Source: Polytrichum commune (taxonomy: Eukaryota > Streptophyta > Polytrichopsida > Polytrichales > Polytrichaceae). Taken from it: a DNA stretch of 64,000 nucleotides. The stretch lies in NCBI GenBank assembly GCA_950295325.1, contig OX485804.1, positions 60,728,533 through 60,792,532 of the forward strand. Direction: 5' to 3'. Positions within the stretch are counted from its first letter, which is position 1. The number at the start of each line of letters is the position of its first letter. A program made the position numbers and the translations under genes. The notes under the pieces were generated by a model, which did no database searches, had not been told where the DNA came from, and was given only the letters and a program-made list of their open reading frames with translations. Of this stretch, positions 1 to 64,000 are shown piece after piece.

Positions 1-66
1 GCTTAGTAAATAAAATCCTAAGAGAATAAGCATCAATTCTTTTATTAAATGAATATTTCAAAATAA
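1..66. other. flank left of the large element
   Basis: AT-rich sequence outside the left CACTA terminus. No gene is visible. The 3 bases next to the terminus are TAA, against TTA on the far side, so there is no clean in-register 3-bp target duplication. Confidence 0.4.
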
Positions 67-92
67 CACTATATTCGTTAAATTGAGACTTT
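67..92 (+). repeat. left TIR of the giant element
   Basis: Begins CACTATATTCGTTAAATTGA and ends GACTTT. It is identical to the reverse complement of 16487-16512. Immediately inside (about 82-108) is an imperfect stem-loop of GAGACT/AGTCTC type, a common subterminal feature of CACTA elements. Confidence 0.75.
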
Positions 93-595
93 CTCTAGTC
101 TCAAATTAATATATGGATCAAACAACATTCCGTGTTCCGAAACTATATTGCGAACAATCTCAAATATATTATATGTTCTAATATCCCAAATCTATTATGT
201 GTGGACATAAGCACATATGGTAGAGCACTCAACACCAACTTCATCAATAAAAACACTTTGGGTAGAGCACTCCAAACTAGTTTCACCCAAAAAACATATA
301 AAATGATTTCTATTATTAGCATGGTCAATAAAATATAGACATTGCAACATACAAAGTACATGCAATAAATGCATTTTTCTTCAATGGAAAATTTAGTCCC
401 AAACTTAATAAAAAAATGAACTTCACAATTGTATTGAAATATAGTAAATGGATATTCATCCAACCCCAAACAATATAGCATTCGCAAGTTCTACCCAAAC
501 TTTGCCCCAAGTTTGAGGAGCACACATATGAGTAATATATATTCGTCGAATTACTGTTTACACTATAATCATGCTAACACAATCCTACCAACTTC
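93..595. other. left subterminal region
   Basis: AT-rich and without a credible gene. It contains two copies of a GTAGAGCACTC motif (221-232 and 263-274) and weak relatives of the element's palindrome arms near 462-515. Positions 76-131 are closely matched at 6847-6905, the left end of the miniature copy. Confidence 0.45.
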
Positions 596-1804
596 TCATT
601 CAACGTGGGTTGCTTCTTCTGCGATCCGAGCAAGGTTGTCTTTTGCAAAAGTTATGTACTTTTGAGGGATGGACACTGATCCACTATGATTTTTCCGTGG
701 TTTCCATGCTATGAATATGGAATCTGTATCTACCCAAGATGGACCGTGCTCAGAATCCACCTTCCACCGAAAGTTAGGGTTTGTATCCCAGCCTGTATAA
801 TGCCGAACAACATCTTCATTCCGTGCTGTCGGTCGGTAGTACTCTACTTGTATTTGTCGAAAATGAGGGCTGGAAGTTACAAAATTTGGTTTGGACAAAG
901 CTCTTGCCACCCACACTGGCTTTGCATATGTCTCATCTCCAGGACGCAAAATGAGCATATAACCTTCATGACAATCCACTGCAATGCGGAAAGATGGTGG
1001 CGGACGACTACTAGCAGGCCCCACGTAATGGTCGTCCACATCAAACTCCTCACGAACCTCTCCATTACTCAAAAGACTAGCCTCCGAAGTTTGTACATTG
1101 ACACGTGTTTGTGGCCAAAACCCATGCCTTAAAGTAAGGGGTGTATCTTGATGAAGGTTTGCCAAAGCGCCACGAACACGTGTCCAATATTGTATCCAAC
1201 TTCCGTAACGAAGCCAACACGATCCACCAACATCCGCTACCCTCAAACTCTCCCAATATTGTATGAAGCCTGATATGCCTTTACAAATGTCCTCCAAATT
1301 CTTCATGGGTATTGGTTTGCAAGGCTTAGGCTCTCCGTCAGGCAACATCGTCCTTCCCTCCCCATCAACACGCCATACAAGGAGACCCTCCGGCGGGCTC
1401 CAGTCTTGTGACGTGCACAACAACTTATATTGCATGGCGGGGACACCATCGTCACGCACGTAGAACCGAAATTGTTGTGCCTTCGTATGTCCGATCAATC
1501 GGTGAGCTCCGCTTCGAATATACGGTTCTATAAATGCCTTGAAGTCTGGAACCTCCTTGATCATATGGGGGATGATGGGAATGTTCTCCAAATCCATGTA
1601 CGACTTCATCAACAATGGGATTGTCGGAAAATCCTCCTCGCGCAACTTCATGCTCCACCGCCCAAAAGATGCATCGATATCGTCGTGCGTGTGGCCTACC
1701 AATAGAAAGGACACAAAAACCTCCTTGAAAATGCCTTTCACAACCAACAATGACCAATATGCAAAAACATATCTACTTTTATTGTCCTTCGCACAATTGT
1801 CCAA

Positions 1805-1807
1805 TTA
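1805..1807 (-). other. in-frame TAA in the DUF7869-type gene
   Basis: On the minus strand the frame reads PPTLRV, TAA, LDNCAKDN without other change. The flanking codons stay in frame, so this is a point nonsense change. CAA to TAA (Gln to stop, C to T) is the simplest origin. Confidence 0.75.
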
Positions 1808-2085
1808 GACACGCAGAGTTGGGGGCAAATTCTTGGCAATCACATCTTCACTTGGTGGCTCCGGCAATGAATGCACGCATACATCTCTTCCATCCAAGAC
1901 CGCTTCATATAGAGGTGTTGATCCCGAGTTTTCAAATAACAATCTTGATGAATAGGACGGCGGTTTCTCCAAATCACGTAAAAGCTTTGCAAATGACCCT
2001 ATCGTGTGGTTTGAATCCGCCGGATACAAATCAAGAGCATAATGAGCATACTTGACATCACCATGTCCATGTGCAATCATCCTTG

Positions 2086-2225
2086 TAAAGCCAACCCAAT
2101 GGTTTAATATTCAACTATAACACCAAAAAATTCACATGGTGTACATCTATGGCCCCAAGTACAAACCTAAAGCACAAATTTGTGTTTAGGTAATGCAATG
2201 CAATTGTTATCGAAATCACCTGTAA
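2086..2225 (-). other. possible intron or frame break
   Basis: Coding identity stops after VSVTG near 2222 and resumes at MIAHGHGDVKYAHY (2080) in another frame. A GTGATT donor and a TTTACAAG acceptor can be seen on the minus strand, but joining them leaves the frame one base out. Either the acceptor has shifted or there is a frameshift. Confidence 0.45.
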
Positions 2226-2634
2226 CCGATACAGGAAGCTTAAAAAGGCCGTCCATGGCTTTTATTCGATTTGCAAAACATGGTGAGGCTGTTTTGGCAT
2301 GGTCCATTTTGTCATGGATGATTGTAAGGACCTCCAAAGGCCTAGAGATGGACAAAGCTCTATTTGTGTAGTAATCATTACGGTGTGCCTCTTGCATATT
2401 CATATGCTTGAAATAGTTCATTTGATGTGCGGCATAGGACTCTGTCCCCATCGTGTGTGCATCTCGAAGGCGTTTCAACTTCTCGCATTTGGAACAACGG
2501 GCAAATTTGTCGCCTCGTCTTTTTGTGATGTATTCGCTAAAGTGAGATTTTTTTATTGCACTCAGTTTCGACAACAAAATAGGGTCCAACCCAGCCTTCT
2601 CGCCAACTGCGTTTACGTCCAACAATATGTCTTT

Positions 2635-2637
2635 CTA
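2635..2637 (-). other. in-frame TAG in the DUF7869-type gene
   Basis: The frame reads LPTGTK, TAG, KDILLDVNAV; both sides belong to the same protein. TGG to TAG (Trp) or CAG to TAG (Gln) would explain it; both are C-to-T type transitions on one strand. Confidence 0.7.
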
Positions 2638-3839
2638 TTTCGTGCCTGTAGGAAGAACCTTCTCCACAACCTTTTTACCGGTTGCGAGTGTGCGTGTTTT
2701 GTGCGGCATTGCATCGGCAAGGGGGACAATGATGGTTGCCAGAGTGGCGGTTGCTTGTCTCGTTGCTTCCCTTGGTTTCTTTAAGCCCGTATTCCCATGG
2801 TGACGGGACCGGCGGCCTTCCTTGGCATACGTGGTTTGTCTATAAAATTCCGCTTTCGACACACCGTGAATGATGTACCATGCGGTACAACACACGTCTA
2901 TGCTCTCAAGGGTGATGACCTTGCGACCCGCTCCGTTCACATGTATCGCCCTATGGACATCAAGCTTTTTGGTGGATCTTAGATGGAAATCTCCAATCCA
3001 CATTTCCTCGCGGATGGCCTTCAATTTATCCCTTGGGAACAATTGGCAACAACGATGTACACAACAATCCTTTGTGGCAACTTCTCTAATGGACTCCTCA
3101 CAAAGCAACATTTGACGTTTACACTCATTTGCAGACGGAGTAGGACGTGCCAATGTATCGTACTTCCGTAGGCCTTTCCGTGGCCGAATGTTTGTTTGGA
3201 GCTCTTCTTGGATTTGGATGTGTCGTCGCTCATGCTCATGCAAATTAACCCCATCAATTGTCACATTCCTCAACGGCCACCTTCGCAACGAGAACCTATG
3301 AGTTGGATTCACTTCGGAATGTACGAGTGATTCCAATATAACAACTCCAACGTCTTCGGTGCCAAGGGGGTTTTCATCAATGCAATCTTGTGGATGTGTG
3401 TTACGACAAATACCCTCCGCCACAGCAACTCCACTGTCATTAACAAGTACTACATCCAAATTCACCCATGAAGCTCGTGAAAGCCCAGCACATTCCACAG
3501 TGGGGCAAGAAGGGGCAGATGGCGAAGGACTCCCCAAGTCACCTTCATCTGCACTGTCATCAAAACTATCCTCCCCAACAATGTCTAGCTCATCCCCAGA
3601 CGTAGATTGGGTGTTGCCCATGTCGTCAGAGAAGAAATCCCCTCTTCCACCAACTCCCTCCATTGCGCCTACACACATGGAAAGAATGTAAGGGTCCAAA
3701 AGAATCAAATATCGGAAAATGCAAGACACCATGATCAATGGGGACACCGAGGATGAAGACATTTCCAACACAACTACAATGTGAATTCCCAACATTGTGT
3801 GCAAGTCCAAAACAAGTTCCAGAAATTATTTTGGTGCGG

Positions 3840-4593
3840 GTTTGGGTCGACCGGCCCAAACCTCATAAAAGTCGGACTGAACCCCTAACACACTGGGGTA
3901 GGGGTTTGGGTCGACCGACCCAAACCTCACAAGGGTGCATCCACCCACACCAGGTAGGGGTTTGGGTCGGTCGACCCAAACCTCACAAGGGTCAGAAAAA
4001 AAAACCCTAACACACTGGGGTAGGGGTTTGGGTCGACCGACCCAAACCTCACAAGGGTACATCCACCCACACCAGGTAGGGGTTTGGGTCGGTCGACCCA
4101 AACTTGATAAGGGTCAGGAAAAAACCCTAACACACTGGGGTAGGGGTTTGGGTCGACCGACCCAAACCTCACAAGGGTGCATCCACCCACACCAGGTAGT
4201 GGTTTGGGTCGGTCGACCCAAACCTAACAAGGGTCAGAAAAAAACCCTAACACACTGGAGTAGGGGTTTGGGTCGACCGACCCAAACCTCACAAGGGTAC
4301 ATCCACCCACACCACGTAGGGGTTTGGGTCGGTCGACCCAAACCTGATAAGGGTCAGGAAAAAACCCTAACACACTGGGGGTAGGGGTTTGGGTCGACCG
4401 ACCCAAACCTCACAAGAATACATCCACCCACACCATGTAGTGGTTTGGGTCGGTCGACCCAAACCTGATAAAGGTCAGGAAAAAAACCCTAAGACACTGG
4501 GGTAGGGGTTTGGGTCGACCGACCCAAACTTCACAAGGGTCAGACATAAACCCTAACACACTAGTGGACAGGTTTGGGTCGGTCGACCCAAAC
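3840..4593. repeat. 13-copy palindrome array, about 120-bp higher-order repeat
   Basis: Thirteen 22-bp sites start at 3840, 3904, 3960, 4026, 4082, 4146, 4202, 4266, 4322, 4387, 4443, 4508 and 4572. Arms are GTTTGGGTCG and CGACCCAAAC with a 2-nt centre. The centre alternates AC and GT, so orientation flips at each site, and spacing alternates about 56 and 64 bp, giving a 120-122-bp unit. Spacers alternate between CATCCACCCACACCAGGTAG and CAGAAAAAACCCTAACACAC types. The array begins 177 bp upstream of the DUF7869-type start codon, so it lies in that gene's promoter region. Open frames across it (RPKP/STQT repeats) are by-products. Confidence 0.92.
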
Positions 4594-5507
4594 CTCATAG
4601 GGTCAGACTCAAAACCCGCCAACACTAGTATAAAGGTGAAGGTTCGCCCAAGTACACCACAAAATCCGGCGTATAATGCGGCGGATATTGCGTGGTGTGT
4701 TGAATTTGAGCTCATTGCAAAGTTCACGGTGGGTTTGCATGGTGTGGATAGGTGCTCATGAACTTGCATGCTATGGATAAGTGCTCATGAACGGCAGCAT
4801 GCACGAACCTTGAAGTACAGCTCCTACTAAGAGTTCTCTCTACGAATTCGACAGCGGGAGAAGAGAAAAAAAGGACCGACTTTTGGGGGGTGCGCCCCTT
4901 TATACTATCCACCTCCGCTTCCCAGACTTAGTCATTGGATGCCTTCCCCGCCTTCTTCTCTTGCAGAGGTTATTTCAAACCTCCTGACAGAATTCCCCGT
5001 TTTCTGTTTATAGTAGAAAAATGCGCATCTATCAATGCCCCTCTGATACCCCAGCCGTCATATGACTTAGTCTATGTTATTTAATCTATTTGTTTTGTTT
5101 TGTGTGGATATGACATACGCCATTGGGAGGAAGGGTGGCGGCCACATTAATTTTTTCAAGTATCATCAAGGTATATTTTAACCAATATGTAGACCCAAAC
5201 ACAACTCCATTCAATGCTTTCAAGTGTAAACCTATTTAGGTGGGGTTTGGGCGATTTGGAGGCTGCAATTATGAGAGAGTTTCCAAGGCTTGAGGCCATT
5301 GTCATAATGAATAGAATTATTTATTTGTCCCCCCTAAACCCTAAACCCTAGAACCTTGCTCTATTATCTCGCATGCAAGAGTGGCAATGACGAACGTATG
5401 TGGACGTTGTTAAGGGGATACTAACTACCAATGTCCCTTTCTAGTTCAATCTTTTAATGTTACTTGAATCCATCCTCAAGTTCACTTCAAGTTTACTAAT
5501 GTGTGAG
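4594..5507. other. non-coding stretch inside the element
   Basis: No gene is recognised. It holds a duplicated CATGAACxxGCATG-type segment at about 4740-4800, purine-rich sequence near 4855-4890, and a short telomere-like CCCTAAACCCTAAACCCTAG tract at 5331-5350. Confidence 0.4.
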
Positions 5508-6325
5508 AGCAAAACATCCAAGATTGGACCCTAAACCCTTATAACATCCACAACATGAAATACGCATTGACTAAATACAAAACCAATTAGGATATCATGT
5601 TTAAACGTCCCATATAACATATTAACATGATCAAGATTGTATTTACTATGACCTTCCGATTAGACTCTTCTTCATATTATGCAAACAATATATGTTATAT
5701 CTTCCTCCATTATCTAATACACGTGGAGAGAACAATGAATAACAACATGATGTTGTGCTTCTCCGATTTACTTTTACATGACATTCCATATATTAAATAC
5801 ATCATGAACGATGGTTTATTAGCGACTAATATGTGATTCCCTAAAGTGAGCGAAACATCCAAAGTTGGACCCCTAGCCCCTATTAACATCCACAATATTT
5901 CATGTTATTTGAATAAACACACGACCAATCAATATATCGCGTTTAAACGTCTCGAATAACAAATTAACATAATCAACATCGTCTTCACTATAACCTTCCT
6001 ATAAGACTCTTCTCACGAGTAAGACAATGTTATACATTGACATTGGATAGATTAATATGTTATAACCCTATCTCCTATCTCCTAAACCCTAAACCCTAAA
6101 CCCTAAACACCAAATGTAGTTGTGGTTCACTGATGCCCCCATATACAAACAACATCTATTTTATCTTGCGCCATCATCTAATATACATGGAAGGAACAGG
6201 GAATAACAACATGATTGCTTGAATGGCTTCATTTGATGTTGTGCTTATCCCATTTACTCTTATATCACAATCTATATATTAAATAAATCATGAACCATGA
6301 TTTATTGGCGACTATGTGATTCGTG
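5508..6325. repeat. degenerate tandem duplication of about 340 bp
   Basis: About 5508-5850 and 5847-6325 align along their length. Shared blocks include AAACATCCA(A)G(A)TTGGACC, TTTAAACGTC, the ATTAACAT.ATCAA block, TAGACTCTTCT and AAATACATCATGAAC/GATGGTTTATT. The second copy carries an extra insert that includes the telomere-like tract at 6081-6109. No coding function is seen. Confidence 0.7.
6081..6109. repeat. interstitial telomere-like CCCTAAA tract
   Basis: About four consecutive CCCTAAA units. TTTAGGG is the telomere repeat of most land plants and many green algae. Too short to be a true telomere; useful only as a lineage hint. Confidence 0.8.
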
Positions 6326-6840
6326 AAAGTCACGATCTAAGGGATGTACTTAAAACTTGAGCATGTTCGCATTTTCAAATAAGGATCGTGCATTTCAAAA
6401 CCCTTGCAAAATGCAGTTGGGGAAGGTATTCATTTATTAGGCTCCACACTCAATTATTCTAAATTGTTCCACATGTTGGGGGGTGTGGGTAATCTTTTTT
6501 TTTTCATTCAATATCGTGTGAATTGTTGGCATCATTGGTAAGGACTAAATGTGAATGGTTACATCGTTAAATATAACGCAATTATATGGTTTAAATTTTC
6601 TAACATGCTCAAACAAAAGAGAAACCAATGCCTTCAATGATTTTGGAAAATTTAGGGTATGGTGTCATGTAAGTAGGGAATAAGTATTAGTTTAGCATAA
6701 AGTTTTGTTGTAAGAATGCGCTGGCTATATAAATGGTTAGTTTTGTAGAATAACACATTTTATGTAGCACCTTAGGGTACTCCATAGTTCTTTTGAAAAA
6801 ACTAATAAGGGTTTAGAGCAGGGTCCAAAAGAACCTAAAC
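6326..6840. other. non-coding stretch
   Basis: AT-rich sequence between the degenerate duplication and the miniature element. No gene, motif site or repeat was recognised. Confidence 0.35.
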
Positions 6841-7093
6841 CCTAAAATTCGCTAATTTGAGATTTTCTCTTCTCTCAAATTAATATATGGACCACAACAA
6901 CATAGTGTAATGTTTGGGTCGTCCTACCTAAACCATCTTCATATGAGATCTTAATTGCGTTCTTGATATGAACACCCGCTTCAAAGTATTTGCATCTTAC
7001 AACATTCTCCAATGTACGTGCGATTTTATCCATTTTCTTATATTTGTAACTTTCTCAAAATGCCGAAAAAATCCCAAATTAACGAATATACCG
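6841..7093. mobile_element. 253-bp miniature with both ends of the giant element
   Basis: The left half (6847-6905, ATTCGCTAATTTGAGATTTT onward) matches 76-131. The right half (about 6950-7093, ACACCCGCTTCAAAGT through AACGAATATA) matches 16385-16509. Its ends are therefore diverged versions of the giant element's TIRs, with almost the whole interior missing and one palindrome-like site at 6912-6933. This is the structure of an internal-deletion, MITE-like derivative, here nested inside a full-length relative. Confidence 0.7.
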
Positions 7094-7740
7094 ATTAAAA
7101 CAAATGCAGCCTACAAAATTAGTGACTTAGCCTATAAAATTTTGAAAGTGTAGGACAAAGAGCCTATGGACAATTTAAAAACATAGGATATCAACCTATG
7201 TGATAAAAACATTTAGGAAATTTTGCCTAAATTTTTTTTAAAAGAAAGGATTTTAGCCATTCATCCTTCTTCAAATTGGGAAATTAGTTGGCCTAAGTAC
7301 ATATCTTTAGGCTATATCTTGCAGGAAGAGTAGAGGTTGAATGAGAACATGGTGAGAACTTTCACCCTTAAACTCATTTGAATTTTAGCAACCTTTCAAA
7401 ACTTATAATCAACTCTTTAAAAAAGACTTGGTTAATCCTTGGCCTTCAAACGTGGTGAAAGGCTTAGCCAGGTTCAATTCCTGCCAAGGATCCCACTTAG
7501 TACTCAAATTTTGATTTTAAAACCTACAACATTAAAAGATATGAAGGATTTTAACCTACTAAAATTTAGTTTTGAGGCAATTGGCGAGGAACTTACAAAC
7601 TCAAAAGGTTTTCAACTTACAAAAAGTTGATATTGTAGAATGCAACCTATGCTATGAGGCAAATAGCCTATGTACTCTTAAAGAGGTAGGCCCGCTAAGG
7701 GTTTAGAGTCAAGCGTTATGATTTAGGTTTTAGGGTTCCC
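7094..7740. other. non-coding stretch upstream of the ParB-like gene
   Basis: AT-rich with repeated short blocks (CCTATGNAAAAA..., TTTTAGCC). A tRNA-like 3' half with a B-box match GGTTCAATTCC occurs at 7471-7481 but no full cloverleaf was found. No gene was recognised. Confidence 0.35.
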
Positions 7741-7938
7741 TGTAACCCTGTTTCCGTGGGTGCCCTAATCCTGTGGGCACCCTATTCATGCGGTTGGGGG
7801 CCAATGCCCGAGGTAAACAAAACCCCAACCGTCGCATTTCTCATTTCTTTCTCTCTCTCTCTCTCCGCGCCTCGCTTGGAAGCGCCGCCTCTCCTGAAGC
7901 GCCGCTTTCGCAAAGCGCCGCGGCGAATCAGGCTTGGT
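7741..7938 (+). promoter_or_regulatory. putative promoter and non-coding first exon
   Basis: A sharp rise in GC content, a short inverted repeat GGGTGCCC/GGGCACCC (about 7758-7782), a CT-rich leader (TTTCTCTCTCTCTCTCTC, about 7850-7868) and then G|GTAAGT at 7939. This looks like a plant core promoter and 5' UTR exon ending at a good splice donor. The matching acceptor is directly before the ATG at 9226. Inferred from composition and splice signals only. Confidence 0.45.
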
Positions 7939-8224
7939 GTAAGTTAACCCTTCATTCTCCCGCGTTCATTGCTTTCTTCTGCATCTTCTTTTCCCTCCTT
8001 TCTTTTGCTCTTCAATAGAATAGCCCTTGTGCAATCTTAGAAGTTAGGAAGAGTTTTGAAAGAAACAGAAACATACGGAGGAAGGTTTTAGAGCATGAGA
8101 GTGAAGGAAGTTAGCAAAAGAGTGTTGAAGAGTATTGGAAAGTGCTGAAGGAAGTTAGTAGAACATTCGGTAGTAGATAAAGCTTCAATTTGGGAGGTCC
8201 AGGTGTTTGTACTGGAAGTTTTAG

Positions 8225-8530
8225 GAGTGCTTGTGAAATTCAAGAGTTCTTTAAGAGTATCAAGAGTTGTTTGAGAGTTTTCGAAGTCGTTTGAGAGATT
8301 CAGTAGTTTTGTGAGGGATTCAGGAGTGGGTTTAGACATTTCGAAGTCTTTTGAGAGGTTTAGTAGTTGTGTGTGAGATTCAGGAGTTGGTTTGGACATT
8401 TCGAAGGCTTTTGAGAGGTTTAGTAGTTGTGTGTGAGATTCAGGAGTTGGTTTAGACATTTCGAAGTCTTTTGAGAGATTCAGTAGTTCTGTGTGAGATT
8501 CAGGAGTTGGTTGAGAGATCCAAGAGCTAT
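8225..8530. repeat. 60-bp tandem repeat
   Basis: Successive units starting near 8279, 8339, 8399 and 8459 share TTTCGAAGTCTTTTGAGAG and GATTCAGGAGTTGGTTT, with a more diverged unit on each side. An open minus-strand frame across it (MSKPTPESHTQLLNLSK repeats) follows from the 60-bp period and is probably not a gene. Confidence 0.85.
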
Positions 8531-8771
8531 TTGAGAGAGTTGATACTTGTTTGAAAGTTTCTCATTGAACTTTCTCACAGTTTGTTTGATATTGAGAATT
8601 ATTGGAAGAACAACCTGCTCTACTCCAAATTGTCTGCACAACATCTTTGAAAGGTATTGTGTTTTATTTTAACCAATATGTGTTTGTATATTCACGGTTT
8701 TGTAGCATACACAATGCATAAGCATTGTATATGCTAGATGCCAAGTTTTAAAAATACATTAAAATAATACT

Positions 8772-9199
8772 ATTTGGGGAGACGACCCAAACACAGCCTT
8801 TTGTATGGGTCGACTGACCCAAACACAGCCTCTTGTTTGGGTCGACCGACCCAAACACAGCCCCAAACACAGCCCCTTGTTTGGGTCGCTCGACCCAAAC
8901 ACAAAACAAAGCATCATGTTTGGGTCGAACGATCCAAACTAAATCTTCTAATTATAAACTCATAAAGAAATCCATGATTTTTGCATCAATATAAAATTCA
9001 CATCAACCCAAAATAATAATCAAGGAATGTATCAAGGAAAAGTATCAAAGAATCCTGCATGTCACAAACAATATAAAATGAAAATCCACCCAATAATCAC
9101 AACATTCTTATTATCATTACAAATGATGCTGAAATATATAAATACACAATCCACCTAAACCTATTCATGTCGTAGATGTTTGGGTCGAACGACCGAAAC
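8772..9199. repeat. palindrome cluster upstream of the ParB-like gene
   Basis: Six copies or variants of the element's 22-bp palindrome start at 8772, 8803, 8835, 8879, 8918 and 9178. The copy at 8835 is intact; the others differ by one to several bases (centre CT, AA or CTG variants). The last lies only 27 bp before the start codon at 9226. Confidence 0.85.
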
Positions 9200-9225
9200 T
9201 AACTTTGCAGATTATTTTCTTACAG

Positions 9226-10551
9226 ATGGCTCCAAAGAAAAGACCCGGCGAAAGGTGGTTCATGCCTGCGCCGGACATGTTGTGGCAGGAGCACGAAACC
9301 CCGCATGATGGCTCCTATTCCCCTAAGGACGGGCTTGTCCTCGCTTGGTCTATTCAAGTAGTCAAAGCCTCAACATACAAAATGATTTTTGTTGTCAAGG
9401 TGGGAACCGTGGAGAAACACACCTGGGCGACTCTTACGGGATGGGAGGTCGCATCGGTACAGTCTCTTGGAGACTATACCGACGTCATCCTCGAGAACTC
9501 GGCTGTGCAGAACGCGCATATGTTCATGCACCAGTTCTCCAAGCCTTTCGACGCACTCTATGCAAGAGAGTCCTGTGTCGAACCAGAAGTTATCAAGCCG
9601 GAGACAATATTTATCGATGGGGGTACATCGAATACCAAGGTCTCAAGCCGGTTCACAAAACTAAAACATGCAATAACCGTGCTGAACAGGGGCCTGCAAA
9701 GCAAAACCAAATCACAGCAACCTGTGAGGCGGAAAGCTCCCACAGAGGAAGGAGCAGGGTCGTCAAGACCTCAATCGGTGAGGATGCCGCTACCAGTACC
9801 GGCTGACTCGCGTAGGACCACTCCCTCCCAAACACCTACGAATAGTGAGACCCCTACACCTTCTGGGAGCCGTCAAACAACTCCATCCAAGAGGGCGAGA
9901 GAGTCATCTGTGATGACTGACGAGCCAGTCTCACCGGAGTTGCGCATGCCGAAGCCCGGCGAAGAGGTGGATGCAGGGGAGCTGCAGAAAATCATGAACA
10001 ATTTCACGACGAAATGCTCCCACTGTTTTTTCATGGGCAGGGATTTCAAGTTCGACGTGAACATCAGCCAGTGCCATCTAGCGCCACCGGAGAAGTGTGT
10101 CCGGGCAAAGGAGGACGCCTACGTTGACTGGATAATCGCGTAGATCGTTTGCGAGCAGTTTAAAAACGACAGGCAAACGATTGTAGTGATGCCACAGGGT
10201 CTCAAGAAAATGCCTACACCTGAAATGTGGCCAACAATTCAGAAGGGCGATTTTTGGTTGATAGACGGCCAACACAGCGTGGAGGCATCCAAGAAAATCC
10301 AACTCATGAATGAGTGGGACGATCCCAACAATCAGAAGGAAAAGCTGAAGGTTTGGAAGGCACTGGTGGTGTGGTCTGACGACGAGACCAAGCTCAGCGA
10401 CATCTCCCGGTACTTCAATATGGGAAACAAGAAGAGGGCCTACCAAGCTTCCTGGATAAGGAATATCATGGCCTCGCGGGAGGTGTGGGAGTTCTATGGT
10501 AGGCCTCCCAAGGAGAGGGAGAATGCGAAGGACAAGAATCCCAAGTGGGAG
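9226..10551 (+). CDS. exon 1: N-terminal region and ParB-like domain
   Basis: Opens MAPKKRPGERWFMPAPDMLW. A Ser/Thr/Pro-rich linker (TPSQTPTNSETPTPSGSR) separates an unknown domain from the ParB-like domain. The ParB-like part runs from FDVNISQCHLAPPEKC through AYVDWIIA, an in-frame TAG (10141-10143), IVCEQFKNDRQTIVVMPQ, to GDFWLIDGQHSVEASKK and DISRYFNMGNKKRAYQ. This matches the ParB/Srx pattern of a proposal helix followed by a DG-H-x-x-A loop. Ends WE|GTGAGT. Confidence 0.6.
10141..10143 (+). other. in-frame TAG within the ParB-like domain
   Basis: The frame reads VDWIIA, TAG, IVCEQFKND; both sides are the same domain with no shift. CAG to TAG is the simplest origin. Confidence 0.75.
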
Positions 10552-10771
10552 GTGAGTATTGTTTGGGTCGACCGACCCAAACTCCTGGTGCAGTCTTGTG
10601 TTTTTTTTAGTTTGGGTCGATCGACCCAAACAACTGTTGCAGTCTTGTGTTTTTTTTCAGTTTGGGTCGATCGACCCAAACTCTTGTTGTAGATGTTGGT
10701 CATGATATGGTTTGGAAATCACATGTACTTAACTAACACGCATTCAAATGTTTTGTTTTGTTCACGTGCAG
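10552..10771 (+). other. intron 1, carrying three palindrome sites
   Basis: GTGAGT donor and TTCACGTGCAG acceptor, phase 0. Sites begin at 10561, 10610 and 10660. The last two have centre AT, making each 22-mer a perfect self-complementary palindrome. Confidence 0.75.
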
Positions 10772-12103
10772 GATTTCAAATACCAAATGATCAACAAATT
10801 CTCCTCTATTGATAATTCGAGCCACAAGCAGAAGAAATACAGCGACCTCAAGGGGGAGATTTACTTGATTACAGCATCGGACTCAGTTTGGAGGAAGTGG
10901 AAAACCGTGTTTGAAAAGCACGAGACGGGGGATTTGATCGACCCCGACACTGGCATTTTCTTCAGCCAAACCTCGCGCTTCAAGCAGATGAAGCCTCTCG
11001 TGAGAGAGTTCTTTAGAACTCTTCAAGGGCTGTCAGAGACGGAGGTGGAGAAGGCGGCATCGCACATCCTGCACGTGGCACCCACGGCCAAGAGGTGTTG
11101 GGTGCATCCGAAGATTGTCTTCGTAAAGCCCAAATCCTTCGTTCCTTCATGCTACACCATGAAGGAATGGACGGAGAACAGGAAAAAGAAGACGATTATC
11201 GTGCAGGAGCTGCATAAATTGGTGCCAGAGAGGAATATTGTCGTGGACGGCGAGGTTCATGGGGCTAACTGGAGAGCATTCAAAGATGAATATAAGTTCA
11301 CCAGTGCCTCCATGGCGGCTCTAATAAGGGAAGCGGGGGACGACTTCTTGCGGGCCAAGATGGTGAAGGGTGGGAAGAACCGGGCGCTTCCGGATCACAC
11401 AGCACGTGCGTTCTCGAACTTCATCAAGGAGAAGAAGATTGTCCAGTTTGAAGGGGACGCTTACTTCAACCTTGTCACCTTCGAGACTTTGAAAATTCAG
11501 GGCTGGCCAGGTCAAGACGCCAGAATGGCGATAAGGACGAAAGCAAGGGACCGCTTTCCTTTTGGGATGATTGATTTTAGAAATATTCCTGGAAGCTCAT
11601 TTGAGGGCACGATGAGCACCCTCTTCTACGACCCCTTCTTAATTAAGTTCGTCGATTATGCAAGCCCTAAGTTCAGGGAGGTAGATATCTGGCTTTGGAT
11701 AGTCGAGGATAGAAGGGCGGAGCAGGTGTACGAGCTTGTCCGAAAACTGCAGCCGGAGTATGCAGTGTCCAAGTCTCACTACATCGCCGCACCGGCGGAG
11801 GGGGCTTACACGACGTTGAAGGACAAGAAGACCAAGTTTGTCAACGTCTTGTGTTTGTACTTCATGTACAAAGCGGAGTTGCTGAAGGTGCCAAACCACC
11901 CTATATCCCGGATGGACAAACTCTTCCAAGTTCCAGAAGGGTTGGGTGCGAACAAGTGCCTCTACGACGAGGCTAAATACGCGAACTATCCTGCAGATGA
12001 GCTGCGGATGGAATTTTACATGAGAATGATGAGGACGCTGACGAGGAGAGGGGACTGCATCTTCAACGTCTTCGGAGGCTCAAAACCTGTCTATGCTGCT
12101 ATG
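10772..12103 (+). CDS. exon 2: methyltransferase-like core
   Basis: Open throughout (DFKYQMINKFSSID...). A basic region (ENRKKKTIIVQELHKL) precedes SPKFREVDIWLWIVEDRR, where amino-methyltransferases carry the catalytic (D/N/S)PP(Y/F/W) motif; here that tetrapeptide is absent. Near the end, RRGDCIFNVFGGSKPVYAAM resembles the AdoMet-binding motif I of permuted enzymes. Possibly a catalytically altered or non-enzymatic derivative. Confidence 0.55.
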
Positions 12104-12263
12104 GTAAGTGACTTTCTATAGCTCGTAAGCAGTTTGGGTCGATTGACCCAAACTAGGCTCTTTGCAGGTTTGGGTCGACCGACCCAAACTACACATTTCA
12201 CTTAGTCTTGTTTATGTGACTGCCTCGACAAATTCTAATTTCCCTATAACTTGGATTGTGTAG
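12104..12263 (+). other. intron 2, carrying two palindrome sites
   Basis: Donor ATG|GTAAGT, acceptor TTGTGTAG|ATG, phase 0. Sites begin at 12132 (centre variant ATTG) and 12168 (intact). Confidence 0.75.
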
Positions 12264-13751
12264 ATGTCGGGGCTGAATATATACTCCTACATAGAGGATG
12301 GCGATCTGCCATTTTATAGGGTGCAGAAATCGCTGGCGAAGAAGATGGACATCCTCGATTGGATCCCGGGTAGCTACGTCGACGAGGTTGTTCAGGGTGG
12401 CGAAAACCCTCTTGATAGGGTGAGGCGCATCAACCCGGAGGAAATGGCCATGAGGGCCACGACCCAAGTTCCCGAACCTCTGGTCGGGTTGCATCCGGGC
12501 AATCCGTCCCGCACAGAAGGTGGCGAGGTTGAGGAGGAGGAGGAGGAAGAAGAGGAACACGAGGAGGCGGAGAAGGAAGGCGACGTCGAGGAAGGGGCAA
12601 CGGGCTTCACGCAACAATCCGAAGCCCCTCAACGGAAGAAGGCGATGCGGGCGGCAACCCCGCAGAGTAAGCTCGTGCCCGTCCTGACTGTGGACGATGC
12701 ACGGGACATGTACTCCAGGGACGCCACCGCGACGTTCAGGGAGAGGAGGAAGTTATAGGGGAAGAAGCTGTATGGCGACTACTCCGTGGAGGAGACCATT
12801 GCCATAAGCAGCGAGGACGACGATGACATTGAGCTCGCCAAACGGCTAAGATCAAATCCCCCGTCCCCGACAGCGTTCTCTGGCATGGTTAGGGTGAAGC
12901 CCGAGGTCCTGACTGTGGAGGAGGCGAACGAGAAGATGAGGAGGGACGAGGAGCAGCGAGTCCGCTTGCAGAAGGCTGCCGCGGAAGAACCCTCAATGCG
13001 GAACGAGGTCGCAGAGCTGAGGGCTCTCCTGTTGGAGCAGGAGCGTCAAAGGGCGATGGCCCAACCTCCGTCCCACGCCGACTTGATATCACAAGTGATA
13101 CAAGGAATGTGGGCGCAAGGTTTGGTGGTGGCTCCCTCCAGCTCCTTCCCGCACTTGCCCCCCGGCTTCCCTCCGCAGAGCATCCCTCAGCAGCTTGTGC
13201 CGCAATCGTCTTTCAGCTTCCAGCACTTGATGCGGCCCCACCAAGTTCCGTACGCGCCGGTCCAGCAAGTGGATGACCCCAACATCTGGTGCGTCTTTGG
13301 AGCCTCCTCCCCTTTGGGCCCTCCACCACTTCGGCCCCCCATAGTCATGGCGCCACCCCACCAATCGGACGACCCCAGGATGTTTGGGTCGACCGACCCA
13401 AACCCACCATCCATTGTAGTGTCCGAAGGGCCCTCTCCAGATGCAGGACAGTTTGGGTCGGGCGACCCAAACCCCGTTGCAGCGCAGTCCTCCCTTGACC
13501 AACATGGGTGTCAACTAGACACGGCCATGCTAGATGTTGAAGGCCTGCAAGGGCCTGGTGATACCTCTACTCCTAACCAAATCGATGAACCCATGCATGA
13601 TGCACATGCGGAGATTGGTTTAGGACAAGGGCCTGATGCCGATCGTTTGCAGGAGAAGGTTCCTGACGTCGTCGGAGAAGGCGGTGGCGAGAGAGGCGGG
13701 GCAGCGGGGACGGTGGAGGCTTCCACATCGTCGAGACATGACCAGGGCGAG
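12264..13751 (+). CDS. exon 3: end of methyltransferase-like fold, acidic and Pro-rich linker
   Basis: MSGLNIYSYIEDGDLPFYRV continues the motif-I strand-helix unit of exon 2. Then follow an acidic run (EEEEEEEEEHEEAEKEGDVE), an in-frame TAG at 12756-12758, a short coiled-coil-like stretch (MRRDEEQRVRLQKAAAEE) and a long Pro/Gln-rich disordered region. Two copies of the palindrome (13382-13403, 13451-13472) lie in the reading frame and encode FGSTDPNP and FGSGDPNP. Ends GAG|GTAATA in phase 0; without splicing it would stop at TGA 13761. Confidence 0.5.
12756..12758 (+). other. in-frame TAG in exon 3
   Basis: The frame reads RERRKL, TAG, GKKLYGDYSVEETIAISSED and stays open for 330 further codons. 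Fourth in-frame TAA/TAG in the element's genes. Confidence 0.65.
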
Positions 13752-14237
13752 GTAATACACTGAGCCTTCCCAGTTTGGGTCGACCGACCCAAACTTCCTG
13801 GGTCACTGTCTTGTTGGCGTGGTCGTGTCCCCCTTGCTAGGAGGAAATGCACACCCCCTGCCCCCCTGGTCTACACTTGCTCCCCCTCCCCCCAACGTGC
13901 CCCCCCGCGATCCCCTTCGTCTCACCTGCATTCGACTACGCTCGACCTTGGCGGCGCGCAACCAATTTTGTAGATGTAGAATTAGGATAGTGTGAATGCC
14001 CTCGTTCACCGCCCCCCCCCCCCCAAATCAAATTGTACATAGAGATTTGTAAAAATAAAATTATTATTTTTGGCGCCCATATGTTAGCATCCGTGTCCCA
14101 ATGTATGTTGTTCCCTTGTATGTTTTTGTTGCCACCAATGGTCCAATTCTTCTTGTGTTTGCACAAAATTTCCATTCTGCTTGAGATGGACATAGCATAA
14201 CATAGTCCTCGCCGCCTTCTCTCGCTCGTCGCCGCAG
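13752..14237 (+). other. intron 3, C-rich, with one palindrome site
   Basis: Runs from GTAATA to GTCGCCGCAG. It contains an intact palindrome at 13773-13794, pyrimidine-rich tracts (13850-13925) and a run of about 14 C residues near 14011-14024. Both ends are phase 0. Confidence 0.5.
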
Positions 14238-15050
14238 GGTTTGGAGCATAGCGTCGCAGCTCCCCACCGATCCTCTCCGAGGAGTGTGGAGGACAGCGCG
14301 GTGGTCCCCCCGATTTTGCCCTCGCCACCTTCGCCTCCCAAGACCCGGTTCCTGGTGCTAGACCTCAACGGGGTCCTTGTCCAGTGCGTGCATTGTCCGA
14401 GGGTCCCAACGGTGCCTTTCTGCAAGCCCGAGGACGCCAACTACGATGGACCCCCCGCGTACATCAAAAGCAAGCTAGTGTACCTCCGCCCGTGGCTTCG
14501 GCGCTTCCTACAGGTCGCCCTATCCAAATGGTGGGTGATCATTTGGAGCTCCATGAAGTCCGAGAATACCCAGGCCGTCGTGGAGTTCATCTTCAAGGGA
14601 CTCCAACCCCCGTGCTTGGTCCTAGGACAGGATTCTTGTAAAACATTGTACACCCCCGAGGGCAGGGTTGTGAAGAAGCCCAACAACCCCGCCGTAAACC
14701 AATTTCTTAAGGTCTTGAAGCCAGTCGTATGGGACCAGCGTCCGACCATGGTCGGCTGTCCCTACGACGTTCGCCCCACCCGTGACAACACGTTGATGGT
14801 GGACGACAGCGCTTCCAAAAACATTTTGAACCCGACCTCCAACTTCATCGTTTGCCCCACGTGGACAGTCGAGAAGGTCCGAGACCGCTTTTTATTAGAC
14901 CTACTTAAGTACATTCAAACGCTCGTGGGGAGCGGACTACCCGTGCCCCGGTTCCTTAGTTGTAATCCGATAGGTGAAAGATACATGGATCCGAAGGACT
15001 ATATGTACAGAGAGTTGTACGCTTACGCGAAATATAATAAACTCATTTGA
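14238..15050 (+). CDS. exon 4: FCP1/NIF-type HAD phosphatase-like domain
   Basis: FLVLDLNGVLV (motif I, D1424, with Asn in place of the usual second Asp), VIIWSSMKSENTQ (motif II, Ser 1486-1487), and TLMVDDSASKNILNP (motif IV, DD 1571-1572). The order and about 200-residue length fit the NLI-interacting-factor/FCP1-like HAD family, whose members dephosphorylate phospho-Ser/Thr proteins such as the RNA polymerase II tail. The substituted second Asp may weaken activity; DLNG forms also exist in plant relatives as I recall. It follows exon 3 in phase 0, so it is probably the C-terminal module of the same protein, but it could be a separate gene. Confidence 0.68.
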   Translation, partial: GLEHSVAAPHRSSPRSVEDSAVVPPILPSPPSPPKTRFLVLDLNGVLVQCVHCPRVPTVPFCKPEDANYDGPPAYIKSKLVYLRPWLRRFLQVALSKWWVIIWSSMKSENTQAVVEFIFKGLQPPCLVLGQDSCKTLYTPEGRVVKKPNNPAVNQFLKVLKPVVWDQRPTMVGCPYDVRPTRDNTLMVDDSASKNILNPTSNFIVCPTWTVEKVRDRFLLDLLKYIQTLVGSGLPVPRFLSCNPIGERYMDPKDYMYRELYAYAKYNKLI

Positions 15051-15169
15051 GATACTACATGGTGTGCCATTGTGTGTGATATAGTATGCCTCAATTGTAT
15101 ATCGATTTTCTCATGCTCCCCCCCTGCCCCCCTCCCCTTGGGTTTTGTTTGTTTTAATTTTGCCATCAG

Positions 15170-15523
15170 CGTTTGGAGCCCTCGATTGAGATCGTCAGCG
15201 AATCAAACTTGGGGAGCTTCTTCTACGAGACCGTCTACGATGCCACGTCCACCATCGACTACTCCAAGGAGCCTCTTGACGCCGGCGTCGTCGATAGCCC
15301 CCCACCCAAGCAAATCTTCCGGCGATCTCCGTCCCCGTCGCCGCTCAAGGGCATAAATCGCAAATGCGTCCGGACGTCCCCCTCTCGGCCCGGCGGCAGT
15401 AGTACACCTCAACGGCGGCTGCGGATGGACGCTCGGCCTACGAAGAGTGGCACCCTTCCTATTCCTTTGCGGGACGCATTGCCCCTCCTCGCCGACTCCG
15501 ACGGGAACGCCCCTAGTGACAAG
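15170..15523 (+). CDS. exon 5: Ser/Pro-rich exon, alternative tail or separate gene
   Basis: Acceptor TTTTGCCATCAG|CG, then RLEPSIEIVSESNLGSFFYE and a Pro/Arg-rich stretch, ending DK|GTGAAC. It starts in phase 0, like exon 4, and the two share GTTTGGAGC at their starts. Exon 3 could therefore splice to either. Exon 4 itself ends in TGA with no good donor before it. Confidence 0.42.
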
Positions 15524-15655
15524 GTGAACCCCCCCCCCCCCAAAACATGGTTAACCGCGCATTACAATCATCCGGCACTTAAAAAATGAACGTGTGACAC
15601 GTTTGGGTCTTCCTCCCTAAACTAACACGTGTGTTCTTGCATTCACGCGTTGCAG

Positions 15656-15973
15656 GTTGCTCCCACCCGTAGACCTATGCGGGCTAGTGCGTCCGTCGAG
15701 TTGGAGCGTTTCTACTCCATGACCAGAAATGCAAGACAGTCCACTTCATCGTATTCGAATTCTTCGTCGTATAATTCGGGCGGCCGACGGAATCCAAAAT
15801 GTGTTATTGATGGCGGTCACCCCAAGAATGGCTATAGTCGCAGGGCGGAGATTTTCAGGAATGTTGAAGCAATGCGAGCAAAAGAAGCCGCAGCAAAAGA
15901 AAAAGAGGCAAAAGAAAAAGAGGCAAAAGAAAAAAAAGCAAAAGAAAAAGAGGTAGTCTCCGAGGCTAGATAG
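15656..15973 (+). CDS. exon 6: Lys/Glu-rich C-terminal exon
   Basis: Acceptor CGCGTTGCAG|GTT, phase 0, then VAPTRRPMRASASVELERFY, an Asn/Ser/Arg-rich stretch and an AKEKEAKEKE repeat run ending EVVSEAR-TAG. The upstream intron carries a palindrome variant at 15601-15622. Function unknown; a basic, charged tail could bind nucleic acid. Confidence 0.42.
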   Translation, partial: VAPTRRPMRASASVELERFYSMTRNARQSTSSYSNSSSYNSGGRRNPKCVIDGGHPKNGYSRRAEIFRNVEAMRAKEAAAKEKEAKEKEAKEKKAKEKEVVSEAR

Positions 15974-16486
15974 GCCATAGTAGGCGTAGGGTTTTGGGCC
16001 ATAGGCAAGAACATTTTGGGTCGCACTATCCAATGGATGTGTTGTGTTAGCATGCTATGCATTTTACATGCCACACTTTGTATGTTTTTTTTTTGCAATA
16101 ATATAAGTGTCACATGATTTCCCCTTCCATATGGTCTAAGGTTTGGATTGCCCTACCTAAACCATCACAAATATGAGTTTGGAATATTTTGTATGTTATA
16201 TTATATTGGTTCACATATTTCCCCTTCAATATGATCTATGGTTTGGATTGCCCTACCTAAACCATATTCATACAAGTTTTTGTGCGATAATATGAATGTT
16301 TTAAGATTTCCCCTTCAACTTGGCCTAAGGTTTGGATTGCCCACCCTAAACAATCCCAAATATTGAGTTATTAACGGGGTTCTTGTTCTAAACACCCGCT
16401 TCAAAGTGTTCGCATCTTACAACTTTCTCCAATATGTGTTCCATTTATCCTTGTTCTTATTTCTGTGAATGTCTCAAAATGCCCAA
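15974..16486. other. right subterminal region with decayed palindromes
   Basis: Three variants of the motif (GTTTGGATTGCCC(T/A)(A/C)CCTAAAC type) start at 16141, 16241 and 16330, spaced about 90-100 bp with partly repeated spacers (CCCCTTCAAT, ATATGA). From about 16380 the sequence matches the right half of the miniature at 6841-7093. Confidence 0.65.
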
Positions 16487-16512
16487 AAAGTCTCAATTTA
16501 ACGAATATAGTG
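16487..16512 (-). repeat. right TIR of the giant element
   Basis: Perfect 26-bp inverted copy of 67-92, ending ATATAGTG. Confidence 0.75.
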
Positions 16513-17014
16513 TTAAATTAACTAAACTAAACTTAATTCATAATTAATTCATAAGAATACAAATTTAGGATATTCCAAGAATCTGAAGTAATTACGTGCC
16601 AAAACGATTAAACATATGGAGTAAACAACGTTGACTATCAAAAATATCTTTTAACTTAGTTTATTTACCTTAATAATATAATATTCATTTTTCCAATTGT
16701 CTTTTGATACTACTAGATTAAAAATGGCTTATATATTTAGATTAAAAAAATCAACAATAGCTAAGTCCTTGGAAAAACAATTCAATTCAAGTGAAATGTG
16801 GAGAAGTAAAAGTCAACGTAAATACCCGTCCCCCCTACATGAATCAACCCAACTTAAGAGATGTCAAATTTTTATTGAAAATTCATTTATTCTCCGATTT
16901 TGGTTCTCTTCTCGGTCTCAACCCTGTGAAGATCAAAACTCCATCATTTTTAGTTTTTTTTTCTTCAACTCCAACCGTTTCCAACCTCAACCAATTCCAC
17001 CCTTGATTGAAAGT
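16513..17014. other. flank right of the large element
   Basis: AT-rich, no recognised gene. No further copy of the palindrome motif was seen from here to the end of the window. Confidence 0.4.
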
Positions 17015-17982
17015 GTCGCGCACCTCTCCATGAGGAGTACCTGAAACACCATGGGCACAAGGGGGACCCCGGAGTGACACCCGGGACTTGTGGCGCCATT
17101 GGTGAGAGGGCCCAAGTGATCCTAGTGTGGGTGAGGGCCCCGGGCGTTGGGAACACCTCCCACCCACGGAGACTAAGAGGCACGAGGATAAGGCCATCAG
17201 CTATGCGTAGCTTATAGCATGTAGATTCTAGAATGCTCAAAAACACCTCAATCGGAAGTGTGAGCTAGGAGTTATGGCAATTTGAGTGGGGCGCTGTCAT
17301 GGGACAGTGCAGGGTACAGCAGTGCCTGGGAGTGATTCCCGGAACTGCCAAGGTTTGAACAGGCATAACTTCCTCAATAGTTTCCCGAATGGGGCAAGTG
17401 AGGAGTTCATCAGCATCTACGTGAAGTGTAGATGAAGATGGAGTGGTTTCTTGTTAACATCAGACATCATACAAGGAAGTTATGATGGTCCGAAGCTGCT
17501 GGGGGCTTCTAGGCCCAGCGGCGAAGGGAAAATGTCTACTTGGCCCCAACTCTTGGTAGAGAGACAAAAGGTTTCTTGACGGTTGAGTAGGGGCCCCGCG
17601 TAGAGTGCTAGAGGCTTATATGGATGAGGTGGTGTGGCCTCACCCACCCGAGGCCGAACGGCACGGCCTCCATGGGCTTTGGCCCAATGTGAGGCCATAA
17701 TTGCCTAGTATGATTCGGGTTGTTGTAGTGTTGCTCTGGCAATGCGATGATCAACATAAGATTGGACTTTCATGGATGGAAGTCCACATCTAAGAATTGA
17801 TTACCAATTAAGGGGTGAGTCTTGAAAGCAAAGTATGAGGGTTGATTCCCCTCTTATGAATTATAAGGTCCGGGGTAGAAGGAGCTAACCATTAGCATGG
17901 CGGAATGCGAAGGGTTAGCGCTCGTAACCTTTGCTAGAAATGAAAATGAGCAAGATTGTTAAGGAAGCTAGCAGGGTTGCGA
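17015..17982. other. retroelement-like GC-richer segment
   Basis: Clearly higher GC than its surroundings. It contains phrases common in plant LTR or leader sequences as I remember them (CTCAATCGGAAGTGTGAGCT, AGGAGTTATGGCAA, GGCATAACTTCCTC). No LTR pair, primer site or coding domain was found, so the class stays open. Confidence 0.25.
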
Positions 17983-18766
17983 CAAAAAGACTCATTGTTT
18001 AGTTTACTTAGTCGTTTTAAATAATAATATTTCTTGGAAACCAATGAAATTGTTGTAAGCATTTTATATATATATGTATTTTTTTTTCTTGTTTTATAAT
18101 TGTCATAGAGTAGATAACTTAAATCTTTTTAACGTGGTTTCCTTACTATGATTTAATTCAAAGTGCCCTAAAAATTAAATATCATACTTTAAAATTCCTA
18201 ATAATTTAAAAAAATGAAGATATAAATTTTTTAGAGCAGCCTTATAGTAATAACTTCATGTAAGATTATACCTATAACTTAATGTAAGATTTTTATAATG
18301 AATTAATATCAAAGAGACTAGAAAAAGAACGTCAATATCTATCCAAGATTATAAATTATTTTTAAAATAAACATTTAAAAAAATCAGGGTACAAATATAA
18401 AGTCAGCGATACCAAAATAGAGGATGTCTTATAAAAATACCCTTAAATTCTAGACAAGGGTATGAAATTCTATACGACTAATTTTGTTGGAATTTTTTTA
18501 ATATTTATTTATGCATGTGAAACATCATAGGATTGGACTTAGGAGCAAGATGTGATAAGCTTCTAAAATCTATTATTGTTTTTGGCCCAAAATTACTAAT
18601 TAATGTAATATTTTATAAAAATTAATTATAATTCATCATCAAATAAAAAGGAGTTAGAATGAAACCTTTAAAAAAATTATTAGATAAATAAAATAACCTC
18701 ACTTCCTCTAAAAAAGTATTACCATTCAAAACTATTAAGTAAACTAAGTAATAAGTCTTTTGACGA
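17983..18766. mobile_element. 784-bp inverted-arm element
   Basis: The left arm (GACAAAAAGACTCATTGTTT to about 18035) and the reverse complement of the right arm (about 18712-18766) match over about 50 bp with a few differences. The interior is AT-rich and non-coding. The flanks both contain a GGGTTG block, a possible trace of target duplication. It splits the GC-richer segment on its left from sequence continuing at 18767. A non-autonomous DNA transposon is the likely identity. Confidence 0.6.
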
Positions 18767-20146
18767 AGGTGGGGTTGATCGAGGTCAAAAGCGGTTGGAA
18801 TTAAAGATGATAGAAGCTAGAAATAAAGAAGTTTGGACATCTAAATATCCGAGACCAAAAAGATTGAAAGATAGAAATAACCAAAATCAGAAAATAAGAG
18901 ATGATCCAATGGAAATTTGACGTCCCTAAAAATGAGGTTGTTTCACACTATGAAGGAGTGAACTTATTTGTTAATTTTTTGCTTCAGCATATTATACTTG
19001 CATTGGATCATCTTTCCAAAAACTAAGTCATTGTCATGTTTTTAATCAAAGCATTTCATCCATTGATAATTCTACATTGTCGAGTAGTATTAGCTAAGTC
19101 TAAAGGCGTTTTGAATAATCAACGTCATTCGCTTTATTCGTTTGATCGTTTTGGCATGTTGTCACTTCGGATCCTGAAAATATTTTAAGTTTTTATCCTT
19201 ATTAACTACTTATTATTTGACTTTAACTTAGTCAATCCTTCAAATTTTCATTTATTGTTTCTTTGATGCTCGTTATCTTATAATTTACTTACTAAGTTAA
19301 TTTCTAGAGCTAATTTTTTTTTAAATATTTTACTATGTTTTATTATCTATCTCATATTAACCACCACTACTAGGTTGATTGATACAAAAATCATTTAAAT
19401 CGTTATATATCCCTTATAATTTCATTACCAGAAGACTGCATTATGAAGTAGACGACATGTACAAGCAACCTTATTCTAGAAATCAAGTCATTTCATTATT
19501 ATTCCAAGAACAAGCAACAGATTTTACCTAATCCTAAATTAGTCCAGTGAGCTTACACTAGGATGAAGTAACAACTAAATTATAAGAGATTAATTTTTAA
19601 TTTATCCTCACAACACATTCTTCAACATGATTCAATTTTTCGTACTTCTCATCAACATAGTGAAGAACCTCTTGGTAATAACATGAACAAAAAAAATTAA
19701 AGTTTAAGTTTGTTATGCCGATTATTCAAAAAATATTTTATTTCTTATTGAGAAGAACTGACCCTCCAACTTGAAGACTCTTACCCATTTTCATTTTTAA
19801 TATGGACATCTAGGTTGATTGCAATATGACCTTCATTTTTGGCACCTTAAATATAGTCATTTAATTGCTAAAATATAATACATAATAGCATTGGCATTGG
19901 TCTTTGACCTTCTGTCTTAACTAATAAATATTAAGACAAAAAAAATCATGATGGACTTTTCAACCACAATAATCAAAAGTACAAGCCGTTTTAATGATTA
20001 TGAGTCACGCTAGTGCTCAGGCGGGAAACCTTGCCAAGAAAATTGACATGTGGTTAGGGTTACAAACCCATAGCCCAACAACAAATCCTCTCCAACAATA
20101 GCAACAAAAAATTAAATCAAGCGAGGGCCTACAACCAATTTTTTGG
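18767..20146. other. AT-rich intergenic with an old direct repeat
   Basis: No gene was recognised. About 19525-19640 is repeated at about 20505-20640 (CTAATCCTAAATTAGTCCAG, GTGAGCTTACA, GGATTAATTTTTA.TTT, ACATTCTTCAAC), which links it to the following hairpin region. Confidence 0.45.
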
Positions 20147-21209
20147 CCTCAACACTAGTATTGCATAGTATTAATGTCGAGGTGCCTCCCTAGCCACCTA
20201 GACTGACAATCATATCCTAAAAATCAAGTCCCTTTACTAAAAGCCACAGTGCAAGCTCTATGTTCATTTGAGAGGTGACCTTTCATGATACAAAGCCCAA
20301 GTTCTTGAAGCCAAGATTTTATGCATCCAAACACAGATAAAACCTCATACATTGACATTCCAAATGAAGAGCAAGAAGTCAAACAACAAGCCTTGACACT
20401 AGTACTACACAACACTAGTGTCAGGGTGCCCCCCTAGCCGCTTAGACTTGCAGCCATATCCTAGAATTCAAGGCCCTTCACCACAATTCGAAGTGTATGT
20501 CAATGGGTTTTAGCTAACCCCAAATTAGTCTAGTGAGCTTACATTGGGGTGAATCAACAACTAAATCAAAAGGAATTAATTTTTACTTTTGTTCACACAA
20601 AACATTCTTCCCCCATTCTTCAACCTAATTCCACTTTTCAACTTGCATCCCAACTACAAATGCCCTCCAACAATAGCAATGGAAAATTAAATGAATGAAG
20701 GCTTTGCAACCACCTTGACACTAGTACTGCACAATACTAGTGTTGAGGTCCCGATTTTGGAAGACAGTCAGAAGCCCAAATTAAGAATAGAAAGGGCAAT
20801 ATGCAGTCTACCCAAGCTTAAGAAACAACTATTTACATCCATTTTATTGGATGAAGGATGAAAAATAAGGACAAACGTCAATTTGAATCAAAGGAGCCTA
20901 CACTTGAAACATTGACCTCAACACTAGTATTGTGCAGTACTAGTGTTGAGGTTCCACTCTCATCCCCACCTCTGGTAGCCATATTAATGACTTGAATGTC
21001 CTCTACCTCTTGATTGAGGAAAATCTACCACTGAGAGGCAGCCTTCCACAGGCAAGCAAACATAAGATCTCATGCAAGCAAAAGAAAACAATCCTCCCCA
21101 ATAGTAGCCAAGGGGGCAAATAGACACAAATTATTGCAAAAATAATGACTTTGACACTAATACTGCAGAGTACTAGTGTCAAGGTCACTGATTTCTAGTG
21201 TTGAGGTCC
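20147..21209. repeat. five periodic hairpins (ACACTAGTA family)
   Basis: Inverted repeats centre near 20165, 20409, 20730, 20933 and 21166. The best, 20916-20951, has perfect 14-bp arms CCTCAACACTAGTA and TACTAGTGTTGAGG with an 8-nt loop. Others use CCTTGACACTAGTA arms. A half copy follows at 21196-21209. Spacers share blocks (CTCCAACAATAGCAA, AAATTAAAT), so hairpin and spacer were amplified together with a period of about 200-320 bp. Confidence 0.88.
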
Positions 21210-21249
21210 TCTAAAATGAGCAGTAATGTTATGGAGTCATGAACTTCAA

Positions 21250-21725
21250 CTGGTTATTTCTCAAACTCATCCGGTTCATTTGTGATGGTTAATTCTTTGA
21301 AGTCTCAAACCTCGATCACTTATTTCTCAAACTCACCCAGATCATTTGAAACTAGTAATATTCCTGAAATCTCAAACCTCAACCAGTTATTTCTCAAACT
21401 CACCCAGATCATTTGAAACTAGTAATATTCCTGAAATCTCAAACCTCAACCAGTTATTTCTCAAACTCACCCAGATCGTTTGTAACTAGTAATATTCCTG
21501 AAGTCTCAAACTTCAATTAGTTATTTCTCAAACTCACCCAAATCATCTATAACTAGTAATTTTCCAGGAGTCTCAAACCTCAACCAGTTATTTCTCAAAC
21601 TCACCCAGATCATTTGTAACTAGTAATATTCCTGAAGTCTCAAACTTCAATTAGTTATTTCTCAAACTCACCCAAATCATCTATAACTAGTAATTTTCCT
21701 AAATCCTAAACCTCAATCAGTTGCA
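21250..21725. repeat. 67-bp tandem array, about seven copies
   Basis: Units mark their start with (C/T)AGTTATTTCTCAAACTCAC at 21384, 21451, 21518, 21585, 21652 and 21718, with diverged units at about 21250 and 21317. Two subtypes alternate (ACCTCAACCAG and ACTTCAATTAG), suggesting a later 134-bp duplication. The array abuts the MULE-like pseudogene. Confidence 0.9.
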
Positions 21726-24190
21726 ACCTAGAGGCGATTTGCAAGATGCATGGTTGATGTTTAACCACACATACAAAATGAAAGGTTGGACTACAATGGC
21801 GTGCCACATTTATGACCTTGTATGTCATCGGGTCATGACTATTGCAATTTGTGACATGCAATCCGAGGATGCCAATTCCCAATGCTTGTTATGGTACAGT
21901 TTGATCAATCTCATGAAAAACCCCATAGTATCTTACATCAATTTTAAGGAGTGCCCATGCCAATTTCATTGTTGTTCGAAGGGCGTTTGGTTCTAAAAAT
22001 CCCAAAGAGCCCATATAGGGTAGGGAACATACATGTGGTTTCCATTCGGAGCAATTTTTTGAAAAACATAAGAAGCATGTTCAGAAGTCCACGAGAAAGG
22101 AGATTGTGCAATTGGTTTATAATTTTAAGGAATCAAAATATGATGAGGATGCTCACCTCAATGTGATGAAGCTAAAACATTGGATTCAAATGTCAAGAGC
22201 ATGCAACTCCAAGGATCAAGATGCTCTCCTAGAATGGTTGGCCTATTGGCATTTTTTATATCATCAATGGGGGTCTACCACTTTGTCAATGAGTTTTGTA
22301 TATTATGTATGTTTCATTGTCATACTTCATTGCCATTTTTTATTTTTAATATCATAATGTAATTCCAAATATGTTTCAATACTTATTACTGCATATTTTT
22401 CATTAGAGTTGGTCATTGGAGAAGCAAACAACAACTCCTGATTGCAACTTGTCGGAACTATCCATCACTTTTGGCTTGCTGCATCTGAGAAAAAAGCATT
22501 GACTTGTTTGAGGTAACAATGGATGATTTGGCGCGAGAGATAACCCAGATTTCTTGATACTCCAATTTCTTAGACTTTGGCAAGTCACAAAATAAAGGTC
22601 CTGATCATATAGAATTGTTGTGTCGTGCCATGCATCGTCACCACAATCCAATTTCCATAGCGAGGGTTGTTGACAAGCATGCACCAAAGCTCCATGATTG
22701 AGTGCCTCATTTGGAAGGGGAGACAGAGTTTGGATTTGCAAAGCGGAATCTCTCCAATAAATTGGGTGGTGCTAATGATTCACATCAACCAGATAAAGTT
22801 AACTTCAGTATGTGGAATATACCCAAAACCTGTGCACACCTCAACCCTTCCTCTCTTGCACACACGGGTAGATCACTTAGTGCATTTTAAAAACGACGTA
22901 TGGCATAATATAGAGAGGATTAAAATCATTTGAAATAAAAATTATAAAGGAATTCCAAATAATGAAGGGGCCATTAAATGTAGACAATCCCATTATAAGT
23001 AAGTTAGATGGACATAAAACCTGGGCCATTATTTTTTGTAGAATTAATATAAGGGCTGAAGATAAGGATCTTAGAAGGTATGTTTAGTATGGTATGTAAA
23101 TGGGTTTAGGACTCATAGGGATGGATGATAATTGGGATTTCTGTTTGTCCAAAATTACTTAAAAGGAATATAGAGTACAAAAAATTGCAGTGACTTGGAC
23201 AATATAAGTAATGGAAGGGTGCAAACAAATGGATCATTTTTGAAATTTAAGTAATTATAGGGAGGCTTTAATTCAGCCCTTGAAGGTAAATAGCCACAAA
23301 ACAAAAAAAACCCCAACCGCACATGGTGCACAAAAATGCCTTAGAGTGATCTACCCGTGCTTGCACAAAAAATAATAAGAACTCAGTTGTCCATTGCACA
23401 ATGGCATATTTCAGATACTAACAAGGATCCAATGTGAAGTGCTCTACCATTAGAGCAATAACCCATGAGAAGTGCAAGAATCTCATTGGTGGCAATACTC
23501 CTGCACCATGTTATGAAGGCCCTTATAAATTGCCTTCATTCAAAGAGTCAAAGCCAAAACTCCATTGGTTTTGTGTAGGTGATATTGGGATGTATGTGAT
23601 GGGCACAGTACGTGATGATGTACTCTATAAGCCAACAATCCTTCTTGTTTGGCCTATGAAAAGGGGACCTGGTTTGACAACTACCAAAATACTTATGCTT
23701 AATGATGACAATTTCTTATTGGAGACATTAGGTGAGAAAGCTTCATTGTCCCCTATGGAGGAGGACTCCAGCCAACATCCCTAGTTTAAGTTGGATGATA
23801 CACATCCCACAATGCATGACAACAAAGCAATTCGTCAAATGCAACCCACAGTATAGCATTTTACAAAAATGGATTTTGGAAACTTTATGGTTGCAACAAT
23901 AAAAAGGAGGATGCCTCTCCCTGGAGGCAAATTGTACCCCTTAATAAACCAAAATAACACAAATCCTACCATGGAGTGGATTGTGATAGTTGACAAGTTC
24001 CCAAGATGTAATTGTCCTTATTTTTATAAGATGTTCTTCTCGAGTATTGGGAAGAAAGGGAAGTACATCCCTTGCAAGCATCAATATTATGTATTCTTGG
24101 TTGTTTTGTAAGCTAACCCTGTAGTGGATGTATGTATCCACAACACAACCTGAAGTGATTATGAGGTGGCCAAACTTCTCCGCAATGACC
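21721..24190 (+). pseudogene. MULE-like transposase with SWIM-type end, decayed
   Basis: Successive frame-shifted segments. KGWTTMACHIYDLVCHRVMT with AICDMQSEDANSQ is the MULE-type core. DALLEWLAYWHFLYHQWG follows at about 22220, then NKGPDHIELLCRAMHRHH (about 22590) and HAPKLHD. After a nested insertion come KLHWFCVGDIGMYVMGTVRD (23560-23620) and, at the 3' end, FPRCNCPYFYKMF...CKHQYYVF, a CxC...CxH SWIM-like zinc-binding signature. The order fits a MULE-like transposase family of plants. Frameshifts, stops and the insertion at 22856-23368 make it non-functional. Confidence 0.6.
22856..23368. mobile_element. 513-bp TIR element nested in the MULE-like pseudogene
   Basis: The left end TTGCACACACGGGTAGATCA and the reverse complement of the right end (GCACGGGTAGATCACTCTAA) match with small indels over about 35 bp, continuing to GCATTTT. 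The interior is non-coding. It interrupts the transposase reading between its central and C-terminal parts. Confidence 0.6.
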
Positions 24191-26580
24191 CATTTGATGG
24201 ATAATAGATGATACATATTAAAGGCATATGCCTTCATGTTCATGTTATATCCTACATACATGTGTGGGCTGTGCATTGCCTTATTTTTGGAGACCATTCC
24301 AAAGGACCATGGCTTAAACTTAGGGTTGCATGTTAGAGATCAGTGTAGGAGTTGAGTTTTGGACCAAAGGGTTGGTAATGTTGAAAGAACACATGTTTTG
24401 TTGTTGCATACATTTAGTACTTCAGTAAGGTTGATAGTTGTAAGACGTTTTGAAATGCCCATACTTTTGAGGCATTCCAGTCATGCATCTTATTTGAATA
24501 TAATGTGCCATTTAATCTCATTGAAGCAATATGTTTAAACAACATTTTGTGGCATTATGGACATTGCTTGACATTGTTCGCATCAAATGTGTATTGTTTA
24601 TTTTTATCTTGGGGATATAATGTCTACAATGACATCAATCACACCTATAAACCCTAAACCAAAAAATCCCTAACCCTATGAATTAACAATTTGAGCATGT
24701 TATTTCTTGCTTTCACATGTAATGTTTTGGGCACATTGACTCACCCCTACCAAAACAATATTACATCATATCCAAATTTGTACATCCTTTGAAAATTCTT
24801 AATGTGTAACGAAAAAAAACCTTAGTTTAGAATATCAACCCTTGGCAAAACACCAACCTCAGAAGTCATATGTCTCGGGGTTTTGAACGGGCACCTATAA
24901 ATGTAGTTTGGGCATCACAAAAAATTATTATGGGTAGCCGCCTCAGAAACTTGGTCATAGGGGTGTGTATGCCCCTTAAAATAATCCCAATAAATCATGG
25001 GCAAGTCCAAAAAAGTTGGCGATAGGGCTTGCTCATGCTCGTATCCTAGCTTCACGGCGGACGTTAAGTTCTCCCCCACGAACTTTTCGGGGGAGGAGTA
25101 TTTGGGCAGGGGCGGCTGCCCGTCAGATTTTCTGGACCCGACCGAAAAATGTTGCCCGCCCGCCCGACTTTGAAAAAACTATTGTCCTTGCATTCTTGAA
25201 GGCCACTTATCCACAAATCCCATATTGAGTGCACTTCATTTTCAAGGTCCCAAATCCAATATATATGTTCACTTCCATTGAGTAAAAAAGCAATTGACTG
25301 GATTTCATTTTCAAAGTGAAACCGCCAATAAAGCATGTAATTAACTTGGAAGTCAAAAATATTACAAAATCCTCATTAGCACTGAGGTTATAATTTTTGT
25401 GACTTACAATTGAAAGGGACTTTGTCATTCTAAAATGAAACTAAAATTAATGATTTTTTATATTTTTATATTTTTAATTTTATAGTTAATACCTTCTACT
25501 ATCACAAAGTTTTCATACGCATTTAAACTAGTTAAGTCTGATTGAATGTAACTAAGTCTAATAAATTCTAATTAATCCTGATTAATTCCAGTAAGTACAT
25601 TTTATAATTAATCCATCCTACTCATGCTAATTTTATGGTGGATGGCCTTTTAAGAGATGATTCTATAAGTTTGTTCGATGTTGCAATTTGTGTAATGTTT
25701 GAAACCTGTACAAAGCACGGAGTTGGAAAGAAGTTTTTGGTCATCTTACAACTCTAACTTTGTCCAGTCCTTAGACTATGTAGGTCTTGCATCAAGAGAG
25801 CATTTCATTCTAAGCTGGACACAAAAACACCGTGGACCAATTTGTTTGTGCTTCAGCTGTCAAAAGTACTACAGAAGCATTGAAAACCATCGGGGAATTC
25901 TGGCACACAATTTGTTACAACGCTTATACACACCTCTGCATTAAGTTAGTTGGTTAGAGATTACTATGCCGCAATCGCATTCTTCATAACCAAGTTCGCA
26001 TTGGGGAAGCTACACAGTCGGTGGGATATAGTGACATATGAAGAAAAAAGTTCTGACGATTATCTGTTGCAGCCTGTGAATCATCCGTCCAGACTTTTTC
26101 TATCCACATTATTGTCTCCTCTCTAGACATGAGTGCTCCTTGTCAACAATGTGGGCACTGAACATATCTCAAGCTGCCAATCGTGTCAATCATAGGAAGT
26201 ATTCCTCCACAAGTTCATCAGTACTTTACCATTCTGCTAACAATTCCATTATACAACATTGAATTCTCTATGATTTTTTTGATCGCCCATGTCCACCCTG
26301 ACCACAAAATATCTCCTGGCGAATCTAGATGTTGAGTGCCTAATATTTGTGATGAACAGCTCTCATGAAGAATATATAATTTCGCAGTACACGGCGTTGG
26401 AGTGGAGGGCACTTTAATACTAGCTTCACGAAAAATCCCCAGTTTCAAAACCAGTGCTTAATTGGAAAGAGTATAACATGTGCAGTGAGAGAAAACTCAT
26501 GTGTCCTTTAATTTGATACAAGATAACAGTAAATAATGCTGGTAATAGTGTACAAGTCATTGTACATGGTGGCAAAGAAG
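24191..26580. other. intergenic, nothing coherent recognised
   Basis: AT-rich apart from a GC-richer patch at 25015-25175. Short open frames have no recognisable domain. A CCCTAAACC tract is present at 24650-24660. Confidence 0.35.
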
Positions 26581-26584
26581 GAAT

Positions 26585-28290
26585 GTCCTATACACAAGCT
26601 GCAAAATCTGCAGGGATGTACTCCTGCGTGGACTATCTTGGTACTAGGCATCGAGCACTGAAGTTGCCAATACCTTTCATGGGTGAGTGCACATTGCGAA
26701 GCTCGTTCAACCTCTGCTTCTCTCCTATAATCCGTATCTGTTCAAGAAGTTTAGTCAAATTTGTATCAGAATACCACAGTGCTGGAACAGTTCTGTGCGC
26801 AGAGTAGAAAATTCAATTTACCTAAGCAATTTACCTTAAGTTTGCAGTCTTCTAAGTTCAGTTTTGTTGCCTCAAGGCCAGATTTCAGTTGGCGGAGTGC
26901 TTCTAGGGCCACACCAGGTTCAGTACCGCTTTCTGTGTCAGAAATTCCTGCAGCCTGTCATTCGTCGTTCCAGATATTGATCAACACATATTGACAACCA
27001 GGTGGTAAAAAATCGGGCAAATTCAATGCTCAAGAGAGATTATAACAATTCGAACAAATAAATTGGTACAGTAGAACGATCAAATTAAGTAAGTGATACA
27101 GAAGAGCCCAGGATAGTCACAAATAAGTCAGATATTTAGGAACTGATTGCGGGAAACATATATGAATATTTGTTAATCAACATCTACCAAGATTACCTTT
27201 ATAATAGTAGTACACATGCTGGAAAGCTTTTGGGATACTTGGATATTCTCTGCCTCCACCTCCTGTGACCATTGTTCAGAAATGGAGTAAATAACGAGGA
27301 ATTCAATATAAATATACTGTAAATGCAAGGTGCTCTCATCTTACAGCAGGTATTAGTATTGGGACTTTTATAAGAAAAGCATTGCAAGGAAAAGTGCATG
27401 AATCAACATTGTGCTGCTCCTAAAATATACCGTCAGTTTGTTCCGAAGGCGTTGCTCTTCATCAATATTTGCCTTCTGCAGTGCGGTATTTTGCTAGCTC
27501 ATCACACTCGGGTATAGAGAAGCTCAGCACGTCTAAGATTTCCACTCAATTCGTCATTCTGGATTCTAAGTGAGTTGTTTTTATCCTGTTGAATACAGGA
27601 GACGACCCAAAATTTGTAAGCATTAGCACCAATAGTGCCTTCAGAGCTTCGTACAGGAAGGATTTGAAAACATCTGGTTTTGACATGGATGGGCACCTTG
27701 ATTTTTGGCATGATGTTTGATACGCTGCTGGAGATTCTGCTGTCCTGATAATTTTTTTGATTTCCAGCTCCAAGTCACCAATCTTTTTCTGTTGTAGTCT
27801 GGTTTCGCTCTGCACACACAAATATTTTACCTCATATATCACAAAGACTTCCTTGTGCTGCACCTGTGTACTCTATACAAAAGCGGCCTTACCGGTACAG
27901 AAACACTGCAATTTGATGTATATAATTCAGGACCCGATGATTACAAAATCTCCACAAGTCAGAAAACACCATGTGTACCTTGAGTACATCATGTTCTGCA
28001 GTAAGTTTGAGTACACATTCTTGCAGCTTGTCAGCAGCGGCTTGCGTAGTCAAGAGATCCGCCTGTCTTCTACTGATCTCCTCCAACCAACTGGCATACG
28101 TAAACAGACAATTTTCAGCCCGGAAACCCCTTCACTTGTATTCTCTAGTGGGAGACCATACCATGCAGGAACAGAGCAATTGCAACAGGGTATGGACTGT
28201 ACCTTTCTCTCTCTTCGATGAGCTCATTCATTGCAACATCACGTGCTCTACCACTTCATCCTCGAAAGAAGTCATCGTTAAAGTTCAGAA
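26585..28290 (-). pseudogene. coiled-coil, kinesin-tail-like exons, probably decayed
   Basis: A series of small minus-strand exon-like blocks, several with acceptor and donor: about 28285-28185 (FEDEVVE, then RARDVAMNELIEERER after a frame change); 28089-27980 (LEEISRRQADLLTTQAAADK, donor AAG|GTACAC); 27811-27740 (SETRLQQKKIGDLELEIKK) leading to LQQRIKHHAKNQG; 27587-27520 (DKNNSLRIQNDELSGNLRRA); 27490-27430 (LQKANIDEEQRLRNKLT|GT); 27262-27197 (EVEAENIQVSQKLSSMCTT, AAG|GTAATC); 26957-26830 (AAGISDTESGTEPGVALEAL, AAG|GTAAAT); 26770-26680 (DTNLTKLLEQIRIIGEKQRL). Order and wording resemble the coiled-coil tail of a plant kinesin (KIN-12-like) as I remember it. Frame changes between blocks suggest decay. 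The family call is tentative. Confidence 0.42.
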
Positions 28291-28911
28291 AGGTTGGATC
28301 AATATTATTGAATAAAAAAGTAATGAGGCAATTCACAGGATTATTAGAGCAATGAGGAGAATATTGACATTTACACTCATGTGTAGTGATCAGTTCAATT
28401 TTGACAGTTATCGTCCTCATAAATCTGGTGATTTAAATTTTCCCACATCAAGGACTTGGGCAAGAGTGCAAACCTTCTCAATTGCTGCTCTTTGACTTAT
28501 TTAAGAGTCCTCCTCCTCCTCCTCCTCCTGCTGCTGGCCTAAAAGGGCATGCAAAAAGTAAGGAGAGATTGTTACAGGATCTGCAGTTTGATTTTTGTTC
28601 GCAGTGGGACACTAATGGAATGTGCACAGGTTAATGTCTCGACCTTCCAGGATGAATGTCTCGGGCAATGTCTCAAGACCATTGTGGTGATTATTAGCGA
28701 GAGAATGTTTCTCCTTAAAGGTCAAGTACTTCGGGACAAAAAGTTTTAGAGATTTGTGTGACAATAATATCACATCTATCAGACCTCAGCAGTTTTTCGC
28801 CTGAGTCTGCCACAACCTTCTCTACTACATGAACTGGCTTTCTCCTCCAATTTACCCCCTAGCAATGCCCCAAGAATACTTGGTTGGCTCTTCAAACGGA
28901 TGTGGAACCCT
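28290..28911 (-). other. possible upstream exon remnants of the coiled-coil gene
   Basis: The minus strand reads QQQEEEEEEDS over the CTC repeats at 28505-28540 and VADSGEKLLRSDRCDIIVTQ at about 28740-28805. These are short open blocks of plausible coding character but without clear splice junctions. Confidence 0.25.
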
Positions 28912-29926
28912 GGGGGGTGCACCTTTCATAACACATATGAGTATATGTGGGTGGGTGCACAAAATGAGTATTAATTTGAACTTTTCCATATTATGTATAC
29001 ATATGTTAGACAAATTATAACTCGTAATTATGTACATGTATGGAGGACCTCTAGAAAATTGTATAACATTTGCACTTGTATGGTAGGATCACTGGACTTT
29101 GTGGAATAAGTATTTAATATTGGATGAAACTAGGATGAACAATTTTCTCATTTCCTTAGCTCATGCATGTATGTATGGAAGAGGCAATATTAGGGTTTTG
29201 GAAGGGGTGGTTGAGCTAAGAATGAGGCCACTTCTTGCTTAGGGTTGCGAGAGGAATGGCCGGTGCTTCTTTGTGGCGCTTCTTTGTGGCACTTCGTTGT
29301 GATTGATGTGGGTGGCTGATGTCGTCATTAGATCATGGGTGGCATTGAAATTGCGAAGGTGTTGATTTGCAAGTGGGTTTCCTTATATCTATTTTGTATC
29401 GTTAATAAACCTCCAATGTGTGCAACAATTTGGATCAATTATTTAGGGATTGCAATTTGTGCAAGTTCTAGGATCAAGCATGAGATTGGTTTATATCGGT
29501 TGCAAAGAGGAACCATAATAAATGCACTTACGATCTCACTTATCATTTGATGATAGATTTAGAAACAATAATTGCACTAGCTTTTATGACATATATTGTA
29601 GACTTAGATGCTTATGAGTTACATCTAAGACATGAAAAAGTCTTCAACAACATTATTAATGAATGCTAGTGTTTTACATTATACATATGATGGCGGTTCA
29701 TTATAATTCAAAAGTATATTTGTATACTTATGTTAATGACTATATATAAGTGTAATTTTTCTACATATATATATTGTCACTTATATTTTTATCATTGAAT
29801 TTGTATGTGTATTGCTTGACAACGACGACAACAACAACAACAACTTCAACTTGTATGTAGAAGGTTTTTAAGAGTATGTTGCAAATGCATATGGTTTTTG
29901 ATTTTTAATGAAAGGTGCACCCCGGG
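28912..29926. mobile_element. 1-kb TIR element, copy A
   Basis: The left end GGGGTGCACCTTTCAT (28914-28929) is the exact inverse of the right end ATGAAAGGTGCACCCC (29908-29923). The interior has no clear transposase. A second copy lies inverted at 49457-50434 and matches along its length. No target duplication was identified. Confidence 0.75.
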
Positions 29927-31389
29927 CATGGAGCTCCGTTGCAATCACTGCACAGCACTTTCCCCCTAACTCATCTTTAATTTCTGGAAAAGCTACTCCA
30001 AACCATTCTCTCAGGTTTCCACTCCACTTGTGAGACTTTATGACTTGATATCCTTGTATTTGGTTAGCAACATTTGTAATTTCTCTATCAAAAGGAGAAT
30101 TGTGAGATCCTGCCCGAAAGCCGATGGGGCCTCTCCTTTCGGAACCTCTATACAGGCCACCAAAGATTCAACTCGGGCTTGATTAAATTGCCTGTGAGTA
30201 AAGGGCTCCAACATACCAATCTTTGTGACTTCTACTTGTGGCTATTCGAACGGATGTGGAACTTGTGAGCTTGGATATGCTTTCGATTGTGATCTTCAAA
30301 TGCAATCTGCCTACTTTCAAATGGACACCGCTCCTGTCACCCACAACTTGCCTCATGTCCCTTCCTGCCTATTAACGAAAAACTCCAAGATAGATAATGG
30401 TTGGCGCACGTAGTTAACCTCCCTGGGCCTTATAAGGACCACTCCGAATGCAAGATTTCATCATTTTGCATCCACATGTTCCAAGGTTATTTATAGCATG
30501 TCCACACTTATTGGTGTGGGCAACTAATGAAGGGCTCCTACCAGTAGGGGTCACTTTTATAGTTGGTTTGACCAGTGAGAGTCATTGGATGTAATCAGTG
30601 CCGGTAAGACATGTTCACTGGTGGCCCACACCAAGAAGTGTGTTGGACTATTAGTGAAGTTTCTTGAATTCCAGTCATAACATACTTGAAAGAGGATTGC
30701 CAATGAATACCACAGTATTTTATGGAAGCCCATGGCAAGGTCGAGTCATGCTTGTGTCCACTCTGGCACATTTGCATATGGCTCATTTTCATTTTGTCCA
30801 TATGGAGATGTCTGTGATTGATTGGGGATCAATCTTGTGCATTAATTTGCTGATTTGCAGATGGTGCAAGGAAGACTTTTGCACCCGCATTTACTTCAAC
30901 CTCATATGTGATGACGAACCCATGATCACTCGTCTTCATCCGATTTATCTGATTCTGATTTATCTCATGCTCATCGACATCGCTAGAGACCCTACCTACA
31001 CTGTTATTTGAAAGACTTCTGCTAACTTGAGTAATGTCTTGGCTTCTGATATCCTGGCTCCACCATTGACTAACATGTCCTCTTTCAACGAGATGTGCAT
31101 GTTCATCCCCATCTACTTGGAGACCACTTCTGCGTCACACACTTGCCTGCTTGGAATCACTTAGATCAGACCAATTGATTTGCCCAAATGGCCTGGACAC
31201 TGGTAAGATAGTATATCATCTCCAAATGTATATGCTGTGATGTAGTCACTGTAAACCTCTATCTCTACCAACCACTGTAAAACTCTAACTCCACCTGAAT
31301 CCTTTACTAACTGATCAACAGAAACATAAACCACGGCTACTAGAGGGCGGGCTTTACACCCGAGGTTTTCTCTTTCTCAGACATGTTCT
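29927..31389. other. mostly unassigned, with coding-like minus-strand blocks
   Basis: The minus strand is open over about 30150-29930 (SHKWSGNLREWFGVAFPEIK) and about 31080-31010 (GGARISEAKTLLKLAEVFQI). Neither is recognised. At 30241-30262 a block (CGAACGGATGTGGAAC) echoes the sequence left of TIR element A (28890-28909). Confidence 0.3.
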
Positions 31390-32180
31390 TCAAGTTCTTC
31401 GACTTGGTAGTGCTCTTGGGACTGTCATTATACCGACCTCCGTTACTGTAGGTATGATGGCAGTGTTGATGAGCATGAGATGAGAATCACATTCAGACTC
31501 GGGAAGCAAATCTAGTTTCCTCTTGATTGATCCAAACAATTCAAACCCCTCCAACGCACATGTTTTAGTATTCAGATCCTCAGCACCATGGTCTAACCTC
31601 ATTACCTCTGCAAGTATCTTGGGATCACCAATGTGCCCTGCAGCTTTAAGCTTCAATGGCATTTGGTCGGGCCCTTTCTTCGAAGAGCCCTCTTTAAGCC
31701 ACAAACAATAATTTGGAGATTTGCATGAATGCCCGGATCATGATATCCACCGTTGCCTCATATAGGCATGTCATTTTGTTCCCTTACTGCTATAGCCATT
31801 TGTTATGCATTATTTCTACTACAAGGTTGCAAGTAGGCATCTCAACACGTTGCTCCGAAGTGAGGTCCTACATCACATGTCAAAAAGAAAATATGTAAGA
31901 GTCCAATAAAACAAGATTATTATATAGATATCGGCAGAAGAAGAAATAATTTGAAAATTGAAAACTTACAATGAGCATGTGTCCTCCCCATTGTCTATGA
32001 TAATGCCATAATCCTAACCATTCAAACAAGATGTACATGCCCTTCTCTATGGTTGCACCTATGGACAACCACCAAGCACGCATCACGTGGTATTTGACCT
32101 CTACATCTTCCATACTCTTGGCATCCTTGTATTCCTTATAGAATTGCTTGTATGTTGTTGCAAAGAAGGTTTGATGCATT
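31390..32180 (-). pseudogene. MULE-like transposase remnant (minus strand)
   Basis: VMRAWWLSIGATIEKGMYIL with LFEWLGLWHYHRQWGGHML (about 32095-31970) corresponds to LLEWLAYWHFLYHQWG of the plus-strand copy at 22.2 kb. Downstream, LKLKAAGHIGDPKILAEVMR and CALEGFELFGSIKRKLDLLP (about 31640-31500) continue the same family order as I recall it. Stops and frame changes separate the blocks. Confidence 0.5.
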
Positions 32181-33300
32181 TTTGTGTTATTTTATCTAAC
32201 ATTGGGGACATCGTTATCCAACATGACATCATTTAAGTTTTCTCAAAAAATGATTAAAGCTACAAATGTCAAAAAAATCAAGACATTTTAAAGAAATGGT
32301 TAAATTTATGCAATCTTTGATTTTTCTTCGCCGCCTTCTCGGCATGCTCTTTTTTGGAATTGATGGAGACTACCTAAGCCAGAGTTCCACCCAAACTAGG
32401 AGTTGGTATTGTATCTCACAATGGTGACAAGATGACATCAAACAGTTCTCCTTGTACACAACTAGATGGCGGCCATTACGTCTGCAAGCTTGAAAGGAAG
32501 CACCTAGCAATTAAATGTTGAGAGGTCAATAAATTTAGACGAGTCATGAACAAAGTCAACAATGAAACCCATGTAGTTTGAAACACCTTGAAAGCATGAG
32601 AATACCAACATATTGATGCATAGGCATCAAGGACAAGTGATCCAAAACTTGTTAAGACCTCAATTATGATTTGCAATGGTCCATGTGTTTTCTCTTTACC
32701 ATCTCTCTATGACACTTTATCGTTTATAAGTTGCATGTTTGCCATTGTGAGAGTAAAGTAAACTTCCAAGGCCTCCACATCTACCTTAGACTTTGCATTT
32801 TTCTTTTTGAAAACACACTCCGATTTGGGCTTTGAACGGAGAGACATCATGATATAAAACCTCAAGTATGCACAATAGATCCTACTATTTAGGGTGGTTG
32901 TCTAAGAACAATTTAACATCGTAATCTATTGAAGAGTGAGAACTTAAGATAGCAAAGGGATTGAGGTTTGGATGTAATATTGTCAAATATGTCTCAAGAG
33001 GACAACGCATGCAATGACAACTCGTTGAAACCTCACCAATTGTTTTCCAACACGAATCATAGAAGGCCACGAATGTCCTCATGTAGCCTCCAAAATCTTT
33101 CTTATTAGGAACAAATACATTCAAGGGGCCATCATCGGTGACAATATGCAAAAGCGAACTCAAACATAATGTCAATATTCTTTTGCTTGTGGTCATTCCA
33201 AGGAGGGATGTTATATGGAGGTGATGAAGCATTAGGCTCATAAAGACCTTTTGGCAAATATGTGCTATTAATATCAAAATCTTCAAAGGCACAAGCCTCC
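32181..33300 (-). pseudogene. unrecognised decayed coding region (minus strand)
   Basis: Two open blocks: VTDDGPLNVFVPNKKDFGGY with STSCHCMRCPLE (33150-32985), and LTSFGSLVLDAYASICWYSH (about 32660-32590) followed in another frame by FVHDSSKFIDLSTFNC (about 32555-32510). VLDAYAS is reminiscent of an AdoMet motif I (VLDxxAGTG), but the context is too broken for assignment. Confidence 0.3.
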
Positions 33301-33729
33301 AAAGAAACTCAAATTCACATATTTCCTAAAGAATGAGGATTTTTTTTTAGAGCCAAAAATAAAAATATGAAGATTATGCAAATTTTCAATTTGTTTAATT
33401 TTTTAATGAAATTCATCCCAGTGGTCTCCAAAAAATCAAATTAATGGTACAACACAACAACCTTGGGCATTTGCTAATTACTCCCAAAATGAGAATATTG
33501 TGTATTGGTATTGAGACTACAAATCTTACCATTTTGGGCATTCCAAAGATCATTCGCAATGTTATGTATTTTTAATCAAGATGTTTTCAAATAACCCAAA
33601 CAACAAACTACCAATGCGTTTTGGAGTTTTCAACATAACACGTACGGTTGATAATTTGTTCTCTTGGATCCCAAACACTACATATCAAGATGTTGGATTT
33701 TTTTTAACTCACAAATAACAAAGAAATGA
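33301..33729. other. AT-rich stretch
   Basis: Lies between the decayed minus-strand coding region and the 145-bp array. No gene or repeat was recognised. Confidence 0.35.
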
Positions 33730-34397
33730 AATTTGGCCAAACACTCTCCAAATGACCTTAGTAACACTTCCCATGCGTCTAGAATAAACCGCAAAAAATG
33801 AGAAATTTGTGCTTGAAAATTGAGACACTTTATTTCAAGATTTTTGCTATTTCTTCTCACAAAAATAACGTTTTGCCGAGGCCCTGGGCAATAATCCAAC
33901 TCCTGCCAACTCATGAAGAGCTAGCAATGCCGTGGAGTCAAGGATATAGCCTGAATTAAATTTGGTCAAGTAGGCTCCAAACGACCCCAACAAATGCTTC
34001 CTAGGGGTCTAGAACAAGTCACAAAATATAAGAAATTTGTGCCTCATATCCAAAACACTTTACTTCAAGAAGTTTCTCTTTTCTCACAAAAACAATTGTA
34101 AAAATTTGGTCAAGTAGGCTCCAAATGATCCCAATAGCGCTTCCTAGGGGTCTAGGATAAATCGCAAAAAATGATAAATTTGTGTCTCAGAATCAAGACA
34201 TTTTATTTCAAGATTTTTCCATTTCTTCTCACAAGAAAAAAATGAAATAAATTTGGTCAAGTGGGCTCCAAATGACCCCAACATTGCTTCCTAGGAGTCC
34301 AAAATAAATTTTTTTTTTTTTTTAAAAAATTTAAAAAAGGTCTCAAAACCAAGGCACTTTATTTCAAGATTTTTCCATCTCTTCTCACAAGAAAATT
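33730..34397. repeat. tandem repeat of about 145 bp, four copies
   Basis: Units begin ATTTGG(T/C)CAA near 33730, 33960, 34104 and 34251. Each continues through CTCCAAATGACC, CTTCCTAGGGGTCTAGAA, GAGAAATTTGTG and TTTATTTCAAGATTTTTCC to CTTCTCACAA. The first unit has an extra insert; the last contains a T-run. Confidence 0.85.
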
Positions 34398-35393
34398 GAA
34401 AGCAATGCTATTCCGCATCCAAGATTTGGAGTGTTCATCATTTGGAGTGTCCAAGGAGGATAACTCCAATGTGTCACAATTAATGACATCTCATAATACA
34501 CATGCTTGGACTTCATTAAATTGTCTTTCATGGCTTTGGGAAAGAAAGGAAAATTGGTGTATTACAAACACTTACTATGAGTTCAAATTTCTTCCCCAAG
34601 GTAAATTACAACAAGTTCATCCATGCTCCAACATACACCTACAAGGTCATGTGACCACTTGCGTTTGTTTGTGTTGTTGAACATAAGTAGTAATGCTAGT
34701 ATAGTGTTCATTATAATGTTGTAAAATGTTCGTTGATGATATTAATTATTTTTAATCTAATTTGGATGCACACAAAAGTGTTTTGGATTTTCACAATAAA
34801 ACTCAGCAATTGACATAACGTTATTCTAGTATTCCATGGTGACATGCCTCTTTTATGTTCTCAATTTTTGTAATGTTAATACTATGTAATTGAATAAAAT
34901 TATAAATACAATACCAAATTTAAATTATTACCCCTCTAGTCATGGGAATTTATTATATTTGACTTTATTGTTCACATGTTATCACTACTGCTCATGCGTT
35001 ATCACTCACAACCCGTTGCTTACCGCTCACCGCTCATGTCTCAGCTTCCTTCACTGCCTATCCCTTGATATTGATCGAGACTCATAGACGTATGATCTTA
35101 TAATTTGACTTACTTACAACCATATCTTTGTACTAGTTATATGGTTTATATTTTTGATTTACTCCCTCTTATATGGGCAATATTGTAAGCCTCCAACATG
35201 TGAGTGATGTACCATATTTACTTCTAGTTTCCTAGCTTAGTCTATATATGACCAAGATCACTGCACTATACTATAGAGGGTGGGTCCCTAGCCGGTAGTG
35301 ATATTTAAGGTTGACCAACTTACTCCTCTTAAGTCTAACACCAATGCATTAGATACTTCTTGTTATTAGGGAAATGAAGCTAAGACATACTTA
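34398..35393. other. intergenic
   Basis: A 94-codon open frame at 34396-34680 (SLNCLSWLWERKENWCITNT) has no recognised domain. A GCTCACxGCTCAT block near 34985-35040 also occurs at 39425-39470 and 62640-62690, a dispersed repeat. Confidence 0.35.
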
Positions 35394-35899
35394 GAGCCAC
35401 TTCACACATGAGCCAAGGGCCATGATCATGAAATGGTGAGGGCCCTTGACTATCATCCAAAGGCCGTACCATGGGTGTTGGGCTACCCATTTTGTGTAGG
35501 GACGGGTCCTCGAACATAGCGTAAAGTGAGAATGGACCATGTTGAGGGACCGTTGCATATTATATTAATGGGAAAAGAGGGGTAGCCTTGCCTCACTACT
35601 TCCATATCTTCATTCTTTATTGTTTCACTCTCTTTTTGAGTTTTACATCGGTGAGGAAGGAAAAGAGAGCATGATAGATCATATTGAGAGAAGAGGGAGG
35701 ATTCTTGTTGCATTGGCTTTATATTGGTATTTGCACATGATTGTGCAACATGTACTTGATATATAAGCATTTGCACTCAACGGAGAATGGGGAAATGCCT
35801 TAATTTTGAGCATTTGTTTTGAGGGAATGAAGATGAGCGATTATAGTGTGTGGGCATTTGAGGGAAATGTAGGGTTCACTGATAGGTTATTATTGGGTC

Positions 35900-36446
35900 A
35901 TTTCATGGAAAAAATTATTCAAACAAAGAACTCGTGTATGTCACAATACATTCAAGTTTCTTTGTGAGAGGTTAGATCCATATTTGCAGAAGAAAAATAC
36001 ACATATGAGAGAGACAATTTCAGTTGAGAGTAGAGTTGCAATGTCATTATAAAGGCTTGGGACTGGAAATACCTTGTGTACTGTAGGAAAGGTATATGGG
36101 ATGGTAGAAAATACAATTTCAAAATTAGTTCAAAATTTTTGTAAAATTAGTAAGAGTTCATTTGCAAGGGATTTTTGTGCAATTTTCAAGTCCAGCTTGA
36201 TTTAGGGTTCTAGCCCAATAATTTCAGGTCCTTCATGAAATTCCTCATCTTATAGAAGCAATCAAAAGATCTTACATTCCAATTTTTGTACCTATAATTG
36301 GAGGAAAGGGTTATTATTGTAGAAAGTCGTTTCATTCAACTTTATTACAAGGTGTATTTGATACAAAATGTGTATTTTGGAATTGCGAATTTGGGTGGGC
36401 AGGAAATATGCACGATATGAATATTGATTTTGATACGAGTGAATAA
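35900..36446 (+). pseudogene. PIF/Harbinger transposase (DDE_Tnp_4 type), broken
   Basis: Frame-shifted blocks: CERLDPYLQKKNTHMRETIS and a helix-turn-helix-like stretch (SVESRVAMSL*RLGTGNTL, GKVYGMVENTISKLVQNFCK), then LHEIPHLIEAIKRSYIPIFV, GGKGYYCRKSFHSTLLQGVF and DTKCVFWNCEFGWAGNMHD. These follow the order of Harbinger transposases. The expected first catalytic Asp (AIDGSH-type) reads AIKRSY, so the enzyme would be inactive even without the stops. Confidence 0.65.
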
Positions 36447-37052
36447 TCATAATTTATATACTAAGGTTGTCATATGAACATCCATATTTTCAGTATATTT
36501 GTTGTTGCCTAAAGAAATGCAATCGAATTAGAAGAATTACTAATAATTTGTTCTAAAAATCCTTCTAGTTTGTTTTGAAATTTTTATTTTTTTCATTTGT
36601 AGCGCTTGCAGATGAATTTTGTTAGGTGGCTTGCATACTTGAGCATTTGTTGGCATCTGATTAACAACATTTGCACATTGTCCATTCCACATATCCATCT
36701 ACTCATAATACTAACACTCCCGTCTATCATGACTTAAAATTCATTCAAACGCTTATCATTTTTGTTCTCTATTTATGGAACCTTGTATTTTTTCTTATAT
36801 CTCAGTTAAGTTCTTCCAAAATTGTACAAATTGGATATCATATGAGCATATAATTTGATCCAAGTATTTATTCATGTTTACATAGAACTACTAGATTTCA
36901 AAATACAATAGCATTGGATTTCAAAATATGATAGTAGAGGCTTTCATAATGCAATTTTAATATATTTCAAAATACAGTAACAATGGATTTTTGTATACAT
37001 TTCAATGGAATTAAAAACTATATATCACATTCTCTAACAACGTGACAGGAGG

Positions 37053-37123
37053 AACATTGTGGTCTAAAGCACCTCTAAGGCATCGACCTATAACTAAGAG
37101 GTCCTAAGTTTGATTCATGACTA
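37053..37123 (+). repeat. tRNA-like sequence, possible SINE head or tRNA pseudogene
   Basis: An A-box-like TGGTCTAAAGCACC, an anticodon-arm-like GACCT...AGGTC and a B-box-like AGTTTGATTC follow in tRNA order over about 70 bp. It departs from B-box consensus at two positions and has an oversized anticodon loop, so it is not a functional tRNA gene. Confidence 0.35.
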
Positions 37124-37808
37124 CAACAAAATGCCTATGTTCTTAACTGGGGGGGCGGGGGGCCAAGGCAAGAGGCAAAGGCCAGGGCCTTTCAAAAAGG
37201 CCCAATTAACCCTATTTATATATGGTTTTTACATTTTTATTCATTGATTTTTTTTTAAAATCAACATCAATGATTCTAATTCACTAGTGAATACTTTATT
37301 CTCTAGCAAATTTTGTGAATTCTTCTTCCATCTTACCGTGAATGACTTTGAAGGTTTTGATTTCATAATCTTGTCATTTAATAGGGGTGTCTTCTTCACC
37401 CTTCATATTTTGTGGCATTTGTGTTCCAATCACTTCTGTATCTTCATCATTGAAAAACTGAAAATTGTTGAAAGTGTCACATCCTAATGAGAGTCTGTAC
37501 AACCCAAATTGTGGTTGACTTTACGTCATCCAAGGAGAATTTTGGCTTTATTGTTGGGTTTCGGAACCACTTCCACCTTGCGAGAATCAAGGCATTGAAA
37601 AAAAAATTGTCAACAAAAATTCAATCAAAAAATTTGTCAACTTCAAACACACATACAAGAAACTCCAAACACTTCGACTTCTAGGCAATTGGAAAAAACA
37701 ACCATCTGCCTCTTTTTAACTAGTCGGTCATGTAAACATTATTGTTGGAAAAAAATTTAAATTAACACTGGCAATTGTTGACATTTGTATCATTGCCATG
37801 GTCTACCA

Positions 37809-37857
37809 GAATTTGCGTCAAGCCTACCTCTTAGAGGTGGGCTTGGCGCAAATTCTA
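37809..37857. repeat. 49-bp hairpin inside the Harbinger element
   Basis: Arms AGAATTTGCGTCAAGCC and GGCTTGGCGCAAATTCT pair with one mismatch, extended inward by (T)ACCTCT/AGAGGT(G). Probably an internal foldback of the element family; related CCCACCTCTTTGA hairpins lie at 40555-40577 and 44484-44505. Confidence 0.6.
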
Positions 37858-38051
37858 ACAAACCATGCACCCTTATCCACAACCTGCCATGTGGGACTCC
37901 ATGTAGACTTTTCGTCCACGAACTTTCTTTGGGCCTTTAGGCCTTCACCTAGTGTGAAGTGAACTTGGATAGTCTCCACCTTTTCTACCAATGAAAGCAC
38001 TTACATTGCCATGATCACGGGCCTTCAATCTTGTGTAAGAAGTGGCCCTTA

Positions 38052-39829
38052 AGCCTTGTCTCTCCAATACTTCTTGAAACTAATTGCTTATACAATGACA
38101 AGTCTTACTACAACCACAAACTATTTAGAAATATCTTCAAACCCAAATATTAATATTCCAAGGACCAACACTATTACATTCATTAGCAAGGTTGTACACC
38201 ACAAAACTATACCACTCCCTTGTATTGGTCACCCATGTTTACACTTTCTAAGTGGGTACTAGGATTTGTGGCCTAAAAATTATGAGTTCACTATCCTAAC
38301 CACCACTTCTTATGTGGTCATCCTAAGAGTACAAGCACTGCTCTTATACTTATCCTTTGCAAATCTTCTCCTTGCCAATAGTTGTGCTTCCGTTCTCTAA
38401 ATTTGTTTTTAGGGTTTAGGGAGTGTACAAAAGAGGATTTTTAGAGGCATTGATGTTTATAATATATGTAAAGGGAGTGATAATTTATTACAACTTTTTT
38501 TTTTTGCAAATAAAATGGCTATTGAGCTTTTAAAAGTAGAGGTAGATGTACAAAGTGCAATCCTAAAGTCTCAAAAATTTGATAGTATTCGTGCTTACCT
38601 TATGGCTTAAGCGATTGTTTATTGGTAAATATAGATTCTTTTATTTTCCTAGCCTCAATCATGCATGTTGCATGGTCTAATTCTCATGAGCTACATCATA
38701 TGGATGAAGATTTTATTTAAAATATTTCTCAAATTTGAAATTGAAAGTGAATTGGGGGTGAGGTATATTTAATTGGAAGTGAACCTTGAGATGAGATATT
38801 TAATCTAGAAGATGTTGGTTTCCAATTCCAAAAACTTGGCACAATCCAAATGCACATACTCCAAAGCATAAGAACAAATGAGAAAGTAGAACACTTACAA
38901 CATATGCCACGGTGGGGAAGAAATGCCAATGGGTTATACTAAAAACACATGTGTATTATGTATTCATGTATTTATATGCAATAATGACTACATGATGGCA
39001 AACACCTTCATGTATGCAGTCATAACTTTGACCTACAACAAGGTCATGCACATCATACCTAAATCATATAGGGTTGCAATTATTGTCGAGCACTCGTATT
39101 CAATAATATATAATCATGATGTGATGTTAGTACATTGTTGATATGTAAATTTTGTGAACTTTCAATATATGTAGGTAATTGTAGCTATTTTTGAGTTTCA
39201 TTTACTAACATTCAAGCTACAAAATATATTAAGGCTTATTCCTAACTCTACAAATACCATGTTGATTATATGGTAATAGACCCCTTAACATGATGTAGAG
39301 CATGAATTCCACAGTAAGAAGGTTCATTTTGTGAATGTCAAATGTCCCTCTGTGTTTCAATTATAGCCAAACCATTCAAATTTTATGGAATACAATCTTA
39401 AAATGAAAACTTATGTTAAATGTTGTTGCTCACTGTGCACATGTTATTGCTCAATGCTCACATACTAGCTTCCCTCATGTAAAACCAAATGAGATCATAA
39501 AGAAGATTTTACAATATTATATTTAGATATAAGAATGCATCATGGAGGAGACCAAAAAGAAAATGTTTGTAGTTTTGTTTATATGTTGGTGTTTGTAAAT
39601 GTCAATTCAACAAGTTCTAAGCATCCAAACTTTATTTATAGGATATAAATAGAAAAATATTTTATGAAATAAAATACTTATATAGTTCAATATATTGCTT
39701 AACAAAAATTACTATACAATAGTTACACATAAAACAACCTTCTACAATAGCTCCAACAATCACATTTTGAATTAAACATGAATAGTATGAATGTAGTAAC
39801 TTTATGGGTTGTCCCCCAAAGCTTGCCTC
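38052..39829. other. intergenic
   Basis: AT-rich; short open frames without recognisable domains. A GCTCACTGTGCACATG block at about 39428 belongs to a dispersed repeat. Confidence 0.35.
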
Positions 39830-40075
39830 AAGTGTTGTTAGGCCTACCTCATGAGCCGTACCAAAAACATTCCTCACAATTCCGGCCAACATTATCCATG
39901 CTTACCATGTGGGATTCCATGTAGATTTTCCATCCACTAAAAAATTTATGGGTTGTGGTCCAAAACTACCCTCCTATAAAGCTAAAGTGGAGGCCCTTGA
40001 GAGTCTCAACCAATGAGTGTTCAAGGATTTTCAAGAGCCATGGCCTAATGGCGTTCATGTAAGCATATCCTTAGA
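39830..40075. repeat. partial copy of the Harbinger element's right arm
   Basis: Blocks such as CCATGTGGGATTCCATGTAG and AGTCTCAACCAATGA parallel 37880-38005 and 48180-48295. The terminal inverted repeat itself is not recognisable here. Confidence 0.45.
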
Positions 40076-41061
40076 TGTACACCCACTTCTTGTAGGCTAC
40101 GAAACACACAATTAGTGTGAGATCACGAGCAAATCAAAATCGTGCCCATAACCAATTGCCTCATAATTCTTAGAGTTCATATGAACATCTTGTTCACTAT
40201 CAAAGTGAAGATTCTCATGCTCATTAAGTGGTCATATAGGTCCCTCCAATCATGTTGACTTGAGAGTCTAGAATGGTTAACATATTTTGAGCACGTAGTT
40301 CAATCTCTTTCAACCACATGTGCCAATTCTTTAAATCCACACCTAACCACATAGCACTCAGATATGGGTGCCCTAATTATTGTTGTGTTGGATTTAGGCA
40401 TGTCTACCATATGCACTACCACTAAAAATATACGCTTCAACAAGATGCATTGATTGCCCTACTCAAGTTAACATGCAAATGCCAACAAACATTGGACTAA
40501 GGCTTCCAAGTTGAGATTGGTTGTGATCTCTGCTATAAGGACCATGGCTAGATGCCCACCTCTTTGAGATGGGCCTGACCACTATTACTCAAGGCCGAAA
40601 ACACAATTCACAATTTTATAGCATGTAAATTTATTATTTTGTATTATTTAAAAATGAAATTAGCATTAGAGGTTCCAAGTTAGAATAAAGGGACCCATTT
40701 GAAATGAATTAATCACAAACCTACAAGGCTGAAGTTTTTACTAGATTCCCTTGGCCTTGGCGGTACATTATATATTATATTCAGCGTCATATGGTATTTT
40801 ATGTCATTGTGGTAATTCATCTAATGATGTTGCTTATGAATAACTTTAAAAGTATTGTCAACCCAACTCACTTTTAGTTCATTCAATTATTAAAAACAAA
40901 TTGTCATATTTTACATCTCAATATTTTGTGATGAATTATTGTCATGGATGCTTGAAAGTTGGATGAAAAATTTGCTAAGTAAGTGATAGTATTTGCAACA
41001 TTGTAGACCTATACCCACCATTTTTGACAAGGAATGACAAATAATGTTAAGTTTACATTGA
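40076..41061. other. intergenic
   Basis: No gene was recognised. The block 40548-40577 (CTAGATGCCCACCTCTTTGA, then TGGGCC) recurs inverted at 44478-44519, so the two might be ends of an outer element around the next one; both are also short hairpins by themselves. Confidence 0.35.
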
Positions 41062-41479
41062 GGCCAGTTCACACGGGGTCCCAAATCCCAAGTCCCACCC
41101 ATGTGAACAAATCCCAACTTGGAGGTAAAGTCCCAACTTTTGAGCCTCGAGAACCCATTAAATATAATTTACATTGGACTTGGGATCTTGCTCGTGTGAA
41201 GTACGAAGTCCCATGTATAAGTCTCAAGTCCCATCTCCAATGCAGAATTCCAAGGAATCTCTTGAGCACTTACATCATCATGGAAGTATGTGTTAACCCT
41301 ATTTTCAAATTGTATAGCCATGGACAAAAGAAGACAATACATTCTTGTTGTCCTTACTCTCTTCATGAAACTAAACTACGTGATTGTCGCCTTATTGGCA
41401 TTTTAACAAATTATTCTGTATGAATAAAATGTTAAAGCCATTTTTATTTTTGAAGGAGGTCAAATAAACATTCAAAGTC

Positions 41480-42440
41480 TTTATGGGAATATGTGAGGGT
41501 AGGTGGATATCTAGAGAAAAACCTTTTAAGCTTATTCTTGAAGAATATGTTCAAGAAATGTATGCAAGTAAATATTCCCACATTTAGATGTTTGTGCACA
41601 ATTTTAGGGTATGTTTTGGGAAAAAATCATACAAATATAAGAACATATATATTCTCATATATACTAGAGTTGCTTTGACATAAGCATGATTAGAAAGTGA
41701 TAATACTTTCATAATGTACACTGATTTATATGGAATACCACACACTATTGCTTCAAATGATTATAAGAGAATATTATGAAGCTATTTAAAATTGTGTGAG
41801 ACCTATAGTTTTTGAGAAACCAACATTAGCTCATATTAAAATAAATTGATGATGATTTTGAAGATCGTCATGAAGTTTCATGTGCATTAGAAGTAATTGA
41901 TAGGAGGAGTCATATTTTTATTATTGCGTCTTTTTTGGATATGGTTTCATATTATTGTAGAAGGGGAATTTTTTTTTTTGGTATGCTTCAAGGGATTGTA
42001 GAAGCACAATATAAATTTAAAATTGTGATTTGGATGGACTAGCCATATACGTAATTGGGCTCTACTCTAAGAAATAGAAACAATAAAGAAGACCATTGAG
42101 AGGAATATTTCTACATTATAAATTCATTGGTGTCCCTAATTTCACTCACCTTCCAAGGTGAGAAATCAAGATTGTCACATGAGATAGCATATTAGAACTT
42201 CATTCAATCAAGCACATGTGTAGGAATTGAACAAACATTTTGTATATTTAAAGAGAGGTGGAGAAAATTGCTAAAAACAATCGACATACCTTGATAACAC
42301 GTTCTTGAAATTGTTACTATGTGCAGCTCTATTTATAATTTGTACATTATTCATAGAGATGATTTTAATATGATGTGGACTAGAAAAGTAGAAACCAATT
42401 TTGTACTAGAAGATTTTCATAACATAAACATGTTTCACAT
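41480..42440 (+). pseudogene. PIF/Harbinger transposase, heavily decayed
   Basis: IPTFRCLCTILGYVLGKNHT near the start; EDRHEVSCALEVIDRRSHIF and SFLDMVSYYCRRG around 41860-41965; GIEQTFCIFKERWRKLLKTI at about 42219-42280; then HVLEIVTMCSSIYNLYIIHR. The last two match the E-x-x-FG-LK-RWR and C-x-LHN blocks ending Harbinger DDE domains, with the usual FG glycine lost. Many stops and shifts. Confidence 0.6.
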
Positions 42441-43976
42441 TACAAAATCAACAATTAAGGAAAATGCATGCATTGCAAAGAAGAGTTATGCAAGATAATT
42501 TTTTTGAAGAAAGAGAGGAAGGCCCTGATGAGGACGTGAATAATGAAAATCAACATGTAGAAAGAAACCAAAAAAAAAATAGCAAAAAAATTTGTTGGAT
42601 GAAGCAACACGAACAAATCATATATTGGGCATAAAATTTTACAAAGAAAAATTAGCTAGAGAACCAGTCGTATAATTTGAAGAATCCTCAAATTTTGACT
42701 AGTGATAGATATTAAAGTTTATTTATAATAGTTTGGTAATCTACTCATCATAGCAATGCATTTATTTTTCAAATATTCATCATGATAATATATTCTATAT
42801 TATGTTCCATAAAATATGAATGTTTTTTTAATTAAAATTTTCTTACTTTTTGAGGTTGAAAGAATATTCAGTTGTTGTGTGTTGGTCCTTCTTGAGAATA
42901 ATTGTCTTGGCTCTTACTTGATGGTAAATTTGTATCATTTGTTAACGTGGTTACATGCTTGATGCCATCATTTCTCCATATATTTGTAGAATTTGCATTC
43001 ATATCTATCATACTTTGAGATTCAAATCGCCAAATAGTCCTCTTTGTATTGCTTAAAACATTAAAACTTGTTTTTCTTGCAAGTTACACTAGATCTTGAA
43101 AGCTTAGGAACTAATGCAATCATTCTTACACGAAGATGCAATCATGTATCAATTCTTATATTGAAATGAATGAAAACCACAACACACAATGATAAAATTG
43201 GCAAAAATCTTATGAAATCAAAAGAAGAGAAAATATGGTCCAATGACATGGATTTGTATTATGGTAGAGGAGACTAGGGATCCAATTTCAACCTTCTCAA
43301 ATAGCCTTGCCCTCTTAATGGGAAAAAAAATGGGGGTCCCGTGACAAGAGGTAAAGGCTAAGGCCTTAAAGAAATTTCATTTTTTTATAAAGAAAAACCC
43401 CAATTTGAATTTGACATTTTGCAAAAAAAATGAACTTGCCTTTTTTTTTTTCCCAATATTCATACATTTTGGCTCCAGCATTCCACGCAAAGTGATTAAC
43501 GTATCCACATCACTTATTTTTGCATTAAGAAATTGATCATAACAGTTCATCTTTATCTTCACTTTTACCTTCGATTGCCATTGTTACAAGTTTTCTCAAA
43601 GCTACTGTGTTTCTGGAGATGTCGCTTTGGGATTTTTGGGTGTTGTTATTTTTTTCTTGTGCCAAGTGTTTTCTTCTTGGGTGCATTCAAAATATGCATG
43701 TGCTCTTCTTCACCTACTTTTATCACATCATTTTCTACCATATATTAATCTTTCTCACTTTCAATAATTATGCCCCCAATCTCAAAAAAATCGAATGAAC
43801 AAAATGCACTATATTATATGTTAGGAGAAAAATAACTCTTCGGAGCCACAAAATCCCTTTGTCTACTTTCCAAAAATTGGTTTCCAAAAAAAACCCTCCA
43901 TTTTAATCACAAAAATCCTAATATTTCAAAAATCTATATACAATCATGCAATAATGAAAGGTGAAGGGGGAGGGGG

Positions 43977-43995
43977 AACCCCCCACACACACACT

Positions 43996-44030
<35 letters not shown>

Positions 44031-44031
44031 A
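43977..44031. repeat. CA/TA microsatellite
   Basis: G- and C-rich runs followed by ACACACAC, then (TA)n with interspersed CATA. Confidence 0.8.
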
Positions 44032-44380
44032 ACCACCTTCTTCACCATGTAGGGCTAAAAATCAGCTCTTTTCATTGATAGTCCAGAACTTGTAAAATCT
44101 TTAGTATTTTTATGCGGATTTTTAAAAAATAAATAAACAATCGGGACTTGTGCTGAGAGTTGGGTCTAGCTTTTTGCTCATCCCAACTCTCAACAAAAGT
44201 CTCGAGCCTCACCTCCAAAAAGTGTCACCATGTGAGCATCCGTGTCATACTTGGGACTTAGGACACGAGACCCCATGTGAAGTGGTAAATCCCAACTTTC
44301 ATGCTCTCAACGGCTAAGATCGCTCGGATTGATCTCAAGTGTGTTGGAACTTAAGACTTGGGACCTGTGTGAACCACCCC

Positions 44381-44929
44381 TCAATGTTGACCCTACACAT
44401 GTGGCTTACAATTAATGTTGAGCAAGACATATGATAGAATTGATGATTGACTGTAAACATAATATTAGTGTGATGATAGGGCCCAATTCAAAGAGGTGGG
44501 CATCTAGCGTTGGCTAGCTATAAGATATTGCGTTAGCTAGACCCAGACCAAAAAATACTCAAAACCCAAGAATCGATGGACCCCCCCAAAAAAACCAACT
44601 ATTTGGAATCCAACACATCGTGTTGAGGAAGTACACAAACATACACCCGGCACACTAGATTGGAAGTCACCCACTTTGACTTATTTTATCGGGCCCATGA
44701 GGTCATGCCTACATAACAATGTTTAAAAGGGCGTACGATGGGTCCACACCCAAGGGATGCACGACCAAAAGGCTCGATTCCCCTTGAGCCCTCATACAAC
44801 CCATTGTCCACATTCGTATGCATTCATGTAGCTTGGCTTCATCCACACTTTGGTTCACGATGACAACCGTGGAGGGTGTGGTAAGAAGTTGTTCCCTCAA
44901 CTTTGTTGTTGTTTAGGGTTGTGGGTGTT
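44381..44929. other. intergenic
   Basis: Contains the inverted hairpin block 44478-44519 described at 40076-41061. No gene was recognised. Confidence 0.35.
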
Positions 44930-45523
44930 GTTTGGTTCCTTTTCCATGTTCTCCAACTTCTACTGACTAGATTTACACAACATAGCTCGTGCGGCACTGG
45001 TGTGTCTATGATGAAAGGTATGTGAAAACCGGATTGAAAATCATACTTCCCCTGCTTTAGTTATGATTACATGAAGTGCGTGTTTGTTAATATCTTGTAT
45101 GGATACAAAGTGGTCTTCACAGTTGTGTTCACTGTTGAGTGTAGAGAAGTTATTAATATTTGAAGACTTACTTTGATCTCTTTTAAACACGTGTCTTTAT
45201 GATGTTTGTTCTTTGATTCTTACTAAACCATGTACCAATCAAATATAGGGGTTTGATTAAGAAAAATAAGTGCATAACACCCGCATACCTTACTTCGTTT
45301 AGGTCCCTCTAGACCAACCATGATCTTTAGTCTGATTAAGCTAGGGTTTAAATTGTATTCAATAGGAATATTTGGTTCATATTGTGTTTCTTTGTATTCT
45401 CATTCTCCCTCGTGATAGGTGTCTTTAAACTTTATTTGCTTCATATATTACATGTTGACAAACATGGAGAGTGTGATAACAAGTCATCCCTTTGAAATTT
45501 GGTGTTAGTTTATTCCAAATAAG

Positions 45524-45555
<32 letters not shown>

Positions 45556-46810
45556 TAGTCTTGGTCTCTAGCCATAGTTTAACAACCATATTATCCTTAA
45601 GAAAATCAATGATCTTAAATTTTGAGATCCATAATGTTTCTATATGTTTTCACCCTCCCATATGGTAGATGTCTTGAAACTTTATCCACTTTCATCCATT
45701 GCATGGATGATCCTTGTCTTGGGAATTCAAAAGCCAACCCCGACAACAAAGACCACCCCTCAACCTACCAACCTAACCAACCTACTCTACAACCTTGGTT
45801 GATTTTACACAAAAGTTCTTCGTGTCCCGTGTCCCAAATGTTTCATTGACCAAACCAAATCCAAAAAATCAAGTACTATAGATACCCTAAAATATGAATA
45901 TAAGATCAAGGAATCCATAGTCAACCAAATCCACTAAACCACTTACTAAGTTAGGGTCATGTAATGCCAACATGAATGAGATTTATAATTTGTAGGCAAC
46001 CGGAATTAAAATGTATGTGTTGGTTTTGTGATCGATCACCCCTCATCATAATCTAGATGAGCGGTTATGGGTTAACCGATAAATTGACTATGTGTAACCC
46101 TAACTTTACTGCTGCAAAAATTGTAACAATTTTCATATTCATTATTTTTATTTTTATTTGTTTTCTATTCTCCTTAGAATTTTTCGTCACGAGAAAAAAA
46201 AATCCATGATATTACTCCTCCTAAACATATGCAAACTCTCTTATTTTATTAGTTGTAGATGCCTCAACCTCAGTGTTCATGTCCCTTACATAAAAACATA
46301 AAAACTTTGCGTCCCTAAATCGATTCCCCCCCAACCCATGATTTGTAATGTATCAAATATCAAGTTTTCTTTCAATGCTTTTACCCATTAGGTTAAATGA
46401 CAAGCGATTCTAAGGTGGATGTGCTCAATTTGGTGTTTGATTTTAAACATGCACCTCAAGTATGTGGGTGTTATTTGTTATTTGTTTTTTTAATGTTTTC
46501 TTGACTTCCACCAATTAGAGGTACACAACAAAACTATCTGTTGCATTGTCAAATCCACCATGAAGCATCAACAATACCATATTGGAAACCAAACCTCCCC
46601 CGATTTACTTATGGTTATCAAAATTGTATGCTTGTAGTTGTTGATCTCCTTATTGACTACACAAGTCCTCCCAGCTATGTTTACTATAGAGTGTAAAGTA
46701 GTTAATTATATTACAAAACGTAGTCCAATCTCTCTTGCACATGTGTATGTTGATGTTTGTTCTTCAATAGTCATTGATCCACACACCAAGCAAACAATGT
46801 TATGTGGGAC
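44930..46810. repeat. old direct duplication, copies about 1.55 kb apart
   Basis: About 44930-45240 and 46490-46800 align over about 310 bp in the same order: (T)TTCTCCAACTTC/TTTCTTGACTTCCACC, ACACAACA, AACCGGAT/CCAAACCTCCCC, GTTTACTATAGAGTGTA versus GTTCACTGTTGAGTGTA, and GATGTTTGTTCTT. Divergence is high, with no recognised coding content. A (TA)n microsatellite at 45525-45555 lies between them. Confidence 0.6.
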
Positions 46811-47850
46811 TATTAATATTATGTGAAATATTCCCATATTCATATTGAATGTGGAGAATATTCCGCAAATTATTGTCAGTCCCACAAAACATTATTATGA
46901 ATCTAAATAACGTCATATTGGCCTTCTGTCAAATAAACAAAATAAAAATAAAATCACCGTTGTCTACAATGCATAGGTTGGTCTTGGGGACAAAGGTCCG
47001 TATTATTATGCTCCGAGTGGGAAAAGGGACCTACTTCGGAGCTTAGGTATGTAACTTGCCCCTTTCCCTAGCCCTCCTCTTTCATATTTCCGTGCATTGA
47101 AAACCAACGTGTGTCTTTGGAAGAAGATGGGATTGGTCTGACGGTAGAGTTGCAAGTCATATTGTCATTGGGGTCAATGACCATCATTGGCTAGGGATTC
47201 GGGATAAGGATTTGTGGTGTCTACGTAAACTCATCCATTGCAAAGGTGCAAACATTATATTGAAGTTTGTAAATGGTTTATTTTAGTCAAATTGACTCGG
47301 GGAATAGAGTCAGAGACCTTGAATTAGTCTAGTAGTGTCAAATCGGAACGAGGTGGTCCTCAATCTTATAGGGTTTTTTTTTTAATATTGAAGCCCCTTA
47401 AAATCCACGATGGATGAGATTACACATACACTACAAATCCCAAGTCACGGATTTGTGATGTCAACATAAACTCATCAGTTAGAAAAAGAAAAAATGCATC
47501 GAACTATTTCATAGTATGAAAAACAACTATTTAAAGACCATTTGATCTCCGGAAATGGCATCAAAGGCCACGAATCGGTCTACTAGATTCTACTTGGAAT
47601 GAATCGGCCCTCAATCTTGTAGGACATGTGTTTTTACTAGAACCCCTTCAGCATTGGGCAACTTCAATGAGGTTGTCTATTAGGTAAAAAGAATGTGGAC
47701 CTAATTCGGTCGCTCTTCTTAGTCAGACACTTATAAGTTGAGGTATGATTAAGACAAAGCCTATACTTAAGGATGACACCAAAATGACAAGTATTGCAAT
47801 GAGATTGGATTGTGTGCTCACATTATAGATGCCAGTCTAATGTTCAATAT
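46811..47850. repeat. intergenic with two diverged copies of about 240 bp
   Basis: About 47190-47430 and 47440-47665 share GGATTTGTG(G/A)TGTC, AAACTCATC, GGTCTACTAG and CCTCAATCTT(G/A)TAGG. The rest of the stretch has no recognised gene. Confidence 0.55.
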
Positions 47851-47853
47851 TTA

Positions 47854-48352
47854 GGGCCACTTCACACACGAGCCAAGAGCCGTGACCATGAAATTGTGAG
47901 AGCCCAAAAGAAAGTGTCCAAAGGCCGTCCCAAGGCACCTCCAAAATTATGTAGTGTGGTCATGGGTCCTCAAGTGTAGTGTGAAGTCATATGTGATTGG
48001 GCCCTCGACCAATTGTGTTTCAATGAATTATTATTCGTGCGGGGTCCTCACACATGATAAAATAGAATAAACCAACAACCGTGAGCGTTCATAGTGCCAT
48101 GGTCTCCTAGTTCCATGTTAGACCCACCCCCAAGAAGTGGTTTCCGAAAATAGTCCAAGTGACCATGAAATATGATCCATTTGATGTCATGTAGGAATCC
48201 ATGTAGACTGTACATCCATCTTGCATGCACATACTCCATTGGTCCCTCAAGCGTAGTGTGAAGCAAACTTGGGCTGGCTCCGCCTTTTCCACCAATGAGA
48301 ATGCATAAAGTGTAATGGTCACATGCTCTCGGTCTCGTGTGTGAAGTGGCCC
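47854..48352. mobile_element. 499-bp Tourist-like MITE
   Basis: The left end GGGCCACTTCACACACGAGC and the inverse of the right end (GGGCCACTTCACACACGAGA) match for about 37 bp, ending in GTGACCA. Flanks are TTA (left) and TCA (right), close to the TTA duplication of PIF/Harbinger. The interior resembles parts of 37870-38040, so this is a deletion derivative of the family at 35394-38048. Confidence 0.72.
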
Positions 48353-49456
48353 TCAACTCCCATGACATTACCAAAACCTTCAATTTTTTACATTTTCTCA
48401 ATTGGGTAGATCATAGGAAACATTTTAGCTCAACATAATGGATTGAAAAAACAAATCATATTTGAAGACGGTAATTGTTGCCACCCCACTCTGCCACTCA
48501 TGTGCCCTCAAAACTTTGCTTTACTTGGACAAAATATTTTGAATGGTTTAGTTCAACATGCTAGGATCCGCTCGATACACTTCACTCGATACTTCACTCC
48601 GTTCATAACATTGTTATGGATCTGAAGAATGTTATGTCATCTTGGTGCTTTTGAAACTTTACAACCACATCCACAATGGTAAAGGGGATGCATTCTTTAT
48701 AAACTTTATGCGTTCATAGTGTAATAAATAAACTCCATGTATACATGTCGAATATATTTCTTAAATTGTGCACACTTGAATAACAAGATTGTGGAAACAA
48801 CCTTTGTATATATACCACTCTTTATGATTCACATATAAATATCTTGAAATACATATACCACACAAAATTATTTATTTATTTTCTTTCTTTCTTTCTTTGG
48901 CATATACATTAAAACAATTTAAAGGGAATTGAGCCCTTGATTATTACCTCAATGTGTTCTTGCTTGTTTACGTCATATGTTACCGCACGCTCTCACACAC
49001 GTCTCTCAAATCTCTCAAAACCAAGGCATGAAACTTTGGGGGTTTGGTGTGTATTCATTCCTTTGAATCATGAAGCATGTTTTACACGATGGGAAGTATA
49101 TTTGTAAGAGGTCCCAATAGTACGTTGCATGCCTTGTTTGACAGAGAAATGAGTATGCTATGGCTTGTCAAAGTTCAAATTGGGGTCCTTGAATTCAACA
49201 AACTTGACAACCTTTCAACCAATTTTTAGGAGGGGTTTTGCATGGGAACTCCTCACCCTTTCAAGGGCTCAAAATCTGATCCTAACCTTGAATGATGTTT
49301 ATTCCCACAACATTACCCAAAACCTGTATTGAATGGGTGGGCCATGGTCCCAGTTCACAAGATGTTGAGAATAAAACATTAATTCACCTACTGCATGTGA
49401 ATAATGTCAGCACGATCAAAGGTTTGGTTGTGTTGATTGTGATTGGTGTTGGCCCC
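48353..49456. other. intergenic
   Basis: AT-rich with a short TTTC repeat near 48880-48898. No gene was recognised. Confidence 0.4.
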
Positions 49457-50434
49457 GGGGAGTGCACCTTTCATTAAACACCAAGAATCATGTGCGTTCG
49501 CAACATACTCTAGAAACCCCCTATACAAGTTTTTTGTGTTTAAAATCAAGCAATACACGTATAAAAAACAAGTGACAATGTGTATACATAAAAACATTGC
49601 ACTCATATATAGTCATTAACATAAGTATACACATATGCTTTTGAATAATAATGAACCCATGTCATATGTATAATGTAAAAACTCTAGCATTCATTAACAA
49701 AGTCATTGAAGACTTTTTCATCTCCCGGATGTAACTCATAAACATCTAAGTCTACAACATAATAGAAGCTGGTGCATTTATTGTTTATAAATCTATCATC
49801 AAATGATTCGTAGGAGTATAAGTTCATTTATTATTGGTTCATTTTTTTTACCAACAAAAACCAATCTCCGTGCTTGATCCTAGAACTCGCAGCCCTTGGA
49901 TCTTGCAACAATTGCAATCCCTAAGTGCTTGACCCAAATTGTTGCCCACAACGGAGGTTTACAAACGATTTGAAAATAATTAAGAGGAAATTCATATGCA
50001 AATCAACACCTTTGCACTTTTGATGCCACCCATGATCTTACAAAGGCATGAACCACGTGCAAACACCCACATCAACTGCAAAGAAGCGCCAGTCGTTCCT
50101 CTTGCAACTCTAAGCAAGTGGCCTTGATCTCAGTTCAACCATCCCTTCCAAAATCCTCGTATGGCCTCTCTCCATACACACATGGATGACATAAGAAAAT
50201 GAGGATATTATTCATCATAGGTTCATCCAATATTAACTACGTATCCCATAAAGTCTAGTGACCATATTATACAAAGTATGCATGTTATATGTTTCCTAGA
50301 GGTCCTCCATACATGTACATAACTGCGAGTTATACTTTGTGGAGCATGTGTATACACAGTACGGAAAAGTTCCAATTAATACCCTTTTTGTGCACTCATT
50401 TATACTCAAACCTGTCATGAAAGGTGCACCCCCC
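49457..50434. mobile_element. 1-kb TIR element, copy B (inverted relative to A)
   Basis: Left end GGGGAGTGCACCTTTCAT, right end ATGAAAGGTGCACCCCCC. Read on the minus strand it follows copy A (28912-29926): GTACATGTATGGAGGACCTC near one end, ACCACCCCTTCCAAAA-type and TGCAACTCTAAGCAAGTGGC blocks in the middle. Its right flank also resembles the left flank of A. Confidence 0.75.
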
Positions 50435-51196
50435 GAGGTGTTGCCCATCCTTTGACTTAGGGTCCCAAGCCATTCATACATTGCGCGCCCTTCATTCAAA
50501 GACAACATACGAGAACAAAAAGAGAAGCTTTTCCTTTGCAATTCACAAATGAATGAAAGTTAGTATTGTGATGCATTCTTAGCTCACCATGTTATTGCCC
50601 GCTACCAATCGTTGAGCGGTGACATGGGTGGTAGTTGGGTCCACCTCCCGGTATGGATACCGACATACTACCAATAAGTAGCATAAACCGCATAAAGATA
50701 TTGTGGTAGAAGATGTTGCTAGATGTAGCATACCCATGGTAAATAATGGGAGGGGTAACATTGGGCCCATTGGACGTGGAAGTAAGACTCCTTGCTAACT
50801 AATGTTATGCCTTTCCATGTATATACGAGGGATGTTTTTTGAAACCATTGTGTGTATATACACTTACTAGGTGGTTTTCCAAAATAAATAAACCCTTGGA
50901 TGAATGTACGGGTTGTGATACATAAAAGTAGGTACATCCCCTTGGCATAGTGCTTAACTTCAACATTTTAGAAACCATGACAAACTTCAAAATAATGACA
51001 AAACAATCTATTAGCGATCCCTAACCCCACACAACATCAATGTTCATACGGGTAAATGTTCCATTGATTATGAAACTTGAAATGACATTATTTATGGTTC
51101 GAAATTGCTAACCATATGGAACGATTCCCAATCCAATCCAACATGCATAATTTGTCCATGGAGTTGGAAATGCCCATGATCGTGCCACATTCCCTA
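50435..51196. other. intergenic
   Basis: No recognised gene or repeat apart from short open frames. Confidence 0.4.
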
Positions 51197-51761
51197 GGGC
51201 TGGTTTACACCATGAACCATGAAGTCGGACCATGGAAGATGATTTTTTTTCATGGTCCAACCTTTATGGTCCGAATCCTTAAAAAATCAAAGTCTTTGGG
51301 CCCCTCACTAGGCATAGACCGAATGTGGACCAAGAGGAATGATCATGCACCAACATATGAATGTGTTGATTTTTGTAGCATATGCCCAAAAAGGGCAGTT
51401 TGGGGGAGGAAAAAAAAACTCAAGTTTTGAGCATTCTATTGTCTTCACTTGTTGTCGTATTCTCTTCCCCAAGAATAACATTTTCCTCAAAAATTTATTA
51501 TAACAACATTTTCCTGGCACGGGCCCTTGTATTTGTCTACCAAAACACCTCTTTTGCCTCTCCCACCACAAAACCCTTTGGACCGTGTCAGTAGATAATG
51601 TAGGCCTTTAAATATATCTTTTGGGGACCTCAAACTCCATGATTACTCTGACAGTTTTTTCCTTGATGTAAACCGAAATGGCCCCATGATGAGTTCAACA
51701 TCCAATCACAAATTTTACAGGGCCTTGGGACGACTTCATGGTACATGGTGTAAACAGCCCC
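51197..51761. mobile_element. 565-bp Tourist-like MITE, second family
   Basis: The left end GGGCTGGTTTACACCATGAA and the inverse of the right end (GGGGCTGTTTACACCATGTA) match for about 35 bp, continuing CCATGAAGTCG. Flanks are CTA and TTA, near the TWA duplication of PIF/Harbinger. The interior is non-coding. Confidence 0.65.
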
Positions 51762-54700
51762 TTAGTATCCCATGAGTTATCAATAGGGCGACTCGCTGTA
51801 GGTTCACCTATTCCCAATGTCACTGATGAAGACGACTTTTGTTCCATTATGCGACCATTTTGTCGTGCCTTCTAATATGTTAGGAATAGGTGACCTTGCA
51901 TTATTCATCAGCCGGAAGTAGGGTGTCTTCATGTGTTCCTTTGAGGTTTCTATACAACGTGTAATAACTATAGCAATTGCTTTAGTGCTCAATTGTTTGT
52001 TCCCCTAGCAAATTGAAGGTTGTTTATGACAAGGAATCCTTATCAACCAACCCTAAAACTTTAAATTTACCATAGTGCAACATACATCACCGTAGAGGGC
52101 GCTCCATTTTATTTTTATTACTGTCGGGATGTAGTTTCCACGTGGGATTTAAGAGGGTTTCAACCAATGTAGGGTTGACATATGGGAGAACTTGAAGGAA
52201 GTGTTATTATATTTGTCAAATAAAGAGCTTTCTATGGTACAAGGATATGTGTTATGGGCATTATGGACTTGCGTGACTAGAAACTTGTCTTTCATCATTG
52301 ACCAATTTGTAAATCCGCCACAATGATACATTTGTAGTGTCTTTCCTGTAACATAAGACAAATGTCTAAGAATCATCTGCTGATAGTGATAACCTTCTAG
52401 CCTTTGTTTTCCCAACACTGACGTCAAGGGGGTATGATCTATGACGTATGGTGATTTTAATGATGTTTGTATACAATATTAAACACGCATCATGTTTACA
52501 TGTGACTATACATGTACGCCCAAATAAATGATGCTTGGATAGAATATTAAACATGCATCGGGTTAACATATGACTATACGTCTATGCACAAGGAACGAAG
52601 CATCGCTCATTCATGTCAACCAAAGGTTAGCCTTAAAACTTTTGGGTCTATCTTGTGTACGATTTAAACCCTGCTTATGGTTATGGGTTCATGAGATGGA
52701 GCTAGGTATACTTATGTAGGAAGGCCTCGTTTGAACGTCAAGGAAAACAAGTTGAAATGAGAACATTGTGAGAGCAAAGAATCTTGACTTCTAAGTACGT
52801 TTTCAATTCTCTTGTTTTAAAGATATTAAAAAATGGAAGAATTTATTTTTTGCAATTTTGATAATGATTTCCTTGGTCTTATTTGTCATCCTCCCACCTA
52901 TGAAAGGAGATGAGAGCCTTTGAGGGAGGAGGTTCTCATTGACAATCTCAACGTAGATGTTCCCAATGAATGTCTCATCATAGGTAAAGAATGCATGTAT
53001 TTAAATGAATGACTTCCTATCACACGTCTGAGCTTGCTTATGACTAAGTTGGATTGCATGTAGGTGAAGAGGCTATTTGTTCATGCTTGTTTCAAACGGA
53101 GACAGCGTTTATATGTACTTGGGTGTTATAATAATTCATTTTATTCAACATAAAAAAACTCAAACTTCGCGAAGGTCGACATATATACTTGTATGGAGTG
53201 AGAATTGGAATCTTTGTGCTACTTCCCGGATGTGGCCTACAAGGATGTTCTCAACGAATTTGATTCAACTTGGGGCGTCAAAGGCCTTATTGTGATATGG
53301 AGTAACTTAGTTGTCACCTAGAAGGATAGGCCACAAATGAGCATTATTTCTTGATATGCACTCGGGTTGTGTTGGTCGCTTGTATTGGTTGTATTTTGGG
53401 ACTTTTCTTTGCAATTGAATTTTCAATTTGTGCCAAAAAAATCCTTTGTTCTACTTAAGCAAGTGAATGCTCCTCATTGATTAATATTTTTCATTAAATC
53501 TCGAGTATTAATATGAATGTTTGGTACCATGAAACTATGAAAAAAACAACATGATGATCTTTCCTTCTTCTTTAACCCCTTTATTGATTGACCCTATTTT
53601 CATATGGTCAACCACATCTTGGTCATGAGATTTCACCATTATTTAATTATATATATATATGTAAATAGGGATACTAGGATCACAATACCTTATTATGTTA
53701 TTATGATAATTCTAAATATAAAATACTACATAGAAATTATGATCAAATTATTAAATTGCAACTCTCACACACTTTGGAACATATGTTTAAGAATGCTATG
53801 GTAAGGTCAAATTTAGCTATAGTATTTATATATGAAACTTTGATAGAAAAAACATGCAAAATATTGTAGTTGAAATTTAAGACCCATAGAACTTGCAAAT
53901 GCAACAACAAAAAGGGATCTAAACAAATCTACAAAGTGGAATGGAAAGTAGACTTGAAGCACCTCATTTTAGTAGTTCAACTTAGAAAACAAAGTCTGAT
54001 TGCCAGAAAGGCCTGAGGGCACTCCTCATGCAATTATAGGTTATATTCCCCAACCTCAAACATGCTTTTGGCAACAACACAAGGTTTGTTCACTACTCCA
54101 TGCATGAGACTGGAAATTATTTCAATGCATGAGATTGGAAATTATTGCATACGAGCATACATCTCATTCATTCAACACAAAATTGTGAAGTAGGATACAA
54201 CCCCCATTTTATTAGTTATAGTTAATTGGACACCGGTATTAGCTTCAAAGACTCCAAGTCTGTTTGTTGTTTAAGATGAATCGGCCACAAAACTATTGAG
54301 GGCCAAGTTTTCATTTTGGATGGATGAAAGGTACGTTCATATATGAATTGTCTTTGGGTAACCGCATAGTTTTGAAATGCCTTGAATTCAACTTATGATA
54401 ATCTCACAATCGAGTTGTTTTAAGCAACTTATGAGCATCATGGAAACTTTTCAAAATTTGTAATCTCTAGCTTCATCTTCACAAAGATATGGCAAATCGT
54501 CTCAAGAATCACCCACACTAGTTGATACAAAAGCAATGGATAAACGAGTTAGGCTATAACCTTTAATACATGCATTATTATTTTTTGATATCCAACTACT
54601 TGTATGGGACACAATCTTGCTTCAATAGAGTAAAGTCATTTCTCCTTAATGTATTGTCCACATATTGTCCTCCCGGCCTATGGAATGTACAAAGTATTAC

Positions 54701-56720
54701 TAGGCCATGTCATCCATGCATGTAAACTCTTTGTCTTTTACCAACAAGGTGTAGTGAACCTAGTTAGGCTATACTCTTATCATAGTGTTTACCACATGGT
54801 AATGCCTTCCCCACTTGTAGAAAGTTATAGACGTCAAACACATCTATGACATGCCAAGAATCATTGTCATAACTCAACCCATCTCAAGCTCTCTAGACCT
54901 TTGTCTATTTGGGCCAATTGCCCTCCTTAACGTCTCTTGATATTCTACTTATCAACCTTTTTGCTTATCCTCTAGATATATTGTTTTTCTTTAGACAACT
55001 ACTCTACACTTGCTCTCACAAACGAAGGGAATATTCATACATGCATATCGCCAAAACCTCTCTCTCTCTCTCTCTCTATTGTGTCGTATGAATTTGATTC
55101 CGGCTCTCACATCCCTTGATTGCTCATGTGTCTCACCAATAGGCCAATGTCTCTTGGACTATTGCACTCTTGACCACGTTCTTAGTCACAACACTAATCA
55201 ACTCTCGATCTTCACACACATTATTTCTGCACGACCTTCTCATTTAATTTTCCAATTCTTTGGCCTATCACCAAAGAATGCCACTCTAATTCCATTGCAT
55301 TCTTGCAACCTCGGATTCTCTTTCCACTCATTCAATCGACTGATTACTATCAATTCCATTTACACATGACATTCTTAACTTCTTCTAGTTATGACATTGA
55401 AACCGATGTGGATTCGACTCATTCAATCAACTCTGAGAGGCATAAAATTACAACCACAATCTATTCTAGAAACACCAAGATAAATGCACGAAAGACACAT
55501 CCATTTACTTGCAATGACAAGTTGATCAATTGAAGAATCCGAATCATTTGGTTTCACTTGAGAAAATAGCATTTTCTTCTTTGTGAGCAACCTCTTTCTT
55601 GTAGAAGACGACGAGGGGAGGCAATCGTTAGTTGCTAGTCTATCTTTGAGCGGCTACAACCTCCATCCTTATGAAAGATAAAAATGAGGTAAATCTTGGA
55701 TGAAAGGCATCTATTTCAAAATTAGCATGCTTCGACGATGCAATTAGCCAATTAGCCAATTAGCCAATTAGCCAATTAGCCAATTAGCCAAAATTTGCGG
55801 TTTACAAATACTCATCTTCAAATCCTACTCAAGGGGCCATATCAACTAAATATTTATTTGAAGTCCGTTGATTCTAAAGAATATTTGATGGAAAAACGAC
55901 AACGTTGCTAGTTCCAACGAGTATATGGATGTAGTTTAAAATTCGCCTTGTACAACTTTCTTTTATATGTTCACTCCAAAGCACTATTGAATTAAATTAT
56001 AGTTTTAAATTCATCTTTGATTTGACTTGGAGCCCCACCACTTTGAGAACTTGTTTTATCCCTAAATTCTTTCATTTGAGTTCATATAGGGTAATGTCAT
56101 GTAATATGGTATTAAATAATAATGATGATGATGATAATAATAATAATGATGATTCTTCAAAGTGAACATGTAGGGAACAATTTCATTGCTCTCCCATTCA
56201 TACACGTCAATATTCAAATAAACATCTTATAAACTATCTTAATATCCAAATTTAGTTTATTACATACTTGACAACACAAATCATAGATTTAGAAAAATAT
56301 ACCAATATATTTGTTTTTTTCCTACTATTGAAACCACATATCATCATTAATAGTTGGGTGGATCATCGTGAAGCCTTTAATATAATAGACCGCATTCTCA
56401 CCTTGGGTAATAAGATGTGTGGATGTTAATCATATACTTTTCTTATATGAGCAATTTTCTTTTCTTAATTTGAACCCCGCAAGGATAGGCTCTTTATTGG
56501 GAACTTAGATGATGTGTGTGATACAATTTTTTGGACGAGTAGAACAATTTAAAATTTTGAATGTTACTTTGATGTAAAATGGCATTCAAAACTCTAAATA
56601 TCGTGATAAATTAAGCAATTAGTGATTATGGGATGGACACAAGCAAGTTGGACGTATGTTATAGGTGTTGACCATGGTCTAGAGTGAAAGTTACCAAGAG
56701 TTAGAGAATAGACACATGGG
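51762..56720. other. long intergenic stretch with small repeats
   Basis: No gene was recognised. It contains a two-copy 66-bp repeat at 52463-52590 (AATATTAAACA(C/T)GCATC, GACTATAC), CT repeats at 55058-55078, six copies of CAATTAGC at 55741-55789, and ATG/ATA trinucleotide repeats at 56118-56152. Confidence 0.5.
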
Positions 56721-57876
56721 TAGTTACGAGAAGCACTTTCGGATCCTGGCTATGGTTAGATGCAACTGTTCATAAGAGAGCAGTGGACGAGGGAAAGAGA
56801 TAAGAGAGGGAGAGAGAGGAAGAATGAGGGAGTCGATATACCTTCCTCTCGCGACGAGAGAGAGAGAGAGCTCCCCTGGTTTACTTGTGCTTCTTGGGGA
56901 AATCAAAATCTGAACAAATAGAAAGACTGGGTGTGAAGCCCTTGGATATTTTGTAAATTTACCTTTTTGAAATATATCTGGCTTGACCAATTACATTATT
57001 GTCAATTATTCTACCGGTTGTGTTGTTTGTGAGTGATGTGTAGTATGGAGACATGAGAAGTAGCACGACATTCACTGCAATTGATGATGTTTGCCCATCA
57101 ACATTAATCTGTCCGTAGAATGAGAAATTCTTATACTCGTCGATCTTGAAATTCTTTCGCATGTACAACTCATCCCACTCATACCACCCATGAATCCTTA
57201 CTCAACCATCTGCTGAGTAAAGTTGTGAGTAACCGGACCAACACTCTTGATACTCCCAGAGTTTGAAGCCTTAAGATCGGATAAGGACTGAGGACCGCAT
57301 CGATTGTAAAGGAGACAAATTAATCCTTTGGATCCAGAATTGGGTATAGGAAGAAGGTAGTTCAAAAGTGACAAATTTCCGTATCGGAGAAAATTATTCT
57401 AGGAACAAAAGTAGAAATCGTCCATGCCTTGAAGCGAATGTGTGGCTTGAATAAATTATCAGTCAAGTGGAACCGACGGAAGAATGTGATTGATTCTCTC
57501 GGGTTCCAACGGGATTTTCCGAGTCACCGGAAGAAGAATCCCATGTGACGAGTTTGCTGGAATTTCTAACCACCATGTGTGTGTGGGCCGTGAGTGAGGA
57601 GGAGATTAGCAAAATCAAGTCGAATTCTTTGAATACATGTAAGCAACACCCCCTAGTCTCAGACATAGCAGCCCAACCAAGGACTAGAGAAGTGTCTATG
57701 GAGTGGAGAGTTTGCGTGCGTGACCGGAACCAGCGGTAGAGGAAGAGAGGAGACAACTTATCCCACATCATTTGTGGTAGCAACCAAGAGCCAATATAAG
57801 AGAAGAGTCACCAGGTATATAGTCGTGACTAGACGCTTCTTTGTTACTAAAGACTATGGCCTGCACTACTTACCAG
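56721..57876. other. possible LTR, upstream part
   Basis: Higher GC than the surroundings, with a GA-rich run at 56800-56870. A primer binding site lies downstream at 59017, so some of this may belong to an LTR, but its 5' boundary could not be placed. No coding domain was recognised. Confidence 0.3.
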
Positions 57877-58675
57877 ACTCGCTACTAGTGACTGGTTATT
57901 GAGACTATGGTTGGGCACCCAGACTATGGCCGACGCTCACTAGACCATGGACTTGGGGATTTAGACTCGTTCGCTTAGGTATGGTTCTCTTAGATTCGGT
58001 CCTCGGTTCCTGTCACTTGTAACTACACTTTTGTAAATTATCATAACTCATTTTAAAAGTATTAAATGGAACGATGACTTGTTAATTTAGAGGGAATAAA
58101 AAAAGATTGAATATAAAATTACTAGTTTTGTTTAATTAATGCAAGAGTATGAATGTATGAGGCGTATAATGGGGGTAAACTTGAGCATGGATACTAATAT
58201 GTGGTATGGCCTATGGTCACTAGATACTGTTGGAAAAGACTATGGAACAAAACAAGGAGCTCTAACCTTGTGACTGGTCACTCGCTACTAGTGACTGGTT
58301 ATTGAGACTATGGTTGGGCACCCAGACTATGGCCGACGCTCACTAGACCATGGACTTGGGGATTTAGACTCGTTCGCTTAGGTATGGTTCTCTTAGATTC
58401 GGTCCTCGGTTCCTGTCACTTGTAACTACACTTTTGTAAATTATCATAACTCATTTTAAAAGTATTAAATGGAACGATGACTTGTTAATTTAGAGGGAAT
58501 AAAAAAAGATTGAATATAAAATTACTAGTTTTGTTTAATTAATGCAAGAGTATGAATGTATGAGGCGTATAATGGGGGTAAACTTGAGCATGGATACTAA
58601 TATGTGGTATGGCCTATGGTCACTAGATACTGTTGGAAAAGACTATGGAACAAAACAAGGAGCTCTAACCTTGTG
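57877..58675. repeat. perfect 403-bp tandem duplication
   Basis: 57877-58272 and 58280-58675 appear identical by eye over about 396 bp (ACTCGCTACTAGTGACTGGT to AGCTCTAACCTTGTG), joined by 7 bp. In a region of old, diverged repeats this is a recent event or an assembly duplicate. Confidence 0.9.
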
Positions 58676-59016
58676 TGTATAAGACTATGGTGTATTCAAA
58701 AGACCATTGTTGAGTTGTGATTCGTGTTATTGCAAAATCATTATAAGAGGGATGTTACTGATGATAGTGGGTTGTAAGGGGGTGACTGAGCAAATGCATG
58801 TACTGCCTTGAGTGACCTTCAACCTTAATTAAATAAGTTTTAAAATTCATTCCAGAAGTTAATTTTCGAAGGATTGTTGTCTCAAATCCATCTCGTTTTC
58901 TCTATGATCTATCAATTAACTTGATGATGATCCCTAGATGTGAAATCTGACACTCATTTAGTCTTCCATGTGTGGTTTTCTTAATTCGAACCCAACCTAA
59001 AAAACTATCTACATTT

Positions 59017-59033
59017 TGGCACCGCTGCCGGGG
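59017..59033 (+). other. LTR-retrotransposon primer binding site, tRNA-Asp type
   Basis: TGGCACCGCTGCCGGGG differs at two positions from the complement of the plant tRNA-Asp 3' end (TGGCGCCGTTGCCGGGG), a primer site used by many plant Ty3-type elements. It sits 3 bp after CTACA, where an LTR would end. No gag-pol is recognisable downstream and no second LTR was found, so only a 5' fragment seems present. Confidence 0.55.
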
Positions 59034-59943
59034 AAGGCTATGGTCGTTAAAATCTAGAAGATTAATTATTGATAGAAAACAACCCTTCATTCTTGGAAAT
59101 GATGATGGCAAACGAGTGAGCAACACTGCCAACAATATGTCTGATGCAGAACAAGAAGGAGAATGTACTTTCATTTACAATGCACCAGTAAGTTTGTTAT
59201 GATTTTATGTATATATGAGGCAATTTTCCAATTGATATCACCTCCTGAATTTCTAAAGTACCTAAGCATAGAAATTGTGTTTCTTACGCAAAGTTTGATT
59301 ATAAGGCATTTGAAAACACAAAACCACATAAAAAAATGAGAATGTTGTCAATCAAAAATATTCTATGCAAATTAGTGGCTACTACGTCTAGAGCAATGTG
59401 ATAAGGCAACATGCAAATCTTAACCCTAAAAATCAGAAGGGATTTTTCCCCCATTTTGAAACAACTTTTTGCAAGGAATTTTTCCCGTTTCGATCCACTC
59501 ACGTGAGGGATTTTTCTTCTGATTCGATTAAAAAAATAAACATTGTTTTGGCTAGAATCATTAAAGAAAATATAAAATTTTAAAACAGTTAGGAGAAAAA
59601 AAAATCCATTTCTTAAGGGTTGTGCGAGGAGGCACACGAACTACAAAGGGAGGCGAACGCTTCAAGTGGAGGGCGAATGGAGAAACCAAGCAGAAGAACA
59701 ATGGCCAGTGCGTTTGCTATGGCAAACGAGGTCCTTCATCAAGCAGCGAACAAACCACCCACATCCACCAGTGTGTACAAAGCTTCCGATAGCGATGATG
59801 AAGTGACGGTTGGCATGTAAATGGAATTGGCAACGCCATCATCAGACCCTTCTCCAAGACATCATTAAGTTTTTTTTTCATTCTATTTATAAGTGTTTTT
59901 CAAGTTTTAGTGGTCATAATCATTGAAAATGCTTTAAAAGAAA
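59034..59943. other. non-coding remnant downstream of the primer site
   Basis: Short open frames such as 59620-59820 (SRRTMASAFAMANEVLHQAA) have no recognised domain. Blocks AATCAGAAGGGATTTTT and AAAAATCCC/TTCTGATT around 59433-59525 form a loose inverted repeat. Confidence 0.35.
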
Positions 59944-60660
59944 TGTTCGAAATAGGGGTTTCGGAACCGAAATCCCTATTTCAAACATTTCTTTTAAAAA
60001 AATACTTATCATTCACCAATTTTATGTTTATTATTTTGAATGAAATGTTTGGATTAAGGGTTTCGGTACCAAAACCCTTGTTCTAAACTTTTCTTTTAAA
60101 AAGAACACTTTCATAAAATATTTAAAAATTTATTGAATATTTAAAATATTTAAAAAGAACACTTTCATGAAATATTGAAAGTATTTATTTCTTTCAAGAA
60201 ATATGCATGAAAGAAATTGAGGACATTGGTTGTAGTGTTAAAATAAATTGGTGAAGGACAAAAACGTCTTTTTGAAAAAAAGTTGTGGAAAAGGAGTTTT
60301 GGTACCAAAATTCCTATTCCACAATTTTCTTTCAAGAATGAACATGAAAAAAAAATGAGGACACTGGCTATGGCGTCAACATGAAATTATTGAATGAGAA
60401 GTATGTTGTTTGAAGGAAAATTGTGTATTAGGAGTTTCGGTACCGAAACCCCTATTCCACACTTTTCCTTCAATAATAAACATGGAAAAAAAATGAGGAC
60501 ACTGGCTATGACATCAATATGAAATTATTTATTGAGACGTATATTGTTTGAAAAAAAGTTGTAGAATAGTGGTTTCGGTACCGTAACTCCTATTCCACAA
60601 ATTTTTTTCAAGAAACAAGCATACAAGAATATCATGATAACAACTATGACATCGACATAA
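59944..60660. repeat. five long hairpins centred on GGTACC
   Basis: Palindromes of 45-65 bp centre near 59965, 60067, 60303, 60441 and 60579. The clearest (60411-60472) pairs GTGTATTAGGAGTTTCGG with CCGAAACCCCTATTCCAC around TA, flanked by GAAGGAAAA/TTTTCCTTC. The last three are spaced exactly 138 bp with shared spacers (GAGGACACTGGCTATG). Compensating variation (GGTTTCGG/CCGAAACC versus AGTTTTGG/CCAAAATT) keeps the arms complementary. Confidence 0.88.
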
Positions 60661-62312
60661 AATAGACAAAGAAGAGGTAGGCACATAAATAAAGTTCATG
60701 TTGATAAACAAGAATGACATTATAGTGTAAATTGTATATGCCTTAATGCGATGGATGTGACTGGCATTATTTTGGATGCCATAAATAACTTCAATAGATA
60801 AGATCTGAAGTCCATTGATTTTATTTATTTATTTTTGTCAAATGCATTGAATCTTATATTTACAAATTTATTTTGTTGAATATCAAATCCACGGAAGTTG
60901 ATCACGTGAAGACCAATTTGATTCATAAAGTCCATCGCATTCGGAGCTTTGGGCCTTTAAAGCTATAAGAATTTAAAAATCTTTTGTCCCCTGACAATTA
61001 TGCTAAGTGCGAGAATAAACGCTCGTTGACTACATTGTATCCTCTTACTATAGATATTTTTGCAACTTTCATCATCAATGGAGTCTTTAACATCTCAATG
61101 TTTACATCAATTTCATGTTCTTACATTAAGTTTTATTATTATTTTAAATTAAATTTTTTATTGTAATATTGTGGCAGCATCAATAGAGGCATGTTGTGAG
61201 GACATAGATAATATTCTATTGGCCCAAAGATCTCTTAGGCTTGTATTAGAGGCTATAACAAATGCGGTGAGAAAAACAATGAGGGCATATAGATCAAATG
61301 AGTTTGATAAACTCCTTGCAATTGAAATCCCGCAAATGGTGTTGATTTTGTGATAGAGGTAAATCTTTATATTATTCATTTGATGTTTGTAATATATTTT
61401 GTTACATTGTGTATTTTATATTCAACATTATTTTCAGGTCAATGGGCATTAGAATTCTAATTCTAAACCATAAATGACCTTGGAGAAATTGCAAAAAATT
61501 GCAACAACTTTGGTGGATAGCAAGTATAAAGTGAAATACTTGAAATGATACAAATCATCCCGATGACACGCGAAGCTTTGCGTTTTTTGCCTTCAAATTT
61601 TATAAACAATGACCTTGATTTGTGGTTGGTGAAAACATCATTTTGGGCTTACGTAATATTATGAATTATAATTGTAAATATATTTATGCTTATGAAAATA
61701 TCATAATTATTATATAGTGTTTGTATTTGTTAAAATAATTATTTGACATAACGTTTTATGTGTGAATTCTAATTTTTAGTTCATAGAGGGTGTCATCAAT
61801 GAGTTTCATGACATTCTACCATAATTGGGTGATTTGGTTTGGGATAACGTCCTTTGTGTGATTCATTGCCACCTCCTATTGTTCATAGCTTTCAATCAAT
61901 TAACATGACATGCGAAGATGATGTTGAGCCTATTCAGAAAGTTCCAAGGAAATTTCGTTTGAGTGCGTAAGTTTGTTGGTTTGAATGATTTTAAAAATTT
62001 TGGTTTTCTTGTGGACTATTTAGTCTTCCACCAATTGTTTCTAATATTTTTGGATGTTGTGTATAGAAAAATGGAGGAAGCGATGTCCCCCCCCTCATTA
62101 ATTGATTCTCCATGTGTATGTCGAGTTTGAGGCGATACGGTTAGCAACCATTATTACACCTCCAAGGCGAAGTAGATCTAAACATTATGATATTCGTATC
62201 TTGACATTCATGGATATAGAGGTAGATGAATGTAATGTTCGTGTTTGTAATAATAAGGAGAATAATAGATAATATAATATAGGTGCATGAAGAGGTTTTG
62301 CACATGACTTGG

Positions 62313-62358
<46 letters not shown>

Positions 62359-64000
62359 TTTTTTTTTTTTGTTGCAATTATCTAGTTTACCCTAAACCCT
62401 AACTACTAAGAGTGATTTGTATGACCATTGTCTAAAATCCTTAAACCCTAATGATTTCCATAATATCATTGTTTTATAGCTTTCATCATTGTTTCAAATG
62501 TTCATATGAATTGGAGCAATCAATTGGGAAGTTAGTTTTCGGCATGTGACATTTGTTGATGTTTGAGCTACAAATATGTGGTAATAGGATACCAAACTCA
62601 CGGTGATGGGTACGTTTCTTGAAATTTTCTCACCCTAATCTGCTCATTAGTTATTGCTCATTACTCACCGCTCATATGATAGCGCTCCCCATACACATAC
62701 ACATAAGGTGTCATCAAAAAGTTTGAAATTTTGAGTATATTCCATCTAAGGATGTATGATAACATAATCCATCATGGTTGATTTTCACAATTGGTTAACA
62801 ATATAACTATGGTGCATATCATGAGATTAAATGAAAATGATAAATACATGATGATATTATTTTATTTCAATAAATGTAAAATAGGAAAAAATTATAGATT
62901 CATTAAAATAAGGAATATCGATGATTTTCATCTTAATATTACTATACCTCTCTTATTTGGATGATTTTTTTTTCATTTTGAAATAATTAAACAACACAAT
63001 AATATCTTAAGATAAATGTGTGTGTTTGTGTGTATATTCATCACAAATGAACATGTTTTATTTAACATATTACATGCTAAAATTCTCGCCTGTATAAAAT
63101 AAATGATGGATTAATCAAAATAAAAATTGGTTGTAACAACGCGCCATAGAGACCTGCCACTTGTTACACATGTGTACACCTAATATAATTAATCAAAATA
63201 AATACGTGGAATCCACTACAACATCATGGCCTTAGTGACAACTCGTACGAAAATAGGGCTAGAGTGTCTCAAAGTTTCATCATGGTTCTATGCCACTTAT
63301 TTGCAAGTTACAAAATAGAAAGAACTTTGGAATACCTTAGGTTGAAAGCCAGTCCAACACATAACAATTCCAAAAATAAAAGTAATTTTTTTTCAAAAAT
63401 AAGAGACACAACTAATAAGTATAAGGCATTTACATTGAAAATTTGCATTGCTAGTGCTTTTTAGTATATATATACTCCCCCCTAAGGTGTCCACAATCCA
63501 TGTGGGATATGTTAACTTGAGAGATGAAGCCCCAATAGTCATTATGTATATGTATATGTCCATATCGTATGTACAAGAACGTCAAATTTCACTTTTGTTT
63601 GTTGAAGGTGCTACTATGTGTGATTGTTTAAGTTTTTTGAGTCTAACACAACTCCCAAAAAAGTTTTCTTCTTAGCAAAATCAAGCTCCGAAAATTTGCT
63701 CATAACACATTTTGTCTTCAAACCTCCTCACTTCTTGAAATGCTTGTTGAAATTCCTTCATGTATTTTGCACAAGAATTTCAAATTTCAAAGTTATTCTT
63801 GGATGTAGTACTCTGTTTCATATACCAACTTTCTTTAGTTGGACACAATTCCAAATAAGTGCATCTTCTATGTGTAATTGAGGTCCAAAGATTTATTAAA
63901 GACATAGACCAAGTTCTTAGTACATGGTATTGCTATGTCATGTTTATCCATATTCTTTGTGATGACTAAGAATGACTTGGAATATAATGCGAACATTTTC
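60661..64000. other. AT-rich intergenic to the end of the window
   Basis: No gene was recognised. A short open block at 61171-61353 (ASIEACCEDIDNILLAQRSL) is coding-like but isolated. A (TG)n microsatellite with a T run occupies 62313-62370, with CCCTAAACCCTAA next to it at 62391-62403. A GCTCACCGCTCAT block at 62660 is the dispersed repeat noted at 35.0 and 39.4 kb. Confidence 0.4.

Follow-up and report, generated by a model that had tools for sequence, protein, structure and literature searches.

A giant Sola-like DNA transposon of the moss Polytrichum commune with a ParB-like accessory gene and arrays of a 22-bp palindrome

Accessory genes for ParB-methyltransferase proteins have been published in algal transposons, including giant Sola1 elements; the available text describes Sola1-1_Ec32 of Ectocarpus as a giant Sola1 transposon of 21.5 kb with a divergent gene containing ParB-like and DNA-methyltransferase-like domains (PMC12477816). 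For the Sola superfamily, the accessible descriptions give terminal inverted repeats of 11–1124 bp, a 4-bp AT-rich target-site duplication and sizes that include elements >15 kb, with members present in the moss Physcomitrella (PMC10741241, PMC3627910); CACTA (En/Spm) elements are given a 3-bp duplication (PMC10741241). The VANDALs of Arabidopsis are MULEs with the VANC motif YAGTATTAY, for which binding and demethylation have been proven and whose lineages differ in motif (PMC5735166, PMC10398659). The targets of VANC are described as repeats in tandem that occupy introns and the sequence upstream of genes (PMC5735166).

Here we analyzed a stretch of 64,000 nt of the P. commune genome (GCA_950295325.1, contig OX485804.1, 60,728,533–60,792,532, forward strand), referred to below as the window. 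The first-pass annotation had outlined an element with perfect 26-bp CACTA/TAGTG inverted repeats. These are present at 67–92 and 16487–16512, but the boundary was 2 bp short at each end because the full repeat is of 28 bp, AACACTA...TAGTGTT (Table 1). No further match to the inverted repeat was found in the window when up to 4 mismatches were allowed. In a sample of 20 end pairs, consisting of the window copy and 19 picked from the genome-wide end listing, placing the boundary at AACACTA gave a perfect target duplication of 4 bp in 19, and in 0 of 380 mismatched (crossed) pairs; the lone exception (AGTA vs. ACTA) has its ends 36.9 kb apart. Empty sites spanning the junction were found for 8 of the 11 queried flanks, at 85%–99% identity. 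Other copies thus share the same boundaries, and with these duplications, the empty sites and the colinear full-length copies, the earlier proposal of a single mobile unit is confirmed: the unit is real and mobile.

The termini of CACTA (En/Spm) elements begin with CACTA or CACTG. Such letters do occur here, two bases inward from each end, and the size exceeds 10 kb, in line with the classical CACTA element that was first read. This assignment is extremely improbable, as none of the 20 pairs showed a 3-bp duplication at the CACTA boundary, a constant AA/TT flanks CACTA on the outside, the true terminus defined by the duplication is AACACTA, and gene 1 gave no TNP2-type Pfam match, the latter agreeing with the earlier remark that the content is unlike the TNP2/TNPA of classical CACTA elements. 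With an AACACTA end and a 4-bp duplication, the element is therefore not CACTA taxonomically; the duplication length refutes that class, unless DUF7869 groups with CACTA transposases. A tentative CACTA-type pattern had fewer matches (3) than its control (7) and was dropped. Judged by its ends and size, the element instead fits Sola as described, with its 4-bp duplication, its 28-bp repeat (within 11–1124 bp) and its length (PMC10741241, PMC3627910).

Table 1. Features of the element in the window (positions count from the first nucleotide of the window; dN/dS was computed between diverged copies)
Feature	Positions	Strand	Evidence
Target-site duplication AAAT, left copy	61–64		Duplication analysis
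Whole element, Sola-like DNA transposon, 16,450 bp	65–16514		Terminal repeats, flanking 4-bp duplication, colinear copies of full length
Left terminal inverted repeat, 28 bp, AACACTATATTCG...	65–92	+	Repeat search, duplication analysis
Gene 1 last exon T2, 494 aa; most of DUF7869; one in-frame stop (window copy)	599–2080	-	Pfam, copy comparison; dN/dS 0.11–0.14
T1, first long exon of gene 1 (482 aa), with an acidic N-terminus and a region rich in Cys/His; one in-frame stop (window copy)	2218–3663	-	ORF, copy comparison; dN/dS 0.17–0.26
Palindrome array directly 5' of gene 1, with 12 exact sites and further degenerate ones	3841–4594		Motif scan
Nested fragment resembling both element ends (left-end and right-end pieces; diverged end-only derivative)	6847–7090		Sequence comparison
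Two exact palindromes 5' of gene 2	8835–8900		Motif scan
Gene 2 exon 1 P1, 442 aa; ParB-like motif WLIDGQHSVEA; one in-frame stop (window copy)	9226–10551	+	ORF, copy comparison, profile
Three exact palindromes, gene 2 intron 1	10561–10681		Motif scan
Gene 2 exon 2 P2, 443 aa; beta-methyltransferase-like C-terminus without [DNS]PP[YWF]	10772–12103	+	Profile, motif scan; dN/dS 0.06–0.075
One palindrome, gene 2 intron 2	12168–12189		Motif scan
Gene 2 exon 3 P3; low-complexity, acidic; two in-frame palindromes; one in-frame stop (window copy)	12264–13751	+	ORF, copy comparison
Two palindromes within coding exon 3 of gene 2, read FGSxDPN	13382–13472		Motif scan
One palindrome, gene 2 intron 3	13773–13794		Motif scan
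Gene 2 exon 4 P4, 270 aa plus stop; NIF/FCP1-like domain	14238–15050	+	Pfam, copy comparison
Right terminal inverted repeat, 28 bp	16487–16514	-	Repeat search, duplication analysis
Target-site duplication AAAT, right copy	16515–16518		Duplication analysis

Genome-wide, 1260 forward and 1255 reverse element ends were counted, and none of either kind with a reversed-pattern control. Were ~1250 copies of ~16.5 kb all paired and near full length, they would make up ~5% of this 408-Mb genome, which is an upper estimate. Among the 103 best-scored of 1750 candidate DUF7869 matches, identity was 96%–100% and 85 had no internal stop, which suggests that the transposon was recently active. In-frame stops are present in four exons of the window copy and in none of the exons of 3 of the 6 copies compared. 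As for the internally deleted miniature announced by the first-pass annotation, the window holds only the nested end-fragment, with nothing similar outside the element, but elsewhere (C1:42393157–42397936) there is a true internally deleted derivative; it measures 4.78 kb, is flanked by the duplication CACT and lacks any palindrome.

The element carries two divergent multi-exon gene units, as had been noted, with gene 2 transcribed opposite to gene 1 in the manner of the algal ParB-methyltransferase genes. The product of gene 1, of ~976 aa, is a DUF7869 protein (Pfam E 4.6e-31), a domain already recognized at first reading, and its conserved acidic motifs IIHDKMDH, LDNCAKDNK, and GHTHDDID are presumably catalytic. 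Transposases of Sola are of the DDD type. Gene 1 is likely to encode the transposase, with T2 as its core. Searches for viral-contig relatives of T2, P1, and P2 returned 30, 15, and 100 pattern matches, respectively, none of which was confirmed.

Gene 2 consists of four exons and three introns and encodes a product of ~1650 aa. The proposed phosphatase-like module was borne out by a Pfam NIF match (E 1.1e-13; 9e-16 in a second search) above the 21.8-bit cut-off. The catalytic motif of FCP1/NIF phosphatases is DxDx(T/V), and the copies examined read DLNGVL at this place, so that phosphatase activity is uncertain. The ParB-like and methyltransferase-like assignments are tentative: in their favour are the motif in P1, weak profile alignments and the close parallel published for algae (PMC12477816), but these parts gave no significant match in Pfam, PHROGs, or PDB sequence searches. 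As a yardstick for the profiles, the bacterial ParB-methyltransferase protein from a PF02195 place on contig C12 was used; PF02195 occurs at only four places across the genome, on the small contigs C10, C12, and C23, which are probably bacterial contamination. With hhalign, the ParB part scored 22.4 against bacterial ParB, compared with a shuffled maximum of 22.3 (0/100 shuffles; probability 4.8), and the C-terminal motif region of the methyltransferase-like part was aligned in register, with 3/100 shuffles reaching its score; the probabilities for gene 2 were just 2%–5%. Single-sequence AlphaFold models of the two parts were not usable (pLDDT 36.0 and 31.4). The algal accessory genes are characterized by a DNA methyltransferase domain predicted to be active (N4/N6), and the catalytic motif of such enzymes is [DNS]PP[YWF], which is absent from P2 of the five copies scanned (the window copy W and copies A, B, C, and E). 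The methyltransferase-like part has thus probably lost catalysis, which leaves the suggestion that the element modifies DNA by an enzyme of its own unsupported; sensing of DNA or anti-silencing is possible.

Between diverged copies, dN/dS was 0.06–0.26 across T1, T2, P2, P3, and P4, while for P1 dS was saturated and dN was 0.09–0.14. The closest pair, W and D, gave higher values (0.09–0.66) from few changes. These ratios indicate purifying selection on both genes. The downstream ORFs P5 (15170–15538) and P6 (15656–15970) are conserved, with a dN/dS of 0.16–0.41 for P5 and of 0.9–3.1, hence no purifying signal, for P6; they were dropped as genes.

The element also contains arrays of a 22-bp palindrome with the consensus GTTTGGGTCG-NN-CGACCCAAAC, that is, two half-sites with a free 2-nt centre. 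The arrays are conserved, with 21–26 exact palindromes in each of six copies. A motif family confined to the interval had been reported, and all 21 exact sites of the window are indeed within the element, but genome-wide the motif extends to other element families as well. There are 9231 exact palindromes in the genome (reversed control, 0), and among the first 100 listed, 96 are within or adjoining elements with ParB-like genes. Of the two sites in coding sequence, the second is identical in six copies and the first differs by one base in one copy; the exon around them differs at 4.5–5.0 of 20 nt on average. No excess CpG decay was seen inside the palindromes, with 17 of 73 mismatches at the 4 CpG positions out of 20 in six copies, and 16 of 57 in the MULE-like loci described below. 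The parS sites of bacteria are likewise palindromic, and the likeness to ParB-parS consists of the ParB-like motif and the palindromic sites; homology is weak and no partition function is expected. A literature search whose queries only partly paired ParB closely with transposons did not turn up any account of palindromes like these, nor of one being shared between elements.

The same palindrome is associated with a ParB-like gene in a second kind of transposon. This element of the same genome, of ~12 kb, has its own ParB/methyltransferase-like gene and ends unrelated to those of the Sola-like element. MULEs are defined by an 8–11-bp duplication and a SWIM/MULE transposase; here, an exact 10-bp duplication was found in 2/2 copies, the SWIM match (E 0.076) was below the cut-off and there was no MULE Pfam match, and we call it MULE-like. 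Its methyltransferase exon was aligned by hhalign (probability 90.7, E 1.2e-6, 0/100 shuffles), its ParB exon showed no excess over shuffles against bacterial ParB (54/100), and the methyltransferase-like parts of gene 2 and of this element did not match each other (20/100 shuffles). The 22-bp palindrome occurs in 9/9 MULE-like loci, together with a private palindrome, CCTGTGCGTTAACGCACAGG, which has 490 sites; of 50 sites listed, 45 are up to ~5.3 kb 5' of a ParB-like exon. In 45%-identical relatives, the 22-bp palindrome was found in 0/5 loci, and other recurring palindromes were found instead. The palindrome therefore does not track ParB relatedness, being common to two very diverged ParB-like genes and missing in the nearer relatives of one. 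The lineage palindromes (GTTTGGGTCG, GGTTTCGG/GGGTTCGG, and TGTCTCGG) have a TCG-NN-CGA or TCGG-NN-CCGA core. That each ParB-like lineage examined has its own recurring palindrome points to element-encoded recognition, and the presence of one palindrome in two quite different transposons hints at a borrowed means, common to plant transposons, by which they mark their DNA.

Like Sola1-1_Ec32 as described, the moss element is a giant DNA transposon with a ParB-like and methyltransferase-like gene, and the lineage, first held to be new, is not wholly so because that giant Sola1 with its divergent gene is in print (PMC12477816). It differs from the published account of Sola1-1_Ec32 in being in a land plant at very high copy number, in the FCP1/NIF-like domain and low-complexity exon added to gene 2, in having no [DNS]PP[YWF], and in its palindrome arrays, with the palindrome also in a MULE-like element (PMC12477816). 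With VANDAL/VANC it has in common an element-encoded accessory protein, arrays of a short motif in introns and upstream regions, and lineage-specific motifs; VANC, however, is not described as ParB-like in the accessible text, YAGTATTAY differs from the moss palindrome, and binding and demethylation have been proven there (PMC5735166, PMC10398659).

The explanation that we prefer, with a probability of roughly one half, is a Sola-like transposon of ~16–17 kb that moves by cut-and-paste, is autonomous and was active recently; gene 1 would provide the transposase acting on the 28-bp ends, and gene 2 an accessory protein composed of a ParB-like part, a methyltransferase-like part that has probably lost catalysis, and an FCP1/NIF-like part. 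This protein most likely binds the palindrome as a dimer, and would do so at the promoter of each gene and in the introns of gene 2, thereby finding the element's own copies; that it might protect these from being silenced by the host, in the way of VANC and VANDAL, is a guess by analogy. Against this explanation stand the weak ParB and methyltransferase-like matches, the distribution of the palindrome, which does not follow ParB relatedness, and the stops in four exons of the window copy. The palindromes could also be sites of the transposition machinery, at which gene 1 or gene 2 bridges the ends and no anti-silencing is involved. Spm has subterminal TnpA sites, and here the unit contains the palindromes, while conservation of gene 2 goes together with that of gene 1. 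We regard this as quite unlikely, as the sites cluster by the starts of genes and within introns rather than subterminally, exact copies stay at least 3.7 kb away from the left end and 2.2 kb from the right, the palindrome-free 4.78-kb derivative has a clean 4-bp duplication, and the same palindromes are found in a transposon with unrelated ends.

Sharing of the palindrome by two transposon kinds with very diverged ParB-like proteins, and the private palindrome of the MULE-like loci, would also fit binding by a host transcription factor or insulator protein, with sites evolved or captured by several transposons and gene 2 otherwise occupied. The recurrence of a particular palindrome in every ParB-like lineage examined, and the ParB-like genes beside nearly all of the first sites listed, make this unlikely. 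Highly unlikely, in our judgment, is an ordinary Sola-like element with captured genes whose palindromes are passive slippage repeats or intron RNA hairpins: many sites are in tandem arrays with unit lengths varying among copies, but the 20 palindrome bases stay constant while spacers and neighbouring coding sites vary, this constancy extends to a coding exon and to an unrelated transposon, and half-sites with a free centre resemble a dimer site and occur in intron and promoter DNA. Beyond the preferred reading of gene 2 as a palindrome-binding accessory protein, we only tentatively suggest a portable ParB-type addressing system across superfamilies, in which each lineage would have its ParB-like protein and palindrome. 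The MULE-like element, with its private and the Sola-like palindrome, might then use or pirate the anti-silencing protein of the other family, and the ParB-like protein may load at palindromes and spread along the element like the bacterial ParB clamp.

Sequence-specific anti-silencing by a transposon has been proven for VANDAL/VANC, according to the available text (PMC5735166, PMC10398659). If our interpretation is true, the moss would provide a second, unrelated type of anti-silencing protein, with candidate binding sites, two transposon kinds, and lineage-specific palindromes. It would also explain what the ParB-methyltransferase genes published for algal transposons, so far without explanation, are for, and the evolution of transposon self-recognition would become directly testable by simple binding assays.

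The inverted repeats of the Sola-like element are perfect and lie at the left end of the window and near 16.5 kb. In the 407.8 Mb (64 contigs) searched, the 26-bp repeat was found, allowing up to three mismatches, at 1260 places in forward and 1255 in reverse orientation, whereas the reversed control had none in either; among the first 100 places listed (all exact) were 24 head-to-head pairs 14.4–18.5 kb apart. Boundaries were examined in 20 pairs, the window copy and 19 picked from the listing, some long pairs and one short pair included. CACTA was preceded by AA and TAGTG followed by TT in every case. The first-pass annotation had placed the end at CACTA with a 3-bp duplication, which was seen in 0/20 pairs; with AACACTA as the end, an exact 4-bp duplication flanked 19 of the 20, the exception being a one-base difference in a pair 36.9 kb apart. 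No crossed pair of ends had matching 4 bp (0/380). When the joined flanks of 11 elements from this sample were searched against the genome, uninterrupted related sequence spanned the junction for eight (85–99% identity), these being related rather than allelic sites, one of them in tandem repeats. Empty sites were thus found as anticipated, but with a duplication of 4 bp, not 3 bp. Because duplications matched within pairs and empty sites spanned the junctions, both ends move together as one unit, as had been proposed. An internal-deletion derivative, flanked by CACT, retains the transposase end and the right 1.8 kb and lacks the palindromes.

CACTA elements end in CACTA/CACTG and make 3-bp duplications, whereas Sola elements have a DDD transposase, 4-bp duplications and sometimes exceed 15 kb (excerpts of PMC10741241), and AT-rich duplications are described in Sola2 (excerpt of PMC3627910). 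By its ends, duplication and size the element fits Sola, and it lacks the 3-bp duplication of CACTA elements.

The five other full copies (A–E), picked from the listing of end places, are all colinear with the window copy (W). Gene 1 has two long exons (T1 and T2, 482 and 494 aa) and gene 2 has four (P1–P4, about 443, 444, 497 and 270 aa), with GT-AG junctions common to the copies. Copies A, C and E have no stops across the six exons, the window copy has four exons with one stop each, D has one stop and a frame break, and B has two stops. Among 1750 candidate DUF7869 places, the 103 with the best scores are 96–100% identical, 85 of them without an internal stop; for P1 of copy E, the best 95 of 1177 candidates form groups with identities near 95–100, 80–82 and 77–78. 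Between diverged copies, dN/dS was 0.17–0.26 for T1, 0.11–0.14 for T2, 0.06–0.075 for P2, 0.16–0.19 for P3 and 0.17–0.21 for P4; for P1, dS was saturated, with dN 0.09–0.14. In the very similar pair W/D the ratios were higher and noisy (0.09–0.66). The copies are mosaics, since A and B are near in T2 (dS 0.09) and saturated in P1, and B is near to E in P4 (dS 0.21). Two ORFs 3' of gene 2, P5 and P6, are conserved, P6 without sign of protein-level selection and P5 with an equivocal signal.

The DUF7869 protein proposed for one gene unit was confirmed (E 4.6e-31; 4.6e-38 for the joined exons of copy A), as was the phosphatase-like part of gene 2, which matches the NIF domain (E 1.1e-13 and 9e-16). 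Its motif reads DLNGVL, a departure from the catalytic phosphatase motif DxDx(T/V). P1 contains the ParB-like motif WLIDGQHSVEA and, in profile comparison with eight bacterial and phage ParB sequences, scored 22.4, where shuffles reached at most 22.3 (0/100), with a probability of only 4.8. The end of P2 aligns with phage methyltransferases in register over motif X-I (3/100 shuffles as good, probability 2.2), and [DNS]PP[YWF] is absent from P2 of W, A, B, C and E. Wrong-partner profile comparisons were flat (74/100 and 50/100). The two modules read earlier as ParB-like and methyltransferase-like therefore find backing in motifs and in weak profile matches but not in Pfam, PHROGs or PDB searches, which detected neither; single-sequence folds of both failed, and for these reasons both are named "-like" only.

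The window has 21 exact sites of the palindrome GTTTGGGTCG-NN-CGACCCAAAC, all within the element; there are 21–26 per copy (six copies) and 9231 genome-wide (reversed control, 0). Apart from the positions tabulated, the window copy has none. In exon 3 of gene 2, 20 bases of the second palindrome are kept in 6/6 copies and of the first in 5/6, and windows of the same shape in this exon differ by 4.5–5.0 bases on average; across A, B, W and E, 7 of 1394 exon-3 windows are invariant, two of them at the second palindrome.

Positions of the elements, palindromes and related loci (C1, C5 and C6 are genome contigs)
Feature	Location	Details
Sola-like element, window copy	window 65-16514	AAAT on each side, 4-bp duplication
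Palindromes, window copy	5' of gene 1	12
Palindromes, window copy	just 5' of gene 2	2
Palindromes, window copy	gene-2 introns 1, 2, 3	3, 1, 1
Palindromes, window copy	gene-2 exon 3	2
ORFs P5 and P6	window 15170-15970	
Internal-deletion derivative	C1:42393157-42397936	4.78 kb
MULE-like element	C1:2151945-2164288	12.3 kb; related inverted ends, exact 10-bp duplication
MULE-like element, second copy	within C5:18455000-18482999	own exact 10-bp duplication
Diverged DUF7869 gene	C1 about 2170306-2174562	
Shared and private palindromes	C1:461704-462971	
About-45% ParB-like locus	C6:18790500-18799500	
About-45% ParB-like locus	C5:43304200-43307700	
About-45% ParB-like locus	C1:10933500-10937000	
About-45% ParB-like locus	C1:27968200-27971700	
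About-45% ParB-like locus	C1:52153500-52163300	

The motif family had been described as confined to the element, which is true of the window (21/21) but not of the genome. Of the first 100 palindrome sites listed, 77 are in three Sola-like intervals (one with the forward end alone listed), 10 inside and 9 adjoining a different, 12.3-kb element, and 4 elsewhere. We call this element MULE-like from a weak SWIM match, below cut-off (E 0.076), in its long transposase-like gene. On its opposite strand lies a gene that has a DGNHR motif and also a methyltransferase-like exon, the latter matching phage methyltransferases (probability 90.7, E 1.2e-6, 0/100 shuffles). The ParB-like exon was equalled by 54/100 shuffles against bacterial ParB and by 1/100 against the ParB-like part of the Sola-like element, over 12 columns; BLAST of the Sola-like proteins against the MULE-like element gave no match. 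A diverged DUF7869 gene outside the MULE-like element (27–37% identity to gene 1) probably belongs to another transposon family.

The MULE-like ParB-like exon gave 1187 candidate places, of which the best 150 were scored. Where the exon was 84–100% identical, the palindrome was present in 9/9 loci examined (1–11 exact sites); at about 45% identity it was absent from 5/5 at three mismatches. These about-45% exons adjoin tandem arrays of other palindromes, with TCGG-NN-CCGA cores in 4/5, the recurring ones being GGTTTCGG/GGGTTCGG-NN (14 and 12 sites) and TGTCTCGG-NN (8 and 4 sites); CAATGAAG-NNN, with 4 sites in a 360-bp tandem repeat of one locus, is overall not in excess of shuffled sequence. 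Besides the shared palindrome, the MULE-like loci carry a private one, CCTGTGCGTTAACGCACAGG (490 genome-wide), with 45 of 50 listed sites 5' of a ParB-like exon among those scored, within about 5.3 kb; its 12-base core is absent from 6/6 Sola-like copies. One locus with both shared and private palindromes, and no listed ParB-like exon nearby, probably represents an incomplete MULE-like copy. Three small contigs (C10, C12 and C23), probable bacterial contamination of the assembly, carry ParB genes of bacterial type, one of them fused to a methyltransferase.

The element is thus a mobile, selected two-gene unit, and its conserved palindrome arrays go together with ParB-like genes. A simple one-to-one rule between ParB-like gene and palindrome is disfavoured, because two very diverged genes share the palindrome while nearer relatives lack it; this would mean either that one family makes use of the protein of the other or that a host factor takes part.

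A giant Sola-type transposon with a ParB-methyltransferase gene is of a known kind, since in the 21.5-kb Ectocarpus Sola1 element a divergent gene encodes 1104 aa with ParB-like and methyltransferase parts, and transposons of green and red algae are cited as having similar proteins (both from excerpts of PMC12477816). As far as literature searches show, the land-plant case is new (the genome gives 34 matches to WRKY exons), as are the palindromes, the fact that two kinds of transposon carry them and, judging from the sequence, the apparent loss of the catalytic motif and addition of an FCP1/NIF-like part. For the predicted role of gene 2, the model is VANC, which binds arrays of motifs located in introns and in upstream sequence, protecting from silencing (excerpts of PMC5735166 and PMC10398659). 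The gene-2 protein would recognise the palindrome, and by this analogy the outcome may, as a guess, be protection of the element from silencing.

Follow-up and report, generated by a model that had tools for sequence, protein, structure and literature searches.

A repeated 22-bp palindrome in a moss transposon as a probable recognition site of the element's own ParB-like/methyltransferase-like protein

A 22-bp palindrome—GTTTGGGTCG-NN-CGACCCAAAC, with 20 arm bases around a 2-nt centre—recurs throughout a transposon in the window (the whole 64,000-nt stretch of Polytrichum commune DNA analysed here), and its form and placement suggest that it is probably the recognition site of that element's own ParB-like/methyltransferase-like protein. 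Under this reading, the palindrome would be a parS-like ‘self’ address: a dimer of the transposon-encoded protein would contact the dyad, and loading would take place at dozens of positions along the element, namely in the array preceding the transposase gene, in the 5' region of the protein's own gene, in introns, and in one exon. From these the protein would perhaps spread; once loaded, it would hold promoters and introns of the element accessible despite silencing by the host, mark the element's DNA, or do both, and it may also assist synapsis for transposition. An anti-silencing or chromatin function in particular is a plausible but tentative part of this proposal. The possibility that ParB-like/DNA-methyltransferase proteins of eukaryotic transposons attach to, and modify, the element encoding them is already in print (PMC12477816, excerpted text); new here are a candidate site with exact boundaries, its natural variants on related proteins, and its thousands of copies, which make binding and its consequences directly testable.

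Scanning all 64,000 bases and counting mismatches over the 20 arm bases, we found 21 exact copies, 25 with at most one mismatch, 27 with at most two, 30 with at most four, and 33 with at most five; in 200 windows simulated with a first-order Markov model, the mean number per window was 0 (at most two mismatches), 0.04 (at most four), and 0.155 (at most five). The initial annotation had reported about 33 copies confined to the element. Since 33 is reached only at five mismatches, that figure is right only with weak copies included, and confinement holds within the window but not across the genome, which contains 9,231 exact copies. All 27 copies with at most two mismatches lie within 3840–13794. 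Their centres are AC (13), GT (6), AT (3), AA (2), and TC, CT, and GG (1 each), such that the two-arm form around a 2-nt centre stands, but the proposed restriction of that centre to AC, GT, or AT does not. From 16513 to 64000, previously described as free of sites, there is indeed no copy at up to five mismatches, and the single copy at up to six (45297) compares with a chance expectation of 1.25 per window.

The element spans about 16.4 kb (64..16515) between perfect 29-bp inverted repeats (64–92 and 16487–16515), with CACTA-type termini (CACTATATTCG at 67, its complement at 16502–16512). In this one copy, we found no clean 3-bp target-site duplication (TAA at 64–66 versus TTA at 16513–16515). 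Three other copies keep its gene order, one of the three with both ends in the compared stretch, and in all of them, as in the window, the DUF7869 and ParB-like genes lie on opposite strands.

Thirteen of the 27 palindromes form an array (3840..4593) upstream of the DUF7869 gene, mostly alternating between AC- and GT-centred forms at ~60-bp spacing, and one (6912) lies within 6847..7090, an internal MITE-like segment that blastn matches to both ends of the element. Five more precede the ParB-like gene—four (8803, 8835, 8879, and 8918) together with a half-site at 8783 (8783..8939), and one immediately 5' of the start codon (9178..9199)—bearing out the earlier placement of sites in the array and 5' of both genes. 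In our gene model for the ParB-like gene, whose third intron is putative, scans and comparison between copies place three sites in intron 1 (10561, 10610, and 10660; 10561..10681) and two in intron 2 (12132, with one mismatch, and 12168; 12132..12189), and one lies in intron 3 or directly past the frame's stop at 13761 (13773..13794); the remaining two fall in exon 3 (13382..13472), where they are translated FGSxDPN. Sites had been said to occur in most introns, which is correct for the ParB-like gene but not for the DUF7869 gene.

Sites also occur in the right subterminal zone, as had been claimed, but those five copies (15601, 16014, 16141, 16241, and 16330; 15601..16351) are imperfect palindromes with 4–5 mismatches; a weak copy at the left end (256, five mismatches) lies outside 3840..16351. 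Strict sites occupy the element's interior—the array, the stretches 5' of the genes, the introns, and exon 3—whereas subterminal copies are degenerate. This distribution bears on the possibility that the palindromes serve mainly transposition and autoregulation, with a TNPA-like DNA-binding protein bridging the ends and controlling its own promoter, and with no chromatin role. Spm/En TNPA recognises subterminal repeats (PMC2613891, excerpted text), and both the site in the MITE-like derivative and three of the weak right-end copies (16141, 16241, and 16330) are consistent with such a role; given that the intact sites are internal and intronic, that the degenerate copies are those at the ends, and that intronic positions are kept across copies, we consider it rather unlikely.

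The ParB-like gene, on the forward strand, comprises exon 1 (9226..10551; the ParB-fold part, from relatives and a structure model, with DGQHS in its second half and one in-frame stop), exon 2 (10772..12103; residues 225–444 modelled with an N6-adenine DNA methyltransferase fold), exon 3 (12264..13751; one in-frame stop, covered by relative P0003), and, putatively, a NIF/FCP1 phosphatase-like part (14196..15050; PF03031, E 1.1e-13). PF03031 is also listed for relatives P0017–P0019 and P0021; because Ceratodon relatives fuse the ParB-like protein to a NIF domain, we infer intron 3 in the window. The earlier suggestion of a ParB-domain gene among the palindromes is supported by modelling: for residues 261–613 of a relative, the best structural matches of the predicted model were ParB/Noc. 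Where a counterpart of the central HTH with which canonical ParB reads parS was sought, alignments extending to residue 613 had an rmsd of ~8–14 Å, and for the exon-2 model the matches listed were methyltransferases only. Sequence searches of the PDB returned nothing useful. The window protein appears to join ParB, N6-adenine-methyltransferase, and possibly NIF-like parts. The canonical ParB CTP-binding motif, GERRxxA, is absent, with DGQHSVxA at the corresponding place. The catalytic motif IV of these methyltransferases is DPPY/W; an intact form is absent, and as the place taken for it in the family holds DFR..P, we call the protein methyltransferase-like rather than an active enzyme. Catalytic DNA methylation by this family seems improbable.

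The palindromes are more conserved than their surroundings. In the array, the arms carry 1 mismatch in 260 bases, versus 69 in 442 for the flanks, which take in both array edges; at the exon-3 sites, 12 of 12 codons are identical between copies, versus 189 of 315 elsewhere (p 0.0026); and in divergent copies the sites hold the same positions, those in introns included. Across 1,782 tail residues, read-through translations of introns in relatives contain 43 palindrome frame signatures, spread over 27 of 43 segments, compared with 0.003 in shuffles, and the 83 DUF7869-family proteins contain none. At the place of the start-codon site, a signature is present in relative P0011 and, in degenerate form, in P0013 and P0010. 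Relatives in other genomes have a palindrome altered on both arms, with types that track the protein tree: variant types II–IV each correspond to one clade of the exon-2 tree, with three changes (the minimum) and none of 200 shuffles as low, and type III has both arms altered at both sites. Paired arm changes were observed between lineages only; among this genome's sites, none of the 12 with two changes showed a mirrored (compensated) pair. Pattern scans for related loci in viral_contigs and genome_contigs gave 0 matches, and the exon-2 profile drew 76 stretches from genome_contigs and 49 from viral_contigs, none confirmed as related loci.

These patterns weigh on two further explanations. Tandem units of ~32, 49, 60, and 78 bp surround the palindromes, as might be expected if they were a passive by-product, functionless seeds of tandem duplication; with arms more conserved than flanks, codons frozen, intron positions shared by divergent copies, and variant III absent, we regard this as highly improbable. 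The palindromes might instead function at the RNA level, as intronic and 5' hairpins that serve as a splicing aid, small-RNA trap, or decoy. A hairpin could form in RNA, and in our gene model the sites at 10561, 12132, and 13773 lie 9, 28, and 21 nt past a 5' splice site. However, the innermost G..C, which in RNA would enclose a 2-nt loop, is conserved as strongly as the other arm bases, the array sits in a 5' intergenic region, and two sites are in an exon, such that this role is very unlikely.

Across the genome, two controls, the letter-reversed palindrome and a symmetric variant, have 0 exact copies each. The assignment of genomic sites to elements comes from a sample of eight site-bearing regions outside the window: all eight are transposons, five being this element and three an unrelated MULE-like element. 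The distribution anticipated by the initial annotation, tied to elements of this kind, was thus found in so far as every sampled region is a transposon, but three of the eight are not this element; a palindrome private to the window's element is ruled out by the 9,231 copies and the MULE-like carriers. Five regions not picked for sites (50 kb) had 0 sites at up to three mismatches. A ParB-like gene was seen in seven of the eight site-bearing regions, the eighth having none within the 10 kb examined. In the MULE-like element, the ParB-like protein combines an N6/N4 methylase with a DGxHR motif; the coding feature found common to both elements is a ParB-like protein of the DGxH kind that includes a methyltransferase-like part. 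Between the two elements, hhalign did not show homology for either the ParB-like parts, of which it aligned the DGxH stretch alone (E 0.14), or the methyltransferase-like parts. A search for MULE-like terminal repeats found no exact inverted 16-mer in 20 kb, the left end being sought in the first 6 kb.

Palindromes thus accompany ParB-like genes in two unrelated transposons, which is stronger support for the ParB link than the initial annotation had; its reading as self-recognition is partly supported, and the palindrome is not private to one element family. The sharing of one palindrome by two unrelated transposons also offers a powerful way into the question of how a transposon distinguishes itself from its host. 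It is conceivable, if doubtful, that the two share a single ‘self’ address, with both ParB–methyltransferase-like proteins loading on the same palindrome and protecting or marking both families, and that a chromatin identity code has passed between superfamilies and drifts, lineage by lineage, through paired changes on the arms. Alternatively, a host DNA-binding protein may read the palindrome, the two transposons having gained it independently as a means of attracting an activator, insulator, or replication factor of the host. One palindrome in unrelated elements whose ParB parts barely align would fit this, as would the region lacking a ParB-like gene in its 10 kb. Clade-wise change on both arms is hard to square with an invariant host factor, though relatives may have other hosts with their own factors, and all eight inspected regions are transposons; we consider a host factor unlikely.

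Bacterial ParB–parS combines a ParB-type fold, a palindromic site near the protein's own gene, and a canonical ERR motif. The moss protein is similar in its modelled fold and in the palindromic site near its gene, but DGQHS replaces the ERR motif, sites number in the dozens per element, and methyltransferase-like and NIF-like parts are attached. En/Spm CACTA elements resemble the moss element in their CACTA-like termini and in repeated motifs for which the element's own DNA-binding protein is the proposed ligand (PMC2613891, excerpted text), but in moss the strict sites are internal, there is no clean 3-bp target duplication, and the probable transposase gene is DUF7869. Given the methyltransferase-like protein and the NIF fusion in Ceratodon relatives, the nearest known class is neither plasmid ParB nor CACTA TNPA but the ParB-like plus DNA-methyltransferase transposon accessory proteins. 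Sola1-1_Ec32 of Ectocarpus and its algal kin encode a large ParB-like plus N6A/N4C methyltransferase protein opposite the transposase, for which self-binding and self-marking have been suggested (PMC12477816, excerpted text). The moss element likewise encodes a ParB-like plus methyltransferase-like protein on the strand opposite its transposase gene, but differs in its host, in its transposase gene (DUF7869, MULE-like in the second element), and in the protein's NIF-like part and atypical motif IV; it also has a candidate DNA site, and none is named for the algal proteins in the excerpted text of PMC12477816. For the VANC anti-silencing proteins of Arabidopsis VANDAL elements, a short motif is repeated, often in tandem repeats, in introns, intergenic regions, and terminal noncoding regions, and from one subfamily to another the motif has diverged in step with the protein (PMC5735166; PMC10398659; excerpted text). 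The moss motif similarly clusters in introns, 5' regions, and intergenic regions of its element, but is a 22-bp palindrome, whereas the VANC21 motif YAGTATTAY is nine bases arrayed in one orientation (PMC5735166, excerpted text).

The DUF7869 gene, probably the element's transposase gene, lies on the reverse strand as a C-terminal part (596..2110; PF25273, E 4.6e-31 on 596–1804) and an N-terminal part (2167..3690; 83 relatives), each with one in-frame stop; its pieces gave no Tnp2 or Transposase_21 match, DUF7869 being the sole Pfam match above cut-off. The four in-frame stops of the two genes are all TAA or TAG, which suggested an alternative genetic code (TAA/TAG read as Q). At the four places, relatives have W (33 of 33), Q (18 of 18), Q, K, or A (5, 3, and 1), and K (1 of 1). 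In view of these residues, we reject a code change and conclude that the window copy is decayed.

A pattern scan for GTTTGGGTCG-NN-CGACCCAAAC across the whole 64,000 bases of the window recovered 21 exact copies, 27 at ≤2 mismatches and 33 at ≤5, against chance expectations from first-order Markov windows of 0 and 0.155 for the latter two limits; the count of about 33 copies in the initial annotation thus holds at the loosest limit and shrinks under a strict one. All 27 good copies (≤2 mismatches) fall within 3840-13794, inside the element, and the accompanying claim that the palindrome is confined to the element stands for these copies but fails genome-wide—the 407.8 Mb searched (64 contigs) contain 9,231 exact copies, and the palindrome is also present in a second, MULE-like transposon. 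Neither a reversed-letter control nor the symmetric variant GTTTGGGCCG-NN-CGGCCCAAAC occurs anywhere in the genome.

Six regions fetched around listed exact sites, all on contig C1, contained 101 exact sites. Three of the regions are copies of the DUF7869/ParB-like element and account for 77 of these; the other three supply the remaining 24. Regions picked by other flank types supplied two further copies of this element (L025 and L026), and five regions not picked for sites (50 kb) held no palindrome at ≤3 mismatches. A ParB-like gene was seen in 7 of the 8 site-bearing regions outside the window, a sample that, together with the window, draws six of its members from a single contig, within its first 2.2 Mb. 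Across copies of the DUF7869/ParB-like element, palindromes keep their positions: 13, 17, 13, and 21 upstream of DUF7869 in the four copies whose fetched sequence includes that part, 3-4 in intron 1 (five copies), 2-3 in intron 2 (one in the partial copy L026), two in exon 3 of all six copies, and one in intron 3 of five copies, with none in exons 1 and 2 of the copies compared. The array unit and intron flanks vary by subfamily (the 612k copy, for one, has units of 78 bp), while the site is constant.

Within the 13-copy array, 1 of 260 arm bases deviates from the majority, against 69 of 442 in the 17-base flanks, a comparison made within AC-centred and GT-centred groups and with flanks that take in the array edges. 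The two exon 3 palindromes translate as FGSxDPN; their codons are identical in 12 of 12 cases between the window and the C1:612-632k copy, versus 189 of 315 elsewhere among codons of identical residues (one-sided p 0.0026), and the same comparison with L026 gives 12 of 12 versus 59 of 83 (p 0.023). Site codons are kept more than other codons, and constraint therefore acts on the nucleotides. At the dyad, a pyrimidine-purine step was found in 0 of 174 sites (≤1 mismatch; nine regions including the window's element), which do not amount to 174 independent events because the copies are related.

Pooled databases yielded 80 relatives of the ParB-like protein, many of them translated through into introns. 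The three reading frames of the palindrome give the signatures VWVxRPK, FGSxDPN, and LGRxTQT, which, close variants included, number 43 in 1,782 tail residues (27 of 43 segments) versus 0.003 expected, with a single one in 38,668 core residues, at the exon 3 site of P0003. Allowing any letter at positions 5 and 8 gives 48 sites, in 28 of the 80 proteins, versus 0.07 expected. No signature was found among 83 DUF7869-family proteins or in three distant relatives with exon 2 tails (P0059, P0061, and P0066).

Some relatives carry variants of the site, called from protein letters that cover only some positions of each arm—type II (GTTTCGGTCG) in P0005 and P0007, with one site in each not fully of this type; type III (GTTTGGGCCG) in P0004, where both arms are altered at both sites, and in P0047, where only the left arm is readable; and type IV (GTTTCGGGCG) in P0006, P0010, and P0040. 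In the exon 2 tree, in which 22 of 47 rows are typed and P0010, being without exon 2, is absent, the type II, III, and IV rows are each split off from the rest by a single branch (support 100/99, 94/91, and 100/100, respectively), and the types need three changes, which is the minimum and was equalled in 0 of 200 label shuffles. This agreement is partly to be expected, since each element carries site and gene together; paired arm changes and agreement between introns are more independent evidence. For the latter, P0010 and P0040 represent exons 1 and 2, both with type IV, and may be one contig, as the longest contig of each is 5,065 bases.

The three other site-bearing C1 regions hold the MULE-like element, so labelled on the basis of inspection and of a weak match to SWIM (E 0.076, under the cut-off); the minus strand carries its probable transposase. 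The gene diverging from the latter codes for a protein that contains WDGNHRF, by inspection a DGxHR motif of the ParB/sulfiredoxin type, and then an N6/N4 methylase (PF01555, E 7e-4, under the curated cut-off). Palindromes lie in a 32-bp-spaced array upstream of this ParB-like gene and in the gap between transposase frames. Region 2150-2170k carries both transposase and ParB-like gene, 460-480k a ParB-like exon plus a weak trace of the transposase, and 432-442k a transposase with no ParB-like gene within the 10 kb examined. The ParB-like proteins of the DUF7869 and MULE-like elements gave no convincing alignment, which leaves two readings: their homology is distant, or they have converged on one site. 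The MULE-like element also bears a second palindrome, CCCTGTGCGTTAACGCACAGGG (regions L017:7660-8850, L009, and L010); exact GTGCGTTAACGCAC cores number 8 and 6 in two of its three regions, with none in six DUF7869 regions.

Two published accounts (PMC5735166, PMC10398659) place VANC target motifs in introns, 5' regions, and tandem arrays, with drift by subfamily and with binding that removes silent marks. The moss palindromes likewise lie in introns, 5' regions, and tandem arrays and drift by subfamily. For the ParB-like/methyltransferase-like protein class, algal transposons offer a published precedent (PMC12477816).

Perfect 29-bp inverted repeats (64-92 and 16487-16515) delimit the window's element, whose ends are CACTA-like and whose flanks, TAA versus TTA, are not a clean 3-bp duplication. 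A TNPA-like role of palindromes at these ends is possible, although the copies there are degenerate ones. One palindrome sits in a MITE-like internal copy of the two ends (6847-7090), and the array units (3897-4560) also contain AACCCTAA, which resembles the plant telobox. The DUF7869 gene (minus strand; PF25273, E 4.6e-31) has 83 relatives, of which two carry the name of Physcomitrium patens. Its frames (596-3690) use CAA 23 times and CAG 0 times; CAG and CTG stand at ~0.4 of expectation there and ~0.8-1.1 in the ParB-like exons, a shortage that possibly reflects CHG methylation decay.

The ParB-like exons (plus strand; splice sites by reading) span 9226-10551, 10772-12103, and 12264-13751. 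We assign to this gene the NIF phosphatase-like frame lying 3' of them (14196-15050; PF03031, E 1.1e-13), because four Ceratodon purpureus relatives, ~26% identical to its product, include PF03031 in a single protein. This part reads DLNG, as do the Ceratodon relatives, where phosphatases of the NIF type usually have DLDE; CTG is low in it also (0.21 of expectation). The Ceratodon relatives (P0017, P0018, P0019, and P0021) have UG and VG in their locus tags, and the 110-112 Mb contigs that carry them are probably sex chromosomes U and V. The nearest named relatives suggest that the host is a moss. The window's copy is decayed, with four in-frame stops; a code reading TAG as Q was excluded, since 33 of 33 relatives have W at one of them.

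Other palindrome families occur in the window. At 59949-60600, GTTTCGGTACCGAAAC-like copies (four by script and a fifth by eye) sit inside longer imperfect inverted repeats, with a half-site resembling variant II. A 37-40 bp family (ACCTCAACACTAGTATTG...) at 20147-21190 has a 67-bp tandem array next to it (21242-21722), as well as fragments of a MULE-like transposase (21.7-24.2 kb).
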